DNA of 64,000 nt, taken from contig CALFNN010000010.1 of NCBI GenBank assembly GCA_937902925.1, positions 62,001 through 126,000 on the forward strand, read 5' to 3'. Below the pieces are notes generated by a model that ran no database searches, had not been told where the DNA came from, and saw only the letters and a program-made list of their open reading frames with translations. The position numbers were made by a program, and so were the translations under genes. Each line of letters begins with the position of its first letter. The first letter of the stretch is position 1. This document shows, piece by piece, positions 1 through 64,000 of the stretch. This stretch comes from an uncultured Opitutaceae bacterium. GTDB taxonomy: Bacteria > Verrucomicrobiota > Verrucomicrobiia > Opitutales > Opitutaceae.

Positions 1-227
1 ACCCACGGATGGCGGAACGGAATCGTCCGCTGCGCGTGATTGCGCTGGGCGGCAAAATTGTCGAACGGCCGCTCGAAGACCCGCGCCCCGGCCGAGCGAG
101 CCAGTTCGGCCGTCCGATCGGTCGAACCCGAGTCGAGCACCACGATGTCGTCACGGCCCGCGAGCGAGGCGAGGCAGCCCGGCAGATCGCGTTCTTCGTT
201 CAGCGTGAGAATCAGGACGGAATACAT
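1..227 (-). CDS. GT2 glycosyltransferase, N-terminal part (cut by window edge)
   Basis: Only the first 75 residues are visible; the gene runs off the left edge. They form the start of a GT-A fold: an opening strand SVLILTLNEE, then VVLDSGSTDRT, the nucleotide-sugar binding segment, and an RNHA motif near residue 62. That spacing is typical of family 2 transferases of the WaaE/KdtX type, which move a sugar from a nucleotide donor at the cytoplasmic face of the membrane. The acceptor cannot be inferred. The ATG start lies 34 bp after the stop of the upstream O-antigen-ligase-like gene on the same strand, so the two are probably co-transcribed. The visible part shows that the polysaccharide cluster continues to the left. 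Confidence 0.8.
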   Translation of the reverse strand, partial: MYSVLILTLNEERDLPGCLASLAGRDDIVVLDSGSTDRTAELARSAGARVFERPFDNFAAQRNHAQRTIPFRHPW

Positions 228-261
228 GCCAGCGGGCGGGTGCGGACCGGGAGATTACCTC

Positions 262-1788
262 CTAGATGGGACTGGTCCCGGCTTCCGTGGACGGCGAAAG
301 GGATGGGGCTTTGGCGGCGGGCGCCTCCCGGTCGTGCAGGCGGCAGTATTGCACGGCGCAGAAAAAGCACAGCCACCACGTCAGGACGACGGCGAGGTTG
401 CCAAACGGAAATTCCACCCAGGCATAGATCAGAATCAATCCGCAGCCGCCGAGCAGATAGCAGGGCAGGATGCTCGCCAAATGCCGGCGGCGGAGACTGA
501 GCAGCGGCAGGAGGCCACAGAGCCCGAGCAGGGTCGTGCCCACGAATCCCTGCTCGGCGAACGCCTGCAGCCAGTCGCTATGGGCGTCGCGATAGAAGAC
601 CGGCAGTTTGTCGATGGACTGGCGGGTGTTGTAGAGAGTGAAAACGTGCGGGTAGGAGCCCATGCCCCAGCCGAACCAGGGCTTGGCCTGCGCCATCGTC
701 CAGGTGTTGCGATAGAGTTCGGCGCGCGAGCCGATGTCGCCGCGGGCGCGGATTTCCTGGATCTGTTGCTCGGTCTTGGCGAAGCGCATCGCGATGGTGT
801 CCCGCGCGACATACCAGATGCCCGCAGCCGCCACCGCGACCGTGGCGAGACCGCCGCATAAAGGGAGGATGATCGATTCCCGGAAACGCCGGCGTTTCCG
901 CGCGAGTCGGGCGAGCCAGTGGCACCATGCGAGGCCGAGCAGTCCGGCTGTCAGCACGGTGCAGGACCGCGAGGTGCTCAGGGGAACCGAGAGCGCGAGG
1001 AAAAAGACGGCGATGAGGCCGCCAAACGCCGGTGAATGAAAAAAACCGCGGGTATCGTGACGACGGGCGAAGTGCCACACGAGGCCGAGGCACGCCGCCA
1101 TCATCAACACGGCAAAGGATCCCCAATGGTTGTGGTAGACGAACGAGGCGAAGAAATACGGCTGCGGCGAAGCCTGGGCGCCGAAGAAAATGCCCTTGGC
1201 GCCGGCGAGCTTTTGCACGGTGCCGAAGACCGCCAGGGCCAGCGCATTCGCGCCCCCGACCAGGAGCAGGCCGCGCACGGCCCGCCGCTGACGGACGACG
1301 AGCACGAGGTTGAAGCAGGAGATCCAGATCGCGTCGAAGAGCCAGAGCGCGTTCAGCCCGATCAGGGGGCGGGCCGAACTGGGAAACCCGGCCCGCCCGC
1401 CGTCGTTCACCAACAGGGTCTCGGCGCCGAACTTGACGTCGCGAAAACTCGGATTGAGACAGCCAGCCACGACGAATGCGTTGAAGGCCAGCCACGGCAG
1501 CAGCCACCACGCGGAGCGCAACCATCCGTCCCGGAGGGACTCGCAGTCCTGCAAGGCCGTCAGGGTGAGCAGGGCACCGAGGCTGCCCCACCAAGCCAGC
1601 TCGGGCCGCAGCCATTCGGCGCCGCCGCCAAATGCCCACGTGATGCCGACCAGAAAAATCCCGAGATGACAGAGGACCACCCGTTCCAGCGGGCGTAGCG
1701 GCCGTTGGTGGGGAGGAATTCGCGCCCCGACGCCCGGCGGAAACTTGATTTCATCGCGAGCCGGGACGGTGCGTTCGCGACGACTCAC
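262..1788 (-). CDS. O-antigen ligase / Wzy-family membrane protein
   Basis: A 508-residue polytopic membrane protein with about ten to twelve hydrophobic segments. It has the hallmark of the Wzy_C/O-antigen ligase family: PWFGWGMGSY near residue 370, a long periplasmic loop, then HSDWLQAFAEQGFVG with His403, just before the last membrane segments. Such proteins polymerise repeat units or ligate finished glycan to a lipid or protein at the periplasmic face. Sequence alone does not separate ligase from polymerase; since a second polymerase-like gene lies at 5905-7458, ligation is a reasonable guess. The GTG start is chosen because it overlaps the stop of the upstream GT4 gene as GTGA; a longer reading frame would run deep into that gene. 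Confidence 0.82.
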   Translation of the reverse strand: MSRRERTVPARDEIKFPPGVGARIPPHQRPLRPLERVVLCHLGIFLVGITWAFGGGAEWLRPELAWWGSLGALLTLTALQDCESLRDGWLRSAWWLLPWLAFNAFVVAGCLNPSFRDVKFGAETLLVNDGGRAGFPSSARPLIGLNALWLFDAIWISCFNLVLVVRQRRAVRGLLLVGGANALALAVFGTVQKLAGAKGIFFGAQASPQPYFFASFVYHNHWGSFAVLMMAACLGLVWHFARRHDTRGFFHSPAFGGLIAVFFLALSVPLSTSRSCTVLTAGLLGLAWCHWLARLARKRRRFRESIILPLCGGLATVAVAAAGIWYVARDTIAMRFAKTEQQIQEIRARGDIGSRAELYRNTWTMAQAKPWFGWGMGSYPHVFTLYNTRQSIDKLPVFYRDAHSDWLQAFAEQGFVGTTLLGLCGLLPLLSLRRRHLASILPCYLLGGCGLILIYAWVEFPFGNLAVVLTWWLCFFCAVQYCRLHDREAPAAKAPSLSPSTEAGTSPI

Positions 1789-2909
1789 GATTGCTGCCCT
1801 TTCAACCCGGCGTAGAAACCGGCGAGCTGTCGTGCGGAGTGCTCCCAAGAGAACTGCCGCAGCACCCAGGCGCGCGCGTGTTGGCCGCGGGCGCGCAGAC
1901 GCGCCGGACCCTCGGCCGTGGCCGACCGGAGAGCGGAGGAAAAGTCCGCCCACGGAACGCACCAACCGCGGTTGTCGTGGTTGAGTTCACCCCAGGGGGT
2001 CGTGTCGGTGACGAGTGCGGGCACGCCATGGGCCATCGCCTCGGCCACGACCATCCCGAAGTTCTCGTTGTGCGAGGGAAGCAAAAAGAGCGAGGCGATC
2101 GCATAGGGCGCAGGGCGTCCGACACCGGTAAACGCCCGCACGCGACCCGCGCCGGAAGCGCGCATCACGTAGCGCTCGAGCATTTCCGGCGTGTAGTCCT
2201 GCGGGATGCCGACGAGCAGCAGCAGCCAGTTGTCCGGGGCGCGCTCGAGCCACAGGTCGATGAGTTCGAGCACCCGTTTCTTCTGGTGGAAACGCGAATA
2301 GAAAAGCGCCACCGGCTGCCTGGCCACCGCCGGGCACGCGGTGTTCCAGTGGGCAGCGGCGGACGTGATCTCAGGGAAGCCCGGTTCGTCGACGCCATTG
2401 GGCGCGACACAGACCGGCTGGTTGAAGCCCAGCGCGCGGATCTCCGCCGCCTCCTCCGCACTTGTCGCGTGCCAGCCCGCCACCGCCTCCAACGCACCGG
2501 GGTGGACGAGGACCCGCGCGAAGCGCTTGCGCCAACCGCGCCGGCGCCACGCCCAGGTGCTCATCATGCCTCGCGGGGAGACGACGAGCGCGGCCGAACC
2601 CGTGCGGGTGCGTCGATGGGCGTAATGCAGGGTGCGAAGCCACAACGAATGGTGATGCACGATCCCGGCCTCGGTCATCTCGAGCGCAGCGCGCAATCCG
2701 CCGGAGGGACAAAGGCGCTGCGGCCAGTTGCGCCGGAAAGTTCGCACGTGCAAGCGGCCCTCGGTTCGCTCGGCAGCGGGGGCCGGGCCGGTGGCGAGCA
2801 GGTCGACGTCGTGACCGAGGCCCGCCAGCGCCGCGCTCAAGGCGTAGACCGACTTGCTCGGCCCGCCCTTTTCCTCCTCGAGACTCGGCACGACCTCGCA
2901 CAGCTTCAT
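1785..2909 (-). CDS. GT4 family glycosyltransferase
   Basis: A 374-residue GT-B transferase. The N-terminus (MKLCEVVPSLEEEKGGPSKS) shows the glycine-rich acceptor-domain loop of GT4 enzymes that begin with a GGxxK/R-type motif. The donor domain carries YSRFHQKKR near residue 200 and the family E-x7-E signature in ENFGMVVAEAM (Glu282, Glu290), followed by TPWGELN. It should retain the anomeric configuration and build the cluster's glycan from a nucleotide sugar in the cytoplasm; donor and linkage are unknown. The ATG overlaps the stop of the acetyltransferase gene by 4 bp (ATGA), and its own stop overlaps the ligase-like gene, so all three are translationally coupled. Confidence 0.87.
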   Translation of the reverse strand: MKLCEVVPSLEEEKGGPSKSVYALSAALAGLGHDVDLLATGPAPAAERTEGRLHVRTFRRNWPQRLCPSGGLRAALEMTEAGIVHHHSLWLRTLHYAHRRTRTGSAALVVSPRGMMSTWAWRRRGWRKRFARVLVHPGALEAVAGWHATSAEEAAEIRALGFNQPVCVAPNGVDEPGFPEITSAAAHWNTACPAVARQPVALFYSRFHQKKRVLELIDLWLERAPDNWLLLLVGIPQDYTPEMLERYVMRASGAGRVRAFTGVGRPAPYAIASLFLLPSHNENFGMVVAEAMAHGVPALVTDTTPWGELNHDNRGWCVPWADFSSALRSATAEGPARLRARGQHARAWVLRQFSWEHSARQLAGFYAGLKGQQS

Positions 2910-3475
2910 GAGGTGCGGGGCTCGGGGCGGTCCTTGATTGGACGGCAGGGCTGACCAACGCAGATTTTGCGCGGCGGCAGATCGTGCATGACGACCGAGC
3001 GGGCGCCGACCACGCATAGGTCACCGACGGTGACTCCCGGCCCCACGAAGACATCGGCGCCCAGCCAGGCGTTTTCCCCGATGACGATCGGACGCGTGAT
3101 CAGGGGCATGTCCCAGCGCAGGAAGTCGTGGGTGCCGGCGCAGAGGTGGCAGTTCTGACTGAGGTTGGCGCCCCGGCGGAGCGTAACGAGAGCGAGATTG
3201 TAGAGAATGACATGCGGGCCCACCATCGCGCGCGGCGCGAGGACAAGGCGCCAGGGAAAGGTGACTTTGGCGGTGGGAAAGATGACGACCTGCGACGGTG
3301 CGGCGATATCGGCGCCAAAGAGGCGCAGCAACCGGGCGCGAAAACCGTGAAGCGGACGCGGGCTCCAGCGAAACAGCGTCGCCTGCACCAGCGCCCACAA
3401 CCAACGCAGCAATACCTCGCGACGCGGATAAGGCGTCACGCAGTGCTGGCCGAGGTAGGGCGGTTCGTCGGGCAT
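2906..3475 (-). CDS. WcaF-like hexapeptide acetyltransferase
   Basis: A 189-residue left-handed beta-helix acyltransferase. Imperfect hexapeptide repeats occupy roughly residues 60-175, and the catalytic His is His116 in CAGTHDFL, followed by ITRPIVIGENAWLGA as in WcaF, the colanic-acid acetyltransferase. An N-terminal RREVLLRWLWALVQATLF helix is also typical of that subfamily. It probably transfers acetyl from acetyl-CoA to a sugar hydroxyl of the glycan or its lipid-linked precursor. It sits between two GT4 genes, overlapping the downstream one by 4 bp. Serine O-acetyltransferase is excluded by length and by the lack of its N-terminal helical domain. Confidence 0.85.
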   Translation of the reverse strand: MPDEPPYLGQHCVTPYPRREVLLRWLWALVQATLFRWSPRPLHGFRARLLRLFGADIAAPSQVVIFPTAKVTFPWRLVLAPRAMVGPHVILYNLALVTLRRGANLSQNCHLCAGTHDFLRWDMPLITRPIVIGENAWLGADVFVGPGVTVGDLCVVGARSVVMHDLPPRKICVGQPCRPIKDRPEPRTS

Positions 3476-3554
3476 GGCTGGGAACAGAGGATTTGGTGGC
3501 CAGGAGTGGCCTCAAGGGCGAACATTACCCACGCACGCGCGGCATCTACCCATG

Positions 3555-4700
3555 TCACGTCCGGGCGGCGAGCCGCGAAAACTCGCCGAGCAGGAAACGC
3601 GCGCTGTCGGGAAAGTCGTAGAGGCGCGCGTGGGTCTGCGCCCGGGCCGCGATCGCTGCCCGGGTCGACGGTTCCGCCACGAGGCGGCTGAGTGCAGTGG
3701 CGAGTGCGCCCACGGCATCCGGAGCAGTGTGGTCAAACACGAGGCCGGTGTCGCCATCGCGCACGAGGTCGCCAAAGCACGCGAGGCCGGACACCACCGG
3801 TGCGCATCCGGCGGCCATCGCCTCCGCGGCCGCGATCCCGAAGGTTTCGCCGTGCTCGTCGAGACTCGGATAGCAGAACACGTCCATGGCCCCGTAACGC
3901 TGCGCAAGTTTTTCCGCCTCGAACTCGGGACCGGAAAAGGTCAGGCGATCGCCCAGCGCGGCGCCAAACTCGGCGAGCAGGGCATCGCGAAAATCTTCGC
4001 CACCACCGCCGAGTGGCACCGTCCACGGGCCGACGAGCTCGAGGCGCCACGCCGGAAGCCCGGGACGGAGGGCGAGGCGGGCGGCGGCGGTGAGGAGCAG
4101 CCGCAGGCCCTTGTCAGGGTGGATGCGGCCCACGTAACCGATCGTGACGGGTGCGGGCGGCGTTTGTTTTGCCGCCGCACGGGCATGCAAACCCCAGTCG
4201 ATGGGATTCGGAAACTGGACGATCCGTCCGGCGAGGGCGGGATTCTCCGCGCGGACGCGTCCGGTCACTGCCGCGCCCACGGAAAGCAGGCAATCGACGC
4301 CGCGATAGGCACGAGCCTGACCCTTGGGCATCCGGCCAAAAACCGCGACGACGCGGCCGGCCGACGGTTTGACGCGACGCAGCCACACCGGCAGCGAGAC
4401 CGTGTTGCAGACAACGACATCAGCGGCCGGCAACACCCGTGCGACGCGCAGACCCCAGACGAAATCAAGGAGCAGATTGAACGCGAGCCGGCGCGTATGA
4501 TCGGCGCCGGGCACGCGGACGTGGGTGAGGCCGGCGACTGTTTCACGGGCGGCGAGCCCGGGCCACGTGCGCGAGACGAAGGTGACATCGTGACCCGCGG
4601 CGACAAATTCCTGCGCGAGACGGTGCCAGATTTTTTCGGTGGCACCGCCGCGCAGCGGCGGCACGGGCAGAAAGAAGCCGGCGACGACGGTGATCTTCAT
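3555..4700 (-). CDS. GT4 family glycosyltransferase
   Basis: A 381-residue GT-B enzyme. It opens MKITVVAGFFLPVPPLRGGA, with the PPLRGGATEK loop of GT4 acceptor domains. In the donor domain IGYVGRIHPDKGL is followed by the E-x7-E pair Glu285/Glu293 in ETFGIAAAEAM, then DLVRDGDTGLVF. It is a cytoplasmic retaining glycosyltransferase of unknown donor. The ATG forms an ATGA overlap with the stop of the upstream GT4 gene. A longer frame exists but would run through that gene. A 79-bp gap separates its stop from the acetyltransferase gene downstream. Confidence 0.87.
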   Translation of the reverse strand: MKITVVAGFFLPVPPLRGGATEKIWHRLAQEFVAAGHDVTFVSRTWPGLAARETVAGLTHVRVPGADHTRRLAFNLLLDFVWGLRVARVLPAADVVVCNTVSLPVWLRRVKPSAGRVVAVFGRMPKGQARAYRGVDCLLSVGAAVTGRVRAENPALAGRIVQFPNPIDWGLHARAAAKQTPPAPVTIGYVGRIHPDKGLRLLLTAAARLALRPGLPAWRLELVGPWTVPLGGGGEDFRDALLAEFGAALGDRLTFSGPEFEAEKLAQRYGAMDVFCYPSLDEHGETFGIAAAEAMAAGCAPVVSGLACFGDLVRDGDTGLVFDHTAPDAVGALATALSRLVAEPSTRAAIAARAQTHARLYDFPDSARFLLGEFSRLAART

Positions 4701-5908
4701 CGGCGCGCGCCGCCCGTCAGGGACTCGAGGGCGGCCATCAGGCCCGCCGTGGTCTGCGCGTAGGTGTAGCCGGCGATGCGCCGTGAGACCCCGGCGCGAA
4801 TGCGAGCGCGGCCGACCGGGTCGGCGAGCGCGGTCAGCGCCGCGGCGAGCTTCACGGGCAGTTGGGTTTCGTCGCTGGCGCGGAACACCCAGCCGGTTTC
4901 CCCGTCGGACACGAGGTCGCGCTGGCAGCCGACCAGATCGCTGACGAGGCAGGGCACGCCCAGATGCATGGCCTCGTTGACGGCGAGCCCCCACGTCTCG
5001 TAGAATCCGCGCGACGGCAGCGCGAAGAGGTCGGCGAGCAGCAGGCGGGCGGGCATTTCGGACTGGTTGGCGAAAGGGAGAAAATGAACCGTGCCAGGAA
5101 GTGCGGTCTGGGCCAGGGCGGCGAGGGCCGGTTGCTCCGGGCCATCGCCCACAAAAACCAACGCCGCATCGGCGCGACGCAGGGCAAGGAACGCGGCAAG
5201 CAGTTCGCGCGGCTGCTTGGCGGAGACCAGCTTGCCGGCGAAGAGAACCACGCGCGTTTCCGGGGTCAGGCCGAGGCCGGCCCGGAGCGCGAGGGCGGCG
5301 GTGCGGTGGGCCGCAACCGCCGAATCGAACAACTCGTGATTGACCGAATGCGGGGCGAAAAAGAGTTTTCGATCCGGCACGCCCAGCGCGGAGAAATAAT
5401 CGCGATTGGCCGCGCCGACGGCGAGCACCGCGGCAAACTGGGCGTAGAGGGCCCGGAGGGCGAGCCGGACGCCGAGCCCCGGTTTGCCGCGGCCGAGAAA
5501 ATGGGAGTCACCGCGAAAGAGCAAAGGCACACGGTGGCGGCGCGCCCAGCCGATGGCCCGGAGGTGGCTCCACCACTTGTAACCGAACACGAGCACCGCC
5601 GAGGGCCGCCACGCCGCGAGGCGCGCCGGGAGCGATGGGTTGCGCAATCCCCAAAAATGATGCGTGCCCGGGTCGACGGCAGTGTTCGGGACAAACTCGG
5701 AATCGTAGCCCGAGAGCAGATCGACGTCCCACTTGAACGCCGCCTGAAACTGGGGATCGCGCTGGGTGGTGACGCCAAAGTTCCAAAGGTAAAAGACACG
5801 AAATTCCAGCGCCGTGTGGGCGCGAAGCCAGCGAAACCACGGGCTGTAATATTGCGTCGGGTGGGACAGGACCACGGCAACGCGGAGCGGGACCGGCGGA
5901 GGTTTCAC
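4697..5908 (-). CDS. GT4 family glycosyltransferase
   Basis: A 403-residue GT-B transferase starting with GTG in a GTGA overlap with the stop of the polymerase-like gene. The N-terminus VAVVLSHPTQYYSPWFRWL is seen in a subset of GT4 enzymes that begin HPxQY. The donor domain shows VVLFAGKLVSAKQP, FVGDGPEQ and the E-x7-E pair Glu304/Glu312 within YETWGLAVNEAM. It probably adds one sugar of the repeat unit. The preceding in-frame stretch back to 6115 is rejected because it lies entirely inside the polymerase-like gene. Confidence 0.87.
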   Translation of the reverse strand: MKPPPVPLRVAVVLSHPTQYYSPWFRWLRAHTALEFRVFYLWNFGVTTQRDPQFQAAFKWDVDLLSGYDSEFVPNTAVDPGTHHFWGLRNPSLPARLAAWRPSAVLVFGYKWWSHLRAIGWARRHRVPLLFRGDSHFLGRGKPGLGVRLALRALYAQFAAVLAVGAANRDYFSALGVPDRKLFFAPHSVNHELFDSAVAAHRTAALALRAGLGLTPETRVVLFAGKLVSAKQPRELLAAFLALRRADAALVFVGDGPEQPALAALAQTALPGTVHFLPFANQSEMPARLLLADLFALPSRGFYETWGLAVNEAMHLGVPCLVSDLVGCQRDLVSDGETGWVFRASDETQLPVKLAAALTALADPVGRARIRAGVSRRIAGYTYAQTTAGLMAALESLTGGARR

Positions 5909-7458
5909 GCGGCGGGAGGCTCGGGACGCCGCACGGTCATGCGCCGCAAAAACGGCAGGCTGCAGAAGATGATCGGGATGACCGACTGGAAGATCATCGT
6001 GACAAGCACGCTGGCGACCATCTCGAACGAGTTGGCGAAACCGAGCAGCACGACGAAGGAGACGAAGCCCTCGAGCGAGAGCAACAGCTTGCGGGCGGTG
6101 ATGTTTTCCAGCCACGCAAAAAACGCGCCCATGAAGATGCCGAGATAGACGGAGCCCAGATAGGGGCCGAAATTTCCGTAAGCTTCCGGCAGGAGGCCCC
6201 AGGCGACGTAGGTCTTGAAGGTCGAGCCGATGTCCTGCCGGCCGAAATGGACGTTGAGCAAGACCTGGCCTTCATGGCTGCGTGGCTTGTCCTTCCACAT
6301 GATCCGGGGCACGAGGAGCGGCGGAATCAGCGAATAGGTGTCCCCGCCCAGAGGGGGGATATTCCAGTCCTGCACCGCGTGGATCACATAGAGCAGGTTT
6401 TGGAGGTTGTTGATCCGCTCCAGGAGCGTCTGGCGACTTTCGTCATCGGCCTTCTTGTTGGCATCGAGCGTGGTGATTTCGGCCGGGGGCTTGAGGGCTT
6501 CGATGCTGGCTTCGCTCCATTCGAGGTAGATCGCGGGAATTTGGATAAAGCTGAACGAGGCGACCGGCTTGTCCTCGCCGAACTGCCAGTATCGGCTGCG
6601 CATCGTGAATTTACCGACGCTGAGGAACGAGAGCACCGCCACCACGATTGTCACGTAGCGCCACGGAATTTTCCCCGTGCTCCAGAAAAGGCCGATCAAC
6701 ACCGCCGCGACCATCGTGGTCGCGGCGGAAAGGAGAAAGCCCGATGCGCTGAGACCCGCGCTGACGATCAACAAGGTCCAGAACATTATCCGTTGCGGGC
6801 GTTTGATGTCGCCCGAACCGACGAACAGTGCGGTCAGGAAAAATCCGCACGCGCTCGCTCCCGTCACCAACGGTCCGACCAGCGAATTCGAGCCGCTCGG
6901 CAGCAGTGCGAACAGGAAGTCGAGCAAGTTTGCCTGATCGAGCACTTGATAGGCCGTGCCGGCGATGATCAGGCCCAGGCCGAGGCGGTTGAGCCGGTCC
7001 GAGCCTTCCTGTTGAAAATCGGGCATGGCATAAGATTCCGGGCGCGCCGGCAGAATGATGCGCATCGCCACCGACCAGGTTGCGATCAGGGCGACGCTGA
7101 ACACGAGGACTTCGAGGCCCGACTCCGTCACTTCCACCTCCGGGCTGTGAATGACGGATTCGTTGCCGATGACGATGGGGAGGCCGTAGGCGATGAGATG
7201 CTGAACGGCGACCACCGGGACCAGAGGCAGACCGATGCCGGCCCTCCGCCAGACGCCAAAAATAAACAAGGTGCCCAAGACAATGGCCCCGAAACAAGTG
7301 GCCGCGGGATTGTCGGACAGCACGAGCACCGCGACCTCGCCGCCCAGCACAACGATTATCGGAAGCCAGATCCGGTCGATCAGGCTGCGGACCCGCAGGG
7401 CCAGGTCGCCGATCTGGGCGTAGCGGTCGAAAGCGGTGGTGGCGGCCGGGGAAGTCAT
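5905..7458 (-). CDS. Wzy-like oligosaccharide repeat-unit polymerase (membrane)
   Basis: A 517-residue integral membrane protein with about eleven to thirteen hydrophobic segments. Near the C-terminus is a long periplasmic loop ending LLPEAYGNFGPYLGSVYLGI, which resembles the WGLLPE-x-NFG segment of oligosaccharide repeat-unit polymerases (Wzy/EpsH-like). Such proteins join lipid-linked repeat units on the outer face of the inner membrane. Homology between Wzy proteins is weak, so the call rests on topology, that motif and cluster context. Start and stop both sit in 4-bp overlaps with flanking glycosyltransferase genes. It coexists with an ABC exporter upstream, which is discussed in the findings. 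Confidence 0.7.
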   Translation of the reverse strand: MTSPAATTAFDRYAQIGDLALRVRSLIDRIWLPIIVVLGGEVAVLVLSDNPAATCFGAIVLGTLFIFGVWRRAGIGLPLVPVVAVQHLIAYGLPIVIGNESVIHSPEVEVTESGLEVLVFSVALIATWSVAMRIILPARPESYAMPDFQQEGSDRLNRLGLGLIIAGTAYQVLDQANLLDFLFALLPSGSNSLVGPLVTGASACGFFLTALFVGSGDIKRPQRIMFWTLLIVSAGLSASGFLLSAATTMVAAVLIGLFWSTGKIPWRYVTIVVAVLSFLSVGKFTMRSRYWQFGEDKPVASFSFIQIPAIYLEWSEASIEALKPPAEITTLDANKKADDESRQTLLERINNLQNLLYVIHAVQDWNIPPLGGDTYSLIPPLLVPRIMWKDKPRSHEGQVLLNVHFGRQDIGSTFKTYVAWGLLPEAYGNFGPYLGSVYLGIFMGAFFAWLENITARKLLLSLEGFVSFVVLLGFANSFEMVASVLVTMIFQSVIPIIFCSLPFLRRMTVRRPEPPAA

Positions 7459-8795
7459 CGGGTGGGAACGGCCGGCTGGCCGCGATGGCGCGCAAGAGCC
7501 GCGTCGAACAGACCGGCCTGCCGTTGAGTCAGGGAGGGCGCGAGGTAATGGCGTTCAAAAAAGGCGCGATTGCGCTCCGGGAGCGATGCGGCGGGAAATC
7601 CCGCGAGCGCAGTGTCGAAAAAGGCGGTCAGCGCGGCTTGCGCCGCGTCCCGTGGGCCCGCCTCACGGAAACGGACGAGAAAGGCGCACTGCAGCTCATC
7701 CAGAATATTCTCGAGGACGCTTCCGCTGAAAACGACGGCGAGGATCGGCGGGCCCGCAAGAAAGCACGGATAGATTTTGGACGGCGAATAGGCGAGGTCG
7801 CTCGAACCCGCGAGCAGCAGCACGTCCGCCTCCTGCTGCAGCCGCAGGCTTTCAAGATGTCCGAGTCGGTGGGGAGTTTCCGCCACCTGGTCGGCGACGC
7901 CGCAGCGCTCGGCCAGCGGCAGGATTGCCGGGACTCCCTGGCCGGGCGCGGCGTAACTCGTGCCGACAAAATGAAAACGAAACCGCCGGGCTCCCGTGGG
8001 ATTTTTTTCCCGGTAGAGACGGAGGGCATCGAACAGGACCGTGAGCGCATGCGGCATGACCGGGCCGGCGGCGCCGGTGTAGAGGAGGTGGATCTCGCCC
8101 TGTGTCCGGGAAAAATAGGGCGGCCGGTCCGACACCCGAATGGCCGCCGCCAGGTCCTCGCGACTGGCGCCGAACGGGATCGCGTCTGCCGGTGTGCGGG
8201 TGAGCCACGAATAGCGCGCCCGCAGGTCGTCGAGATAGGCGGGAGACACGCTCATCACTCCGTCGACGCGACGGAAGGACCAGCCCTCCAGCAACCAGGC
8301 CATGGCGCGCGCCACCTTGTATTTCCAACCGCCTGGCGGCTTCCGCGATCCGGCGCGCGAATAGTAGTCCGTGCGCCACGGGTCCTGGATGTCGACGACA
8401 TAGGGCACGCCATGGAGCGCCCCCCAGATGCGCCCGAGCGTGAAGGTCACAAACTGCGTGTTCGAAAAAAAGACCAAGTCGATGCGTTCCCGGCGGATGA
8501 TCCTCGAGCCGGCGGCCAGAAAGTGGCACCAACACCGCAGGCCAAGGTTGCGCACCCCCAGCAGGCGGGTCCAGCGCAGCGCGAACGCCGGACGGCGCAC
8601 CACCGCGACATCCGCCGGGACGGTGGCATCGAGTCCGGGCTCGCGCACCGCGTCCTGCCATCGCTCGCCGACGCAGAGCACCACCGGCTCCCAGCCGCAG
8701 GCCCGATAGTGGGGCAGGCTCATCCGGATGCGCTGCATGTCGGGCGCGTTGATCGGCGGGAAGTGGGGCGAGACGATCAGGACGCGGCGCATCAT
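7455..8795 (-). CDS. GT4-like glycosyltransferase
   Basis: A 446-residue GT-B protein. The N-terminus VLIVSPHFPPINAPDMQRIR matches GT4 proteins that open with SPHFPP, and VVDIQDPWRTDYYS near residue 150 is a conserved acceptor-domain element of the same group. In the donor domain, EADVLLLAGSSDLAYSPSKI takes the place of the usual E-x7-E block, so catalytic residues are less clear than in the neighbouring GT4 genes. Two ATG codons are tandem at the start; the first forms the ATGA overlap with the upstream membrane glycosyltransferase gene. The stop overlaps the polymerase-like gene. The donor sugar is unknown. Confidence 0.78.
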   Translation of the reverse strand: MMRRVLIVSPHFPPINAPDMQRIRMSLPHYRACGWEPVVLCVGERWQDAVREPGLDATVPADVAVVRRPAFALRWTRLLGVRNLGLRCWCHFLAAGSRIIRRERIDLVFFSNTQFVTFTLGRIWGALHGVPYVVDIQDPWRTDYYSRAGSRKPPGGWKYKVARAMAWLLEGWSFRRVDGVMSVSPAYLDDLRARYSWLTRTPADAIPFGASREDLAAAIRVSDRPPYFSRTQGEIHLLYTGAAGPVMPHALTVLFDALRLYREKNPTGARRFRFHFVGTSYAAPGQGVPAILPLAERCGVADQVAETPHRLGHLESLRLQQEADVLLLAGSSDLAYSPSKIYPCFLAGPPILAVVFSGSVLENILDELQCAFLVRFREAGPRDAAQAALTAFFDTALAGFPAASLPERNRAFFERHYLAPSLTQRQAGLFDAALARHRGQPAVPTR

Positions 8796-10255
8796 TCGAT
8801 GATCCTCACGCGATAGGGCACGCGGGCCAGCGAGCCGAACGTATGCGAGCCGATGCGCAATCGTTCCGCCCGCACTCCCGCATCCGCCACGTAATGTTCG
8901 AGTTTCCACTCGCTCGCGATCCAGAGCGTGCCGGGCGACTTGCTCGCGATCGTGCCCGCGGTGCCGAGTTGGGCCGGCCGGCGGAGCGACCAGTCGCGCG
9001 CGCCGGCGGGCAGCCGAAAATCGAAAACGTAGCGGGCGACGACCTCGTCGACGCACAGGATCCGCTCCGGGTGCCGGGCGACGGCGTCACGGATGGCGAC
9101 GGGATCGGGCGGCGTGGTGTCGCCAAAAGCGGGAACCAACACGGCCCCCGCGTTATGGGCGGCAGCCGCGATGACGGCGGCACTGGCGACGGCTCCCGCC
9201 CAGCGGGAGTTGCTCCAAATGACGACGGCCAGTGCGAGACCGGAATATGCCGCGTAGTGCTCCATCCGTCCAGGATACAGAAACGAGCCCATCGCTGCCG
9301 CCGCCAGCCAGATCCAGACGAGCCGGCGGTAGGTTCGCATCCGTCCGTCGGACGTTGCCGCCCGAAACGCCCGGGCAAATCCGAGAAAGGCCAGGACATA
9401 GATCGTCCCGCAAAGCCACGGCTCCCGGCCGAGGACCAATTCGCCCCAGAAATAGAGCGGGCCCCGATACCAGTCGGGCGCCATGATCAGCCGCTTGTGC
9501 GCTGCCATGGCCCGCAGAAACTCCCCCACGGCGCCATGGATCGCCACCAAAAACCAGAGGAAGGTCGCGGCGACGCCGGCGGACGTGCTGACGACCAGCG
9601 TGCGCAACGCGGGGCGGTTCCCGCGCATGGTGAGCAATTGCCCGACGTAGAGCGGAATCACGAATGCCATTGCGAGCGGGTGGGTCAGCACCGCGGCGGC
9701 GGAGAGCACCGCGCCGGCCACCCGGTGCCAGGGTCGGGAACCGTGGGCCCCCAACTGGCCGAGCACGACAAGGAGAAAGGCCAGCGCATCGGGCCGCATG
9801 CCATAATTCACCGAAAAGAAAAAGGCCACGACTGCCGCCGCCAAGGCGACATGCCAGCCCGCCCCGGCGGCACGCGCCAGCCGGTAAACGCAGAGTTGAA
9901 GCGCGCCCTGCACCAGGAGATGAAATGCGGTGAAGCTCGCCGTGCTCACGCCAAAACACGCCACCCAGAGCCCCTGTGTGTAGGGGAGGACTGGCGGAAA
10001 GACGAAGAACTGGGTCGTGCCGATCGACGCCATCCACGGCGCCAGCCAAGGATTCACCAACTGGCCGCTCCGGGTCAGCTCGATGGAAACGCCCGTAAAG
10101 AAGAGGTCATCGACATGCGGCCGGGGATAACCAGCCCGCCAAAGCGCGAGTCCGGCGAGCAGGATGATCCACGGGCCCGGATCGCGCAGAAATTTTTGCC
10201 GCACGGTTTCTGGCGCTGGCGGTCGGAGTTCGGGGGACGGAGAGGTGCCGTTCAT
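8792..10255 (-). CDS. GT-C fold membrane glycosyltransferase (GT39/ArnT-like)
   Basis: A 487-residue protein with a hydrophilic N-terminus, about nine to eleven membrane segments and a soluble periplasmic C-terminal domain. After the first membrane segment comes RPHVDDLFF with Asp49/Asp50, the acidic pair that GT-C enzymes (GT39, GT83, ArnT) carry in their first periplasmic loop. Such enzymes use polyprenyl-phosphate sugars as donors outside the membrane, so this one probably adds a side-branch sugar in the periplasm. A possible source of such a donor is the polyprenyl-phosphate glycosyltransferase-like gene at 59273. The start ATG lies 28 bp after the stop of the sulfatase-fold gene; the upstream extension would overlap it. 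Confidence 0.72.
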   Translation of the reverse strand: MNGTSPSPELRPPAPETVRQKFLRDPGPWIILLAGLALWRAGYPRPHVDDLFFTGVSIELTRSGQLVNPWLAPWMASIGTTQFFVFPPVLPYTQGLWVACFGVSTASFTAFHLLVQGALQLCVYRLARAAGAGWHVALAAAVVAFFFSVNYGMRPDALAFLLVVLGQLGAHGSRPWHRVAGAVLSAAAVLTHPLAMAFVIPLYVGQLLTMRGNRPALRTLVVSTSAGVAATFLWFLVAIHGAVGEFLRAMAAHKRLIMAPDWYRGPLYFWGELVLGREPWLCGTIYVLAFLGFARAFRAATSDGRMRTYRRLVWIWLAAAAMGSFLYPGRMEHYAAYSGLALAVVIWSNSRWAGAVASAAVIAAAAHNAGAVLVPAFGDTTPPDPVAIRDAVARHPERILCVDEVVARYVFDFRLPAGARDWSLRRPAQLGTAGTIASKSPGTLWIASEWKLEHYVADAGVRAERLRIGSHTFGSLARVPYRVRIIE

Positions 10256-10283
10256 CGGGGGACCGGGAATGTGTGGTCGTGGT

Positions 10284-12080
10284 TCATGGATCCCAGTGAA
10301 TTCGCTCCCGCGCGATGAGGCCCAGGATGCGTTGTTGCGCCGCCGAATCGAGGCCGGATGCCTCGGTGAAGCGGGTGTCGTCGCCCTGGGTGCGCACGAC
10401 GCCGTAGCGGTCGGGGGCGGTGAGCACATCGATCCAGCCGCGCTCTCGACCCCGGCGATGGAGAATGATGCTGCCCGGGGCATCGTCAGCCTCGAACAGG
10501 CTCGCCTCGCTTTCGTCGAGCACGAGCGGTTCGCCGAGCCAGTGGCGGAAGCTGGGCGTCAGGTCGGCTTGATGCAACAGCCGCTGGATCACGCGGCCGC
10601 CGGCCTGTTCCTGGTCCACGACCAGCAGCGGAATGCGCCCGGAAAATCCGCCGCCAAACCGTTCCTTCTCGTCCGGGGAAACCGGAACCATCGCACGGTG
10701 GTCCCCGGTGACAAGCATGATGCCGCCGGCGAAGTAACCGCGGCGTGCGAGCTCGGCATGGAACCACGCGGTCCAGCGGTCGGTATAGCGAAAGCAGGCC
10801 TCGATGTCATGGCGGCCGGTGGCTGGATCGATGCACGGAAGGTGGGTCGAGACCGTCTCCAGCGTCAGGAAAAACGGCGCGGCGTGCGGCGCTGCCAGCC
10901 AGTCGAGCGCCCGCTTGTAGAGGGCCTCGTCTGGCGCCGCATCGAAGTTCGGCCGCGGCCAGCCGGCGTAGAACGGATGCTCGCCGCCCTCGGTTTCCTC
11001 GACGCCGACGGCGTCGAGCCATGCGGCCTTGCCGGTGTAGTCGCGCGGCCCCGAGGTGAGAAAGGCCGTGTGATAGCCGGCTTTTTGAAACGTGCGCGGC
11101 AGGGTGATCATCTCGCGCCAGCGTTCGGTGCGGTGGGTGAGTTCGCCGCGCGCGGCAAAAGGCAGCCACAGCCGCGCACCGCCGAGAAGGTCGATCAATC
11201 CCTCGTTGGTGTTGTAACCGCCGGCGTAAAACTGGTCGAAGCGCAGCGCGCGGCCGGAGAGTTCATCCAGTTGGGGCGTCCAGTCGTGGAGTCCACCGAA
11301 GGCCTTGGACTGGTAGCTGGACCACGATTCGATGACGACGAGGATGACGTTGCGCCGTTCCGGAGCGTGGGTGAGTTCGCGGCGGCTCCCGGGCGGGGGG
11401 GCGTAGGACGGCGGATGAGAGTAGCGCGTGTGTTCCGGATTCGGCCGGTTGAGCCAGAGGATGTTGTCGCGCTGCCAGCGGTCGAGATGGCTGGTGGAGG
11501 CGGGGCAGAGGGCGGTGCCGATGGCCGCGACCGCGGCGATCAACCCGAAGCGCCAGCGACCCAGTCCCGCCGGCAGGCGAACGAACAGCGGCAACATCAC
11601 GATGGCGCAGAACGCGACCGCCGCGGCGGTGGCGATGCCCCTGCCACCGAGCCATTCGGCGCCAAAAGCGAGAATCATGGCAGGATGGCCCGCGTAGATG
11701 CTGGCCCGTCCCCAAGAAAGGCGCGTGTCGAGCGCCGAGTAGACGACGACATCGGCGAGCATGAGTGCGAGCAAGCCGCCCAGCATCAGGCGGAGCGCCA
11801 ACCGCGCGGGCCGCGCCGAAACGGATTGGAGCAGTGCGAGCAATGCCGCGACCACGGCCACGAGCCAGGCGTCGCTTTGCCAGACCGGGGTCAACACGGC
11901 GGCTGTGGACTGTTCCTTGGCCCCGGCCGCCACGCCGTCGCTGTGCAGGATGGCCAATCCGCGGAGCGCCGTGGCGGCAATCGCGATCGACAGGATCGCC
12001 AGCGCCCCCGCGTGATCGGAGAGGAGCCGCACGAATACGGGGCGCGCAATGGGGCCGGCGGGAGCGGTTGACGTCGTCAT
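10284..12080 (-). CDS. LtaS/sulfatase-fold membrane phosphotransferase candidate
   Basis: A 598-residue protein with about five N-terminal membrane segments (to about residue 195) and a periplasmic alkaline-phosphatase-superfamily domain. The domain opens NVILVVIESWSSYQS with metal-ligand candidate Glu251. Next is YNTNEGLIDLLGG, where Thr291 aligns with the catalytic Thr of LtaS-type enzymes, then STHLPC (His413) and LVTGDHRAMVP with Asp460-His461, the second metal pair. Members transfer phosphoglycerol or phosphoethanolamine from a phospholipid to a glycan, or are sulfatases. With Thr rather than Cys/Ser in a C-x-P-x-R context, transferase activity is favoured. The ATG forms an ATGA overlap with the upstream gene. 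Confidence 0.75.
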   Translation of the reverse strand: MTTSTAPAGPIARPVFVRLLSDHAGALAILSIAIAATALRGLAILHSDGVAAGAKEQSTAAVLTPVWQSDAWLVAVVAALLALLQSVSARPARLALRLMLGGLLALMLADVVVYSALDTRLSWGRASIYAGHPAMILAFGAEWLGGRGIATAAAVAFCAIVMLPLFVRLPAGLGRWRFGLIAAVAAIGTALCPASTSHLDRWQRDNILWLNRPNPEHTRYSHPPSYAPPPGSRRELTHAPERRNVILVVIESWSSYQSKAFGGLHDWTPQLDELSGRALRFDQFYAGGYNTNEGLIDLLGGARLWLPFAARGELTHRTERWREMITLPRTFQKAGYHTAFLTSGPRDYTGKAAWLDAVGVEETEGGEHPFYAGWPRPNFDAAPDEALYKRALDWLAAPHAAPFFLTLETVSTHLPCIDPATGRHDIEACFRYTDRWTAWFHAELARRGYFAGGIMLVTGDHRAMVPVSPDEKERFGGGFSGRIPLLVVDQEQAGGRVIQRLLHQADLTPSFRHWLGEPLVLDESEASLFEADDAPGSIILHRRGRERGWIDVLTAPDRYGVVRTQGDDTRFTEASGLDSAAQQRILGLIARERIHWDP

Positions 12081-13036
12081 CGACGGGGCGCGGGTTCGTC
12101 GAGCCACGCGGCCCAGGCATCGAGGTCGAGGTCGGCATGTCCCCTTTGGGTCTCGGGGCAGAGGCCCTGGCGGACGGAGTCGAGCATCGCGGGCAGCAGG
12201 CGGTGAAACAGAGGATCCTTGCGGGCCGGATGAAGCAGCCAGGAATCCTTGTCGCGCAGCACGAGGCGCCAGCAGCGCGCGGCCTGCATGCGGCGAAAGA
12301 TCATGATCTCGGGGGAACGGGGATAGCCCCGGCCGCGAAGCCGCGCGAGCAGGGTTTCCCAGTAGATCCGGCCCTGGAGCAAGGGCAGGAGCGGGCGCAG
12401 GCGTTCGAGGTCGAAAAGGTAGCAGCGCGTGCTGCACCAGGCGTTCAGCCAGCCTGCGGGCCGGTCGAGCGAGCGCAGGCGTTCGTGCGCGGTCGGTGCG
12501 TCGATGCCCGCGAGCATCGGGGGCGCGGGGCGCGGAGTGGCGGCGACGATCGTGGGATCCCGCGCGAGCGCTTCCTGCGCGGCACCGGTCCAGTCGAAAC
12601 CCGGTTTCTGGTAAATCAGGACATCGGCGTCAAAATGGAGCAGCCAGCGCGTGCGGCAGAGTTCGAACGCGGCGAGATAGGCCATCAGGGCGCAACCGCC
12701 ATAGTCGTGTGTTTCCCGCAGCCATGGCCGGAGGTAACGCCGGCTGAGCGTGCCAAACAGCTCGTCGCCCGGTCGCAAAGCCACGACGCGGTCGACGAGC
12801 CCACTGCGCCCCCACGCCTCGGCCAGCGAGAGGATGCGGGCCTGCCGGGCGGAGTAGGCGGGCTCGGGATAACGTTGGGCCGGGTCGACGATGCGCGTGG
12901 CCTGCGGCTTGCAGAGGTCGACGACCAGCAGGCGCTCCGTCGCGCCGGCATGCGCGGCGACGAGCGCCGGGACGGTCTGTTCCGCATAGGCATCGTCGCC
13001 GGGACTCAGGTTGATCTGAAGAGTGACGTCCTTCAT
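12077..13036 (-). CDS. Putative GT-A glycosyltransferase, unassigned family
   Basis: A 319-residue soluble protein. A DXD-type motif, HFDADVLIY (Asp136, Asp138), sits after a Rossmann-like first half, as in GT-A nucleotide-sugar transferases, where it binds the metal and sugar nucleotide. Further on are WCSTRCYLFDLERL and EIMIFRRM, compatible with an acceptor-binding half. I do not recognise a family, so the role is inferred from this motif and from its place in the glycosyltransferase cluster. It is coupled on both sides: its ATG overlaps the stop of the GT4 gene upstream and its stop overlaps the sulfatase-fold gene. Confidence 0.6.
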   Translation of the reverse strand: MKDVTLQINLSPGDDAYAEQTVPALVAAHAGATERLLVVDLCKPQATRIVDPAQRYPEPAYSARQARILSLAEAWGRSGLVDRVVALRPGDELFGTLSRRYLRPWLRETHDYGGCALMAYLAAFELCRTRWLLHFDADVLIYQKPGFDWTGAAQEALARDPTIVAATPRPAPPMLAGIDAPTAHERLRSLDRPAGWLNAWCSTRCYLFDLERLRPLLPLLQGRIYWETLLARLRGRGYPRSPEIMIFRRMQAARCWRLVLRDKDSWLLHPARKDPLFHRLLPAMLDSVRQGLCPETQRGHADLDLDAWAAWLDEPAPRR

Positions 13037-14058
13037 GCGGCAACCGATCGGTAAACCGTTTCAAATCGCGCCAACGCGGCGGTTGCGCTGAAGCATTCCT
13101 CCGCGATGCGGCGGCAGGCGCGGCGATCGAGCGAGTCGAGCCGGCGCACGGCGGCCGCGCCTTCGGCGACGGTCCGGATGAGAAAGCCGGTCTCGCCGTC
13201 GCGGACGATTTCCGGCACGCCGCCCCGCGGGCAGCCGATCGCGGGAGTGCCGCACGCGAGCGCCTCCGCGAAAACGAGACCGAAGGGTTCGTCCCACTGC
13301 ACCGGCACGAGCAGGGCCGCGGCGCCGCCGAGCAGCGCATTTTTTTGGCGGTCGTCGACCGGCCCAACGTAGCGGACACGGTTGTCCAGCTCCGGTGCGA
13401 TGTGCTCGTGCCAGTAGCGCTTCGCCGCGTCGTCGCTCCAGCGGTTTCCGGCCAGGAGCAGCGGCCGGCCGGCGGCGCGGGCAATGGCGATGGCCTCGCG
13501 GGCACCCTTGACCTCCTCGATGCGGCTGAGGAAGACGAGCGGGGCATCGGGCGGCACGGCCGGCTGAAAGTCGAGCGCATCGAGATCGACGCAGTTGGGC
13601 ACGGCGTGCCAGGATCCTCCGCCCGCCCGGCCCATGCCGGTGATGAACTCGCTGATGCCGGTGAACGCGAGACGACGCCCGCCGAGGCGCGCCGCGATGC
13701 CGATCTGACGGGCACCGGGGAAACGGTGATAGGTTTGGACGACGGGGATTCGCGCGAGCAACAGTGGCAGGGTGTAGACGAGCCGGCTCGAACTGTGGAC
13801 CACGTCGGCGCGAAACGCACGCGCGGCGCGCAGGAGGGCGAAGGTGTTGCGCACGGTGGACGGGCCGTGTTGCGAGCGCGCGCCCGGCCACGGAAACAGC
13901 TGCTCGACCGCGGCGGTCGAGTCGCGCCGCGCCGCGAGGGCGGCGGAGTGGCCGCGCCGCCGCGCCTCGCGCAGCCAGAGGTCGACGAGCCGCTCGATGC
14001 CGCCGTAGAGGCCGGGTGGCACGGGCAGTTCGGGATCGGCGGTGTAGAGGAGGCGCAC
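13033..14058 (-). CDS. GT4 family glycosyltransferase
   Basis: A 341-residue GT-B transferase. The N-terminus has PPGLYGGIERLVDLWL, the P-x-YGG-x-E loop of a large GT4 subgroup. In the donor half come VFLSRIEEVKGAREAI, WDEPFGLVFAEALACG with Glu257 and Glu265 as the E-x7-E pair, and GGVPEIVRDGETGFL. It should use a nucleotide sugar in the cytoplasm to extend the lipid-linked glycan. Its start is 3 bp after the stop of another GT4-like gene. Among the many GT4 genes here it is one of the most canonical. Confidence 0.88.
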   Translation of the reverse strand: MRLLYTADPELPVPPGLYGGIERLVDLWLREARRRGHSAALAARRDSTAAVEQLFPWPGARSQHGPSTVRNTFALLRAARAFRADVVHSSSRLVYTLPLLLARIPVVQTYHRFPGARQIGIAARLGGRRLAFTGISEFITGMGRAGGGSWHAVPNCVDLDALDFQPAVPPDAPLVFLSRIEEVKGAREAIAIARAAGRPLLLAGNRWSDDAAKRYWHEHIAPELDNRVRYVGPVDDRQKNALLGGAAALLVPVQWDEPFGLVFAEALACGTPAIGCPRGGVPEIVRDGETGFLIRTVAEGAAAVRRLDSLDRRACRRIAEECFSATAALARFETVYRSVAA

Positions 14059-14061
14059 GGA

Positions 14062-15282
14062 TCAGCGGGCGAGGGCGCGGTCCGCCAGTTCGGCGTAGAG
14101 GTGCTGCTGGCGTTCGTGGGCGAAATGCCGTTCGAAGGCGGCGCGGGCCCCGTGGCGCGTCGCGCGGAGGGACGTCCGGTCGGCGAGCCAGCGGTTGAGC
14201 ACGCGCGCGAGGCCGGTGGCGTCGCCGGCGGGAAACAACTGCCCCGCGTCGGGGGCGATGTCGAGGGCTTCGCGGTGGCCGGCAGTGTCGCTGGCGGCGA
14301 CCGCGAGGCCGGCCTGCAGATAGTGAAACAGCTTGTTCGTGATCGTGAGATTGCGGCTGGGGATCGCGCTGACGTCGAGCGCAAGCCCGATGTCGTGCTC
14401 GGCGAGCCGGGCGGGCAGTTCGCCGGCGGGCACGGTCGGCAGGAATTGAATCCTGGGGCGCAAGGCCGCGGGGACCAGCCCGAGCCATTGCTGCCGATAA
14501 CCAGGCGACGTTTCGCCGCGCAACAGGAGCCGCCAGTCGCCCAAGAGATGCGGCAGGGCGGCGGCCAGCGTCTCGAGGCCGCGCTCAGGCCCGAGCACGA
14601 GGGAAAACCAGTGGAGCGACACCGTGGGGCGCGATGCCGGCGAAGGCGGAGGCAAGCCGGAGGGAAACGTGTTGTAGGCGACGGCGGGAGCCGAGACGCC
14701 GTAGGCTCCCGCCAGACCCGCAGCGAGAGACCGGGAGGTCGTCAGCCGGTAGTGGCAGTGGCGGAGCAGTTCTTCCTCCAATGCGGCAAGGACGGCGACG
14801 GGCCGCCCGCGTTGCTGGGCGGGCGTGAGGTCGCGGGAAAACCAGTCCTCGAAGTCCACCCCCACGCGCGCACCATCCTCCTGCATCCTCCGCCCGAACC
14901 ACAGGCCGCCCTCGGCGTGCACGATCGTCAGGTCGGCGGGCCGGCGTGCCGCATGGCGGGCGAGGGCGCGATTCGCGTAGCCCCAGACGTCAGCCGTGAC
15001 GCGGCCGCTTCGTTCGAACCAGGATTTGGCGGCGCGATGACGAAGGCGGCAGGCCAACCACGCCAGCCGGCGGCCCGGTGCATGCGATGAAAAATCCGCG
15101 ACGGGTTCCCAGCGCCAGCGTTTGCCCGCGGCCAGTTGTTGGTCCCGGCTGGCGTAGATCGGGTCATAGCTCACGCCGTGCACCGTAACCTCGTGGCCGG
15201 CGGCGGCGAGTGCCTCGGCCTCCTTTTGCGGTCGCGGAGCCGTGCAAAGATGACGGCCGATATAGATGGCGATGCGGGCCAC
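14062..15282 (-). CDS. GT4-like glycosyltransferase
   Basis: A 406-residue GT-B protein. Residues 1-30 (MARIAIYIGRHLC and KEAEALAAAGHEVTV) are a typical GT4 first strand and helix. The donor domain has LHWFSLVLGPERGLETL and later ITNKLFHYLQAGLAVAASD, which replaces the usual E-F-G-x-V-x-x-E element with the NKLF-x-Y-x-x-AG pattern seen in divergent GT4 proteins. It is probably a glycosyltransferase, but the substrate is unknown. It starts 7 bp after the stop of the acyltransferase gene, and 3 bp separate its stop from the next GT4 start. Confidence 0.8.
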   Translation of the reverse strand: MARIAIYIGRHLCTAPRPQKEAEALAAAGHEVTVHGVSYDPIYASRDQQLAAGKRWRWEPVADFSSHAPGRRLAWLACRLRHRAAKSWFERSGRVTADVWGYANRALARHAARRPADLTIVHAEGGLWFGRRMQEDGARVGVDFEDWFSRDLTPAQQRGRPVAVLAALEEELLRHCHYRLTTSRSLAAGLAGAYGVSAPAVAYNTFPSGLPPPSPASRPTVSLHWFSLVLGPERGLETLAAALPHLLGDWRLLLRGETSPGYRQQWLGLVPAALRPRIQFLPTVPAGELPARLAEHDIGLALDVSAIPSRNLTITNKLFHYLQAGLAVAASDTAGHREALDIAPDAGQLFPAGDATGLARVLNRWLADRTSLRATRHGARAAFERHFAHERQQHLYAELADRALAR

Positions 15283-15289
15283 GGGAATG

Positions 15290-16375
15290 TCAGGTGACGG
15301 CTCGGCGCAGCAGCGGCAGGCGGGCGATCAGCACCGAAAGGCCGAGCGACGCGACGATCGCCACGGGAATATGGATGGCTGGTCCGGCGCCCGCCATCGC
15401 CGGCGAGATTCGTGGGCTCCACACGACATCGAGCACGAAGGCGTGCAGCAAATAGATGCCGAGGCTGTAGCGGCTGACGAGACGCACGCTGGAACAAAAC
15501 CGCGGAAATCGTTGGACGGGGAACGCTCGGCCCACGTGGAGAAGGAGCAGAAACGCGACGACGCTTTGGGCCACGACCTGCGGGCGCAGAAAGTGCAGCA
15601 GCGTTTCCTGCCGCTCGCCGGGCGCCGTGGTCAGGAAGCGGGTGCCAAAAATGTCGGCGATCCAGATGAGCGCGAATATCCAAAGACAAACGGCGAGTTC
15701 CCGCGGCCCAAGCGGCCGGCGGCCGAGCCGGCCGCCGATGACGAGGAACGCCGCATAACCCACGCCGGCAAAATAGCTGTCGGGAATACCGTAGGCGTCG
15801 ACGACCCGTGACAACGTCGGCCAGACGAGGCTCAGGCCGAACGACCAGAGAAAGATGCGGAACGTGCCGGGCGTCATGGCGGCGGCCAGTTGTTGCAGCC
15901 AGGGCGTCGCCAGCGTGAGCGGAAGCATCAGGAGCAGGAACCAGAGGTGATAATAGGCGGGGAAGCCGAGCAGGATGCGGACAAACTCGCGCGCCGGCAG
16001 GGTTTCGTCCCGACCGAATTGGCGCACCACAACGCCAAGCACGGTGGCGAACACGAGCGGGAGGAGAATCCGCCCGAACCGATGGCGGTAAAAGGCGCCG
16101 AGGTCGGCGATGGGCCGTCGCATCATGAGGTAGCCGTTCAGCAGCAAAAACAGCGGCACGCAGAGCTTCGCCAGCGCGGTCAACGAAGCGAGCGCCCACC
16201 ACGACGGCCCAAACGAGGGCGCCTGGATCATCAGCCCGTGCAACATCACCAGCAAGACGGTCGCCACGGCGCGAACGAGGTCGGGGGCGAATTCGCGTTG
16301 ACCCGACGAGATGGCGGCCACCGGTTCGTCGTGACGCGGGGAATTGATGGGCGGGCGAAGTGGAATGGCGATCAC
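15290..16375 (-). CDS. Acyltransferase family 3 membrane protein
   Basis: A protein of 361 residues with about ten membrane segments. LVRAVATVLLVMLHG near residues 33-47 contains the Arg35/His46 pair that defines acyltransferase-3 (OafA/YrhL/NolL) proteins, and LAKLCVPLFLLLNGYLM is the next conserved segment. These enzymes carry an acyl group, usually acetyl, across the membrane and place it on extracytoplasmic sugars. The start is uncertain: no ATG lies between the preceding gene and the first helix, so the GTG giving VIAIPLRPP is used. There is a 124-bp leader between this gene and the methyltransferase gene, which could hold its own start signal. Confidence 0.85.
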   Translation of the reverse strand: MIAIPLRPPINSPRHDEPVAAISSGQREFAPDLVRAVATVLLVMLHGLMIQAPSFGPSWWALASLTALAKLCVPLFLLLNGYLMMRRPIADLGAFYRHRFGRILLPLVFATVLGVVVRQFGRDETLPAREFVRILLGFPAYYHLWFLLLMLPLTLATPWLQQLAAAMTPGTFRIFLWSFGLSLVWPTLSRVVDAYGIPDSYFAGVGYAAFLVIGGRLGRRPLGPRELAVCLWIFALIWIADIFGTRFLTTAPGERQETLLHFLRPQVVAQSVVAFLLLLHVGRAFPVQRFPRFCSSVRLVSRYSLGIYLLHAFVLDVVWSPRISPAMAGAGPAIHIPVAIVASLGLSVLIARLPLLRRAVT

Positions 16376-16454
16376 GAGTCCGGTGCTGCGCAAGGGCCGC
16401 GCGTGGGTGGAGCGAAAATGAAAACGAGACCGGCGTTGCCGACCCAAAGCGTCC

Positions 16455-16486
16455 CCGCGCGGTGCGCGGGAGCGCCCGGCGCGCGG
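16455..16486 (-). other. GC-rich inverted repeat between FkbM and acyltransferase genes
   Basis: Perfect 7-bp arms (16455-16461 and 16480-16486, CCGCGCG with CGCGCGG) enclose an 18-nt loop in the 124-bp gap. It starts 13 bp after the stop of the methyltransferase gene. No T-run follows in the direction of transcription, so it is not a classic terminator. It may be an mRNA structure or chance in GC-rich DNA. Confidence 0.3.
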
Positions 16487-16499
16487 TTGAATTCCCGAT

Positions 16500-17348
16500 T
16501 CACGCGGCCGGCTCGGCGAGCCAGTGCTCCTCGTGATCGAACGCGATGACACGCCAGGCGTAGCGATGCGCGGTGAGAAAGGCGGCGACGTCCGCCACGC
16601 AATGCCCGTGCTTGGGCAGGGCGGGCGGATGCACGCTCAGCAACAGGGTGGGACGACGGGCGGCGATGAGACCGGCGGCGCCCTGCAGCACGAAGAGCTC
16701 CGCGCCCTCGACATCGCATTTGATGAGCAGCGGGCCGGGTGGCAGCGCGGTGGCGGTGCCAAGCCCGTCGAGGCTGTAATGCGGCAGCGCCGCGGCGCCG
16801 GCGTCTTCCAGGCAAACGTAGCGAGTCGCGGCGAGACCGCGGGCAAGTTCGGGCGCGCGAAGCCGTTCCTCGGTGCGCGCCAGAGCCTCTTGCAGCGTGG
16901 CAGGAACCGGTTGCGCGCGATCCAGCAGTCCCCAGAGAAGCGACAGGCGGCCCGCATCCCGATGGGCGAAACGACGGGTGCACGCGAGGCTGGCATCGTC
17001 GGCGTCCGCGGCGATCACTCTGACCCCGGAGCCGTATTGCAGGGCGAGGGTCGCGAACATCCCCATCGCGCAGCCGAGATCGAGCATGACGCCGTTGGGA
17101 TGGGCGGCGGCCCAGCCGGCGACCATGTCGGCGCATTCCGGCTCGTAGCCGGCCCACTCGCCGACCGCGCCGGTGAAAACCGCCGGGATTCGCAGCGTGC
17201 GTCCATGGCCGACGTCCACCGGCACGCCGCGGCCGCGGAGATCGAGCAGACGGTGAAAGAGCGGGCGGACTCGACGCCAAAGCGGCTCGGCGTGGCGAAG
17301 GACCGGCGCATGGCGCACGGCGCGGGCTGCATCGAGCATCCAGCTCAT
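16500..17348 (-). CDS. FkbM family SAM-dependent methyltransferase
   Basis: A 282-residue class I methyltransferase. The SAM-binding glycine motif is VMLDLGCAMGMFATLA (about 87-102), followed by RVIAADADD, the acidic ribose-binding strand. LIKCDVEGAELFVLQGA (about 213-229) is the FkbM signature. Members O-methylate sugars in antibiotics, nodulation factors and surface glycans, so it probably methylates a hydroxyl of the exported polysaccharide. The ATG overlaps the stop of the upstream glycosyltransferase gene as ATGA. Confidence 0.87.
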   Translation of the reverse strand: MSWMLDAARAVRHAPVLRHAEPLWRRVRPLFHRLLDLRGRGVPVDVGHGRTLRIPAVFTGAVGEWAGYEPECADMVAGWAAAHPNGVMLDLGCAMGMFATLALQYGSGVRVIAADADDASLACTRRFAHRDAGRLSLLWGLLDRAQPVPATLQEALARTEERLRAPELARGLAATRYVCLEDAGAAALPHYSLDGLGTATALPPGPLLIKCDVEGAELFVLQGAAGLIAARRPTLLLSVHPPALPKHGHCVADVAAFLTAHRYAWRVIAFDHEEHWLAEPAA

Positions 17349-18343
17349 GGGATGTTTTCCTCCAGGAGTTCGACATAGCGCCGGGCGCAGGCGGCGAGGG
17401 TCAGGTTTTCCATGATGTAGTCGCGCGGGGCATAGCGGCCGGCGCGGAGATGCTCGAGAAAGCGGTCCAATGCATCCGGGAGTTCCGCGAGCTGGTGGAA
17501 TTGTTCGCCGCACCGTTCGTCCCAATACGGGACCGAACTGGCGGGGCAGTCGCCCAGTTGGTGCGCGTGGCGGTTGGGGTCGAGCCACCGGCGGGGATTC
17601 CACGCGAGCATCGGCACGCCCATGCTCAGCGCCTCGTTGTAGGCGATGCCCTGCGTTTCGTTTTCGCACAGGAAAAGCATGGCCCGGCTGCGGCCGAGCA
17701 GGGCGTGATAAGAATTCTCGCGGCCCTTGGGATACCGGCCATAGCCAATTTCAAAATAGGTGAGGCCGCGCCGCTGGAGCTCCGCGAGCACGCGGTCGCG
17801 CAGGCCGGGTTCGGGCAGCTCCTGCGGCCAGCGCAGTTTGTTGTAGACGAGGAAGTCGAATTCCCGGGCCCTGGCGGAACCGGGCGCGCAGGCGTCGGTG
17901 TCGATGCCGACCGGCCAGATGCGAACCCGGCTGCCGTAATACGGTCGATAGTAGGCCGCGGCCCATTCGCAGGCCTGAAGGTGACAGGAGATGCGGGTTT
18001 CCTCGAACATCGCCGGCCATTGGTCGGGGAAGCCGATCACACCCACGCCCGTCATGGCGCGGTGGTCGCGAGCCATCCGCCGGACAACGTCGACGGGACC
18101 GTCGAGGATGCCAAGCGGCTCATCACCGCGGGGCAGTTCGGGCCGGGCGTGCAACTGCCACGGCTGGCCGATGCGATCGAGGCCGAGGCAAAGATTTTGC
18201 GTGACCTTGGCGAGACCGCCGGGCGGGCGCCCGCGCCAGGGCCGCATCAACGCACGGGCCAGCGCGCGGGGATATTGATCGCCCGGAATCCAGCGCGAGG
18301 CCGCGGCAGGCTTGAGATCGTAAAGATGAAGGGTGGTTTTCAC
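17345..18343 (-). CDS. GT4-like glycosyltransferase
   Basis: A 332-residue GT-B-type protein. RPPGGLAKVTQNLCLGL (about 40-56) is the glycine-rich acceptor loop, and ENETQGIAYNEALSMGVPML provides an E-x-Q-G-x5-E variant of the GT4 E-x7-E motif in the donor domain. Between them, MFEETRISCHLQACEWAA and IWPVGIDTDA fit the linker and donor entry. Asp/Tyr-rich loops make it divergent from the other GT4 proteins here. It starts 3 bp after the stop of the CgeB-like gene. The substrate is unknown. Confidence 0.75.
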   Translation of the reverse strand: MKTTLHLYDLKPAAASRWIPGDQYPRALARALMRPWRGRPPGGLAKVTQNLCLGLDRIGQPWQLHARPELPRGDEPLGILDGPVDVVRRMARDHRAMTGVGVIGFPDQWPAMFEETRISCHLQACEWAAAYYRPYYGSRVRIWPVGIDTDACAPGSARAREFDFLVYNKLRWPQELPEPGLRDRVLAELQRRGLTYFEIGYGRYPKGRENSYHALLGRSRAMLFLCENETQGIAYNEALSMGVPMLAWNPRRWLDPNRHAHQLGDCPASSVPYWDERCGEQFHQLAELPDALDRFLEHLRAGRYAPRDYIMENLTLAACARRYVELLEENIP

Positions 18344-18346
18344 GGG

Positions 18347-19513
18347 TCAGGTGCGGGCGGGCTGGCCGAGGGCGGTGGCGATGCGGGCGAGGCTTTGGCC
18401 GACGGAGTGTTCGCGAAGGGCGCGCTTCTGCCCGGCAACGCGCAGGCCGCGGCGGCGGGCGGGATCGTGCAGCAACGCCCGAGCCTTGGCGATGAGTTCA
18501 TCGGCGTCGCCGTAGGTTTCGATCTCGCGAGACAGATCGTAGAGGCGCTCCAAGCCCGGCGCGCGTTCCGTAAGATAGCAGGCACCGAGCATCGGGGCTT
18601 CGATGTCGCGCAGCCGGGAATAAGTTGGAGGCGACCGGCCGGGCCCGTCGAAACCCGGGTAGCGATTGATCCCGAGCGAAACCGCGCTGCGGGCAAGAAT
18701 GTCGGCATAGGCGTCGTCGCCGGGCAGCGGACGCCACCACGGATCGAAATCGAAGGCGGCTTCCGCGACGTCACGCCCCCGACGCGACCGAAGGCGTCGC
18801 CAGGCGCGGCCGACTCCCTGGCGACGCACGAAATCGGCCCAGTCCGAAAAGCGCGCCGACCAGGCTGGACGCACGGGGGAATTTGAGGCGGAGGCCTCGG
18901 CACCGGACCAGCCGGCCCCGTGGATCGCCAGCGGCAATCCACTCCGGGCGACGGAAGCGAGCAGGCCGGCGCGCAGTGCGTCCCGGCGGCCAATAAAAGC
19001 GAGGTGGTTTTCGTCACGGTCGGTTACCTGACGGCGGGCGGGCGGCACCCAGCACGGCATCGGTGCAAACACCGTTCGCCAGCCACGCGCGGCATAGAGC
19101 GGAAGAGCGTCGAATTCGGGAACCCAGTGCAGATCGAACGGGGCGAAAGCGGCGGGCAACCGCCGGTATTCGCGAACGTTGTCACAGAAAAAATTCACGG
19201 CCGGCACGCCGCCCCGTCGGAGCGAGCTCACGGCGGCAGGTTCGATCTGTTGCGGATAGAGATAGCCGAGAAACAGGTCGAGCGCCGGCGTCGCCTGCGC
19301 CAGCGCAAGCGTTCGCGACCAGATCTCGTCGCGCCAACGGTCCAGTTCCCGTGCGGCAAGCGGCAGCAGACCGCGAGCCCAGTCCGCCCCGGGCACCTCG
19401 ATCACCTCGTGGCCCGCTTCGCGCAGGCCTTCGACAAAGTAGGTTCGCCAGAACCGGTAGGCCGGGATCGGGTAGACGTGAGGCGACTGCTGGCAGGCGA
19501 GAAGTATCTTCAC
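18347..19513 (-). CDS. CgeB-like glycosyltransferase
   Basis: A 388-residue protein starting MKILLACQQSPHVYPIPAYR. The C-terminal third, RLRDIEAPMLGACYLTERAP (about 310-330), matches the R-x-F/I-E-A-x-A-C-G-x-x-L-L-T segment of the CgeB/Glyco_trans_1_2 family, which functions as a GT-B donor domain in spore-coat and maturation glycosyltransferases. AVNFFCDNVREYRRL near residue 100 is the matching N-terminal motif. It probably glycosylates the polysaccharide intermediate or a protein. The ATG forms an ATGA overlap with the stop of the GT2 gene upstream. Confidence 0.77.
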   Translation of the reverse strand: MKILLACQQSPHVYPIPAYRFWRTYFVEGLREAGHEVIEVPGADWARGLLPLAARELDRWRDEIWSRTLALAQATPALDLFLGYLYPQQIEPAAVSSLRRGGVPAVNFFCDNVREYRRLPAAFAPFDLHWVPEFDALPLYAARGWRTVFAPMPCWVPPARRQVTDRDENHLAFIGRRDALRAGLLASVARSGLPLAIHGAGWSGAEASASNSPVRPAWSARFSDWADFVRRQGVGRAWRRLRSRRGRDVAEAAFDFDPWWRPLPGDDAYADILARSAVSLGINRYPGFDGPGRSPPTYSRLRDIEAPMLGACYLTERAPGLERLYDLSREIETYGDADELIAKARALLHDPARRRGLRVAGQKRALREHSVGQSLARIATALGQPART

Positions 19514-20466
19514 CGGTGCATGAAACGTTGCGCGGCAAGCTGCAGGCGGCGGGCGCGACGCCAGCCGAGCAGCCGGGCCGCCAGGCGATAGGCGCGAGGG
19601 CCGTCGGGGGCGGGTAGATCCGCGGCGAGGTGGCGCATCCGTGCGAGGCCCAGGGTGGCGAGATCGGGGGCGGCGGCGATTTGCTCCCAGACAAAGCGCT
19701 GCCAGTGCAGCGCAAGCGCGCGCCGGGTGCGCGGCGAATCATCGACGGCGAGCAGGTGGCGCTCCTTTTGTTCGACGCTGGCGAACGAGGATTCCGCGGC
19801 CCGCCGGCCGCGGCCGGCGCTCACGCGGGAGCCGTCGTGGCGCCGGTAAAAGGAGCGCGCGCCGGGGACAAACCGGACACCGCGGGAACGCAGGAGCACG
19901 CGGGTGAAATACTCGCCGTCATCGTCAAGCGAGAGCGTCTCGTTCCACGGCCCGGCCGATTCCGCGAGCGCGCGGGGCACGAGCCAGACCACCGGCGGAA
20001 ACATCCCGCCGCCAGACCACGACGTGGCCAGCCAGTCGACGGGCGCGAGGTCGGCCCAAACCGCCTCGGGACGAAATTCGGCCTGGGCTGCCTCGCCCGC
20101 GAAAGAACCCCATGGGCCGGAGGCCAGCATGCCGCCCGGTGCCGCCGAGAGCGCCGTCAGCTGGCGGGCGATCTTTTCGGGGGCGAGGAGGTCGTCGGCA
20201 TCGAGGAATTGCACGAATTCGCCACGGGCCTCGCGCAGCGCCGCGTTGCGTGCTCCGGCGGCACCGTGCTGCGGCTGGCGCACGACCCGGACTCCGCGGT
20301 CCGAGAAACTTTCCGCCACCGCCGCACTCTCGTCGGTGGAACCGTCGTCGACGACGATGATTTCGCAGGCCGGGTGGGTTTGTGCGAGTGCCGAACCAAG
20401 CGTGGCGGGAAGCCAGCGCGCACTGTTATGCGACGGAACCAGGATGCTGACGAGGGGTTCAACCAT
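19510..20466 (-). CDS. GT2 family glycosyltransferase
   Basis: A 318-residue inverting GT-A transferase. It opens LVSILVPSHNSARWLPATL, then EIIVVDDGSTDES, GAAGARNAALREARGE and QFLDADDLLAP with the DXD residues Asp89/Asp91. A C-terminal region (NETLSLDDDGEYFTR) gives the E/D-D-x-E base segment. There is no membrane segment, so it acts as a soluble or peripheral enzyme in the cytoplasm. Its last codons overlap the next GT2 gene by 8 bp. Both GT2 genes share the same layout, but their sequences differ too much to call a recent duplication. Confidence 0.9.
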   Translation of the reverse strand: MVEPLVSILVPSHNSARWLPATLGSALAQTHPACEIIVVDDGSTDESAAVAESFSDRGVRVVRQPQHGAAGARNAALREARGEFVQFLDADDLLAPEKIARQLTALSAAPGGMLASGPWGSFAGEAAQAEFRPEAVWADLAPVDWLATSWSGGGMFPPVVWLVPRALAESAGPWNETLSLDDDGEYFTRVLLRSRGVRFVPGARSFYRRHDGSRVSAGRGRRAAESSFASVEQKERHLLAVDDSPRTRRALALHWQRFVWEQIAAAPDLATLGLARMRHLAADLPAPDGPRAYRLAARLLGWRRARRLQLAAQRFMHR

Positions 20467-21475
20467 GGACCAGAGCGGCGAGCTGGGTGGCGTCGAGGGT
20501 GCGGATTCGCGAGTAGGCCGGCCGTTGCCAGCGCCGAAGGATCCGGCCGGCGAGCACGGGGCCGGTCACGGTGGCGAGTCGTCGATAGCCGCGGCCGCCC
20601 AGCGCGGCCAGCGGGGTGCGGGGCGCGGCGCGCCAGACCGCGAGGAAGTCGTCGACGGGAAATCCGTGAAAGCCGTGCGGCAGCGCGCGCCACGAGCCGA
20701 ACGCGCAGAGGCCGACGCGCCGGCGGGCCGCCTCGGTTTCGGGCGCCACCGGGCAGTGCCGCATGAACATCCGCATGAGCGCGAGGGCGGCCCACGCCTG
20801 CCGCTCCCACGCCCGGCTGACACGCTCGCCGGGATGATCGCCGACGATGGTCCATATGCCGGGCACGTGCAGGATTCGCGCGGGATGCACGGCGAGTTGA
20901 TAGTAGAACCACGTCTCCGCGATGGAATCGTAGGTGCGGGCCGCGGGGAAAAACGCCCCGGCCACGGCGGCGTTCAGATAGCCGCGGCGGAAAATCGGGT
21001 TGTGTGGCGCCGGCTGCAATCCGAGGTAGAACTCCGCCGGATCGGGGCACGAGGCCAGCGGCGCATCGGCCCGGATTTCCCGCGGCGGTTGCCCGGGCGG
21101 CGGCAGTTCCATGCGGCCGACGTCGCCATAAGTCACGTCGGCGTTGCGCAGTGCGGGCAATTGGCGCGCGAATTTTCCGGGAGCCACCAGGTCGTCGGCG
21201 TCGAGAAAAAGCACGGCCTCATGGCGTGCGAGCGCGAGGCCGGCAAGGCGGGCGCCGAGCAGGCCGCGATTTTCCTGCCGGTGCAGGCGAATCGGCAGAT
21301 CGGCGAAGGCGGCCGTTACGGCGGAAACGTCCTCCGTCGATCCGTCGTCGACCACGATGACCTCCCACTCGAGGCCCGGGGCCGCGGCCGCGGCGGCGCG
21401 CAGGCTGGCGAGCGGATGTGCGAGCAGCGGCACGCGGTTGTAGACCGGGAGAACGATGGAAAGGCTCAGGCTCAT
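20459..21475 (-). CDS. GT2 family glycosyltransferase
   Basis: A 338-residue GT-A enzyme with SIVLPVYNRVPLLAHPLASL at the start, VIVVDDGSTEDVSAV, GLLGARLAGLALAR and VLFLDADDLV with Asp92/Asp94. The C-terminal 100 residues (HGFHGFPVDDFLAVWRA onwards) form a small helical tail without membrane segments. It is probably an inverting transferase adding one sugar to the repeat unit. The ATG is in an ATGA overlap with the stop of the upstream gene; its own stop lies 8 bp inside the next gene. Confidence 0.9.
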   Translation of the reverse strand: MSLSLSIVLPVYNRVPLLAHPLASLRAAAAAAPGLEWEVIVVDDGSTEDVSAVTAAFADLPIRLHRQENRGLLGARLAGLALARHEAVLFLDADDLVAPGKFARQLPALRNADVTYGDVGRMELPPPGQPPREIRADAPLASCPDPAEFYLGLQPAPHNPIFRRGYLNAAVAGAFFPAARTYDSIAETWFYYQLAVHPARILHVPGIWTIVGDHPGERVSRAWERQAWAALALMRMFMRHCPVAPETEAARRRVGLCAFGSWRALPHGFHGFPVDDFLAVWRAAPRTPLAALGGRGYRRLATVTGPVLAGRILRRWQRPAYSRIRTLDATQLAALVHG

Positions 21476-22476
21476 GCCGGCGGGCGTTCGAGGACCTGGC
21501 GCCAGGCAAACTCGTAGTAGAACCGGCGCGACTCGTTCACGTAGTGCAGTGCGGCCCGGTCGGCGCGGAGCGCGATGGCGCGGTCGGGATAGACGAGATA
21601 ACTTTCGTCGAGAGGCACGGCAGCGGAGCGTGCCAGCAGAATGGCGGTCAGGGCCTGCTCGAGATAATAGCTGAAGCCGTGAGCGGCGAGCAGCGTGGTG
21701 GCGCAATGTTCGACAAAATCCCAATCGATGTCCGGCGTGCGCAGGTGACAGAGGCCGACGTTGATCCGCGGGTGCACGGGCCGGCCGGCGAGCGCGTCGA
21801 GCGCAGCCTGCGGCGCGCCGTAGGCCGGCGCGACATCCACCATGTGGCAGGCGCGCGGGGCCGCGAGAAGCTCGAGGAGCTGGACCGGCCGGGCAAAGAA
21901 CAGAACGTCGGCGTCGCTGACGCATTTCCATTCGCCCGGGAACAGGTGAATGTCAGTCAGCTTGCGGATGTGCGGATAAGCGGGGCGCAGGTGACGGAGG
22001 CAGGGGAAGCGCTCCACGGGGAGCCGGGCGGCGAGCCGGGCGGCGATTTCATCCTGCAGAAAAAAACGCGCACGCGGAAGCTTGGCATGGAGCAATGCAC
22101 GATCGGCCGGCGTGAGCGTGCCGTCGTCATAAAAATTCGGGACGACCGGGCGGCTGGCAGCCCAGGCGAACGAATGCGACACGAGGCAGGCCTCGGCGAG
22201 ATAGCGGGTGCCGATGAGCAGGTGCAGCGCGAGCGGTTCCGCGCCGGCAGCGGCAGGCGGCTCCGGCAGCTCGAAGCCGGGCACGGCGCGGGCGAGGCGG
22301 CGCCGCGCCCACCCATCGCGCATGGTCCGAAGCAGGCCGCGCTGCAAAATTCCGCGGGGCGCGTGATAGAGGAGATAGGCCAGCCGGCCCGGGGTCAGTG
22401 GCGGCTTGCGGTATTGCGTCGTCGGCGGGGGAATGGCCGCAAGTGCGCGGGCGCGACGATCGTTGGCGGTGATCAT
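21472..22476 (-). CDS. Putative GT-A (GT8-like) glycosyltransferase, unassigned
   Basis: A 334-residue soluble protein. The order of motifs is that of GT8-type transferases: WKCVSDADVLFF (DXD, metal and nucleotide binding), then RINVGLCHLRTPD (the N-x-G-V-x-x-L-like strand), then SYYLEQALTAILLA (E-Q in place of the usual D-Q pair). I cannot place it in a named family from sequence alone. It follows a GT2 gene with an ATGA overlap and precedes another GT2 gene in the same way, so a role in building the same glycan is likely. Confidence 0.58.
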   Translation of the reverse strand: MITANDRRARALAAIPPPTTQYRKPPLTPGRLAYLLYHAPRGILQRGLLRTMRDGWARRRLARAVPGFELPEPPAAAGAEPLALHLLIGTRYLAEACLVSHSFAWAASRPVVPNFYDDGTLTPADRALLHAKLPRARFFLQDEIAARLAARLPVERFPCLRHLRPAYPHIRKLTDIHLFPGEWKCVSDADVLFFARPVQLLELLAAPRACHMVDVAPAYGAPQAALDALAGRPVHPRINVGLCHLRTPDIDWDFVEHCATTLLAAHGFSYYLEQALTAILLARSAAVPLDESYLVYPDRAIALRADRAALHYVNESRRFYYEFAWRQVLERPPA

Positions 22477-23414
22477 GGTGCGGAGACGCGGCGGACCCGG
22501 CCTTCGAAATGCCCGCAGGCGCCCTGCCAGCGGATCCGTTCCGCCGGACCGTGCCACGCGCGATGACGCCACCACATCCGGGCTTGGCGGAGGGGAAGCG
22601 TCCACGAGGAGATGGCCGGCCAGCCGCTGGCGCCGTGGCGGGCGAGGACCTCGACCCACGAGTGCTGGATGCCGCGGTTGAGCCGGGCGAGATAGCCGGC
22701 GTCGAGCCGGCCGGCGGGAATGAGGTGGGTGAGCACGAGTTCCGAAAAGCAGCCGACCTTCCAGCCGGCGTGCAGCAACGTGAGCACAATGTCGTTGTCG
22801 CCTCCCGAAGTCAGCGCGCGGCCGCGGCGGTCGGAGGGGGCGCCGGCGGCAGCCTGGGCGGACCAGGCGGCGGCGGCCTCCCGGCGGAGTGCCATGCCCG
22901 CGCCGATCGGAGCGCAGGCCGGGTAGAGGAATTGTCCGCCCCCGGCGGCGCGGTGCAGACCGGAAATCGCCGGAGACGGGATGCGAACGCGCAGTGCAAG
23001 CAACGGAAAGAACTCCGCGGCCCAGGCCGGCGGTGGCATTTCAAACTCCGGCAGACTGAGACCGCCGAGTGCCCCGAGTTCGGGATGTGCAGCGAAAAGG
23101 CGCGCGACTTGGGCGAGATAGTCGGGTGCGAGAACGTTGTCGTCATCGACGAGCACGACGAAGTCTCCGCGGGCGGCGGCGAGGCCGCGGCGGCGGGCGG
23201 CCGTGAGACCGAGTTCGGGCGCGGAGACGATCGCGAGCGACGAGGGACGACAATCGGCGAAAAAATCGGGAGCGGGAAAACGGGTGGACGCGTTGTCGAC
23301 CAGGATGGTTTCCCATTCGGTGCCGGGCAACGTCTGCGCGCACAGGCCGAGCAGCGTGCGACGAAGCCGCCCGGGATCGGGATCATGCGTGGGAACAACG
23401 ACGCTGACCTTCAC
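22473..23414 (-). CDS. GT2 family glycosyltransferase
   Basis: A 313-residue GT-A enzyme: VSVVVPTHDPDPGRLRRTL, TILVDNASTR, GLTAARRRGLAAARGD and FVVLVDDDNVLAPDYL as the DXD block. TSGGDNDIVLTLLHAGWK near residue 220 gives the acidic E/D-D catalytic region. The start codon is GTG, chosen because GT2 proteins begin one or two residues before the first strand; no ATG lies near. A 101-bp gap precedes it. The ATGA overlap at its stop couples it to the GT8-like gene. Confidence 0.87.
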   Translation of the reverse strand: MKVSVVVPTHDPDPGRLRRTLLGLCAQTLPGTEWETILVDNASTRFPAPDFFADCRPSSLAIVSAPELGLTAARRRGLAAARGDFVVLVDDDNVLAPDYLAQVARLFAAHPELGALGGLSLPEFEMPPPAWAAEFFPLLALRVRIPSPAISGLHRAAGGGQFLYPACAPIGAGMALRREAAAAWSAQAAAGAPSDRRGRALTSGGDNDIVLTLLHAGWKVGCFSELVLTHLIPAGRLDAGYLARLNRGIQHSWVEVLARHGASGWPAISSWTLPLRQARMWWRHRAWHGPAERIRWQGACGHFEGRVRRVSAP

Positions 23415-23515
23415 AGTGGTGTCACAGCGGGCGGCGGCCAGGAAGGAAAGCGGGATGCGGGCACCCCGGATCTCCCGGTTGGGATAGGTCGCGGTTGGTC
23501 CAACGTGACCATGAT

Positions 23516-24088
23516 TCAGCGCGGTGCGCCGGAGTCCGGACTTCCGCTGCGCCAGCCCTTGATCGCGGCGGGCACGCCGTGGGAAATCGAACCGGCGGGC
23601 AAATCCTTGGTGACAACCGCGCCGGCGCCGACGATGCACCCGTCGCCAATCGTCACGCCGCCGAGCACCGTCACGCCGGCGCCGAGCCAGACGTCACGGC
23701 CGATCTTCGTCGGCAGGAGTTCATCGGGTTGCGACCGGATATCGGTGCCGAACGGGGGCACGGCGTGGTTCGACGAAATGATGCGGCAGTGCATCGCGAT
23801 GAGGCAGCAATCGCCGATCTCAACCCCGCCGTGACCGTAGATCGTGGCGTGCGGCCCGACAAACACATCACGGCCGATCTGGATGGTGCCGCCGAAGGCG
23901 TTCAATACGACGCCCTGCTCGATCCAGGCGCGTGCGCCGAGTGCGAGCCGCCCGCGAGTTTGCGCCGCGCGGGCACCGCAGTGCCAGTCGATGCCCGGCC
24001 CGAGATACTTCGGCGCCTCGATCCGGGCACCGGTCCGGCGGGCGCGAAGGCGCCTCATGAATTGAAGGACAACGTGACGCATGGTCAT
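23516..24088 (-). CDS. Hexapeptide-repeat acetyltransferase
   Basis: A 190-residue left-handed beta-helix acyltransferase of the maltose O-acetyltransferase/WbbJ type. Hexapeptide repeats run from about residue 65 to 165 (IGRDVFVGPHATIYG, IGRDVWLGAGVTVLG, IGDGCIVGAGAVVTK). The catalytic His lies in SSNHAVPPFG (His108). It probably O-acetylates a sugar of the polysaccharide using acetyl-CoA. It follows the carbamoyltransferase gene, separated by a possible 40-residue open frame, and is the second acetyltransferase of the cluster. Confidence 0.87.
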   Translation of the reverse strand: MTMRHVVLQFMRRLRARRTGARIEAPKYLGPGIDWHCGARAAQTRGRLALGARAWIEQGVVLNAFGGTIQIGRDVFVGPHATIYGHGGVEIGDCCLIAMHCRIISSNHAVPPFGTDIRSQPDELLPTKIGRDVWLGAGVTVLGGVTIGDGCIVGAGAVVTKDLPAGSISHGVPAAIKGWRSGSPDSGAPR

Positions 24089-24106
24089 GGGCGGAAAGGC
24101 GGAAAT

Positions 24107-24229
24107 TCAACGGTGGCGCAGCGCGGCGGACCGGGTGCTGCGCCGCCAGCCGGCCGGGGCGGGGCGGCCAAACAGCCGCAGACACGCCGCGACGAGCTTC
24201 AGGCCGAGGCGGCGAATTGCGCGAGCCAT
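24107..24229 (-). CDS. Possible small basic protein after carbamoyltransferase
   Basis: A 40-codon frame opening MARAIRRLGLKLVAACLRLF with ATG start and TGA stop. It overlaps the last 31 bp of the carbamoyltransferase gene and ends 18 bp before the acetyltransferase ATG. It is Arg-rich with one amphipathic segment. Carbamoyltransferase genes in other glycan clusters are often followed by a tiny membrane protein, but this sequence does not resemble the one I know. It may simply bridge translation across the gap, or be chance. Confidence 0.25.
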   Translation of the reverse strand: MARAIRRLGLKLVAACLRLFGRPAPAGWRRSTRSAALRHR

Positions 24230-25989
24230 GAGAGTTTTTCCGCGCGGGTTTTCCGGAGGGGATTGCGAAAGACCTGATCGTCGAGCACGAGGAGGTCGAT
24301 GTCGGTGTTGAGAAAGCATTCCCACGCCTCCGTGGCAGTGCGCACGATCGGCTGCCCCGAGACGTTGAAACTGGTATTGATCAGGATGGGCACGCCGGTC
24401 AGCGCCTTGAACGCCGTGAGCAGGCGGTGCATGGCGGGATGATGGGTGCGAGTGACGGTTTGGAGGCGGGCCGAATAGTCGACATGGACGACGCTTGCGA
24501 TCGCGCACCGCGGAAAGTCGAGCCGGGCGCGCAGCGACGGAAAGCTCGCCGGCTGCGGCGCGCGGCGGGCGGGCGCGAGATACGCGGTGTATTGCATGAA
24601 GTCGCCGGGTTCGGCAGTGTCGAACCAGTCGGCGCAGTCCTCGGCCAGGATCAGGGGAGCGAAGGGGCGGAACGATTCGCGAAATTTCACCGCGAGATTG
24701 AGACGCGATTGCATGCCGGGCGATCGCGCGTCCGCGAGGATCGATCGCGCGCCAAGGGCGCGGGCGCCGAGTTCCATCCGGTCCCGCACCCACGCGACGA
24801 TGCGCCCCGCGGCGAGTTCGCCGGCGATGAAGTCGAACAAATCGCCGTCGAACGCGACACGATACGGCTGGGCCCCGGCCGGAGCGGGCCCGGGTTCGCC
24901 GCCGAGATAGAAACCGTTGAAGTCGAGCGCGAGGTCGCCGGGGTGGAGTTCGCGCGCAAGGAGGAGGGCGGCGCCGAGGCCGCTGCCCATGTCGCCGCCC
25001 ACGGGGGAATTGAACAGCCGCGGAAAAATCGCCGCGGAGCGGAGCTTGCCGGCGGCCACGCAGTTTTGGGCGCAACCGCCGCAGAAGAGGAGGTTGGTTT
25101 CGCCGGTCTCGGTGCGAACGAAGCGCGCCATCTTGAAAAGCTCGTCCTCGAAAATCTGCTGGAGGGAAGCGGCGATATCGAGGTGCGCCGCGACGAGCGG
25201 AGCCGACGGTTCGCGCACCGGCACGTCCGTGGCCCGCGCGACGAGGGGCAGCGCTGCCATGAGCGACGGCCAGTCGAACCGCACCGACGCCCGCAGGCGG
25301 AAGCCGCCGTGCGCATCGGTTGTAAACAGAGTCGTGAGCCGGTCGACGAAGGCCGGCCGGCCGTAGGGAGCCAGGCCCATCACCTTGTATTCGGAACCGA
25401 ACGAGAGGAAGCCGAGGTAGTGGGTGACGAGCGTGTAGAACATGCCGAGGCCGTTCTCGTAGGTTTGCTCCCGCAGGATCCTCAGCTCGCCGCGATCGAC
25501 GACACCCATGCTGGCGCTGTAGTCCTCGCCTTTTCCGTCGACGCACAGGAAGGCGGCGCGGGAAAATGGGGACGAATGAAACGCCCCCGCCACATGAGTG
25601 AGGTGATGCCAGGCGAAGTGAAAGCGGGCGCGGGGCAGGAGGGCGCGCGCCGGCTGGGTGTAGAGACCGGGCCAGCGCTCGGGCAGGAGACGCCCGAGTG
25701 CCCGGGTGACGGCATTCCCGGGAAGACCGGAAACGTTGAAGAGATGGGACTGCAGCGGCTTCTCGGCAAAGACGACGTCGGTGACCGCGTTCGCGCCGAG
25801 CCCGGCCTGGGCCAGGCAGTCCGCGATCGCGCGATGCGGAAAGGCGCCATCGTGCTTGCGGCGGGTCAGCCGTTCCTCCTGCACGGCACCGACGAGGCGG
25901 CCGTCGACGAGGAGCGCGGCATTGGCATCGTGGCCGAGCAGGCCGCCGACCCCGAGAATCGCACGGGACGGATTCCGGCGCTCGTTCAC
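24199..25989 (-). CDS. NodU/CmcH-type carbamoyltransferase
   Basis: A 596-residue O-carbamoyltransferase that uses carbamoyl phosphate and ATP to carbamoylate a sugar hydroxyl. The N-terminal TsaD/Kae1-like domain has ILGVGGLLGHDANAALL, WHHLTHVAGAFHSS with the iron-binding-type His128/His132, CVDGKGEDYSAS (Asp151) and SEYKVMGLAPYG. The central part has FCGGCAQNCVAAGKL. The C-terminal YrdC-like region has RMELGARALGARSILADAR, INTSFNVSG and TDIDLLVLDD. Length and motif order match NodU/CmcH. The GTG start overlaps the upstream GT2 stop as GTGA. It predicts carbamoylated residues in the exported glycan. Confidence 0.93.
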   Translation of the reverse strand: MNERRNPSRAILGVGGLLGHDANAALLVDGRLVGAVQEERLTRRKHDGAFPHRAIADCLAQAGLGANAVTDVVFAEKPLQSHLFNVSGLPGNAVTRALGRLLPERWPGLYTQPARALLPRARFHFAWHHLTHVAGAFHSSPFSRAAFLCVDGKGEDYSASMGVVDRGELRILREQTYENGLGMFYTLVTHYLGFLSFGSEYKVMGLAPYGRPAFVDRLTTLFTTDAHGGFRLRASVRFDWPSLMAALPLVARATDVPVREPSAPLVAAHLDIAASLQQIFEDELFKMARFVRTETGETNLLFCGGCAQNCVAAGKLRSAAIFPRLFNSPVGGDMGSGLGAALLLARELHPGDLALDFNGFYLGGEPGPAPAGAQPYRVAFDGDLFDFIAGELAAGRIVAWVRDRMELGARALGARSILADARSPGMQSRLNLAVKFRESFRPFAPLILAEDCADWFDTAEPGDFMQYTAYLAPARRAPQPASFPSLRARLDFPRCAIASVVHVDYSARLQTVTRTHHPAMHRLLTAFKALTGVPILINTSFNVSGQPIVRTATEAWECFLNTDIDLLVLDDQVFRNPLRKTRAEKLSWLAQFAASA

Positions 25990-26882
25990 GTTCGGTTGCG
26001 CCGCCGGTCCTGCCAGCGGAGCAGGGTGGTGGCGGGGAGAAACGGCCGCAGCGCCTGGACGACGGGATTGGCGGTCGACGGCACCCGCCGCCCGAGCCGG
26101 CGGGCCAGCGCCACGGCGCGGCGGGCCCCGGCGAGATCGTCGAGGCGGACAAGCATCGTGGCCGCGCGCTCGGCCTCGAGCGCGATCGCGGCGTGCAGGC
26201 GCGACGGCAACGCCGCGGCATAGCCCTCGAGAAATTGCAGCCGGCATTGATAGCAGTAGCGCTGGTTGGCCCCGGCGCCGTGGCCATGCCGGAGGCTCCA
26301 CTCGAGCACCGCGGGCACGACGACGAGGCGGGCGCCGCCGGTTCCAAGACGGAGATGCAGGTCGCCGTCCTCGAAGCAGCGCAGTTCCTCGTTGAAGCCG
26401 CCGGTGGAGAGAAAGGTGGAGCGGCGGAGAAAGCTGCTCATCGTCGGCAAGGGCGAGCGCAACAGCGTGGCGGCGGGATCGGCCGCGAGCGCCGCCGCAT
26501 CGGGCAACCAGCGGACCTGCAGGGAGCGGGTTTCCTCGTCGATGAACTCGACGAAGTGCAGCACGACATCGCAGGCACCGGCGGCCGCGCTAACCTGCGC
26601 GAGATAGTCGGGGGCGATTTCATCGTCGACGTCGTGAAAATGAATCCATTCCGCCGTGCAGGCGCGGGCCAGGGCGTTGCGGGCGCCGCCGGGACCGAGA
26701 TTTTCCGGCAGGCGAAGAACCTGGAAACCGAGCGCCTCCGCCTCCGCGACCGTGGCGTCGCGGCTGCAGTCGTCGGCAAGCAGGACCTCGTCGAAGGCGG
26801 GAGCGAGCCGGTCGACCTGGGCCCGCAGGCGCGGCAGAAAGCGCGTGGCGTTGAAGCAGGGGACGAGGAGGGCGGTCGTCAC
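25986..26882 (-). CDS. GT2 family glycosyltransferase
   Basis: A 298-residue GT-A transferase starting TTALLVPCFNATRFLPRL, then VLLADDCSRDATVAEAE, GPGGARNALARA and WIHFHDVDDEIAPDYL, where HDVDDE supplies the DXD-type metal site. EELRCFEDGDLHLRLG is the acidic catalytic stretch. Two starts are possible: an ATG at 26895-26897 or a GTG at 26880-26882. The GTG is preferred because it forms the GTGA overlap that is common in this cluster and leaves no odd five-residue leader. The substrate is unknown. Confidence 0.87.
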   Translation of the reverse strand: MTTALLVPCFNATRFLPRLRAQVDRLAPAFDEVLLADDCSRDATVAEAEALGFQVLRLPENLGPGGARNALARACTAEWIHFHDVDDEIAPDYLAQVSAAAGACDVVLHFVEFIDEETRSLQVRWLPDAAALAADPAATLLRSPLPTMSSFLRRSTFLSTGGFNEELRCFEDGDLHLRLGTGGARLVVVPAVLEWSLRHGHGAGANQRYCYQCRLQFLEGYAAALPSRLHAAIALEAERAATMLVRLDDLAGARRAVALARRLGRRVPSTANPVVQALRPFLPATTLLRWQDRRRNRT

Positions 26883-27832
26883 GTGATTTCCATCCACCAG
26901 CAGGAAGCGTCAGGGAGGGCGGTCCAGGCCGCGAGGAAACCCGCCGGCGGCGGTGCCATCCAGCCGGGCACGCCCGAGGCGGCGAGTTGTCCGGCGAGCC
27001 AGTGGCCGGGGAGGAGCGGACGCACCCGGGCGCCGCCGCCGAGCAACCAGGCGGCCAGAAGATATTGCTCGTTCCACAGGCGGTTCAGATGGCGCGGGGG
27101 ATAGTCGTCGGGAAGATATATATCGTGGACATGGACGCGGGTGCCCGCCGGGAGCCGCGGCAGCACGTCCAGAAAAAACCGGGTGACGTCGCTCCCGGGA
27201 AACGTGTAGTGACTCCCGTCGATGAAGAGGACGGTATCGGGCCCGGTCTCGGACAGGATCACATCGAGCGAATCCTCGAAGCGGCGGTTGATGATCCGGT
27301 CGGCGATGCCGGCGATTTCCGCCCGGGGTTGCGGATCGATCGAGACGATCTCGAACGGCCGGCCGTTTTTCCGGGCGAGATCGGCGAGGTGCGTCGAGAG
27401 GCCGGAACCGACCTCGATGTATTTGCGCGGGGGCCGGTCACGCAGCGTCCCGTAGTCGCAGGCGAGGTCGAGCGCCGTCTGGAACATGTTTTGCCAGGCG
27501 AGCGGCGCGCCGGCGGCCGGCACGGCCGGCAGGCCGGCAAGTTCGGGGAGGAACGCGAGGGCACGCCGGGCCTGCGCGACGCAGGAGCCGAGGTGGGGCT
27601 GAAGCCAGGCCTGCAGTTCCGGGTGTGACGGCCGGCCGTGGCCCCATGCCGACGGCTGCTGAAGGTCAGGCGCGAAGTCGAATCGCAGCAGGTCGAGTCC
27701 ATGCCCGCCGATGCCGGCGCGATCGAGGGCAAGCCAGGCGACATTGCTGCGGCGCAGGCTGCGCAAGGTGCGGGCGTAAAACGCCACGCGCAGTTTGATC
27801 CACCGGACGTTGAGGTGGCCGAGCAGGGACAT
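26879..27832 (-). CDS. Class I SAM-dependent methyltransferase
   Basis: A 317-residue protein whose central domain is a Methyltransf_24-like fold: RKYIEVGSGLSTHLADLARK (about 143-162) is the SAM-binding loop, FEIVSIDPQPRAEIA gives the acidic strand, and TVLFIDGSHYTFPGSDVTRF follows. DIYLPDDYPPRHL and WNEQYLL are features of sugar methyltransferases in surface-glycan loci. It probably methylates a sugar or the glycan terminus. Only 1 bp separates its start from the stop of the GT61 gene downstream of it in coordinate order, meaning upstream in transcription; its stop overlaps the GT2 gene. Confidence 0.82.
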   Translation of the reverse strand: MSLLGHLNVRWIKLRVAFYARTLRSLRRSNVAWLALDRAGIGGHGLDLLRFDFAPDLQQPSAWGHGRPSHPELQAWLQPHLGSCVAQARRALAFLPELAGLPAVPAAGAPLAWQNMFQTALDLACDYGTLRDRPPRKYIEVGSGLSTHLADLARKNGRPFEIVSIDPQPRAEIAGIADRIINRRFEDSLDVILSETGPDTVLFIDGSHYTFPGSDVTRFFLDVLPRLPAGTRVHVHDIYLPDDYPPRHLNRLWNEQYLLAAWLLGGGARVRPLLPGHWLAGQLAASGVPGWMAPPPAGFLAAWTALPDASCWWMEIT

Positions 27833-27833
27833 G

Positions 27834-28958
27834 TCAGCCGGAGGCGAAAGCAGCGATGGCGGAGGCGAGGCCAGCCGGCGGAGCGGTGGAGAAATCCACC
27901 ACCGCCCACGCGTAGGGTTGCCGGCCGATGCTGGCGAGCCGGCCGTAGATGGGTTGACGGTTTGCGTCCGGAAAGAGCTCGATCACCCGGGTGCCGGGCG
28001 CACAGAAGACCAGATTGGCGAGACCGGCCCCGTGTGGCCCCGCGACGGCGGCGGCATCGCGCATCAGTGCGATCTGTGCGACCGGGGCGAGATCGGCGAG
28101 CGTGACGCGTTCGAAGCCGGGGAGCTGGGCAAGCAGGGCCGACTCCCACGCGGGCTGGCGGCTGCGGGCGTCGGCCCGGCTGAGCCAGAGCCGGCGGCGA
28201 CCGGGTGAAAGCGGCGGCGTGGCGTCGAGCAACACGTGGAGGGCGGACGAGATCCACGGCGTGGGCTGATAGTCGCGCATGAGGTAGTTGGCAAAGAGCA
28301 ACTGTTCGCAACGGAAGTGCGCGAGACCCTCCACCCACACGAGCCGAGCCGGATCGAGGCCCGCGCGAACGAGCCATTTTTCCTGAAACGAACCCTGCGT
28401 GCCGTTGACGAGAATATGGTGGACCTGCGGCCGCTGGGCGCGCGCCAGCCAGAGTCGGGGCAGGCTCTCGACGAGGAAATGATAAAATCCCTCGGCGCTG
28501 AGCAGCGCGAGGTTCAGGGTGCAGCCAGGGAGCGGGACGGGAGCCGGCACACGCGGCGCCGCCAGCACCGGGTGGCGCTCGACCGCCGTTGTCCAAGAGC
28601 GCATCGATTCGACAACGGCCATCCGGGTGAGCGGGCAGTAAACCACGCCGTCGGCCCCGATGACGCCGGCGTCGCTGAGGCTGTAGAGGATTTTTTCCTG
28701 GGGTGGTGGAATGCCGCCGGCCAGATACCGCGGGCGCCCGTCGATCATTTCGCCGCTGCCCGGCTGACCCAGCAGGGCCTGGCCCGGCGAATAAACACTG
28801 GAGTCGCCCGGTTCCGAAAACAGGACGCCATTGAATCCCTCCGGCTGATGGATGCCGCGAGAGCGGGTGTGGCGTGCGGCGACGATTTGAGAGAAAGGCG
28901 CGACGCGATTCGGTCCGTGACCGGTCAGGCGGTTGATGAGGCGTTTGAGCGGACGCAC
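27834..28958 (-). CDS. GT61 family glycosyltransferase
   Basis: A 374-residue protein of the DUF563/GT61 type. It has LLSAEGFYHFLVESLPRLWL (N-x-Y-H-x-x-x-E/L-P-R), LWLSRADARSRQ (the R-x-x-A-x-x-R strand), and near the C-terminus AVAGPHGAGLANLVFCAPGT followed by VIELFPD, the family's HG-A-G-L-x-N signature. GT61 enzymes include xylosyl- and arabinosyltransferases and bacterial surface-glycan transferases. The start is a GTG 4 bp after the preceding stop; a longer frame would run into the upstream gene. Confidence 0.85.
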   Translation of the reverse strand: MRPLKRLINRLTGHGPNRVAPFSQIVAARHTRSRGIHQPEGFNGVLFSEPGDSSVYSPGQALLGQPGSGEMIDGRPRYLAGGIPPPQEKILYSLSDAGVIGADGVVYCPLTRMAVVESMRSWTTAVERHPVLAAPRVPAPVPLPGCTLNLALLSAEGFYHFLVESLPRLWLARAQRPQVHHILVNGTQGSFQEKWLVRAGLDPARLVWVEGLAHFRCEQLLFANYLMRDYQPTPWISSALHVLLDATPPLSPGRRRLWLSRADARSRQPAWESALLAQLPGFERVTLADLAPVAQIALMRDAAAVAGPHGAGLANLVFCAPGTRVIELFPDANRQPIYGRLASIGRQPYAWAVVDFSTAPPAGLASAIAAFASG

Positions 28959-28962
28959 GGGA

Positions 28963-29952
28963 TCAGCGGTGAAAGAACAAGTCGGACGGCTTGTGCTCGG
29001 CGGGTGCCACACCGAGCCGCGCGAGGAGCCGCGAGGCGACTTCCGGATGGCGGTCATATTGATGGACCACGGCGAAGGGCCGGCCGTGGGCGTCGCTGAG
29101 CAGGTCGTCGGCCGTCCAGCGGATCGAGGCGGGATTGAGCCCGTGCAGGTTGACGATGCCGCCGTTCTCGAAATCGGCGAAGCGAACATTGGGAAGCGCG
29201 CGCCGGCGGACGACGATGTTATGCGCGCCGGTGTCGGCCCCGTGAAAATTGGCGACGTTGATGCCGGGCGAGGTGAGGGCGTCGACGACCAGGGCCAGGT
29301 ATGCGGCGATGACCGGACCGGAACCGAGCACGACGCCGACGCACGAGACGCGTTCCGGAGCGAGGGCGTCGCGCAGCGTGGCGCCGCCTACGCGCTCCAC
29401 CCAGAGCGAGTTGGCCCAATGGCTGCCGATGGTGACGCTCGCGTCCTCAAGGCCATAAAGAATTCCCGGCTCGGTGATGAGGGCGAACGGATCGGCTTGA
29501 AAAACGACGTCGCGGATGTCGCTCAAGAGCACGCGATCGCAGTCGGGAAGGACATGGCGCAAGGCAAGGTAGAACTCGACGAAACGCCGCGTGTTGGGAT
29601 CGAGGAAGTGACGCACGGTGCGGGCGCGCCAGAGGAGCCTGGCCTCGGCGGTGAGGCCCGGGAGCGCGTTGATCCACGCGGCATAGCGGGTATGGAGGCG
29701 GGCCCAGCGGGTATTGCCGGGCCAGATCTTCCGGCCGAAAAACCGCGCGCGATAATACCGATAGGGCAGAAGCGTGCAGCGCCGGGCGCGCAGTTCGTCG
29801 CGCGTGGCGGCGGAAATCTCGCTGCTGGCAAGGATGACCTCCGCATGCGGTGCGACCCGCCGGAGTGAATCGAGAAACGGGCGCGCCATGGCGGCGGGAT
29901 AGCCATGGACAAGGCCGAGCACCAGGTCGCGCGATGATTTCGGGGCGGACAC
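28963..29952 (-). CDS. Putative GT-A glycosyltransferase, unassigned
   Basis: A 329-residue soluble protein. VLLSDIRDVVFQADPF near residue 146 is a D-x-R-D motif of nucleotide-sugar transferases that replace the DXD with SD-x-RD, followed by GVVLGSGPV and GADTGAHNIVV, which would be the acceptor/base strand. No membrane segment is seen. I recognise the fold type but not a named family. Gaps to both neighbours are 4 bp, so it is tightly embedded among GT61 and GT9-like genes. Confidence 0.58.
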   Translation of the reverse strand: MSAPKSSRDLVLGLVHGYPAAMARPFLDSLRRVAPHAEVILASSEISAATRDELRARRCTLLPYRYYRARFFGRKIWPGNTRWARLHTRYAAWINALPGLTAEARLLWRARTVRHFLDPNTRRFVEFYLALRHVLPDCDRVLLSDIRDVVFQADPFALITEPGILYGLEDASVTIGSHWANSLWVERVGGATLRDALAPERVSCVGVVLGSGPVIAAYLALVVDALTSPGINVANFHGADTGAHNIVVRRRALPNVRFADFENGGIVNLHGLNPASIRWTADDLLSDAHGRPFAVVHQYDRHPEVASRLLARLGVAPAEHKPSDLFFHR

Positions 29953-29956
29953 GGGA

Positions 29957-30952
29957 TCAGTCCAGGCTCACGGCGGCGGTTTCGAGTGAGGCGCCGAGCC
30001 GGGTTTCGAGGCGGCCAACGGCGGCGAGGACGTGCGCCGGCAGAATCTGCTGCATGCAGCCGTGGCCGATCCGGCATTCGTCGTCGATGCCGCAGGGAGC
30101 GCAGGCCGCGACGCCGACGAGATTCTCGTTGGCGACGTAGCCCGATTGCAGGGGATGCTCGCGGCCGCCGTAGACGATCACCGCCCGGGTGCCGACCGCG
30201 CGCGCGAGGTGCATCAGGAAGCCGACGAGGCCGACAAAAAAACGAGCCTGGGCGAGCAGGGCGGCGACCTCGCGCAACGCCAGGGTGCCACGCAGATCCT
30301 CGACGCCGCGTAACACGAGGTCGTCGCGATGCCCGGTTTGCACGAGGCGGTGGTGCGGGCGGAGCGCGTCGACCACCTGTTGCATCCGTTCGATGGGCCA
30401 GTTTTTGGCCGGCAGGGTGTGCCGGGCGTTCAAGCAGGAGGACTGGACGACGACAGCGCCAGCGTAACTGGCGAAACGTTCCTTTTCGCCGGTTTGAAAA
30501 TGATAGTAGGGGCGCAGGTCGACCCCGCCAGTCAGCCCGGCGCTGCGACAGAGTTGCGCGACCACATGGTCGGCCGGCATGGGGACGCGCGGCGGCTGTT
30601 CCTGCGGGATGCGATAGACGGGATGGACCACGCGGCGTTGCCAGCGCCGGAGCGACTCGACCAGCCCGTAGTCGTAGGCGTGGAGCGAACGGATCCCGGG
30701 ATCGCCGCGATACAATTCCGGGTGGGGTGTCATCAGCGAGACGGAGCCCGGTTCGCGGCGATTCAGCTCATGGACGACCGCGGAGCAGTTGAGGCTGTCG
30801 CCGATCCCGCCGCCACCGAGATAGACCAGGGTGCGAATGCGCGCGAGTTCACGCCATCGCGGCAGGTCGGTGCGCGCCCAATAAACCCGCCGGTAGGCCC
30901 GGCGGAACGCGCCGGCATCGTCAGGGGCGGATCCGGCTGACGGATGATTCAC
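29957..30952 (-). CDS. GT9 (heptosyltransferase-like) glycosyltransferase
   Basis: A 331-residue GT-B protein of the heptosyltransferase family. LVYLGGGGIGDSLNCSAVV (about 33-51) replaces the canonical GD-x-x-x-x-P loop, and KNWPIERMQQVVDAL, FVGLVGFLMHLARAVGTRAV and IVYGGREHPLQSGY cover the donor domain, including the G-x-x-x-H-L-A segment. Four Cys near the C-terminus (CAPCGIDDECRIGHGC) are common in GT9 relatives. It may transfer heptose or another sugar to a lipid-linked acceptor. The GTG start is the first start codon after the upstream methyltransferase stop that keeps the family's N-terminus. Confidence 0.82.
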   Translation of the reverse strand: MNHPSAGSAPDDAGAFRRAYRRVYWARTDLPRWRELARIRTLVYLGGGGIGDSLNCSAVVHELNRREPGSVSLMTPHPELYRGDPGIRSLHAYDYGLVESLRRWQRRVVHPVYRIPQEQPPRVPMPADHVVAQLCRSAGLTGGVDLRPYYHFQTGEKERFASYAGAVVVQSSCLNARHTLPAKNWPIERMQQVVDALRPHHRLVQTGHRDDLVLRGVEDLRGTLALREVAALLAQARFFVGLVGFLMHLARAVGTRAVIVYGGREHPLQSGYVANENLVGVAACAPCGIDDECRIGHGCMQQILPAHVLAAVGRLETRLGASLETAAVSLD

Positions 30953-30977
30953 GAACGAGGGAATCGCGAGACCGGGC

Positions 30978-31574
30978 TCATGCCGGCGAACCGGGCTTGG
31001 GTGGGAGTTTTTCCGCGACGAGGTCCCAGCCGTAAACGTCGACCGCGGGAGTCGCGACGAGGTAACGCACGGGACCGAGCGCCGCGAGGTGGTCCTGGAC
31101 AAACTTCAGGGAAAAATCGGCATGCTTGTGGTGAATGTTGTAGTGCCAGCCCGTTTTCCGGCAGTGCTCGCGGTAGACCTGCTCGTCGGGGCAATAGATG
31201 ATAAGGCGGCCGCCGGGTTTGAGCACCCGCAGCCATTCGCGCAGGACACTGCGGGTGTCCTCGAAATCCTCGAGCAAGTGAGACGAAAAGACGAAGTCGA
31301 GGGAGTCATCGCGAAACCATTTCAAGTCGGCGGCGTCGCCGCGGAGCTGCGCTTGATATTGGCCGACCGCGCCGTATTGGGCAGGCATGTCGACCCGGAC
31401 CGCCTCAGGCGTGATCGGGTCGCCGCCGAACCCGAGATCGACGCCGTCGCCAATGCAATAAGGGGCAAGGCGGGCACGGCATTTCGACGTTTCGCTGGGC
31501 ATCGGGCGGCGGTAACGCCAGTGGCGGTAGCGATGCCAGAGCGGGCGCAGGAAATTCTTCAGGGGATTGCTCAT
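30978..31574 (-). CDS. Class I SAM-dependent methyltransferase
   Basis: A 198-residue methyltransferase of the Methyltransf_11 type. GVDLGFGGDPIT replaces the usual E-x-G-x-G-x-G SAM loop, VRVDMPAQYG is the acidic strand, and SLDFVFSSHLLEDFEDT with LREWLRVLKPGGRLIIYCPD gives motifs II and III. It resembles small methyltransferases common in O-antigen loci. It is separated by 8 bp from the stop of the wzt-like gene and by 25 bp from the GT9 start, so it is part of the same transcript. Confidence 0.83.
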   Translation of the reverse strand: MSNPLKNFLRPLWHRYRHWRYRRPMPSETSKCRARLAPYCIGDGVDLGFGGDPITPEAVRVDMPAQYGAVGQYQAQLRGDAADLKWFRDDSLDFVFSSHLLEDFEDTRSVLREWLRVLKPGGRLIIYCPDEQVYREHCRKTGWHYNIHHKHADFSLKFVQDHLAALGPVRYLVATPAVDVYGWDLVAEKLPPKPGSPA

Positions 31575-31582
31575 GGCGAGAA

Positions 31583-32827
31583 TCAGGCGGAGGAGAGCCG
31601 CCAGTCGCTCGGCGGGCGCCAGTCCCCGTAAATCCCGTGCAAATGGGGCGGAGTGGTGGCGCCGGGCTGGACGTCCACGACCGTGCAGTCGGGCACGTAG
31701 TGGTAGCCCTCGTGGCTGGTGCCGTAAGCGCCGACATCGACGCGATAGCGGCCGGGAACGAGGTCAAGGACGGGCACCGTCACCTCCAGGGCGTGCGCGC
31801 CGGCGCGCTCGAGGGCAATGAATTTTCCGTGATAGTCGCTCTCGAGCGTGAGCACCCGGCGGCCATCGACGCTGCAAAAACCGATGCCGAAGCCGGCACC
31901 GGCGAGCGGGCGGGTGGTCGCAAAGCGCAGGGCGATGGTGAGTGGCTGGCGGTTGACGAGCGGGGCGGCGGCGTTGAGCGAGAGCGAGAGCAGCTTGACC
32001 GGGGCGTTCGGAGCGTGTCCCTCGCGGGTGAGATCGATGCTGGCGCCCCCGGCGTGCCGCCCGGTCGTGACGTAACCGTTGATCGCGAGGTCGGTGCGAC
32101 CGTCGAGCACCACACGACCGCGGTCGAGCAGGATGCCGCGGCGACAGAAACGCGCGATGGCCGCGATGTTGTGGCTGACAAACAGGATGGTGCGGCCCTC
32201 CTCCTGCGCGACGGATTCCATCTTGCCGAGACACTTGGCCTGAAAGTCGGCGTCGCCCACGGCGAGGACCTCGTCGACGATAAGAATCTCCGGTTCGAGG
32301 TGGGCGGCGACCGCGAAGGCGAGCCGGACATACATCCCGCTGCTGTAGCGCTTCACCGGCGTATCGATGAACTGTTCGATTTCGGCGAAGGCGACGATCG
32401 GGTCGAACTTGTGCCGGATTTCACTTCGACGCATCCCCAGGATGGCACCGTTCAGGAAAATGTTTTCGCGGCCGGTGAGTTCGGGATGAAACCCGGTGCC
32501 GACCTCGAGCAACGAGGCCACGCGGCCGCGGATGCTCACGCGGCCGGCGGTCGGCTCGGTGATGCGCGAGAGGATTTTCAGCAGCGTGGATTTGCCGGCG
32601 CCGTTGCGGCCGATGACCCCGACCACGTCTCCCTTCGCCACCTCGAAGGAAATGTCGCGCAGCGCCCAGAATTCCTCCTGCGTCGACGCCCGGCGGGCCG
32701 CGCGCGAGCGAAAACGCGACCACAGGCCGCGCAGGCCGTGGCTCAGGGTGTCGCGCAGCGTGTCATGCTGCGCCTGGTGGCCGATGTAGTAGCGCTTCGA
32801 GAGGCCGGCGACGGAGATGGCGCTCAT
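31583..32827 (-). CDS. wzt: Polysaccharide ABC exporter ATP-binding protein (Wzt-like)
   Basis: A 414-residue ABC protein. Residues 1-250 are the nucleotide-binding domain: Walker A GRNGAGKST (73-81), signature YSSGMYVRLA (161-170), Walker B ILIVDEVLAVGD, and switch His219 in FVSHN. A beta-sandwich C-terminal domain (about 255-414, from GGASIDLTREG) matches the Wzt carbohydrate-binding domain, which recognises the modified non-reducing end of the glycan before export. The NBD starts with a typical TagH/Wzt HDTLRDTLSHGL stretch. The ATG overlaps the permease stop by 4 bp. Presence of the binding domain suggests that export depends on a terminal modification, perhaps by one of the neighbouring methyltransferases. 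Confidence 0.93.
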   Translation of the reverse strand: MSAISVAGLSKRYYIGHQAQHDTLRDTLSHGLRGLWSRFRSRAARRASTQEEFWALRDISFEVAKGDVVGVIGRNGAGKSTLLKILSRITEPTAGRVSIRGRVASLLEVGTGFHPELTGRENIFLNGAILGMRRSEIRHKFDPIVAFAEIEQFIDTPVKRYSSGMYVRLAFAVAAHLEPEILIVDEVLAVGDADFQAKCLGKMESVAQEEGRTILFVSHNIAAIARFCRRGILLDRGRVVLDGRTDLAINGYVTTGRHAGGASIDLTREGHAPNAPVKLLSLSLNAAAPLVNRQPLTIALRFATTRPLAGAGFGIGFCSVDGRRVLTLESDYHGKFIALERAGAHALEVTVPVLDLVPGRYRVDVGAYGTSHEGYHYVPDCTVVDVQPGATTPPHLHGIYGDWRPPSDWRLSSA

Positions 32828-33672
32828 ATGACGTCGGCAAACTGGCGTTCGGTCTTCCGGAAATACCAGACGCCGCTGGCGAAGAGCAGGGCGGTCAAGA
32901 GCACGGAATAACCCAAGGTCAACGGGTCCAGCGATTGGTTGCCGTTGAGGAGACACCAGCGAAAGCCATTGATTACGCCGGTGAGCGGATTGAGGGCGAA
33001 GAGGGCGCGCCAGTTTGGGTAGTAGTCGGTGCGGAATCCGACCGGGGACACGAACACGCCAATCTGGAGGAAAAACGGCACGAGATAGCGAAAGTCGCGA
33101 AAACGGACGGTGAGGCTCGTCAACCACAACCCGGCGCCGAGCGCGAGCAGCAGCGCGACGAGCATGTAGAGGGGCAGAAGCAGCCACTGCCAGCCCGGCA
33201 CGAAGCCATAGCAGAGCGAGACGAGGAGGAAGAGGCCAAGCACCATCGCAAAATCGACGAGGGCGACGGCGAGGGCGGACATGGGCACCACCATGCGGGG
33301 AAAATAAACCTTGGAGATCAGGTGAGAGTTGCCGACAACGCTGTTGCTGACACCGCCAAGGGCATTGGCGAAAAGCTGCCATGGCAGGAGACCGGCAAGC
33401 ACGAGAAGCGGGTAGGGGACGCCGCCGGTCGGCATGTTCGCCAGCCGGCCGAAGACGAAAGTGAAGATCACCATCTGCACGGTGGGTTGCAGCAGGGCCC
33501 AGGCGGCGCCCAAGGCGGCCTGCTTGTAGCGGACCTTGACATCGCGCCAGGCGAGAAACCCGAGCAGTTCGCGGTAGCGCCACAGTTCGCGCCAATAGTG
33601 GGCCTCGGCGCGACCGGCCTCGAGCACGAGTTCGGAAGCCTCCCCGGCAGGGTTGGCGGCATCGGCGTTCAT
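32824..33672 (-). CDS. wzm: Polysaccharide ABC exporter permease (Wzm-like)
   Basis: A 282-residue ABC-2 permease with six membrane segments. After a soluble N-terminus, LLGFLAWRDVKVRYKQAALG (about 32-51) is the amphipathic coupling element typical of Wzm/TagG, then WALLQPTVQMVIFTFVFG, and near the end FFLQIGVFVSPVGF and LNPLTGVINGFR. It forms the channel that exports undecaprenyl-linked glycan. The start ATG is the first after an 88-bp gap and gives the normal length. The 4-bp overlap with wzt ensures paired expression. Confidence 0.93.
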   Translation of the reverse strand: MNADAANPAGEASELVLEAGRAEAHYWRELWRYRELLGFLAWRDVKVRYKQAALGAAWALLQPTVQMVIFTFVFGRLANMPTGGVPYPLLVLAGLLPWQLFANALGGVSNSVVGNSHLISKVYFPRMVVPMSALAVALVDFAMVLGLFLLVSLCYGFVPGWQWLLLPLYMLVALLLALGAGLWLTSLTVRFRDFRYLVPFFLQIGVFVSPVGFRTDYYPNWRALFALNPLTGVINGFRWCLLNGNQSLDPLTLGYSVLLTALLFASGVWYFRKTERQFADVI

Positions 33673-33760
33673 ATGGTCGATAGTGAGTTCGCCGTCGGCC
33701 CCGACGGCGAATCCGAAAAGCGGGGCCGGGGGACGGGACGAGACCGGTCGATCGCGAGCT

Positions 33761-35566
33761 TCATCGCGATTCCGGAATTCCGGCGGGAGGGAGGCGAAAA
33801 GCAAAATAGGGTCCGGCTCGGTCGACCAAATCGCCGCGAATGGCGGAACGATCCCGGGTAATGGCGACAAGTTTCCCGGCGGGGGCCAGTCGTTCGTCGA
33901 GCCGGGCGGCATCCCGGACGAGCGGGGCCTCCTTCTGCACGTCGAGATAGAGATCCGGCTGGAAGGTGACGTAGGCTCCACTTGCGACAAGGCGATGGAC
34001 AAGTTCGACCATGGCCTCCGTGTAGTGCACCGGTTGGAAGCTGCCGGTGCGCACGGCGCGCAGTTCGGTCGGGATCCAGAGCGCCACCAGCAGCGGGACC
34101 AGCGCGCCCGCCCGGCGTGCCGAGGGCAGACTCAGGGCGTCGGCCCATCGCGCGAGGCAGGCGAGCAACAGGATGAGAACAAAGAGCGAAACGGCTTTCA
34201 CGTAGTTGTGCGTCGCGTTCGGCACGTGTTGGAAAACCTTGAGCAAAGTGCCGGCGACCAGCGCGGCCGAGGCGCCCCCCAGCGTTCCCACCAGCAACCG
34301 GCTGCGCCGGCAGTTCACGGCCAGGACAGTGCCGCCGATCAAGAAGAGGCCGGCGGCCGTGTCGAGCGCCCAGTCGAATTGGGTCCGGGGAAACGGCAGC
34401 TCGTAACCGAGGACGGTCCGAAATCCCGCGATTTCTCCGAACCCAATCAACCTTTTCCATTCCCACCCCCGCAGTTCGGCCCCGCTCAGGAACGTCAGCT
34501 CACGCCAGCTCGCCGGAATGTAGTAAAACGTAGTGGCCAGGAGCGAGAGACCGAGCCCCAGCAAGACATTCCAGCGGCGCTTTGTCTTTGGGGCGCGAAA
34601 AGTCGCGAAGACCAGTGCCAGCAGGATGACGCCGATCACTGGCGGGATTGTCGGGTGATGCAGCATGGCCGCGGCCAGGAGCAGGCCGGCGGCAATGCCC
34701 GCGCGGACGGCGGCTGGGCCCGGGAGCAACCCAAAGGCCGCCTCAAGGGCCAGGAGAAATCCGGCAAATCCGAGCAGCACGCCGGTCGCCTGGCTCGCAT
34801 AGGAAAAATAGAGCAGAAAGTAGAGAAAAGGGTGGCACGCGACGATCAACAGCGGCCAGATGGCGCGGCAGCGAATGGTCTCGAGCCAGACTGCGCCGAG
34901 GCCGACGATCAGGATCATCGCGGCGACGATCGCGGGATTTATCACCCGATAGAGCTTGCCGGATGAGAAGACGCTGGCGGCCTCCGCGAGATAGACCATG
35001 TTGCCCAACCGGGCGTGAAGAAAAAGATGGTCCCGGATGTCGTCGGAACGAAATTCCGTCTGGGTCTCGTAGGCGTGACGGCTGGCGCCGTGCAGCAGCA
35101 GGTAGTCCGACACTCCCCAATACGCCGCAAAGTCTCCCGAGCCCCAATAGTCGCGCACGTCGGTCCTGCCCTCGACGGTCATGAGGTAGGACGAAAGCGA
35201 AGTGATTAGTCCGCTCAACACGAGCAGGCGCAGGCCTCGTCTGCGCAGATAGGCCAGGGCGCGTTTTTGGCGCAGCAACGGGTGCCGCCGCCGCAAGAGA
35301 ATCGTCGCCGTGAGGCCGCAGACGGCGAGCGACGTCATCAACCCGGGGACGAAAGTTCCAACCGGCAGGCCGAGGAGCGAGAGGGGAAGACCGAGCACCG
35401 TCACAACCGCGAGGCCCACCACGGGGGTGACAACGATCCAGCGAAAGGCAAAGCGGCCGGGCAGAAACAACAGCGTGGCGCCCCAGCCGGCCACCCCTCC
35501 GAACGCGAGCAGGCCGGCGACGCTGGCGGTGAGGCGCAGCCACTGGATCAGGAGATGTGCCAGCAT
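33761..35566 (-). CDS. Polytopic membrane protein, possible GT-C glycosyltransferase
   Basis: A 601-residue membrane protein with about twelve to fourteen hydrophobic segments and no clear family. SGDFAAYWGVSDYLLLHG (Asp145 near its start) follows the third or fourth membrane segment, and resembles the D-F-x-x-Y-x-x-A segment of GT87-type GT-C transferases, but the similarity is short. A soluble tail (about 530-601) has FQPDLYLDVQKEAPLV. A 13-bp palindrome, AAACCC-G-GGGTTT on the plus strand, lies 24 bp before the start and may be incidental. It could be a polyprenyl-sugar transferase or a membrane protein for glycan modification. Confidence 0.5.
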   Translation of the reverse strand: MLAHLLIQWLRLTASVAGLLAFGGVAGWGATLLFLPGRFAFRWIVVTPVVGLAVVTVLGLPLSLLGLPVGTFVPGLMTSLAVCGLTATILLRRRHPLLRQKRALAYLRRRGLRLLVLSGLITSLSSYLMTVEGRTDVRDYWGSGDFAAYWGVSDYLLLHGASRHAYETQTEFRSDDIRDHLFLHARLGNMVYLAEAASVFSSGKLYRVINPAIVAAMILIVGLGAVWLETIRCRAIWPLLIVACHPFLYFLLYFSYASQATGVLLGFAGFLLALEAAFGLLPGPAAVRAGIAAGLLLAAAMLHHPTIPPVIGVILLALVFATFRAPKTKRRWNVLLGLGLSLLATTFYYIPASWRELTFLSGAELRGWEWKRLIGFGEIAGFRTVLGYELPFPRTQFDWALDTAAGLFLIGGTVLAVNCRRSRLLVGTLGGASAALVAGTLLKVFQHVPNATHNYVKAVSLFVLILLLACLARWADALSLPSARRAGALVPLLVALWIPTELRAVRTGSFQPVHYTEAMVELVHRLVASGAYVTFQPDLYLDVQKEAPLVRDAARLDERLAPAGKLVAITRDRSAIRGDLVDRAGPYFAFRLPPAGIPESR

Positions 35567-35642
35567 GGAACGATTTTACGAGCGGAATGAAACCCGGGGT
35601 TTTTGCTGGTCGGGGCGCGCAGCGCCGCACGAAAGCGGACCT

Positions 35643-38600
35643 TCAGATCGAGTCGGATTCGGACGTTGCGTTGGCCGAAAGGAGCGAGGCCAGGCGCGAT
35701 TGGAACCGGGTGAAGGAAAAGTGGCGGGCGCGTTCGAGGATCGGGCGTTCGTCCCAGTCCCGCTGCAAGGCGGTGACGCTCGCGGCAGCGATGCCGGGCA
35801 CGTCGCCATATTCGACCAGCACGCCGGTATCGTTGGTGATCACCTCGGGAATGCCGCCCGCCCGGGCGCCGAGACACGGACGGCCATGGGCCATCGCCTC
35901 GACGAAGACGAGGCCGAAGCCTTCCTTTTTGCTGGGCAGAGCGAAGAGACGGCACCGGCGCATTTCCTCCGCCAGGCAGGCGTCATCGATAAAACCGGTG
36001 AATTCGACGGCATCGGCCAGCCCGAGTTCATCGCGCAGAGCCTGCAGGCGCGGCTGGTCGTCGCCGCGGCCGACGATGCGCAGGGTCGCGGCGGGGATCG
36101 CGGCCCGGATGGCCGGCATCGCTTCGATCAAATGTTGCACGCCCTTGTAGCGGTCATCGTGAGTAAGGCGCGTGACCACAAGGATCACCGGCGGGCACTG
36201 CGCGAGCGGCGTGCCGCCCGCGATGTCAAAATGGGGATCGAGGGTGTTGTGGAGCACGACGGCCCGGCCGCGGCGAAGCGGACAATGCTTCAGCAGTTCG
36301 CGGCGGGTATAATCGCTGACGCAGAGCACTCGCTCCGCGTCGCGCAGCGCGAGGCGCTCCGCGAGATTGAATTGCCGCCAGACCTCGATGCCATGCGCGA
36401 CCAGATAGTAACGAAGGCGGGGATTGAGGCGGCGGGCCAGCCAGGCCACGGGAAGTTGCCCGACGTGGCCGCAAACGACCCGCTCGCATCCCCGGCTCAT
36501 GCGCAACGCGGCACGGACGAAGCGGGCTTTGTTCCGGCTGCATACATGCCAGTCGTCCAGGGCGGCGGAGGCGTAGCGGTGAAGGCTCGACGAATTGATT
36601 TCCGCATCGTTGAGGGCGACGAGACGAACTCCGTGGCCCGCCTCGGGAAGTTCGCAGAGCGCCTTGAGGTAAACCTGCAGGATGCGGGGGATGCCGCCTT
36701 CGGACGCGAAGATTTCGGGCGCGAGCAATAGTGTCCGCGAACGGACTTTTCGTCCGCGGGCCGGAAAGGCGGCTGCCGGCGGCGGGGGATGCGCGGCCGT
36801 TCCGGAGGAGGAAGCGACGGTCACTGCCGGATCGGTCGGCCGTGGAGACGCAGAGGGCGCGCGGCGATTGGTGAAGGCCACGAGCACCGCGAGACTCCAC
36901 ACGCGCGACCATTCGCGTTCGTCGTCGCTCGTCAGGAAACCGCGCCAGAGATTTTGCACCTCGGCGCGGGCGAATAATTGGCTGCGGTCCACGCTGGCGT
37001 CGGAAAACGTCTCCTCGAGAAAAGGGCGCAGTTCGCGTTTCATCCACAACGGAAACGGAAGGGTAAAGCCCCACTTGCGCCGATTGGACAGGCCCGGCGG
37101 CAGCAAGTCCCGCGTCGCTTCGATGAGCGTGGTCTTTCGGTGCAGCGGGTCGGTTTTGAACGTCGCGGATTGGTGCCACAACCACTCGATCAACGGCCGG
37201 TCCACGAATGGCACGCGGAGTTCCAACGAATGGCGCATGCTCATCACGTCGCTGTCGCGCAGGAGCACGTCGGCCATGTAGGTGCGCAGTTCCCAGGCGC
37301 TCATGACCTCAAAAACGCCCGCGTCCGCAAGGTCCACGGTGAGTGCGGCGAGTTCCGGATGATGCGGAGCGCGGCCGTCGAGCGCCGCGCGGGCGTCGGG
37401 CCCGAGCAACGGGCGGCGGCTCGATTCGGAAAACACGCGGCGTTGAAGCGAGCCGAGTTCACCGAGATTGCGCGCATGTTGGAGAAAATCGGCCAGCTTG
37501 CGCCGGCGCGTGCCGCCGCGGTTCAAGCGCGAGATGATCGACTGGCGCACCCGGGCCGGCAGGCGGCGCCACCAGGGCAGCCAAGGCGCGAGACGCGGGA
37601 GATCGCGGAACGAAGGATAACCCCCGAAAAGTTCGTCGCCGCCGAGACCCGAGAGCGCGACGGTCACGCCTCCGGCGCGGGCGGCGCGGCTGGCGTAGTA
37701 GGTGTTGACGCCGTCGCCGGTGGGTTGGTCGAAGGCGGAAAGCAGTTGTTCGAGATCCCGGGCGACATCTGCGCCGGTCAACACCGACGGATGATGGTCC
37801 GTGCCCAGATGACGGGCGGTGGCCGCCGCATTCTCGGCCTCCGAGTAGCCGGCCTCGCCGAAACCGATCGAGAAAGTCCGCAGGCGATGTCCGCCGACGC
37901 GGGTCATCAACCCGACGACCACCGCCGAGTCGAGCCCGCCGGAAAGAAATGCGCCCACCGGCACGTCGGCGACCACATGGGCCCGGATGGAGTCCTCCAG
38001 CCGCGCACGCAACTCGTCGTTGAATTCTTCGCGGGTGACGCACGGCTTGGGTTCGTCCGGGATGGTGCGGAAACTCCACGCCGTCCTGATGTCGAGGCGG
38101 CCGGCGCGAAAAGTAGCGCATTCGCCCGGGCGGAGGCTGAATGTGTCGCGATAAATTGTGCGCGGAGCCGGCACCGCGAACCACGCCAGATAGTCGGCCA
38201 CGGAGGCCGGGTCGACTTCGGCGGCAAAGATCCCGGACGCCGCGAGCGCGTTGAGTTCGGAGGCAAAGAGAAATCGCGTGCCCTCGTGCCGGTAGTAGAG
38301 CGGCTTGATGCCGAAAGGATCGCGCGCGAGAAACAGCGACTGCTCGTGCGCGTCCCACACGGCGAATGCGAACATGCCGCGGAATTTTTCGAGGCAGCGT
38401 TCGCCCCAGCGAGCGTAGGCGGCGAGCAGCACCTCGGTGTCGCAGTTGGTGCGAAACTCCCAACCGGTGGCGGCGAGCTCGCCGTGCAGGGCGCGGAAAT
38501 TATAAATCGCCCCGTTGAAAACCAGCGTATAGCGCCCGTCGGGCGACGACATTGGTTGGTGCCCGTTGGCAGGATCGAAGATTGCGAGCCGGCGCATGCC

Positions 38601-38738
38601 GAGGGTCGCGTCGCCATGGGACTCCATGCCTTCGTCGTCCGGTCCGCGGTGAACCATCGCGTTGCACATGCGCGTAACCGCGTCCATTCGGGTTGCCGGC
38701 GCTCTTTGTGGATCGACGAATCCGGCTATGCCACACAT
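35643..38738 (-). CDS. Asparagine-synthetase-type amidotransferase fused to GT4
   Basis: A 1031-residue fusion. Residues 1-620 are class-II glutamine amidotransferase plus synthetase: catalytic Cys2 (MCGIAGFVD), RGPDDEG, FNGAIYN, ATP pyrophosphatase loop SGGLDSA (266-272), SGLGGDELFGGY (363-374) and LELRVPFVD. A Pro/Ala/Ser-rich linker (about 625-667) joins a full GT4 domain (668-1031) with APEIFASEGGIPRILQVY, THDDRYKGVQHLIEAM, and SKKEGFGLVFVEAMAHG with an E-x7-E pair. No internal stop or frameshift occurs, and the linker has no ATG start. In O-antigen loci such amidotransferases amidate uronic acids; here that could be coupled to the sugar transfer. It is the first gene of the cluster, and the start lacks a ribosome-binding motif. 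Confidence 0.9.
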   Translation of the reverse strand: MCGIAGFVDPQRAPATRMDAVTRMCNAMVHRGPDDEGMESHGDATLGMRRLAIFDPANGHQPMSSPDGRYTLVFNGAIYNFRALHGELAATGWEFRTNCDTEVLLAAYARWGERCLEKFRGMFAFAVWDAHEQSLFLARDPFGIKPLYYRHEGTRFLFASELNALAASGIFAAEVDPASVADYLAWFAVPAPRTIYRDTFSLRPGECATFRAGRLDIRTAWSFRTIPDEPKPCVTREEFNDELRARLEDSIRAHVVADVPVGAFLSGGLDSAVVVGLMTRVGGHRLRTFSIGFGEAGYSEAENAAATARHLGTDHHPSVLTGADVARDLEQLLSAFDQPTGDGVNTYYASRAARAGGVTVALSGLGGDELFGGYPSFRDLPRLAPWLPWWRRLPARVRQSIISRLNRGGTRRRKLADFLQHARNLGELGSLQRRVFSESSRRPLLGPDARAALDGRAPHHPELAALTVDLADAGVFEVMSAWELRTYMADVLLRDSDVMSMRHSLELRVPFVDRPLIEWLWHQSATFKTDPLHRKTTLIEATRDLLPPGLSNRRKWGFTLPFPLWMKRELRPFLEETFSDASVDRSQLFARAEVQNLWRGFLTSDDEREWSRVWSLAVLVAFTNRRAPSASPRPTDPAVTVASSSGTAAHPPPPAAAFPARGRKVRSRTLLLAPEIFASEGGIPRILQVYLKALCELPEAGHGVRLVALNDAEINSSSLHRYASAALDDWHVCSRNKARFVRAALRMSRGCERVVCGHVGQLPVAWLARRLNPRLRYYLVAHGIEVWRQFNLAERLALRDAERVLCVSDYTRRELLKHCPLRRGRAVVLHNTLDPHFDIAGGTPLAQCPPVILVVTRLTHDDRYKGVQHLIEAMPAIRAAIPAATLRIVGRGDDQPRLQALRDELGLADAVEFTGFIDDACLAEEMRRCRLFALPSKKEGFGLVFVEAMAHGRPCLGARAGGIPEVITNDTGVLVEYGDVPGIAAASVTALQRDWDERPILERARHFSFTRFQSRLASLLSANATSESDSI

Positions 38739-38755
38739 TGAGATAGAACCGAAGA

Positions 38756-38774
38756 GGCGAACAATAGCTTCGCC
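38756..38774 (-). other. Small leader hairpin before the polysaccharide cluster
   Basis: GGCGAA (38756-38761) and TTCGCC (38769-38774) form perfect 6-bp arms around a 7-nt loop, 17 bp before the start of the amidotransferase gene. It lies in the predicted 5' untranslated leader of the cluster, where it could affect translation or be a regulatory-protein site. No T-run follows. Confidence 0.35.
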
Positions 38775-38844
38775 CCATCACTTCCGGACCGAAGCGACCT
38801 TTTTCGGGGAAAACGGTTGAACACTACTCGGGTTGAAACTGGGG

Positions 38845-38850
38845 TTTATA
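38845..38850 (-). promoter_or_regulatory. Candidate -10 element of the polysaccharide cluster
   Basis: The minus strand reads TATAAA here, in a 176-bp stretch that is clearly less GC-rich than its surroundings and precedes the long run of co-oriented genes. No good -35 hexamer lies at the normal distance. If used, the leader would be about 98 nt. This is the most likely place for the cluster's main promoter, but the exact element is weakly supported. Confidence 0.28.
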
Positions 38851-38876
38851 CCTCAGGCAAGAAAGACCTATGAGTG

Positions 38877-38899
38877 ACGGGAAAAATAGGCAATCCCGT
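38877..38899 (-). other. Inverted repeat after the DJ-1/PfpI gene
   Basis: ACGGGA (38877-38882) and TCCCGT (38894-38899) are perfect arms around an 11-nt AT-rich loop, 15 bp after the stop of the DJ-1-like gene. Without a T-run after it in the direction of transcription, a terminator role is weak; it could equally be an operator next to the candidate promoter. Confidence 0.25.
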
Positions 38900-38914
38900 T
38901 GATGCGCCGGAGGT

Positions 38915-39463
38915 TCACGCGCAGATTGATCGCGCAACCTCATGAGCTCTCTCGGGGGAGAGCAGCTTTGCAATCAGCAGCAGGCCGAAGTCGAGCGCTG
39001 TGCCCGCCCCTCGAGACGTGAGAATGTGTCCGTCGGCGACGACGCGTTCGTTCGCGATGATGCCAGGCAACTCCGCCGCCACGGAAAAATGCGCCGTGTA
39101 GTTCCGGCCCGCGAGCACGCCGGCATCGTGCAAAACGGTCGGTGCGGCGCAAATGGCGGCGATCCAGCGGGCGGCGGAGTGCTGGCGCAGCACGAGGGCG
39201 CGCACGCGCGGATCGGCGCGGAGATGTTTCACGCCTGGTCCTCCTGGCAGGAAAAGACAGTCGAAATCACGCGGCCCCTTCGATTCGAGGGCGGCCAGAC
39301 TGGTGTCGGCGTGCAGTGTGATTCCGCTGCGGCCGGTTACGTGAATGCCGTCGCCGAGCGCGGCCGTGGTCACCTCGGCTCCGGCGCGGCGCAGCAAATC
39401 GATGGGGGTGACCGCCTCGACTTCTTCAAATCCCTCCGCGAGGATTGCGAGGACCGTGGGCAT
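38915..39463 (-). CDS. DJ-1/PfpI family protein (YajL-like)
   Basis: A 182-residue DJ-1 superfamily protein. AILAEGFEEVEAV places the conserved Glu that pairs with the nucleophile near residue 13-17; Cys105 in AAICAAPTV is the nucleophilic elbow Cys, and FLPGGPGVKHL is another family segment. YajL/DJ-1 proteins are stress-related, with reported chaperone, glyoxalase or deglycase activities. ATG at 39463 gives the normal N-terminus; a longer frame adds twelve residues. Its start lies only 18 bp from the divergent SDR gene. It is co-oriented with the polysaccharide cluster but separated by 176 bp. Confidence 0.9.
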   Translation of the reverse strand: MPTVLAILAEGFEEVEAVTPIDLLRRAGAEVTTAALGDGIHVTGRSGITLHADTSLAALESKGPRDFDCLFLPGGPGVKHLRADPRVRALVLRQHSAARWIAAICAAPTVLHDAGVLAGRNYTAHFSVAAELPGIIANERVVADGHILTSRGAGTALDFGLLLIAKLLSPERAHEVARSICA

Positions 39464-39481
39464 GGTGTGAGCTGAACACGC

Positions 39482-40381
39482 ATGACCGCCGATGCCCACG
39501 GAAAATTTTCAGGAAAACGCCTCGTGATTCTCGGCTGCGGTTACGTCGGAACGGCGATGGCGCGTAAAGCGCGGGCCTCGGGGCTCCGGGTTATCGCGCT
39601 GACCCGCAACGAAGCGAAGGCGGCGGCGTTGCGGGCGGAGGGCGTCGAAACCGTCGTCGCGGACCTGGCGGGCGACGCGTGGCACACCCGGATTCCCGGG
39701 GAAGCGGACCTCGTGCTCAATTGCGTGAGTTCCGGCGGCGGCGGGATCGAGGCGGTTCGCCGCAGCTACATTGGCGGGATGGAGTCGTTGCTCGCCTGGG
39801 CGCGGACGCGGGGAGCGCCGGGCACGATTGTCTATACCGGGAGCACGTCGGTTTATCCGCAGGGCGGCGGCGTTCGAGTCGACGAAACTGCGCCGACAGC
39901 CGGCGCGGGGGAACGCGCGCAGTCTTTGCTCGAAGCCGAGGCGCGATTGCGGAGCGGGGTCGGGGCCGGCGGGCGATGGTTCATCCTGCGGCTGGCGGGA
40001 ATCTACGGGCCGGGGCGCCATCGTCTGCTCGATCAAGTCCGGGCGGGTCAGGTGGCGGGACGGGGCGAGCACCAGCTCAATTTGATCCATCGCGACGACA
40101 TTGTCGCCGCGATCTGGGCGGCGTTTGCCGCCGCGCCGGCAGTGGCGGGCGGGATCTTCAATGTCGCGGATGACTCGGCGGCGACCCGGGCTGAAATCGC
40201 GATGTGGCTGGCCGGAAGGCTCGGCGTGGCGGTGCCCCGGTTTACCGGCGAGCCGATGCCGGGGCGCACCGTGGTGACGCCCGACCGCATCATCGCCAAC
40301 GGCCGGATCAAGGCACAGCTCGGCTGGCGGCCCGCTTTCCCCGGTTTCCGGGAAGGCTACGAAAATATTTTGTCGCGTTAG
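39482..40381 (+). CDS. SDR-family NAD(P)-dependent epimerase/dehydratase-like protein
   Basis: A 299-residue extended SDR. The Rossmann motif is LVILGCGYVGTAMARKA (about 14-30), with a later YTGSTSVYPQGGG (Ser/Tyr area) and RLAGIYGPGRH; the sequence lacks a clear Y-x-x-x-K pair, as in the YeeZ-type NAD(P)-binding proteins, so classic epimerase activity is uncertain. LIHRDDIVAAI and IFNVADDSAATRAEI are standard for the family. The gene is divergent from the DJ-1-like gene by 18 bp. Confidence 0.82.
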   Translation: MTADAHGKFSGKRLVILGCGYVGTAMARKARASGLRVIALTRNEAKAAALRAEGVETVVADLAGDAWHTRIPGEADLVLNCVSSGGGGIEAVRRSYIGGMESLLAWARTRGAPGTIVYTGSTSVYPQGGGVRVDETAPTAGAGERAQSLLEAEARLRSGVGAGGRWFILRLAGIYGPGRHRLLDQVRAGQVAGRGEHQLNLIHRDDIVAAIWAAFAAAPAVAGGIFNVADDSAATRAEIAMWLAGRLGVAVPRFTGEPMPGRTVVTPDRIIANGRIKAQLGWRPAFPGFREGYENILSR

Positions 40382-40453
40382 GTCAACGGCCGGATCTCAA
40401 CTCTCCGTCTTCCAGAACCACCCAAGGCGAAAATCCCTCAACTCCCATCATCC

Positions 40454-40762
40454 ATGGCCGGCGTAGGCAAACTTCTCAAACAAGCCCAGAAAATGCAGCG
40501 CGGCATCGAGGCGCTCCAGACGCAGCTCGAGGCCAAGGAAATCGACGTCGCGAGCGGCGGCGGGGCGGTGAAGCTCAAGATCAACGGCGCGGGCAAGTTC
40601 CTCGCGCTGGTCCTCGATCCGGAATTCTTGAAGGAGGACGCGAAGCTGGTGGCGGACACCGTGCTCGCCGCGGTGCAGGATGCGGCGAAGCAGGCGAAGG
40701 AATACAACGACGCCGAGATGCAGAAGGTGACGTCGGCATTCCAGATGCCCGGAATGTTCTGA
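40454..40762 (+). CDS. ybaB: YbaB/EbfC nucleoid-associated protein
   Basis: A 102-residue protein, MAGVGKLLKQAQKMQRGIEA at the start, then a beta stretch VKLKINGAGKFLALVLDPEF, and a C-terminal helix ending PGMF. It matches YbaB/EbfC, small dimeric DNA-binding proteins usually encoded before recR, and it is so here, 20 bp before the recR start. The usual dnaX gene is not in front of it; an SDR gene is. It probably binds DNA and supports recombination repair. Confidence 0.93.
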   Translation: MAGVGKLLKQAQKMQRGIEALQTQLEAKEIDVASGGGAVKLKINGAGKFLALVLDPEFLKEDAKLVADTVLAAVQDAAKQAKEYNDAEMQKVTSAFQMPGMF

Positions 40763-40782
40763 GCGCCGGCGCGCGTGTTGCG

Positions 40783-41379
40783 ATGACGCCGGCGTTCGAA
40801 AAGCTGCAGAAGCATCTCAAGCAACTGCCCGGCCTCGGTTATCGTTCGTCGGAGCGGATTGCGTTGCACCTGCTGGTCGAGAAGCCCGGCCAGTTGCCGG
40901 CGCTCGTTGCGGCACTCGAGGAAGCGGCCCGGGCGGTGCGGCGCTGTGCCCGCTGCGGCAACCTGGCCGAGGCCGAGCATTGCGCGATCTGCGCGGACGA
41001 GCGCCGCGACCGTTCCGTCGTGTGCGTGGTGGAGCACGTGCCCGATCTCGTGGCGATCGAGCGCAGCGGCGCCTACCGCGGTTCCTATCATGTGCTGCAC
41101 GGAAAGCTTTCGCCGATTCACGGCGTGGGTCCGGACGATCTCAACGTCGCGGCGTTGCGGGCCCGGATCGAGTCGGGCGAGGTGGCCGAGCTGATTCTCG
41201 CGTTGTCCAACGACGTCGAGGGTGAGGCGACCTGTCATTATCTCACGGAGCACCTGCCGGCCGGCCGGGATGTCAGGATCACGCGGATCGGCTTCGGACT
41301 GCCGAGCGGCGGCGGCGTGCTTTATGCGGACTCGGTCACGTTGAAGAGCGCGCTCGACGGGCGGCGAACCTACCACTGA
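40783..41379 (+). CDS. recR: Recombination mediator RecR
   Basis: A 198-residue RecR. An N-terminal helix-hairpin-helix (KHLKQLPGLGYRSSERIALH), a C4 zinc finger (Cys55, Cys58, Cys67, Cys70 in CARCGNLAEAEHCAIC) and a Toprim domain (VCVVEHVPDLVAIERSGAY), ending in DVRITRIGFGLPSGG. RecR clamps DNA with RecO and helps load RecA at gaps. The ATG shortly after ybaB gives the exact family length. The sensor kinase gene converges from the other side with only 9 bp between the stops. Confidence 0.96.
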   Translation: MTPAFEKLQKHLKQLPGLGYRSSERIALHLLVEKPGQLPALVAALEEAARAVRRCARCGNLAEAEHCAICADERRDRSVVCVVEHVPDLVAIERSGAYRGSYHVLHGKLSPIHGVGPDDLNVAALRARIESGEVAELILALSNDVEGEATCHYLTEHLPAGRDVRITRIGFGLPSGGGVLYADSVTLKSALDGRRTYH

Positions 41380-41388
41380 GGCCGGAGC

Positions 41389-43656
41389 CTAGTTGACCCG
41401 GCGTGGACGGAGTCCGGCGACGGCGAGGGCCGCCGTGAACGTCTCCACGGTGAATGGTTTTTGCACGAGGGCGTTGACGCGCAGCCGGAGCAACTCCTTG
41501 CGTTCGTCGTCCGTGATGCGGCCGCTGACGATGATGACCGGACGCTCGTAGGGCAGGTCGCGCGCGCGCTGGAGCAACTCGGCCCCGGTCAGCCCGGGCA
41601 TGTTCAGGTCGAGGATCAACGCATGATAGGCGGTGGGAGAGGCAGTGAGCCGGGCCCAGCCGTCACTGCCGTCGTTCGCCCACGTCACCGCATAGCCGAG
41701 GCGTTTTAGAATCTGCCCGATCAAGGCGGCGACCGGTCCGTCGTCTTCAACGACGAGCAGGTGGGCGCGCTCGCCGGTGAGGGGCGCGGGCGGAAACGGA
41801 GGAGCTGGCGTGGCGCCGGTGGCCCGTTCGGGCGGCATCGCCGGCGGCGGGTGCACCGGCAGGTAGACATGGAAAGCCGTGCCCACGTCGGGCACGGACT
41901 CGATATCGACCCGGCCGCCCATTTCGGCGACGAGGTGCCAGACCGTGGCGAGCCCGAGTCCGGTGCCGTGACCGACCTGTTTCGTGGTATAGAACGGCTC
42001 GAAGACGCGTTCGATCACGTCCGACGCCATGCCCATGCCGTTGTCCTCGCAGGTGACCCGCACCCAGTGGTTGGGTGGGAGCGGCTTGGCCGGGTCGATT
42101 GGCGTCGCGGCGGCGGTCGGAACCGCGAGGGCGGTGACCGAGATGCGCGGGCTCCATGTTCCATCGCGCTGGCCCGCGAGTTTTTCGACCAGGGTGTCGC
42201 GTGCGTTGAGCAGGAGATTGAGGAATACCTGACGCACGTCGCCGACGTTCAACCACAGCGCGGGCAGGGAGTCGGGCAGCTCGCTCTCGAGCGCAATCCG
42301 CCGGTCGATCGTCAGCCGCAGCAGGTTGAAATTGCTCTCGATCGCGTCGCCCAGCGAGACCAATTCGGGTCTCACCTCGCCGCGTCGTCCAAATGTGAGC
42401 AGCCGGCGCGTGAGATCGGCCGAGCGGCGCGCGGTGCCGGCGATGACCTTGAGCTCGTCGCAGAGCCCCGGTTCGTGGCTCCATTCCGTCATCAGCAGGT
42501 CGGACTTCAGCAGGACCGGCGTGAGGAGATTGTTGAATTCGTGCGCGATCCCGCCGACGAGCTCGCCGATGGCGCGAAGTCGCCGGCCTTGGGCGATCTC
42601 GGCATCCTTTTGCCGGCGGGCGGTCACATCCTCGGCCAGAAAGCAGAACTGGGGACGCTCCGCGGGCGCGGCGCCGAGCGGCACGATGGTGACGGCGAAC
42701 TCGCGCCGCGGCGTCTCGCGCACGAGTTCGGCGTTGATCGGCCCGCCACTGGCCCGGCAGCAGGCCACGAGGTCCGTCCAGTAGCGAAACCGTTCCGGGG
42801 CCAGGCCGAGCTCGGCCAGCGGGCGCCCGGGCGCGGGCGGGGCGGAGAGTTCCAAGAGGTGGACGGCCGCGGGATTGACGGAAACCACGAGGCATTGCTC
42901 CTCGGCGACCTCGAACACCCCGAGCGAGTAGGGCAGGTTGTCGTAGAGCGCGCGGAGCAAGCGTTCGGATTGACGCAGCGCCTGCTCGGCCTCCCGCCAC
43001 GGCGTGATGTCCTGCACTGTGCCGAACAATCCCGTAACGCGGCCCGCCTTGTCGCGGGTTGGCCGGCCGAGGAGGTGGACCACCTTTCGCACGCCGGGAC
43101 GGGGCTCGATGGCGATGTCCAATTCGAATGCGACGCCTTCGTCGCGGGCGCGCCGGACGAGCAACTCCCACGTGACGCGATCGGGGCCGGTGGCGAGGTT
43201 CAAAAGCTCGTCGAGCGAAGCCGGGGCCCCGAGAGCCGGATCGCGTTCGAAGATGCGGAACGTTTCGTCCGACCATTCGAGCGGCCCCTCGCGCGGATGG
43301 AGGATGCGCTGCCAGTGGCCGATGCGGGCGAACTGCTGGGCGTCCGTGAGCTGGGCGCGGCTCTCGGCAAGATCGGCGGCCTGCCGGGCGATCCGGTGGC
43401 GGAGATCCCGCTGGCGAAGGATTGCCCGGATGGCGAACGCGAGCCCCAGAATGAGGGCGGCGGTGAGATAGCCAAAGACTCCCTCGGGGATGAAGAACGA
43501 CGGGTGGACTGGAGCGGAGTCACTGGCGGCGTGCAACGACGGCAGTGTGGCAAGCACGACGCCCGGCAACATCCGCGTCAGACCGGCGCAGACGATGCCG
43601 GCCGGGGCGACACGGAAACCAACGTCGTCGCTGCGCTGCTGGAGGCGGCCGTTCAC
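41389..43656 (-). CDS. PAS-domain hybrid sensor histidine kinase
   Basis: A protein of about 755 residues. One hydrophobic region (about 15-43), a short loop and a membrane segment (59-75) precede two PAS domains (about 106-223 with GHWQRILHPREG and FGTVQDITPWREA, and 227-348). The kinase core has HisKA with GGIAHEFNNLLTP (His372) and HATPase with NLLLNARDTL, CEDNGMGM and GTGLGLATVW. A C-terminal receiver domain has LLVVEDDGPVA and LILDLNMPG (Asp683), then QKPF. The start is doubtful: the frame runs back across the tRNA gene, so a GTG is chosen that leaves a signal-like N-terminus; an ATG at 43572 is another option. The signal and partner are unknown. Confidence 0.88.
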   Translation of the reverse strand: MNGRLQQRSDDVGFRVAPAGIVCAGLTRMLPGVVLATLPSLHAASDSAPVHPSFFIPEGVFGYLTAALILGLAFAIRAILRQRDLRHRIARQAADLAESRAQLTDAQQFARIGHWQRILHPREGPLEWSDETFRIFERDPALGAPASLDELLNLATGPDRVTWELLVRRARDEGVAFELDIAIEPRPGVRKVVHLLGRPTRDKAGRVTGLFGTVQDITPWREAEQALRQSERLLRALYDNLPYSLGVFEVAEEQCLVVSVNPAAVHLLELSAPPAPGRPLAELGLAPERFRYWTDLVACCRASGGPINAELVRETPRREFAVTIVPLGAAPAERPQFCFLAEDVTARRQKDAEIAQGRRLRAIGELVGGIAHEFNNLLTPVLLKSDLLMTEWSHEPGLCDELKVIAGTARRSADLTRRLLTFGRRGEVRPELVSLGDAIESNFNLLRLTIDRRIALESELPDSLPALWLNVGDVRQVFLNLLLNARDTLVEKLAGQRDGTWSPRISVTALAVPTAAATPIDPAKPLPPNHWVRVTCEDNGMGMASDVIERVFEPFYTTKQVGHGTGLGLATVWHLVAEMGGRVDIESVPDVGTAFHVYLPVHPPPAMPPERATGATPAPPFPPAPLTGERAHLLVVEDDGPVAALIGQILKRLGYAVTWANDGSDGWARLTASPTAYHALILDLNMPGLTGAELLQRARDLPYERPVIIVSGRITDDERKELLRLRVNALVQKPFTVETFTAALAVAGLRPRRVN

Positions 43657-43762
43657 GCAGGTCCGGACTATAACGACGCGAGGGCCGTGTGACGCAAGGT
43701 TGGCCTGAGATTTTTCATTGTCAGCGAACGCGGGGGCCGACATGAACGGCGTTTGCAGCAAC

Positions 43763-43837
43763 GCGGGCGTAGTATATCGGCTATTATGTGTGCTTCCCAA
43801 GCATGAGAGGAGGGTTCGACTCCCTCCGCCCGCACCA
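43763..43837 (+). tRNA. tRNA-Gly (anticodon CCC)
   Basis: A 75-nt tRNA with the CCA encoded. Acceptor arms GCGGGCG and CGCCCGC pair perfectly; the T arm is GGGTTCGACTCCC-like, AGGGTTCGACTCCCT; the anticodon loop TTCCCAA gives CCC, reading GGG. It closely resembles E. coli tRNA-Gly(CCC) in acceptor, anticodon and T arms. The anticodon stem has two G-T wobbles at its outer end (TGTGC with GCATG). It lies on the plus strand, antisense to the spurious upstream part of the kinase frame. Confidence 0.95.
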
Positions 43838-43842
43838 GCCTT

Positions 43843-43858
43843 CGCTCGTCCGCGAGCG
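43843..43858 (+). terminator. Hairpin just after tRNA-Gly, possible terminator
   Basis: CGCTCG (43843-43848) and CGAGCG (43853-43858) form a 6-bp stem with a TCCG loop, 5 nt after the encoded CCA. The following sequence is G-rich with only short T runs, so if it stops transcription it does so without a clear U-tract; it could instead be a processing element of the tRNA trailer. Confidence 0.35.
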
Positions 43859-43969
43859 GATGGGGTTGTGGCCGGCGGGCCAGCCATTCGCGGGCGGAAA
43901 CTAGGGTGAAGGGTGCCCGCTGCAGGCCGGGCGCCTGATGCCGGGTCCGCTGCGGCGATCTTAGCAGGC

Positions 43970-45904
43970 CTACACGTCCGCCTCGACCCGCTCGGCGCTC
44001 AGGTGGCGCCAGCGATCGAGCACGCGGCGATACATGTCGTCGGGGGCGAGGCCGTTCGCGGCCCGGATAATCTCGACGTTGTTGCCGTGTTCCACGAAGC
44101 GATCCGGCCACCCGATGCGCTCCACGGCGACGGGACAGTCCGCCTCCTGGAGGGCCTCGAGCACCGCGCTGCCAAAGCCGCCGGCGACGACATGATCCTC
44201 CAGCGTCACCAGCAGCGGAATGCACGCGGCGTGGCTGAGCAGCAGCGCGCGATCGAGCGGTTTCACGAAGCGGGCATTCACGACGCCGACGGAGAGATGC
44301 TCCTCGGCCTGAAGACGGGCGGCGAGCTTGAGGGCATCGGGCACCATGTTACCCAGCGCCCAGAGCATGATGTTCGAGCCTTCGCGGAGCACCTCCGCGT
44401 GGCCGACCGGCAGCACGGCGGGTTGCGCCTTGATCGGAGCGCCCGGGCCGGCACCGCGCGGATAGCGGATGAAGCCGGGGCCGGGCAGCTGCAAACTGGT
44501 GTGCAGCATGTCGACGAGTTCATCCTCGTCCTTCGGTTGCATCACGACCGCGTTGGGCACGCAGCGAAGATACGCGAGGTCGAAGAGCCCGTGATGGGTC
44601 GGCCCGTCGGCGGGCGAAAGACCGGCGCGATCCAGGCAAAACGTCACCGGGAGATTCTGAAGCGCGACGTCGTGGATGACCTGGTCATAAGCGCGCTGGA
44701 GAAACGTGGAGTAGATCGCGCACACCGGGCGGATGCCCTTCGTCGCGAGCCCGGCGGCGAACAGGACCGCGTGTTCCTCGGCGATGCCGACGTCGAAAAA
44801 CTGCCGCGGCACCTCCGTGGCGAGGTGGGCGAGGCCGGTGCCGCTCGGCATCGCGCCGGTGATGCCGACAATCCTGGAGTCCGCCTTCGCGAAGCGCGTG
44901 AGCGCGGCGCCGAACACATCCTGATAGTTGGGCGGCGCGCCGGGCGCGCCCTTCTTGCTTTCGCCGGTGACGGGATCGAACGGTCCCGACCCGTGGAACC
45001 GCTCCGGATGCTCGACCGCGGCGTCGAGGCCCCGGCCCTTTTTCGTCAGCACGTGGATGAGCACGGGCACATCGCAGTGCTTGGCAAACTCGAGGTTCTT
45101 CACGAGCGCGTCGATGTTGTGGCCGTCGACCGGGCCGAGATAACGCAGGCCGAATTTCTCGAAGAGCGACGAGCCGACGATGAAGTCCTTGGTTTCGCGC
45201 TTCCACTTGTGATAAACGCGGTTCATCTCCACGCCGACGGGGAAGCTTTTGAAAAACGCGTCGAGGTCGTGATGGAGCTTGTTGTAGGTCGGGCTCGTGC
45301 TGATGCGGTTCAGGTAGCGGGAAATCGCGCCGACGTTCTTCGCGATCGACCACTCGTTGTCGTTCAGGATGACGATGAGGCGGTCGGTCGAGGAGACGAC
45401 ATTGTTGAGCGCCTCGAGTGTGATGCCGCAGGTGAACGCGGCGTCGCCGCAGACGGCGACCACGTGCTCGGCGGAGCCGCGCAGGTCGCGGGCGGTCGCC
45501 ATGCCGAGGGCGGCCGAGAGGGCGGTGCCGGCGTGGCCCGCGCCGAAGGCGTCATGCGGGCTTTCGTTGCGCGCGAGAAACCCGCTCGCCCCGCCGGTCT
45601 GTCGGAGCTTGCGAAAAAATTCGCCGCCGCGCCCGGTCAGGAGCTTGTGCACATAGCCCTGGTGGGCGACGTCGAAGACCAGCTGGTCCTCCGGCGTGCT
45701 AAAGACGCGATGCAACGCGACGGTCAACTCGACCACGCCGAGGTTGGGGCCGATGTGCCCGCCGTTTTTCGCGGTGACAGCGATGAGTTCGCGCCGGATC
45801 TCCTGGGCGAGTTGCGGAAGCTGCGCGGGGGCGAGCGCCTTCACGTCGGCGGGGCCGCGAATCGTCTCGAGCAGGCGCGGCGGGACGGGAGTGGCTTCGT
45901 TCAT
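43970..45904 (-). CDS. dxs: 1-deoxy-D-xylulose-5-phosphate synthase
   Basis: A 644-residue thiamine-diphosphate enzyme that condenses pyruvate and glyceraldehyde 3-phosphate, the first step of the MEP isoprenoid pathway. The order of motifs is that of Dxs: NGGHIGPNLGVVELTVALH, HQGYVHKLLTGR, GAGHAGTALSAALGMA, a ThDP motif GDAAFTCGITLEALNN, LNDNEWSIAKNVGA, then the transketolase domain with VGIAEEHAVLFAAGLA, DRAGLSPADGPTHHG and FDLAYLRCVPN. The ThDP motif begins GDA rather than the usual GDG. It follows xseB by 34 bp on the same strand, an arrangement seen in many bacteria (xseB-ispA-dxs), here without ispA. Confidence 0.95.
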   Translation of the reverse strand: MNEATPVPPRLLETIRGPADVKALAPAQLPQLAQEIRRELIAVTAKNGGHIGPNLGVVELTVALHRVFSTPEDQLVFDVAHQGYVHKLLTGRGGEFFRKLRQTGGASGFLARNESPHDAFGAGHAGTALSAALGMATARDLRGSAEHVVAVCGDAAFTCGITLEALNNVVSSTDRLIVILNDNEWSIAKNVGAISRYLNRISTSPTYNKLHHDLDAFFKSFPVGVEMNRVYHKWKRETKDFIVGSSLFEKFGLRYLGPVDGHNIDALVKNLEFAKHCDVPVLIHVLTKKGRGLDAAVEHPERFHGSGPFDPVTGESKKGAPGAPPNYQDVFGAALTRFAKADSRIVGITGAMPSGTGLAHLATEVPRQFFDVGIAEEHAVLFAAGLATKGIRPVCAIYSTFLQRAYDQVIHDVALQNLPVTFCLDRAGLSPADGPTHHGLFDLAYLRCVPNAVVMQPKDEDELVDMLHTSLQLPGPGFIRYPRGAGPGAPIKAQPAVLPVGHAEVLREGSNIMLWALGNMVPDALKLAARLQAEEHLSVGVVNARFVKPLDRALLLSHAACIPLLVTLEDHVVAGGFGSAVLEALQEADCPVAVERIGWPDRFVEHGNNVEIIRAANGLAPDDMYRRVLDRWRHLSAERVEADV

Positions 45905-45938
45905 TCGGGTGCGGGCGTGGCGGGTCCGGGTGCCGGGC

Positions 45939-46184
45939 TCAGGCTTCGCCCACGGTCTCGAATTTCTCGAGGACGACCTTGCCGTCCTTCTGTTTCTTGA
46001 GCTGCTCGATCTTGAGTTCGGCGTCCTTCAGGCGGGCCTCGCAAATCTTGAGCAAGCGGCTGCCCTCCTCGAACTTGGCGAGCAGTTCCGCGAGCGGCAC
46101 GTCGCCCGACTCCATCGCCTCGACGATGGACTCGAGTTTGCCGAGGGCGGCCTCGAAGGACAGTTTGGCATCTTTGACTTCCAC
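45939..46184 (-). CDS. xseB: Exodeoxyribonuclease VII small subunit
   Basis: An 81-residue helical protein: SFEAALGKLESIVEAMESGD followed by VPLAELLAKFEEGSRLLKIC, the XseB signature with L-x-x-I-V and E-G-x-x-L. It is the small subunit of the single-strand exonuclease VII with XseA, whose gene is not in the window. The GTG start gives the usual length; an upstream frame exists but has no family residues. The gene is divergent from the M48 protease gene by 149 bp and precedes dxs. Confidence 0.92.
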   Translation of the reverse strand: MEVKDAKLSFEAALGKLESIVEAMESGDVPLAELLAKFEEGSRLLKICEARLKDAELKIEQLKKQKDGKVVLEKFETVGEA

Positions 46185-46333
46185 GCGGGCAACGATGCGC
46201 CGCCGGACGGGCAATTCAAACAATCTTTGGGCCGCCGCCAATTTGTGATTGCGTGGCCGTTGTCCTGCGCGAGGGGATGCCGGGCCCGCGAGTTTGGGCT
46301 GGCGACGACGGCGGTTTCCCATGGATTGGAGGC

Positions 46334-47578
46334 ATGCTTCCTGTCCTCTGGGTGGCCGCGGTGCTGATGGTGCTGCGGCTGGTGGGTGAATTGATTCTGG
46401 CCGCGCTCAATCGGGCCGAGGTGCGCCGGCACGCGGCGGCGCCCCCGCCGGCGGCGGCCGCCATCATGGACGCCGCCAGCTACGCGAAATCGGTGGCCTA
46501 CACGCTGGAGAAATCGCGCTTCGGCGTGATCACGGAAATTTTCGACACGCTGGTGCTGGCGCTCGTGCTGTTTGGCGGCGTGCTGCCGATGCTGTTCGGC
46601 CGGGTCGGGGCCTGGGGGGGACCGGCCGCCGTCTGGAACCACGCGCTCTTCGTGTTATTTGCCGGCGTGCTGTTGTCGGTGCCGTCGCTGCCGTTCGACT
46701 GGTGGGAGCAATTCCGCCTCGAGGAGAAGTTCGGTTTCAACCAGTCGACGCCCGCACTGTGGGTGACCGACAAGCTGAAGGGGCTGGCCGTGGCGTTGGC
46801 GCTGGGCTTTCCGCTCCTCTGGGCGCTGTTGTCGCTCGTGAAATGGGCGGGCGGCACCTGGTGGCTGTGGGGCTTCGCGCTCGTGTTCGGGTTCCAGTTG
46901 CTGATGCTGGTGCTTTATCCCAAGCTCATCGTGCCTCTCTTCAACAAGCTGACGCCGCTCCCCGAGGGCGAACTGCGCGCCCGCCTGCTGGCCCTCGGGG
47001 ATCGCACGGGTTTCAAGGCGCAGACGATCGAGGTCATCGATGGCTCGAAGCGCTCCAGTCATTCCAACGCCTACTTCACGGGCTTCGGCCGGTTCCGGCG
47101 GATCGTGCTGTTTGACACGCTCATCGCGCAGCTCAGCCCGGAGGAGCTGGAGGCGGTGCTCGCCCATGAGATCGGCCACTACCGGTGCGGCCACATCCCG
47201 AAGACGATCGCGCTGTCCGCCGCGATGATGTTCGGCGGATTTGCCGTCATCGCGTGGCTGGCGCGCAGCCCGTGGTTCAACCGGTCGTTTGGCTTTCCCG
47301 CGGACGAGCTGGCGCCGTCGTTTCTCCTCTTCGGCCTGCTGAGCGGGCTCGTGACGTTTTGGTTTACGCCGCTCGCGAACCTGCTCTCGCGCAAGCACGA
47401 ATACGAGGCGGATGCCTTCGCACGCGAGGCGATGGGCGGTCCCGCGGCGATGATCGGGGCGCTGCGGAAACTCGCGCAGAAAAACCTCAGCAACCTGACG
47501 CCGCACCGCTGGTTCAGCGCATTCTACTACTCACACCCGACCCTGGTCGAGCGCGAGGCGGCGCTGGCGCGGAGTTAG
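46334..47578 (+). CDS. M48 family (Ste24/CAAX-type) membrane metalloprotease
   Basis: A 414-residue membrane zinc protease. About six to seven membrane segments surround a cytoplasmic catalytic region with AHEIGHYRCGH (HEIGH at 278-282) and the third ligand region RKHEYEADAFA (Glu356, Asp360). The M48_N segment SLPFDWWEQFRLEEKFGFNQ (about 118-137) is typical of Ste24/HtpX-like CAAX proteases. It probably degrades or processes membrane proteins. The ATG chosen is at 46334; a longer frame from 46253 exists, but its extra residues resemble no part of the family. Confidence 0.9.
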   Translation: MLPVLWVAAVLMVLRLVGELILAALNRAEVRRHAAAPPPAAAAIMDAASYAKSVAYTLEKSRFGVITEIFDTLVLALVLFGGVLPMLFGRVGAWGGPAAVWNHALFVLFAGVLLSVPSLPFDWWEQFRLEEKFGFNQSTPALWVTDKLKGLAVALALGFPLLWALLSLVKWAGGTWWLWGFALVFGFQLLMLVLYPKLIVPLFNKLTPLPEGELRARLLALGDRTGFKAQTIEVIDGSKRSSHSNAYFTGFGRFRRIVLFDTLIAQLSPEELEAVLAHEIGHYRCGHIPKTIALSAAMMFGGFAVIAWLARSPWFNRSFGFPADELAPSFLLFGLLSGLVTFWFTPLANLLSRKHEYEADAFAREAMGGPAAMIGALRKLAQKNLSNLTPHRWFSAFYYSHPTLVEREAALARS

Positions 47579-47592
47579 GGACGGCGCGGTGA

Positions 47593-47598
47593 AGGAGG
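47593..47598 (+). promoter_or_regulatory. Strong Shine-Dalgarno of the EEP-family gene
   Basis: AGGAGG lies 8 nt before the ATG at 47607. It is one of the few full anti-16S matches in this window and decides the start of the secreted nuclease/phosphatase gene over the GTG at 47589. Confidence 0.75.
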
Positions 47599-47606
47599 GA
47601 AACGAG

Positions 47607-48524
47607 ATGCGCGCGACAATCTCCCCCTTCCGCGCGTTCGGGTTCCTCCTGCTGACCTCGTTGGCGGCTTCAAGTGGGCGCGCCGAAACGCTCACCGTCG
47701 CAACCTACAATATCGAGAACTATGGTCCAGCCGACCGCGTGACCGAGATGGGATTCCGCAAGGACTACCCGAAGCCCGAAGCCGAGAAGCGGGCGCTCCG
47801 CGCGGTCATCCGGACGCTGAATGCCGACGTGCTCGTGTTGCAGGAGATGGGCAGCCAAGCCTATCTCGATGAATTGCGCCGCGACCTGAAGGCCGAAGGG
47901 CTGGATTATCCGCAGGCGGCGCTTGCCGCCGCCGGCGACGCCGACCGCCATGTCGCGTTGCTCTCGCGCCGCCCGCTCAAAAACGTGGTGACACACACCG
48001 ATCTCGATTTCGCCTACCTCGGCGGAAGGGAATCCGTGAAACGCGGATTGCTCGAGGCGACGGTGGCGACCGCGGCGGGCGACGTGACGATATTTGCGGT
48101 GCATCTCAAGAGCCGGTTCACGGAGCGGCCGGACGATCCTTCGTGCGAGATTCGCCGGGCGGGAGAGGCGACGGCGATTCGCGACCGGGTGTTGAAGCGG
48201 TTTCCGTCGCCCGCGGCGGCGCGTTTCCTGGTCGTGGGCGACTGCAACGACACCAAGGCCAGCAAGGCGCTCGAGCACCTGGAGAAACGCGGCAAGACCG
48301 ACATCGTCGAGTTGCTGCCGGCGGCCGATTCGCGAGGCGACACGTGGACGCACGATTATCGCCGGGAGGAAACCTACACCCGCGTCGATCACATCCTGGT
48401 GTCGCCGGGCCTGCGGCAGACGGTGCAGGGTGGGGCAGCGCGGATCTTCGACGGCGACGGCGTGCGCGCCGCGAGCGATCACCGGCCGGTGGCGGTGACG
48501 CTCGTCCTTGGCGGCAAAGCCTAG
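47607..48524 (+). CDS. Secreted endonuclease/exonuclease/phosphatase family protein
   Basis: A 305-residue EEP-fold protein with a signal peptide (about residues 1-26, FGFLLLTSLAASSGRA). The core has LTVATYNIENYG, VLVLQEMGS (metal Glu), IFAVHLKSRF (His), FLVVGDCNDTK (D-x-N pair) and near the end RVDHILVS and ASDHRPVAVTL (Asp-His). These are all the catalytic blocks of DNase I/phosphatase-like enzymes. Substrate may be extracellular nucleic acid or a phosphoester; sequence does not decide. It starts 29 bp after the M48 protease stop on the same strand. Confidence 0.88.
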   Translation: MRATISPFRAFGFLLLTSLAASSGRAETLTVATYNIENYGPADRVTEMGFRKDYPKPEAEKRALRAVIRTLNADVLVLQEMGSQAYLDELRRDLKAEGLDYPQAALAAAGDADRHVALLSRRPLKNVVTHTDLDFAYLGGRESVKRGLLEATVATAAGDVTIFAVHLKSRFTERPDDPSCEIRRAGEATAIRDRVLKRFPSPAAARFLVVGDCNDTKASKALEHLEKRGKTDIVELLPAADSRGDTWTHDYRREETYTRVDHILVSPGLRQTVQGGAARIFDGDGVRAASDHRPVAVTLVLGGKA

Positions 48525-48546
48525 ATCGGGCGGGCGTGCGCGGCGG

Positions 48547-49470
48547 TTACTTATCCGTGACCGTGAGCGGGACGGTCACTTCACCGGCGCCGAAGCCCTT
48601 GAGAAAGAGACTGCCGGTGCCGGCCTTGCCACCCTCGACCGTGACCGTGACGCTCGTCTGGCCCTGCGGGACAATGACCTCGGGCATGATGACGCTCTCG
48701 GGCACGTCCGTGGAGACGTCGAGGAGCGTGCCGCCCGGAGGGGCGGGATTCTGAATCGTGAACGTGAGCGTTTGCCGGTCGCGAGTGCGCAGGTTGAGCG
48801 AGATCGGAAAAACCGACACATTGCTCGCGTCGATGTGGAACGTGCCGACCTGCGAGAAGCCGGGCGTGCCGTTCAGCGCGACGGAGTAATTCTTGTTGGC
48901 CTCGAGAGGCGGGACGAAAAAGCTGAGCGACGTGGGCGACTCGAAGACGGTGTTTACCGGCGTGCCGCTGAAAAACACCTTGTCGCCCGGGGTGAAGCCA
49001 CGGCCGAGGACGCTGACGCGCGAGCCGACCGGGCCACGGTTGACCTCGAGGGCCAGCACATAGCGGCGCACGATCTGGGCGTGGGCCACCTCGGTGTAGG
49101 CTTCGGATGGCGTGGCGACGTTGTTACCCTCGACGTCATAGTTGACGAGAAAGTAGTAAGCGACGTCGTCGCGCCCGGCACCGAGCTGGTATTCAAACTC
49201 GTAAAGTCCCTCGCCGACCGGGCTCTTCTTCATTTCGTAGCTCTGGCCGTCCAGGATGATATGAGGCAGGATGCTGGCGGCAGGAACTGTATTGGTGCGC
49301 GGCGTGATGCGCAGGGTGAACGTGTAAATCTGCGAGGGATTCTCCGGCATCGAGGCCGGCGTGAGATTGGTCAGCGTGACGCTTTCACAGCCCGCCAGCA
49401 GCGCGAGGGCAAGGGTGGCGGCGAGCCAGCAGAGGATTTTTCTCGCGGGAGAAATTCGGTTGGTGTGCAT
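48547..49470 (-). CDS. IPT/TIG-domain lipoprotein
   Basis: A 307-residue secreted protein. After MHTNRISPARK comes a hydrophobic stretch and the lipobox LALLAGC, so it is probably a lipoprotein anchored by the Cys. Residues about 145-215 form an IPT/TIG-like beta domain (VLGRGFTPGDKVFFSG, FFVPPLEANKNYSVAL), and the C-terminal part (about 220-307, with QGQTSVTVTVEGGKAGTG) looks like another beta sandwich. Function is unknown; extracellular binding or structural roles are typical for such lipoproteins. It is divergent from the hemW-like gene by 45 bp. Confidence 0.72.
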   Translation of the reverse strand: MHTNRISPARKILCWLAATLALALLAGCESVTLTNLTPASMPENPSQIYTFTLRITPRTNTVPAASILPHIILDGQSYEMKKSPVGEGLYEFEYQLGAGRDDVAYYFLVNYDVEGNNVATPSEAYTEVAHAQIVRRYVLALEVNRGPVGSRVSVLGRGFTPGDKVFFSGTPVNTVFESPTSLSFFVPPLEANKNYSVALNGTPGFSQVGTFHIDASNVSVFPISLNLRTRDRQTLTFTIQNPAPPGGTLLDVSTDVPESVIMPEVIVPQGQTSVTVTVEGGKAGTGSLFLKGFGAGEVTVPLTVTDK

Positions 49471-49515
49471 TGGGCTTTTAAGCGTGAAAACCGGTCGGGT
49501 TAAAACGTGTTAGTA

Positions 49516-50703
49516 ATGAGCGGCCTACCCACAGAGCAAGCCAAAGCTGCGACGCGCGCGCCACTGGGACTCTACGTCCACGTGCCGTTCTGCGCGTCGA
49601 CCTGCGACTTCTGTGCGTTCTATCAAACCCAGCCGACCGCGGTTGGGGTGGGGCGGTTCCTCGATGGCATCGCACAAGAGGCCGCGCTCGTAGACTGGAG
49701 CGAGCCGGTGACCACCGTTTTTTGGGGCGGCGGCACTCCCGGCCTGCTCGCGCCACGCGATCTGGCACGACTGGCCGCCACGGTGCGGGCGCGATGCGGC
49801 GGCGCGCCGCAGGAATGGACGGTCGAACTTGCACCGGCGTCGGTGACGGAGGCGCGGCTGGCGGCGTTGAAGGAGGCGGGGGTCACGCGCGCCTCGATGG
49901 GCGTGCAAAGTTTCCAGCCGGCGCTGCTCGAAGCGCTGGGCCGGGCGCACTCTCGGGAGCAGATTTATCGCGCCTACGACCGCGTGCGAGCGGCGGAGTT
50001 TGCGAGCGTCAACCTCGACTTGATGTTCGCGCTACCCGGCCAGACCGAGGCCGAGTGGGCGGCCGACGTGCGTGAGGCGGTGGCGCTCGCGCCGGACCAT
50101 CTGTCGACCTACTGCCTGACCTTCGAGGAGGACACCGCGCTTTGGGTGAAGCTCTCGCAGGGCCGGGTGAAACTCGACCCCGAACACGAGGCCCGGCTTT
50201 ACGAGTCCACCTGGGCGCAGCTCGCGACTGCCGGCTATGCGCAATACGAGGTGTCGAACTTCGCGCACCCCGGCCACGCCTGCCTGCACAACCTGAACAC
50301 GTGGCGGATGCACGAGTGGGTGGGGCTGGGGCCGTCGGCGGCGTCGCAGCACGCGGGCTGGCGCGGAGCGAACGTCGCCGATCTCGACCAATGGCTGGCG
50401 CGCATTGGGCGCGGCGAGCGCGTGACGGAGGATCGCGTCGCGCTGACGTCCGCGCTCCGGGCGGAAGACGCCTTGATTTTTGGCCTGCGAATGAACGCCG
50501 GGGTGGATCTTTCCGCCTGGCGGCCGCGCTGCCCGGAGGCGCCGTGGACCGCGGTGGAGGCCTTGCTCGACCGGCTGGCGGGAGACGGCCTGGCGCAACG
50601 CGACGGTGGATGGGTGCGGCTGACCGATCGCGGGCGGTTGCTGGCCGATTCGGTGGGGTCGGAGGTGATGGCGGCGTTTTCGACCGAGGCATTCGTGGCA
50701 TGA
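49516..50703 (+). CDS. hemW: HemW-like radical SAM protein
   Basis: A 395-residue radical SAM protein of the HemN/HemW family. The iron-sulfur site is HVPFCASTCDFC (Cys26, Cys30, Cys33), followed by AFYQ; TTVFWGGGTPGLL, TRASMGVQSFQPALLEALGR, NLDLMFALPGQTEAEW and ISNFA-like VSNFAHPGHACLHN fit HemW. HemW is a heme-binding chaperone; the CxFY after the cluster differs from the usual CDFN, so HutW-like activity is another option. ATG at 49516 is chosen over an earlier GTG. Its stop overlaps the M23 peptidase start as ATGA. Confidence 0.82.
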   Translation: MSGLPTEQAKAATRAPLGLYVHVPFCASTCDFCAFYQTQPTAVGVGRFLDGIAQEAALVDWSEPVTTVFWGGGTPGLLAPRDLARLAATVRARCGGAPQEWTVELAPASVTEARLAALKEAGVTRASMGVQSFQPALLEALGRAHSREQIYRAYDRVRAAEFASVNLDLMFALPGQTEAEWAADVREAVALAPDHLSTYCLTFEEDTALWVKLSQGRVKLDPEHEARLYESTWAQLATAGYAQYEVSNFAHPGHACLHNLNTWRMHEWVGLGPSAASQHAGWRGANVADLDQWLARIGRGERVTEDRVALTSALRAEDALIFGLRMNAGVDLSAWRPRCPEAPWTAVEALLDRLAGDGLAQRDGGWVRLTDRGRLLADSVGSEVMAAFSTEAFVA

Positions 50704-51713
50704 TCCGGTGCGCGTTCATCATTTCGCTGGCGGCCGGGGCGCTCGCGCACGCGGCCGATCGGGTGGAAATCGTCTGGCCGACGCCCAACCCCGCCTGGGC
50801 CGAGGGCCGGCCGCTGGGCGACATCCTCCAGCACGCGGGCTCGGGCGATCCGGAATCCGGGGCGTTCGGCGGGGTGCGGAGCAGCGGCACGCAGTTTCAC
50901 GAGGGGCTCGATATCAAGTGCCTCGCGCGCGACCGTCGCGGCGAACCGCTCGACAGCGTGTTTGCCGCGATGGACGGGGTGGTCCGGCACGTGAGCGCGA
51001 GTCCGGGGGACAGCAGCTACGGCCGCTACATCGTGCTCGAGCATCCCGAACAAACGCCTGCGGTCTACACGCTCTACGCGCACCTGGCGCGCATCGCGCC
51101 CGGCATTCGCGAAGGCGTGCGGGTCGTCCACGGCCAGGTCATCGGCACGATGGGACACAGTTCCGGCGGCTATATGATCCCGGTCGAGCGGGCGCACCTG
51201 CATTTCGAGATCGGCGTGATGGTGACACGCGATTTCCAGGCATGGTATGACCGGCAGAAATTCGGCAGCCGCAACGACCACGGGATGTGGAATGGGCTCA
51301 ACCTGATGGGCATCGATCCGCTCGATTTCCTCAACCAATGGCGGGCGCATCGCGTGAACACCTTCGCGGATTACTTTGCCCGCATGGAGCCGGCGGTCCG
51401 CGTGCGCCTTGCGACCCACCGCACGCCCGATTTCGTGCTGCGCTACCCGGCGTTCGTCACGCGCCCGGCGACGACGCCGCTGATCGGCGGCTGGGAGATC
51501 AAGTTCAACTGGACGGGCATTCCGTTTGCCTGGACGCCGCTCGCGCCCAGCGAAGTCATGGGGCTGGCGGCCGACAAACCCGAAATCATCGACGTCAACG
51601 CCGCCCTCGAGCGGCGCGAGCGCAGCAAGTCGCTCGCGGTGTCGCGGCGCGGCCAATGGACGATCGGGCGGGACCTCGCAACCGTCCTGCAGCAGTTGTT
51701 CGCGCTGCGGTGA
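50700..51713 (+). CDS. Secreted M23 family metallopeptidase
   Basis: A 337-residue protein with a signal peptide (cleavage probably after LAHA). An LytM/M23 fold occupies about 60-200: HEGLDI gives His67 and Asp71, YAHLARI is a conserved core piece, and ERAHLHFEI gives His166 and His168, the H-x-H metal site. It probably cuts peptidoglycan peptides. The 130-residue C-terminal domain is unidentified. It is translationally coupled to the hemW-like gene by an ATGA overlap, which is an unusual pairing. Confidence 0.87.
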   Translation: MIRCAFIISLAAGALAHAADRVEIVWPTPNPAWAEGRPLGDILQHAGSGDPESGAFGGVRSSGTQFHEGLDIKCLARDRRGEPLDSVFAAMDGVVRHVSASPGDSSYGRYIVLEHPEQTPAVYTLYAHLARIAPGIREGVRVVHGQVIGTMGHSSGGYMIPVERAHLHFEIGVMVTRDFQAWYDRQKFGSRNDHGMWNGLNLMGIDPLDFLNQWRAHRVNTFADYFARMEPAVRVRLATHRTPDFVLRYPAFVTRPATTPLIGGWEIKFNWTGIPFAWTPLAPSEVMGLAADKPEIIDVNAALERRERSKSLAVSRRGQWTIGRDLATVLQQLFALR

Positions 51714-51743
51714 TTTGCCGGACGGCGGGGAGGATGGCGCCGA

Positions 51744-52118
51744 CTAACTGTGCGGCTTGAGCTGCTCCAGCAGCGCGACGAAATCGGGATGGTTCTTCAG
51801 GTCCTCGAGGTCGGGGTCCTGTTGCATCCAGTCGAAATCACGGTAACCGAGGGCGACGGCGTGGCGCAGGGAGCGCAGGGCGTCGGCCTTCCGTCTCGAG
51901 AGCGCGAGGCTGCACGCCAGATTGTAGTGCGCGGTCGCGTTGGCCGGCTGGAGTTTCACCAGCTTGCGGTCCATCCGGAGTCCGTCGGCGATCCGGCCGT
52001 GCTTCGTGTAAAGCCCGCCGAGAATCTCGACGACCTCGGTGTAGCCGGCATTGCGGCGGAGCACCGATTCGAAAAAACGCATTTCGAATTCGGGATCGTG
52101 ATTTTTCTGCCGGGACAT
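51744..52118 (-). CDS. Small TPR-repeat protein
   Basis: A 124-residue protein with two or three tetratricopeptide repeats: VEILGGLYTKHGRIADGLRM and TAHYNLACSLALSRRKADAL are clear, with the N-A-x-G-Y-like positions conserved, and DFDWMQQDPDLEDLKNHPDF closes the protein. TPRs mediate protein binding; no partner is obvious. The ATG lies 22 bp after the stop of the Fur-like gene on the same strand, so the two may be co-expressed. Confidence 0.82.
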   Translation of the reverse strand: MSRQKNHDPEFEMRFFESVLRRNAGYTEVVEILGGLYTKHGRIADGLRMDRKLVKLQPANATAHYNLACSLALSRRKADALRSLRHAVALGYRDFDWMQQDPDLEDLKNHPDFVALLEQLKPHS

Positions 52119-52140
52119 TGGGTCGGGAAGGGAGGCGAAC

Positions 52141-52605
52141 TCAGCCGTGCCGCGGGCACGTGCCGGTGCGACGAAAGACGTCGCAATTGGCGCTGACTTG
52201 CAAGCGCTGCGACACGGGCGTGAGGCCGAGCTTGGACGAAACGGTGCTGCCATACCACTCCATGAACGGTGCGCTGATCTCGAAAATCCGGTCGCAATCG
52301 AGGCAGACGACCTGCGCCACCTGCGTGCTGCCGCCATCCCGGTTCGGCCGGTAGTATTTTTCGCCGCTGCCGATGTCGACCTCGCGGAGCAGCGCGCTCT
52401 CCGTGAGGATGGGCAGGGTGCGGTAGACGGTGGCCCGCGAGACGGAGTCGTCGATGTCGCGCGCAAAATCGAGCAACTGGTCCGCGGTGAAGTGATCCTT
52501 TTGGGCGAACGCCGCATCGAAGATCGCCAGCCGCTGGTTGGTCGCGCGCAGCCCCTTGCGGGTAAGAAAACTGCGGAACTTTTCGCGGGCGACCGGGATG
52601 CTCAC
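52141..52605 (-). CDS. Fur-family transcriptional regulator with altered metal site
   Basis: A 154-residue Fur-family protein. The winged helix covers about 11-85: [36 protein letters not shown] and GSGEKYYRP. Structural zinc Cys occur as CLDC (Cys101, Cys104), with two further Cys at 141 and 150, spaced wider than the usual C-x2-C. The segment that normally carries HHDH is TQVAQ here, so the sensing site is absent or rebuilt. A GTG start is chosen. It may respond to something other than iron, or bind DNA constitutively. It is divergent from priA, with a TPR gene downstream. Confidence 0.86.
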
Positions 52606-52740
52606 GGGCGACTGTTTTCCGCGGGCGGCGGGGGTGTCAATGCGTTCGTCGAGCTCACATGCGGCGGAAGACGCCGGGCGTGGTGCGGTGGCTGCGGCGC
52701 GCTGGCTACTCGCTTGCCATGCTTCACCACGCCCGCCGTC

Positions 52741-54987
52741 ATGGCGGCGATGATCGTCGGCGTCCATCCGCTTGCGGGCTTCGACAAGCTCCTGCACTAC
52801 CGTGTGCCTGAAACCCTGCGCGATTCCGTCGCGGTGGGTTCGTTGGTGCGCGTGCCGGTGCTCAACGCGTTGCGGCTCGGGCTTGTCGGGGAAATCGGGC
52901 CGCCGCGCGATTTCGACGTCGGCAAACTCAAAGCCCTCGCGCAGGTGGTCTATCCGTTTCCCGCGCTGCCGCCCGACTTGCTCGAACTCGCCCGCTGGAT
53001 GGCCGGCTACTACGCCTGCGGCCTCGACAGCATCATCGAGACGATGATTCCCGCGGCGGTGCGGAATGGCGCCGGGCTCAAGCAGGAGAAACTGCTCGCG
53101 GTCACGCAGCGGCTCACCGCGGAGGAACTGGCGGCGCTGACCAAGCGCGCGCCGCAGCAGGCGAAACTGTATCGATTCCTCGAGCAACAGTTCCGCGCGC
53201 AGCGCAAGGCCCTCGTGCTCGCCCGGCTCGGGCAGACCGCGGCGGTCGCGGCGGCGCTCGTCAAGCGCGGGGTGCTCCGCGAGGAGGTGCGCCGGATCGA
53301 GCGGATCGCCTACACCGACGAACACGCACACGGCGAACTCGTCGCGGCGCAGCCGCACGTGCTCAATGCGGAGCAGCAGGCGGCGGTCGCCGCCGTCACC
53401 GCCAGCCTCGGCGCGGGAAAATTCGGGGTGTCGCTGCTCCACGGCGTCACGGGCTCGGGCAAGACGGAAGTTTACCTGCGCGCGATCGACACGGCGTTGA
53501 AGTCCGGCGGCGGGGTCGTGTTTCTCGTGCCCGAGGTGGCGCTGACGCCGCAGACCGTGGCCCGGTTGCGTTCGCGACTGGAGGCGATTGCGCCCGGGCA
53601 TCGCTGCGTCGTCTGGCACAGCCATCTCAGCGAGGGCGAGCGGCTCGACGGCTGGCTCGCGCTGGCGACCGGCGAGGCGCGGGTCGTGGTGGGCGCGCGC
53701 TCGGCGGTGTTCGCGCCCGTGCAGAATCTCCGGCTGATCGTTGTCGATGAGGAGCACGAGCCAGCCTACAAGCAGGACGAGACGCCCCGCTATCACGGGC
53801 GCGATGTCGCGGTGCTGCGGGCCAAGCTGACCGGCGCGGTGTGCCTGCTGGGCTCGGCGACGCCCTCGCTCGAGAGTTTTCTCAACGCGCAGCATGGAAA
53901 ATACCGGCTGCTGCAACTGCTGCAGCGCGTCGACGCCCGGAAGCTGCCGCACATCGACATCGTCGATCTGCGGATCGAGGCCCTGAAGCAACGCACGCTG
54001 CCGCTGCTCTCGGGCAAGCTCGTCGGGGCGATGCAGGCGCGGTTCGAGCGCCGCGAGCAGACGATTCTGTTCATCAACCGTCGCGGCTACTCCTCATCGA
54101 TCCTGTGCACGAAATGCGGGCACATCGAGGAGTGCAGCCATTGCAGCATTGCGATGACCTATCATCGCACCGACGAGATGCTGCGCTGCCACCTCTGCGG
54201 CGATCAGCGGCCGGCACCGTTGCGGTGCCCGAAGTGCGGCGCGCCCGACATCCGGTGGCGCGGGCTGGGCACGCAACGGATCGAGGAGGCGGTCCGCCGC
54301 GTCCTGCCGCGCGCGCGGATCGAGCGGATGGACAGCGACACGATGGGAAAGAAAAACCGTTTCCGCGAGGTGCTGGCGCAGTTTCGGGCCGGCAAGGTCG
54401 ACGTGCTCGTCGGCACGCAGATGATCGGCAAGGGACTCGATTTTCCCAACGTGACGCTCGTGGGCCTCGTCGATGCGGACATGTCGATGCATGTCCCGGA
54501 TTTTCGCGCCAACGAGCGGACGTTTCAGCTGCTCGTGCAGGTGGCGGGTCGCGCGGGGCGGGGCGACCGGGCGGGCGAGGTCGTCGTGCAGACGTTCACG
54601 CCGCAGGCGGAGGCCATCCAGTTCTCGCGCCACGCCGACTATGCGGGTTTCGCCGCGGCGGAGCTGAAGGTCCGGCAGGATTTTCGCTATCCGCCGTATC
54701 GGCACCTGATTCATCATCTCTTCCGAGGACCGAATCCGGAGAAGCTGAAATTCTTCGCGGAGCAATGGGCGAAACTGGTGGAGAAAACGCTCGGCGAGCG
54801 CGTCGAACTGCGCGGGCCGTCGGCCTCGCCGATCGAGAAGATCAAGGACGAATATCGCTGGCAGCTCTGGTATTTCACGAATGCCGTGACGAAGGTCGTG
54901 CCCGAACTCGCGCGGCTCCGCGCCGGGTTTGCGTGGCCCGACGATCTCACGCAGGTGCTGGATGTCGATCCGGTGAACCTGGTCTAA
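52741..54987 (+). CDS. priA: Primosomal protein N' (replication restart helicase PriA)
   Basis: A 748-residue PriA. The N-terminal 3'BD domain ([19 protein letters not shown]), Walker [17 protein letters not shown] box ([14 protein letters not shown]), motif [14 protein letters not shown], then the zinc-binding Cys set [22 protein letters not shown] and CPKCGAPDI, followed by [18 protein letters not shown] and [15 protein letters not shown] (motifs V/VI). It reloads the replisome at stalled forks. The ATG at 52741 gives the family N-terminus; the frame runs back antisense to the Fur-like gene and is spurious there. Confidence 0.96.
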
Positions 54988-55049
54988 AAAACGCGTCGCG
55001 TCGGGATTTCTTGTCGGATTCCCGTGGCGGGCGACGTTATCCTTGGTAG

Positions 55050-56675
55050 ATGAGCATGGGTGACCTTGAATTGATCCACGACTATACGGTGGAGGGCTCG
55101 CAGGCGGCCTTCGCCGAGCTGGTAAACCGTCACGTCGATCTGGTCTACTCGGCCGCACGCCGCCAGGTGCGTTCGCCCGACCTGGCAGAGGAGGTCACCC
55201 AGGCGGCGTTCATCGCCTTGGCGCGACATGGACACAAACTGAAGCCCGGAGCGCCGGTCGCGGCATGGCTTTATGTCGTGACCCGGCGGGCGGCCGTGGA
55301 CGTGCTGCGACGGGAGTCGCGTCGCCACGCCCGGGAACAAACCGCCGGAGAAATCGCCGCCATGAAAACGAATTCGCCCGGGTGGCCGAGCATCGAACCC
55401 TGGCTCGACGAAGCGATGGAATCGCTGACGGCCGCCGACCGCAGCGCGATTCTGCTGCGCTATTTCGAAAACAAGAGCCTGCGCGACGTCGGCCGGACGC
55501 TCGGCACGTCGGAGGATGCGGCCCAGAAACGGGTGAGCCGGGCGCTCGACCAGTTGCGGACTTTTTTTTCGAGGCGGGGAGTCACGGTCGGCGCGGCGTT
55601 GCTCGCCGCCGATCTTTCGGCGGGCGCCGTCCTACCTGCGCCGATCGGTCTCGGCCTCACGGTAGCGTCGGCCACGGCGGTCGCCGGCGTCGGGGGAGCC
55701 GCCGTGGCGGCGGGCGCAGTCCGGATTTTCACGATGACCTCGATCCAAAAAACCCTCATCGGCACGACGCTCGTGGCGATCCTCGGCGCCGGCATTTATG
55801 GACGGCACGTCCTCGAGCAACAGGCGGGAGAGCTCCCCAGTCTGCGGGAACAGACGGCGCGACTCGAGGCCGAAAACCGGCAGTTGCGCCGGGATCGAGC
55901 CGACGACGCCCGCCTCCTGCGCGACGCGCAAAACGCGATCGATGCCGTGCGGGTCGAGGCGCCGGTTCCCGCTCGCGCCGCGGCCGGCGGCGACCCGGCG
56001 ATGGAAGCCGAGCTGAAGTCGGTGCTGGCGCGGGTGATCGTGCTCAAGCAGCAGATGGCGGACAACCCCGGCCACCGGATTCCCGAGCTGGGGTTTCTCA
56101 AGGATCAGGACTGGATCAACGCGGCGGCGAGACACAAATTGGGAACGGACAAGGATCTTCAAGCCGCGCTCGCGGACGTTCGTGCCAGCGCCAAGGTCGA
56201 TTTCTCCGAGCTGATGGCGAAGGCGCTGTGGCAATACGCGCGGGCCAACGACGGGCAGATCCCGCCCGATGTTTCGCTGCTTGCGCCTTATTTCGATCCG
56301 GCGGTTCCGACCGACGCGTTGCGACGCTACGGCATCATGCGGGCGGGAAAGCTGAGCGCCGTGCCGCCAGAAACCATCGTGATCGCCGAGACCGCCCCGC
56401 CGGATGACAATCGCGACCCGAGACTTTACATGGCTGGCCCCAGAACGGCGGCTACCCAGAACAACATCACGATTCACTCCGGATCGTTCGCCGATGACGT
56501 GACCAGCGCAGTGCTCACGGCAGTGGCGGCCTACACCCGGGAGAATGTCGGGATGCAGCCGGCCGACCCGGCGCAACTCGTGCCGTATCTGCCGGCGCCG
56601 GTCGACTCATCGAGGCTCCTGGGATTCTGGAAGGCGCTCGGGCTTCCCGCCGATTTCCACCGTCCGAACGACTGA
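55050..56675 (+). CDS. ECF-type sigma factor with membrane and coiled-coil extension
   Basis: A 541-residue protein. Residues 1-175 are a complete sigma-70 ECF pair: region 2 (FAELVNRHVDLVYSAARRQV, EEVTQAAFIALARH) and region 4 (DRSAILLRYFENKSLRDVGR, SEDAAQKRVSRALDQLR). Then come a hydrophobic Ala/Val/Gly-rich part (about 178-227), a single membrane segment (about 235-251) and a coiled coil (about 255-300), followed by a globular C-terminal part of unknown fold (DNPGHRIPELGFLKDQDW onwards). No separate anti-sigma gene is adjacent, so the tail may tether or control the sigma domains. The start is an ATG; no clear promoter is seen. Confidence 0.87.
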   Translation: MSMGDLELIHDYTVEGSQAAFAELVNRHVDLVYSAARRQVRSPDLAEEVTQAAFIALARHGHKLKPGAPVAAWLYVVTRRAAVDVLRRESRRHAREQTAGEIAAMKTNSPGWPSIEPWLDEAMESLTAADRSAILLRYFENKSLRDVGRTLGTSEDAAQKRVSRALDQLRTFFSRRGVTVGAALLAADLSAGAVLPAPIGLGLTVASATAVAGVGGAAVAAGAVRIFTMTSIQKTLIGTTLVAILGAGIYGRHVLEQQAGELPSLREQTARLEAENRQLRRDRADDARLLRDAQNAIDAVRVEAPVPARAAAGGDPAMEAELKSVLARVIVLKQQMADNPGHRIPELGFLKDQDWINAAARHKLGTDKDLQAALADVRASAKVDFSELMAKALWQYARANDGQIPPDVSLLAPYFDPAVPTDALRRYGIMRAGKLSAVPPETIVIAETAPPDDNRDPRLYMAGPRTAATQNNITIHSGSFADDVTSAVLTAVAAYTRENVGMQPADPAQLVPYLPAPVDSSRLLGFWKALGLPADFHRPND

Positions 56676-56688
56676 CCGGCCGAGCATC

Positions 56689-57918
56689 TCAATCCGTCCG
56701 CAATGCCTCGACCACGGGGAGGCGCGAGGCGCGGATCGCGGGGTAGAGGCCGGCGAGCACGCCGACGATGCCGCTGAACAGGACGCCGATCGCGAGCGCA
56801 GCGGGCGAAAGTTCCGGGCGGTTCGACTCGACCACGACCTTCTGCAGAATCTTGATGAGCCCGATGCTCGCGATCATGCCGAAAATCCCGCCGCCCACCG
56901 CGAGCGTCAGCGACTCGGCGAGAATCTGGACGAGGATGTCGCTGCGCCGGGCGCCGAGCGCGCGGCGCACCCCGATCTCGCGCACGCGTTCGCTGATCGA
57001 GGCGAGCATGACGTTCATGATGCCGATGCCGCCGACGATCAGCCCGATCGCCGCGACGCCGCCGAGGGAGTAGACGTAGCTCTTGCGCGTCTCCTCGAAG
57101 CTGCGGAGCAGGTCCTCGCGCGTGTCGAGGCGGATATCCATCACGCCGCGGTGCGTGTGCAGGAGCACGTTGGAAATCTGCTCCAGCGCGACGGGCATGT
57201 CGGCGACATCGGCGAGCTGGACGTTGAGGACGTCGACATTTTCGTCGACGCGAAACAGCGTCTGCGCGGTCGTCAGCGGAATGAAGACCGACATGTTCTT
57301 CTGGTTGAAGCTACCGCTGCCGCCGAAGCTGTAGTCGGGCAGGATGCCGACGACGGTAAAGGGCTGGGCGTTGATGGTGATGACACGACCGAGCGGATCG
57401 AGGCCGCGGGCGAAGAGGCGCTCGGCGACGCGGACGCCGATGACGACGACCTGCGTCTGGTATTCGAGATCGAGGTCACCGATGAGCCGGCCCGAGGCGG
57501 CCTCGAAGCGATCCATCACGAACGTGGCGGGCAGGACGCCCCGCACCTGCAGCCACATGGCGCGGCCCTGGTGGTAGAGGCGGGCGCCGTTCGTGATGTT
57601 GACCTCGGCAGTCACGCGGCGGGCGAGCGGCACGGCGGCCTTGATGGCGTCGACGTCGTTCAGCGTGCGCCCGGGCGAGAGCGGGGCGATCTCACGCTGC
57701 ACCTCGGGGGCGGGTTGCGAGTTCACGCTGATCCGCTCGATGCCGCCGGTCTCGTAGATCATCGTTTCCCACCCGCGCAGCAGGCCCTTGACCACGCCCA
57801 GCATGCCGACGAGCGCGGCGGCGCCGAGGACGATGCCGAAGAGGGTGAGAAAGGAACGCAGCTTGTGCGCGAACACCTCGCCCAGCCCGCTGATCATGCC
57901 CATCCACAAGACGCGCAT
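56689..57918 (-). CDS. MacB-type ABC permease without ATPase domain
   Basis: A 409-residue FtsX/MacB-family permease with one N-terminal membrane segment (HKLRSFLTLFGIVLGAAALV) and three at the C-terminus. The periplasmic MacB_PCD domain lies between (VRGVLPATF and VVIGVRVAERLFA segments), and the C-terminal FtsX part has VGGIGIMNVMLASISERVRE with IGVRRALGARRSDI. Unlike true MacB, it has no nucleotide-binding domain, and no ATPase gene lies nearby in the window. It is 5 bp after the MacA-like gene stop. It probably exports or senses a compound at the envelope, with an ATPase encoded elsewhere. Confidence 0.87.
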   Translation of the reverse strand: MRVLWMGMISGLGEVFAHKLRSFLTLFGIVLGAAALVGMLGVVKGLLRGWETMIYETGGIERISVNSQPAPEVQREIAPLSPGRTLNDVDAIKAAVPLARRVTAEVNITNGARLYHQGRAMWLQVRGVLPATFVMDRFEAASGRLIGDLDLEYQTQVVVIGVRVAERLFARGLDPLGRVITINAQPFTVVGILPDYSFGGSGSFNQKNMSVFIPLTTAQTLFRVDENVDVLNVQLADVADMPVALEQISNVLLHTHRGVMDIRLDTREDLLRSFEETRKSYVYSLGGVAAIGLIVGGIGIMNVMLASISERVREIGVRRALGARRSDILVQILAESLTLAVGGGIFGMIASIGLIKILQKVVVESNRPELSPAALAIGVLFSGIVGVLAGLYPAIRASRLPVVEALRTD

Positions 57919-57923
57919 CGCGG

Positions 57924-59135
57924 TCAGGTGCCGCTGCGGCGCGGTGGGGGCGCGGGCTTGGCGGCGGTGGATCCGGGCGTGTCGCCGACGATCGGCACGT
58001 CGCCGGTGAATTCGAGCGGCCGCGCCAGCGCGACCTCGTCGCCCGCCTGCAGCCCGGACAAAATCTGGACGCGGCGCGTGTCCGCGATGCCGATCTCGAT
58101 CGGGCGGACCTCGAAACTCCCGGGAGTCTTGACAAAGACGTAGTGCACGAAGTCCGCATTCGAAAACACCGCCGAGAGCGATACCGACGGCGTGTCGTCG
58201 GCGTGCGCGAGCGTGAAGGTCACGGTCGCGGACATGCCCGGGCGCAGGCGCGGGTCGGTCGTGTCGAGCACGACGTCGACCGGGAACACCCGGGTGCGAT
58301 CCACCGCGCTCTCGGTCGCGCTGGTGGCGATGCGTTTGATGGTGCCCGTCATCATGACATTGCGCAGCGGATCGATGCGGACGCGGGCGGATTCCTCGAG
58401 CTTGAGGCGCGCGACGTCGATTTCGTTGATGTTGGTGCGCACCATCAGCGCGGAGAGATCGGCGACCTCGCCAAGCAGCGTGCCGCCGTTTTGCGCGCCG
58501 ACGCCGGTGATTACCTGGCCCTCGGTGAGGTCGTGGAGCAGCAGCGTGCCCTCGTGGGGCGCGCGGATGACGGTCTTGGCGAGTTTGTCGCGGAGGTTGG
58601 CGGCGCGGGCCTCGGCCACGGCGGAATCGTTTTCCGCCAGCGACAGGGTGATGCGCGCGTCGTCGAAGTCCTTCGATGCGATCAGCCCGCGCCTCTGCAG
58701 GTCGGCGAACCGCTCGTAGTCGCGACGACTGCGCTCCGCCTTGAGCTTGGCCGCCTCGATGTTGCGCTCGGCCTCCTGCAACTGGGTGAGCAGGTCCTGC
58801 TGGTCGAGGCGGAGGATCTCCTGGTCGCGTTTCACGGTCTGGCCGTCGTCGACGAGCAGCTTGATGATCCGCCCGTTGACCTCGGCGCGGAGCTCGGTCG
58901 AGAAAACCGCGCGCACCCGGCCCACGGTGACGATCTCCTCGGAAATGCTGGCGTTGCGCACCCGGCCGAGGGGAATGTTTTCCGCCCGCTTGTCGCCGAA
59001 GAGCCCCGGGCTGATTTGCACCCAGGTCCAGCGTCCACCCCAGCCAGCGGCGGCCAGCACGACGAGGATGAGCGCGGTGCGGACAAAGACATTAGGCCGG
59101 CGGCTGGCGGCAGCGGAGGAAACTGAAGCTGGCAT
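57924..59135 (-). CDS. MacA-like HlyD-family periplasmic adaptor protein
   Basis: A 403-residue adaptor. One N-terminal membrane anchor (TALILVVLAAAGWGGRW) is followed by a barrel-sandwich half-motif (VFSTELRAEVNGRIIKLLVD), an alpha-helical hairpin (about 115-185, QLQEAERNIEAAKLKAERSR), the second lipoyl half with APHEGTLLLHDLTEGQVITG, and a beta-barrel/MP domain ending RPIEIGIADTRRVQILSGLQ. It would bridge the permease to an outer membrane factor. Its start is an ATG, and the 137-bp gap before it contains a 13-bp direct repeat. A Pro-rich tail (AAKPAPPPRRSGT) closes the protein. Confidence 0.9.
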   Translation of the reverse strand: MPASVSSAAASRRPNVFVRTALILVVLAAAGWGGRWTWVQISPGLFGDKRAENIPLGRVRNASISEEIVTVGRVRAVFSTELRAEVNGRIIKLLVDDGQTVKRDQEILRLDQQDLLTQLQEAERNIEAAKLKAERSRRDYERFADLQRRGLIASKDFDDARITLSLAENDSAVAEARAANLRDKLAKTVIRAPHEGTLLLHDLTEGQVITGVGAQNGGTLLGEVADLSALMVRTNINEIDVARLKLEESARVRIDPLRNVMMTGTIKRIATSATESAVDRTRVFPVDVVLDTTDPRLRPGMSATVTFTLAHADDTPSVSLSAVFSNADFVHYVFVKTPGSFEVRPIEIGIADTRRVQILSGLQAGDEVALARPLEFTGDVPIVGDTPGSTAAKPAPPPRRSGT

Positions 59136-59181
59136 CACCCGACAAGACGAACGGAACCAGATTTGGAAACAAGCTCTCTTC

Positions 59182-59223
59182 GCGGGTCGCGCCAAAAAAA
59201 ATCCGGCATTGCGGGTCGCGCCA
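59182..59223. repeat. 13-bp direct repeat before the MacA/MacB genes
   Basis: GCGGGTCGCGCCA occurs perfectly at 59182-59194 and 59211-59223, start-to-start 29 bp, separated by an A8 run. It lies 47-88 bp before the MacA-like start codon. Such spacing fits a regulator binding the same face about three helical turns apart, but no regulator gene is next to it. Confidence 0.6.
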
Positions 59224-59254
59224 GGCAAGCGACGACCAGTCCGCTCCGATCGCC

Positions 59255-59272
59255 GCGGCCTCGGGCGGCCGC
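59255..59272 (-). terminator. Hairpin just after GT2 stop, possible terminator
   Basis: GCGGCC (59255-59260) and GGCCGC (59267-59272) make a 6-bp stem with a 6-nt loop immediately after the stop of the dolichol-phosphate-sugar-synthase-like gene. It lacks a T-run, so it may be a weak terminator or a chance structure in GC-rich DNA. Confidence 0.3.
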
Positions 59273-60220
59273 CTACCGGCGCGGGGCGTTGGCGGAAAAT
59301 CCCTCGGTGCGGTCGACAATGACGCGCGGGCGCCGGCGCACTTCCTCGTAAATCCGGCCGATGTAGGCGCCGAGGATCCCGACGCTGATCAACTGGATGC
59401 CGCCCAGAAAAAGAGCGAGGAGCGGGAGAGCCGGGTGTTCGAGCGGGCAGCGCAGCCCGGCAAGCTTCATCGCCGCCCACGCGACCGCGAGCGCGGCGGC
59501 CAGGCCGGCGAAGAAGAACCCGCACCACGTGCTGAGCGAGAGCGCGACCGTGGAGAAACAGAAGACGCCGTTGAAACCGATGCGCAACGAGCCGAGGAAG
59601 CGGTTGTAGTTCGTCTGGCCGGCGAACCGCGCGGGACGATCGAACGGCAGCAGCGCCTGCTTGAATCCCACGAGGGCGACCATGCCGCGCAGGAAACCGT
59701 GGCGCTCCCGGAGGCGAACGACCTCGTCGACGACCCGGCGCGACATCAGGCGGAAATCGCCGGTGTTCGGCGGAATCGGCACGTCGGAAATCCGGTTGAT
59801 CACAAGGTAGCCGGCCGCCGCGACGAGCCGCTTGAGCAGCGGCTCGCCCTCGCGCGAACGACGTTGCGGAAGGACAACGTCGAAACCCTCGCGCCATTTC
59901 GCGACGAGCGCCGCGACCAATTCGGGAGGGTCCTGCAGGTCGACATCCATCACGATCGCGGCACCGCCAGTGGAATATTCGAGACCGGCCAGCGTGGCCA
60001 TCGGCTGGCCGAAGCGCCGGGAGAATTTCAGAAGCTTGATCCGCGCATCGATGGCCCGCGCCTCGATGATTACCTCCTCCGTGCGATCGGGCGAGGGATC
60101 GAGTGCAAAGATGATTTCGTAGTCGTCGGTGATTTCAGCCAGGATGGGGCGCAGGCGCCGGAGGAACTCGGGCACAGTCTTTTCTTCCTGGTAGACCGGG
60201 ACGACGACGCTGAGAAGCAT
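59273..60220 (-). CDS. Polyprenyl-phosphate glycosyltransferase-like GT2 protein
   Basis: A 315-residue GT2 protein of the GtrB/DPM1-like type. It opens LLSVVVPVYQEEKTVPEFL, then EIIFALDPSPDRT, KFSRRFGQPMATLAGLEYST and IVMDVDLQDPPEL with the D-x-D motif, then PPNTGDFRLMSRRVVDEV. Two C-terminal membrane segments (about 225-250 and 262-290) anchor it, ending YIGRIYEEVRRRPRVIVD. Such enzymes load a sugar from a nucleotide donor onto undecaprenyl phosphate for use by GT-C enzymes. ATG at 60220 is chosen over an earlier TTG. It is on the same strand as the MacA/MacB pair but separated by a hairpin. Confidence 0.88.
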   Translation of the reverse strand: MLLSVVVPVYQEEKTVPEFLRRLRPILAEITDDYEIIFALDPSPDRTEEVIIEARAIDARIKLLKFSRRFGQPMATLAGLEYSTGGAAIVMDVDLQDPPELVAALVAKWREGFDVVLPQRRSREGEPLLKRLVAAAGYLVINRISDVPIPPNTGDFRLMSRRVVDEVVRLRERHGFLRGMVALVGFKQALLPFDRPARFAGQTNYNRFLGSLRIGFNGVFCFSTVALSLSTWCGFFFAGLAAALAVAWAAMKLAGLRCPLEHPALPLLALFLGGIQLISVGILGAYIGRIYEEVRRRPRVIVDRTEGFSANAPRR

Positions 60221-60283
60221 GGCGGGGTGTTGTAGCGGCAAATCCGGGCGAATGAACGATTATTTTGGGCGCCCGCCGGCACG

Positions 60284-63200
60284 TTACTCGGTTTCGAGTG
60301 AACTGAGGCTGAGCGAGCCGGGACCGGTGAGCGTGACGCGAAACTTATAGGTGCCGGCGTTCAGACTGGAGCCGGTGCGCGTGCGCAGCACTCCCCACGT
60401 GGCGGGCCCAGGTGTGCCGGAAAACTCGAGCGGGTCGGTGCGCAGCGGGCGGCCGTCGGGGCCAATGATCGTCAGCCGGGCCGCAACGGGTTGCGGTTGA
60501 TCGGTGGCATAACGGAAATTCAAGCCGTAGCGGTCGCCGACACCGATGGTGACGGTCCACTCGACGAATTTTGCCGGTGTTTCGGAGGAGAGACGTTGCG
60601 GTGTCTCGAGCGAGTAGACGCTGGCGGGGCGCACCGGACGGACCACGACGGAATACATGCGTGCGGCGCTGCCCTCCGGCAGGAAGGCGTTTTCGCCGAG
60701 CTCGACGATCGCGCCGGGAGCGAACCGCCGTTTCAAGGCCCGGTAAGGACCGCCTTCGGGTCCGCCGGCCACGAGCGTCTGATTGGCGTCGATCCAGTCA
60801 GCCAGCCACGCGGGCCGCTGCGTGACGCGGGCATCGAGCGCCACGTAGATTTCGACCTGGTCAGTGACCGTGAAACGCGCCTGGACGCCTGGCACGGCAC
60901 GCGAATCCGTTTGAATCCAATCGCAGTCGGCCAGCGTCGCGGGAAGTTTGGTCCACGAAGGATCCCGGTCACGGTCGGCATAAACGGAGGCGCCGTTGCG
61001 CAGGCGGCCGACCGCCCGCCACGTGGCGCCTTGAACCTGGAGATCCCTGATGATTGCGGCCGGGGGTGGCGGCAGTCGTCGCTTGAGCAGCACCGTATAC
61101 ATCGCGCCGCGAGGTGAGGCGGCGGCGGCGTTGGGGCCGAGCGCGACATCCGAACCGGCGACGAAGGCGCGATGGAATACCCGAAACGTCGCGGGCGACG
61201 GACCGGAAACGGCGAGCTCCATCCCGGTGTCGTCCCAGTCGCGAAGCCAGGGCAATCGGTCGCGACCGGGAGTGTTGGACGCCACGTAGACGTCGGTGTC
61301 CGCAGAGACAACGAAGCGCAGGAGCTCGGGGCCGTTGAAATCGCGCGACGCGCTCGCGGTGCGGATCCAATCCGTGTCGAGGAGATCTGCCGGGACCGTG
61401 GCGAAGGCGCCGGGGGCGTCGCTGTAAAACGAATCGCCCGGATCGAGGTGCGAGCACCAGGCGTAGGCGGAGGCGTGTTCGCGGTCGGCGACGCGCAGGT
61501 TCTGCACCAGCGTCGCGGGCGGCGGCGGCGGGCGGCGCGAAGGGTCGGCGCTCGAGATCGCGATTGCGGAGATGACGGCCTGGCCTGCGGCGACGTTGGG
61601 AAAGGACAAATCGAGGCGACCCCCGCGGACGCGAGCGGGAACGATTTTCTTCAATGCCACCGCCCGGCCGGCTTCGCGCCAGAGGTCGAGGTTGTGCAGG
61701 CGCGTTTCGCCGTCGACCGCCACGTCGAACAACCGCCAGCCCGTGCAGTCGAGGCCGCCGCCCGTGCCATACCACGGCTCGGCGAAAAACAACTCGACGT
61801 CGTAGTCGCCATCGGGAAGCGCGAACACGTAGTGGAGGCGGTCGCGTCCGTAGCGAAAGGTCTGAAACAACGCTCCGTCGGACGTGCCGGCGACGGAATC
61901 GTAGATTTTTCGCTGGCTGCCGAAGGCGGGTGGCAGGTCCGGGTAGTCCGCCGCCCACGAGAGCGAGCCCCACGGGTCGCCCGGGGTGTAGGCGCGATCG
62001 GCGAGCCAGCGATGACCAAGGCGGTCGGTGTAATCGGGGCCGCCGCAGTTCACCCGATAGAGGTAGTTGCGGCCGGCCAGCGGCGTGGTCGGGTCCTCGG
62101 CGCCGGTTGCGCGGCTCGCATCCGTCGGGCCGGGAGGGGCGGGCAGGTGGTGGAGTTGGATGCGGTCGGTGGCCACGATCCGTCCGTCGACGCGGCCCTC
62201 GGCGAGAAGCGTGTTGTAACGGATCTCGACGTTGTCCCACTGAAAGTGCGTGCCCTTCGGGCCGCGGGTGCGCCGGCCGAGCGAGCGGTGGCCGTCGTCG
62301 TTGAACAGTTCCACCTCGTCGCAATTCGAATAGACGACGATGCCGTTCTTGATGCCGGGAGTTGTCCAGCGGTCCGGCCAGGTGTGCGACACGATATACA
62401 CGATCGGCTGCGTCGCGGCGGGGGCGTAGTTGCTTCGGTAGAGGTAGAACGCGTCCAGCGGCTCGCCCCAGAGCGTGAAGAGGCCCTTGTTGTTGGCGGG
62501 GCCGATCCGGTCGAGCTCACGGAAGCCGTCGCGGGTTTGCTCGCCCTGGTCGCCCGCGGTGCGGCCGGGATTCTCGTGCGTCGTGAGCGGCCACATGAAC
62601 TGGCCGCAAACCTCGTCGCGCACCGACTCGGCGAGCCGGATCTTCGTTTCAAGGAGCGAGCACATGCGGTCCTCGCTCAACGGACCCTTGGCATCGAAGC
62701 CGCCCTCGGTGTGCAGGCCGAGACTGCGCCACGCGCCATACTCGCCGACGAGATGCTCGCGGCGCAGGTCGTCCGCGTAGGCCGCCGGATCGCCGCCATA
62801 GGTGCCGCTCCAGTTTTGCGGCACGTCCCAATCCGTGCCCGTGCCGCCGTTGCAGGTGGCGATCGGCCGCTGGACGGAGGCGGTCGGGTCGAGTTCGCGG
62901 ATGATGTCGCAGCACTCCCGGGCAAAATCCGCCGGCAGCACGCTTTCGTTCTGGAGACCCCACAGGACGAGCGACGGGCTGTTGCGACGCTCCTTCACCC
63001 AGTCGCGGAGGAGTGCCTTGAAGTTCGCGCGGAACGCATCGTTATCGAACCAGATGTGTGCGCCGAACTGCGGCCACCACAGCAGACCGTCGCGATCCCA
63101 GAATTCCTGGAACCGCAGGTCATGCGGATGATGTGCGTCGCGGAAGGCGTTGAACCCGGCCGCTTCCACCTGGTGGACGCGCGCGGCGATCTGCTCGGCG

Positions 63201-64000
63201 GTGAAGGCGTGGCTCGTGCCGAGCAGGTGTTCGTAGTCGGCGACGCCGTTGATAAAAACAGGTTTGCCGTTCAGCCGAAACGGCTGGTGCGCGTCGCCGC
63301 CGGGTTTCGGCCACTCGATCCAGCGAAAACCAAAGGGCGTGTCGACTTCGTCAACGGTGGCGCTGGCTTCGGCGAGCGTGGTCGCGACGGTATACAGATA
63401 CGGATCATCGAGCGACCAGAGGTGAGGCGAGACGACCGGCGGCAGCTCCTGCGGCACGATGGTCGACTGGCCGGGTGAGAGCGTGCAGTCGGTCTGCGAC
63501 ACGGCGACGGCAGCGCCCTGGTGGTCGATGACGCGGGTCGTCACGGTCACCGTCCGGCTGGTCGCGCCGTAGTTTTTTATTTCCGTTCGAACATGCGGCA
63601 CCGCGGCGGCGCGGATGGGGGCGTCGTTCCAGACGTGCACCCCGAACGGCTCGATGCGGATCGGCGCCGTGACGACGAGGTGCACCGGGCGGAAGATGCC
63701 GAAGGGCTGCGTGCCTTCGGAAAAACCGGTGGCGAGTTCGGAGCCGCCGCAGACCCACGGCAGATCGCGAATGCCGTTCGGATGATCGGCGCGAACGGCG
63801 AGGACGTTCGCGCCGGGGGCGACGACGTTGGTGATATCGAGCGTAAACGTGGTGAGCCCGCCGGCATGCCGGCCGACGAGGTGACCGTTGACCCAAACGG
63901 TCGCATACGAACCCACGCCCTCGAAAAAAAGAAAAAACCGCCGGTCCTGAACGGCGTCGCCGGCGGGAACGGTGAAGGTGCGCCGATACCAGGCGAAACC
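60284..64000 (-). CDS. GH2 glycosidase with malectin domain and duplicated tail (5' end missing)
   Basis: At least 1238 residues are visible; the start lies beyond the right edge. It begins in a GH2 sugar-binding domain (AWYRRTFTVPA, FFEGVGSYATVWVNGHLVGR), then an immunoglobulin-like domain and the catalytic TIM barrel with RDAHHPHDLRFQEFWD, the acid/base Glu in LWGLQNESV (codon 62945-62947) and the nucleophile in LVGEYGAW (62741-62743). A malectin domain (about 61500-62060) follows, with DGDYDVELFFAEPWYG. Then come two copies of an unnamed about 140-residue module (61055-61510 and 60629-61054) and a final beta domain. It is probably an exported enzyme for plant or algal polysaccharides. Confidence 0.92.
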   Translation of the reverse strand, partial: GFAWYRRTFTVPAGDAVQDRRFFLFFEGVGSYATVWVNGHLVGRHAGGLTTFTLDITNVVAPGANVLAVRADHPNGIRDLPWVCGGSELATGFSEGTQPFGIFRPVHLVVTAPIRIEPFGVHVWNDAPIRAAAVPHVRTEIKNYGATSRTVTVTTRVIDHQGAAVAVSQTDCTLSPGQSTIVPQELPPVVSPHLWSLDDPYLYTVATTLAEASATVDEVDTPFGFRWIEWPKPGGDAHQPFRLNGKPVFINGVADYEHLLGTSHAFTAEQIAARVHQVEAAGFNAFRDAHHPHDLRFQEFWDRDGLLWWPQFGAHIWFDNDAFRANFKALLRDWVKERRNSPSLVLWGLQNESVLPADFARECCDIIRELDPTASVQRPIATCNGGTGTDWDVPQNWSGTYGGDPAAYADDLRREHLVGEYGAWRSLGLHTEGGFDAKGPLSEDRMCSLLETKIRLAESVRDEVCGQFMWPLTTHENPGRTAGDQGEQTRDGFRELDRIGPANNKGLFTLWGEPLDAFYLYRSNYAPAATQPIVYIVSHTWPDRWTTPGIKNGIVVYSNCDEVELFNDDGHRSLGRRTRGPKGTHFQWDNVEIRYNTLLAEGRVDGRIVATDRIQLHHLPAPPGPTDASRATGAEDPTTPLAGRNYLYRVNCGGPDYTDRLGHRWLADRAYTPGDPWGSLSWAADYPDLPPAFGSQRKIYDSVAGTSDGALFQTFRYGRDRLHYVFALPDGDYDVELFFAEPWYGTGGGLDCTGWRLFDVAVDGETRLHNLDLWREAGRAVALKKIVPARVRGGRLDLSFPNVAAGQAVISAIAISSADPSRRPPPPPATLVQNLRVADREHASAYAWCSHLDPGDSFYSDAPGAFATVPADLLDTDWIRTASASRDFNGPELLRFVVSADTDVYVASNTPGRDRLPWLRDWDDTGMELAVSGPSPATFRVFHRAFVAGSDVALGPNAAAASPRGAMYTVLLKRRLPPPPAAIIRDLQVQGATWRAVGRLRNGASVYADRDRDPSWTKLPATLADCDWIQTDSRAVPGVQARFTVTDQVEIYVALDARVTQRPAWLADWIDANQTLVAGGPEGGPYRALKRRFAPGAIVELGENAFLPEGSAARMYSVVVRPVRPASVYSLETPQRLSSETPAKFVEWTVTIGVGDRYGLNFRYATDQPQPVAARLTIIGPDGRPLRTDPLEFSGTPGPATWGVLRTRTGSSLNAGTYKFRVTLTGPGSLSLSSLETE
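60629..61510 (-). repeat. Tandem duplicated protein module in the GH2 enzyme
   Basis: Two copies of about 140-150 residues lie end to end. Matching pairs are DTDWIRTASAS with DCDWIQTDSRA, RLPWLRDWDDTGMELAVSG with RPAWLADWIDANQTLVAGG, and GAMYTVLLKRR with ARMYSVVVRPV. The DNA copies are strongly diverged, so the duplication is old. A proline-rich spacer (LPPPPAA) separates the copies. Confidence 0.8.

Follow-up and report, generated by a model that had tools for sequence, protein, structure and literature searches.

An AsnB-type amidotransferase fused to a GT4 glycosyltransferase in an ABC-exporter glycan island of an Opitutaceae bacterium

The stretch analysed here (the window, 64,000 nucleotides of an uncultured Opitutaceae genome) carries a gene that joins an AsnB-type amidotransferase to a GT4 glycosyltransferase, and this fusion is real. 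The preliminary description, made from the sequence alone, had reported one unbroken two-domain frame. Indeed, the frame opens with ATG, runs for 1031 codons on the minus strand without an internal stop and encodes a protein that matches GATase_7/GATase_6 and Asn_synthase over residues 33-617 and Glyco_transf_4/Glyco_trans_1_4 over residues 696-992, all above the curated Pfam cut-offs. The merging of two frames by a sequencing error is unlikely, since 25 further relatives' loci are fused alike. We propose, with a probability of about one half, that the product is a bifunctional enzyme, formed from neighbouring asnB-like and GT4 genes that head a Wzm/Wzt locus, which would amidate a carboxylate (likely C6 of a uronate) and add a sugar.

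The fused frame and its domains

The AsnB half begins with Met-Cys and a GATase_7/6 domain, as in class II glutamine amidotransferases, and its Asn_synthase domain bears the SGGLDS loop of the AsnB type (Table 1). In an alignment of 14 fused proteins, Cys2 (presumably the glutaminase nucleophile, as in the class II family), SGGLDS (which we take to be the ATP-pyrophosphatase loop), SGLGGDE and the E939/E947 pair are invariant. All three AsnB motifs had been described as intact; this holds for Cys2 and SGGLDS, but it is misleading for SGLGGDE, which is present and invariant in the 14 proteins yet contains a non-canonical Leu365.

The complete GT4 domain with its E-x7-E pair was correctly recognised. 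This half has a GT-B fold, and its best Foldseek matches are 3oka (TM 0.76-0.78) and 3mbo. GT4 transferases are retaining enzymes. PimB', BshA and similar GT4 proteins share the fold and the E-x7-E pair with the window protein, but their identity to it is about 22% and its donor and acceptor cannot be inferred from them. The Pro/Ala/Ser linker, previously placed near 36738-36866, corresponds to residues 628-662 or so, and it is variable. In the AlphaFold model both domains are confident and the linker is disordered; the whole-model pTM is 0.65 and the interface between the two halves is not resolved. No description of an AsnB-GT4 fusion was found in searches of open PMC papers, which does not prove that none exists.

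Table 1. Position of the fused gene, its functional elements and the surrounding genes in the window
Feature	Coordinates	Strand	Basis
Fused gene: AsnB-type amidotransferase, linker, GT4	35643..38738	-	1031 aa; frame, Pfam, relatives' loci
AsnB-type half, residues 1-622 (glutaminase and Asn_synthase domains)	36873..38738	-	Pfam; PDB relatives 7ylz, 1ct9
Cys2 codon	38733..38735	-	Sequence; invariant in alignment
SGGLDS loop, residues 266-271	37926..37943	-	Invariant in alignment
SGLGGDE, residues 363-369; Leu365 at the E. coli AsnB Glu348 place	37632..37652	-	Sequence/structure comparison
Pro/Ala/Ser-rich linker, residues 628-662, predicted disordered (pLDDT < 50)	36753..36857	-	Predicted structure
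GT4 half, residues 666-1022, GT-B fold	35673..36743	-	Pfam, Foldseek
GT4 E-x7-E (E939, E947)	35898..35924	-	Invariant in alignment
601-aa protein, hydrophobic by eye, between fusion and wzm	33761..35566	-	ORF
wzm-like ABC-2 permease, start not certain	32824..33804	-	PF01061
wzt-like ABC ATPase with C-terminal Wzt_C	31583..32827	-	PF00005, PF14524
Rest of island in window: GT2/GT4/GT9/GT61, methyltransferases, carbamoyltransferase, acyltransferases, Wzy_C protein	262..31574	-	Profile matches
DJ-1/PfpI gene, conserved upstream neighbour, island flank	38915..39463	-	PF01965
SDR-family gene, 102-aa gene (presumably YbaB-like), recR: conserved flank	39524..41379	+	Sequence, relatives

Fused and split forms at one genomic site

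At one syntenic site, 111 loci were compared: 26 fused (window included), 80 split and five without a GT match, so that AsnB and GT adjoin in 106 (26 + 80) of the 111. The set excludes asnB matches at contig ends (e.g. in G021 and G124), fragments and the frameshifted G016, and one locus scored as fused (L243) encodes only 897 aa with a shortened GT half. The stop and start codons overlap in 54 of the 80 split pairs (ATGA in 41, GTGA in 13, in the GT frame), and in three split loci about 0.8 kb lies between the asnB and GT genes. Split genes side by side, which the preliminary description had proposed to look for in relatives, are thus the form found in 80/111 loci. It had counted two separate genes in close relatives against its reading, yet the fusion stands, as a form derived from two conserved neighbouring genes.

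All trees in this work are quick trees without bootstrap; some outgroup segments (at least L087 and L097) extend a few residues beyond the asnB stop, and several outgroup rows have long branches. On the GT tree, from which three loci with short GT pieces (L163, L202 and L243) were left out, the 25 fused rows all fall within one clade. Four split loci are nested inside it, one of them through an in-frame TAG within the linker, so the fusion as such is not required. In agreement with this nesting, strict monophyly of the fused forms was rejected on the GT tree (AU test, p 0.009). It was also rejected on the AsnB tree (p about 5e-73), an outcome which means either that AsnB and GT have different histories or that the AsnB tree is unreliable. 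A recombination breakpoint inside asnB was considered and none was shown: the trees of four stretches, the fourth of which lies within the third, required 9, 11, 8 and 11 fused/split changes against 4 on the GT tree, with no gradient.

Many relatives make these enzymes as neighbouring proteins; their union in a single protein suggests that the two work together on the same part of the surface sugar chain. The coupling of amidation and sugar transfer put forward in the preliminary description is supported by the 106 adjoining pairs, the 54 overlaps and a similar fusion in three Bacteroidota loci. The fusion might instead be a near-neutral by-product of overlapping frames, which fixed stoichiometry and expression while the two enzymes, physically uncoupled, each act on a different residue of one glycan. 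The start/stop overlaps, the variable and disordered linker with a whole-model pTM of just 0.65, and the split loci nested among fused ones, including the TAG case, would all fit such an origin; the Bacteroidota fusion of these two genes, which looks independent, and the asnB-GT4 adjacency in several phyla do not, and we consider it unlikely, though far from negligible. On the evidence of fused and split forms at one site, stop/start overlaps and a recurring asnB-GT4-wzm-wzt order, the window protein is a Rosetta-stone fusion of two conserved partners linked to glycans that an ABC transporter exports. The pair is not inseparable: in one relative, G003, the site has DJ-1, GT4 and wzm, and since just 168 bases separate the DJ-1 and GT frames there is no asnB there. 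Thus, GT4 can be kept at this site without amidation.

Active site and family placement of the AsnB half

The window AsnB half has the domain order, Cys2 and SGGLDS of E. coli AsnB (1CT9), but differs from it by the GT4 fusion, the glycan-island setting and the presence of Leu365 in place of Glu348. The acidic residue expected at this position of asparagine synthetase B proper is absent here. In the human enzyme, Glu-364 lines a tunnel beside the synthetase site (PMC11615228, in excerpt).

WbpS and WbqG have been assigned in print to TIGR03108 (eps_aminotran_1). WbpS makes a uronamide in P. gingivalis (PMC7468200, in excerpt), and the N-glycan is altered in a wbpS mutant of H. pullorum (PMC6025236, in excerpt). 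Like these amidotransferases of O-antigen and XrtA loci, the window protein is an AsnB-type enzyme with the same two domains in a surface-glycan locus; unlike TIGR03108 amidotransferases, it is fused to a GT. It aligns to positions 1-625 of the 628 of the TIGR03108 model and its AsnB half scores below the cut-off (427.5 vs 816.9 bits), whereas TIGR01536 is exceeded (440.9 vs 267.1 bits). Three true TIGR03108 members, compared here in place of WbpS/WbqG themselves, read SGDGGDE and DEPYADSSA against SGLGGDE and DQPTGDG in the window, the third motif residue being Asp in those and Leu in the fused protein. On the AsnB tree, which does not include WbpS itself, the window row belongs to a non-acidic clade (SH-aLRT 95); this clade holds 25 of the 26 GT4-paired enzymes in the tree, and the three TIGR03108 members lie outside it. 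Since the position of Leu365 is acidic in known synthetases and in TIGR03108 amidotransferases, the chemistry of the AsnB half may differ from theirs. Uronate amidation is plausible.

The non-acidic residue at this position might also point to an amide ligase that uses an amino acid or amino sugar, instead of ammonia, as the amine to be joined to a carboxylate, as MoeH5 is reported to do. In the moenomycin cluster, moeGT1 overlaps the amidotransferase gene moeH5, whose product is reported to join several groups to the galacturonic acid unit, acting on its carboxyl (PMC8778134, in excerpt). We liken the two systems by description only, and in contrast to the window gene the Streptomyces antibiotic genes are unfused, with the GT gene upstream of the amidotransferase gene. 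That the glutaminase domain is complete, and that Cys2 does not vary among the fused proteins aligned, points rather to ammonia as the nucleophile and makes such a ligase improbable.

It is harder still to see in the AsnB half the cell's asparagine synthetase, either solely or in addition. The fused protein exceeds the TIGR01536 cut-off, and no other Asn_synthase-domain protein was found in the genome, which has an asparaginyl-tRNA synthetase (asnS) and gave no AsnA match; together with the relative that has the GT but no asnB, this makes a housekeeping role conceivable. Against this stand Leu365 and the presence of GatB, which makes a tRNA-dependent route possible; bacteria are known that combine AsnRS and GlnRS with GatCAB (PMC4206432). 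The genome is 95% complete, and the assembly may lack a further synthetase. Moreover, in three relatives in which all first-look candidates were scored (G002, G018 and G019), the whole fused protein matched best at E 3.8e-12, 2.7e-9 and 1.8e-11, in each case in the GT part. The NCBIfam model TIGR01536 would name as asparagine synthase an AsnB-like clade tied to one glycosyltransferase and to ABC glycan export in three phyla, and 'asparagine synthase' calls in such glycan loci may be wrong. With the fused form, the substrate becomes testable with a single purified protein.

Glycan island, proposed mechanism and other phyla

The setting in a polysaccharide island, as first described, is borne out by the Wzm/Wzt and transferase genes in the window, and its Wzm, together with a Wzt carrying a C-terminal domain, marks it as an ABC-transporter-dependent glycan locus. 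The 601-aa protein between the fusion and wzm had no match in Pfam or NCBIfam. Among loci with enough sequence, Wzm lies downstream in 20/21 fused and 54/64 split ones. The Wzt C-termini are at background divergence (median identity 26%, against 29% in a shuffled control), against 59% for AsnB and 70% for the Wzt ATPase part, so that the asnB-GT4 pair probably acts on a constant part of the glycan. It seems very unlikely that the pair makes a terminal cap read by the Wzt C-terminal domain as an export signal. The genes are neighbours and all 74 complete Wzt proteins examined have a C-terminal extension of at least 148 aa (Wzt_C being matched in the window's protein), but these C-termini are no more alike than background, in contrast to the conserved pair.

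In the bifunctional enzyme that we favour, the fusion of neighbouring, often translationally coupled genes would have brought together an AsnB half that takes ammonia from glutamine via Cys2 and, with its SGGLDS loop and ATP, activates a carboxylate, most likely C6 of a uronic acid residue, to form a carboxamide, and a GT-B transferase half that transfers a sugar onto a lipid-linked acceptor. Through the flexible linker, both activities would stay on the same acceptor and in 1:1 amount, a fixed channel being unneeded. The pair does not vary whereas the downstream transferases and the C-terminus of Wzt do, so AsnB and GT4 would probably build a constant part of the glycan, its linkage or inner region. 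What the sequences themselves show is the fusion, the conservation of the pair, the recurrence of the module and the residues; from them we infer the substrates, the reaction order and the role in the constant part.

The asnB-GT4-wzm-wzt order recurs in three phyla, and both Wzm and Wzt are present in 7 of 11 testable asnB-GT4 pairs of other phyla. Weak GT4 matches (62-70 bits) downstream of AsnB (L105, L108, L121) were not counted as pairs, nor were loci where the GT4 match lies upstream instead (L105 and L120; 145 and 112 bits). Three Bacteroidota loci encode a fusion of 968-969 aa, and three relatives in the same AsnB clade have the split form; this fusion looks independent. Mucilaginibacter rivuli HMF5004 (L088) is a named strain in which the fused form occurs. 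Tentatively, and at somewhat less than even odds, asnB-GT4-wzm-wzt might be a cross-phylum core module for a constant amidated element of ABC-exported glycans, its AsnB half forming a distinct, apparently undescribed glycan-amidotransferase clade in which the acidic synthetase-site residue has become non-acidic, mostly hydrophobic, and the fused enzyme of Opitutaceae and, independently, Bacteroidota modifying and extending the same acceptor.

None of the window genes at 262-35566 matched a nucleotide-sugar dehydrogenase, epimerase or dehydratase family. The search of the genome gave a single UDP-glucose/GDP-mannose dehydrogenase, about 60 kb away and surrounded by housekeeping genes. Co-occurrence with a UDP-sugar dehydrogenase was uninformative as a test: nearly every genome of the family has such a gene (238 of 252), which therefore says nothing either way. 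A tblastn search with the genome's own dehydrogenase gave one match (L115) among 78 named loci. In four of six Pseudomonadota pairs, a gene resembling UDP-glucuronate decarboxylase (its best PDB match is 2b69) lies 72 bases to 1.8 kb upstream, which provides a link of the pair to UDP-GlcA.

A conserved gene pair that recurs in fused form

The preliminary description, in which an AsnB-type amidotransferase is joined to a GT4 transferase in one unbroken frame, is borne out: the gene starts with ATG and encodes 1031 aa without internal stop, and 26 of 111 family loci carry the fused form. Side-by-side split genes, which were to be sought in relatives, were found in 80 of these loci, and 5 have no GT match. 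The AsnB-GT4 fusion is genuine, it recurs, and the two genes that it joins are a conserved pair. The 111 loci come from 110 genomes (G243 supplies two) and comprise the near-complete asnB matches among the matches listed, plus L004, L036, L044 and L056; fragments, contig-end matches and weak paralogs were left out. At E <= 1e-80, a threshold that lets in paralogs too, 143 of 252 family genomes match, with three candidates from each genome scored. A wider sample covered 387 genomes of the phylum (E <= 1e-90, two candidates scored in each); among the matches listed, those of at least 50% identity were restricted to the family, and those outside it were AsnB-only, at 42% identity or less. AsnB-like matches in open frames of 1004-1181 aa were observed in G390, G488 and G478, genomes of other Verrucomicrobiota families; two have a stop within the match, and the frames are possibly other AsnB fusions.

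Pfam finds GATase_7/6, Asn_synthase and GT4 domains in the fused protein, every one above cut-off. Cys2, SGGLDS, SGLGGDE and the GT4 pair E939/E947 are invariant across an alignment of 14 fused proteins. The linker is rich in Pro/Ala/Ser and varies in length. AlphaFold predicts two confident domains whose mutual placement is not fixed (mean pLDDT 92, pTM 0.65; residues 628-662 below 50). The GT half modelled alone (pLDDT 90.5) has structural matches among GT-B enzymes, PimB' and BshA included, at about 22% identity. The closest named-record matches to the whole protein are from Opitutae/Opitutaceae (Verrucomicrobiota), the best with 76% identity over residues 1-1021.

Positions of the features discussed
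Feature	Sequence	Positions	Strand
AsnB-GT4 fused gene	window	35643-38738	minus
601-aa protein gene	window	33761-35566	minus
Wzt, C-terminal part compared between relatives	window	31583-32827	minus
GT2, hexapeptide acyltransferase and carbamoyltransferase block	window	22473-25989	
PF00884 gene	window	10284-12080	
AsnB-like match in a long open frame	G390:C3	97301-99097	
AsnB-like match in a long open frame	G488:C179	93-2012	
AsnB-like match in a long open frame	G478:C99	17072-19183	

In 54 of the 80 split pairs the asnB stop overlaps the GT start in the GT frame (ATGA in 41, GTGA in 13), and three split loci have a spacing of about 0.8 kb. Sequence stops less than 300 bases past asnB in three of the five GT-less loci; L176 and L218 gave no GT match in the 4.5 kb searched. 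Both forms occupy the same setting, with wzm downstream in 20/21 fused and 54/64 split loci having at least 2.8 kb of sequence, and DJ-1 upstream in 20/25 and 60/74, respectively.

The AsnB tree requires at least 11 changes between fused and split states, 7 of them forced by starred branches, and the GT tree requires 4, of which 2 are forced. One starred set of 29 rows in the GT tree takes in all 25 fused rows together with the splits L142, L148, L157 and L221. Of these, L142 and L148 have the GTGA overlap, and the L221 linker holds an in-frame TAG, from which the sole start codon up to the GT match is TTG. Fused rows as strictly one group were rejected by AU tests on both trees. This history is most simply read as a single fusion in a GT lineage and a few later fissions, with GT-linker units moving among AsnB backgrounds; this movement is what we infer, since trees from parts of asnB revealed no breakpoint.

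The pair in other phyla and an unusual AsnB clade

The 78 named loci are a biased set, based on two peptide patterns and the best 80 of 553 candidates. Among them, 12 outside Verrucomicrobiota have, no more than 1.5 kb downstream of AsnB, a GT4 match above 100 bits; in two further loci, L105 and L120, the GT4 gene lies upstream instead. Three of the 12, all Bacteroidota (L086, L088, L090), have the pair in a single frame of 968-969 aa, and the other nine are split. In the AsnB tree these fusions form one starred set, nested with three split rows in a larger Bacteroidota set that stands apart from the Opitutaceae set. Going by the AsnB halves, the part of these proteins that was placed in a tree, we read the Bacteroidota fusion as having probably arisen independently. 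Genes for Wzm and Wzt come after the pair in 7 of the 11 cases that could be tested (L086, L087, L097, L112, L125, L126, L129) and were not found after it in L088, L092, L093 and L136; L090, where the sequence ends with the fused gene, is outside the 11.

Glu348 of E. coli AsnB (Cys = 1), the third residue of SGxGxDE, has a catalytic role; the window protein has Leu there, whereas human ASNS has Glu (aligned motif SGEGSDE). PMC11615228 places conserved Ser-362 and Glu-364 of human ASNS in a tunnel beside the synthetase site; judged by spacing, these would be residues of the same motif. Among 65 AsnB proteins placed in a tree, the acidic and non-acidic types call for only 2 changes. The non-acidic clade (support 95) contains 25 of the 26 GT4-paired rows, L092 being the one acidic row among the 26; L269 is a non-acidic row placed among acidic ones. 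TIGR03108, the family to which PMC7468200 assigns WbpS and WbqG, is represented in the tree by three true members other than these two; all three are acidic and fall outside the non-acidic clade.

A UDP-glucuronate decarboxylase-like gene lies upstream in 4 of 6 Pseudomonadota pairs, and also in L117, which has an AsnB of the non-acidic clade but lacks the GT4; in all five loci (L087, L112, L117, L125, L126) it precedes a non-acidic AsnB gene. None was found in the window, and the short flanks of family loci gave only matches of 28-32% identity.

According to published work, WbpS makes a uronamide (PMC7468200), H. pullorum has a wbpS (PMC6025236), and moeGT1 overlaps moeH5, whose product acts on a galacturonic acid unit at its carboxyl (PMC8778134); the literature covered also included PMC9614988, PMC9834719, PMC2943079, PMC2883993 and PMC4206432. 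No description of the fused form was found in the literature searched. The fusion itself is of less interest than the module around it and the unusual AsnB clade.

Asparagine supply and the surrounding glycan island

No Asn_synthase-domain protein other than the fused one was found in its 95%-complete genome, in which asparaginyl-tRNA synthetase and GatB are present and AsnA gave no match; a housekeeping role is therefore possible. Against this, in relatives such as G002, which is 100% complete and had every candidate scored, the strongest match to the whole protein (E 3.8e-12) falls within the GT part, and an AsnB-like gene of this kind was thus not observed there. The sole UDP-glucose/GDP-mannose dehydrogenase found in the window's genome is about 60 kb off, in a housekeeping context.

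The site itself varies naturally, and both variants, like the results on asparagine supply and the dehydrogenase, count against reading AsnB-GT4 as a pair that acts on the glycan. G003 (L014) retains DJ-1, GT4 and wzm in order without asnB, its DJ-1 and GT frames being 168 bases apart. In G001 (L176) asnB is retained, the GT and transporter genes are gone, and a lipoamide-dehydrogenase-like gene occupies the expected GT position.

In the window, a DJ-1/PfpI gene lies 176 bases upstream of the fused gene, near an SDR gene, a 102-aa gene that we take to be YbaB-like, and recR; these flanks were found again in named relatives. Downstream on the same strand follow the 601-aa protein gene, wzm and wzt with its Wzt_C domain, then about 31 kb of genes for glycosyltransferases, methyltransferases, acyltransferases and carbamoyltransferases. 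Outside the window, where part of the genes was scanned, the run includes a Bac_transf gene, presumably the initiating transferase, and runs up to a dihydrolipoamide-dehydrogenase-like gene.

A C-terminal extension of at least 148 aa is present in each of the 74 loci whose Wzt is complete. Over 300 random pairs, the median identity of this extension was 26% vs 29% for a shuffled control, against 70% for the Wzt ATPase part and 59% for AsnB (approximate values, with free end gaps); between relatives, the window and 74 related loci, the C-terminal parts diverge to background identity. For most genes of the distal island, relatives turned up in only a few of the 78 named loci. Because the Wzt C-terminus and downstream transferases vary while AsnB-GT4 persists, we favour the view that AsnB-GT4 would act on a part of the glycan that stays constant.

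The 601-aa protein has no match in Pfam or NCBIfam and a relative in only one of the 78 named loci (L064, 47%). The three-gene block has counterparts 57-75% identical in L077, closer than any seen for most distal island genes, and may have been exchanged as one unit. The island also holds a sulfatase-family gene (PF00884) whose product could be a sulfatase or a phosphoethanolamine-type transferase.
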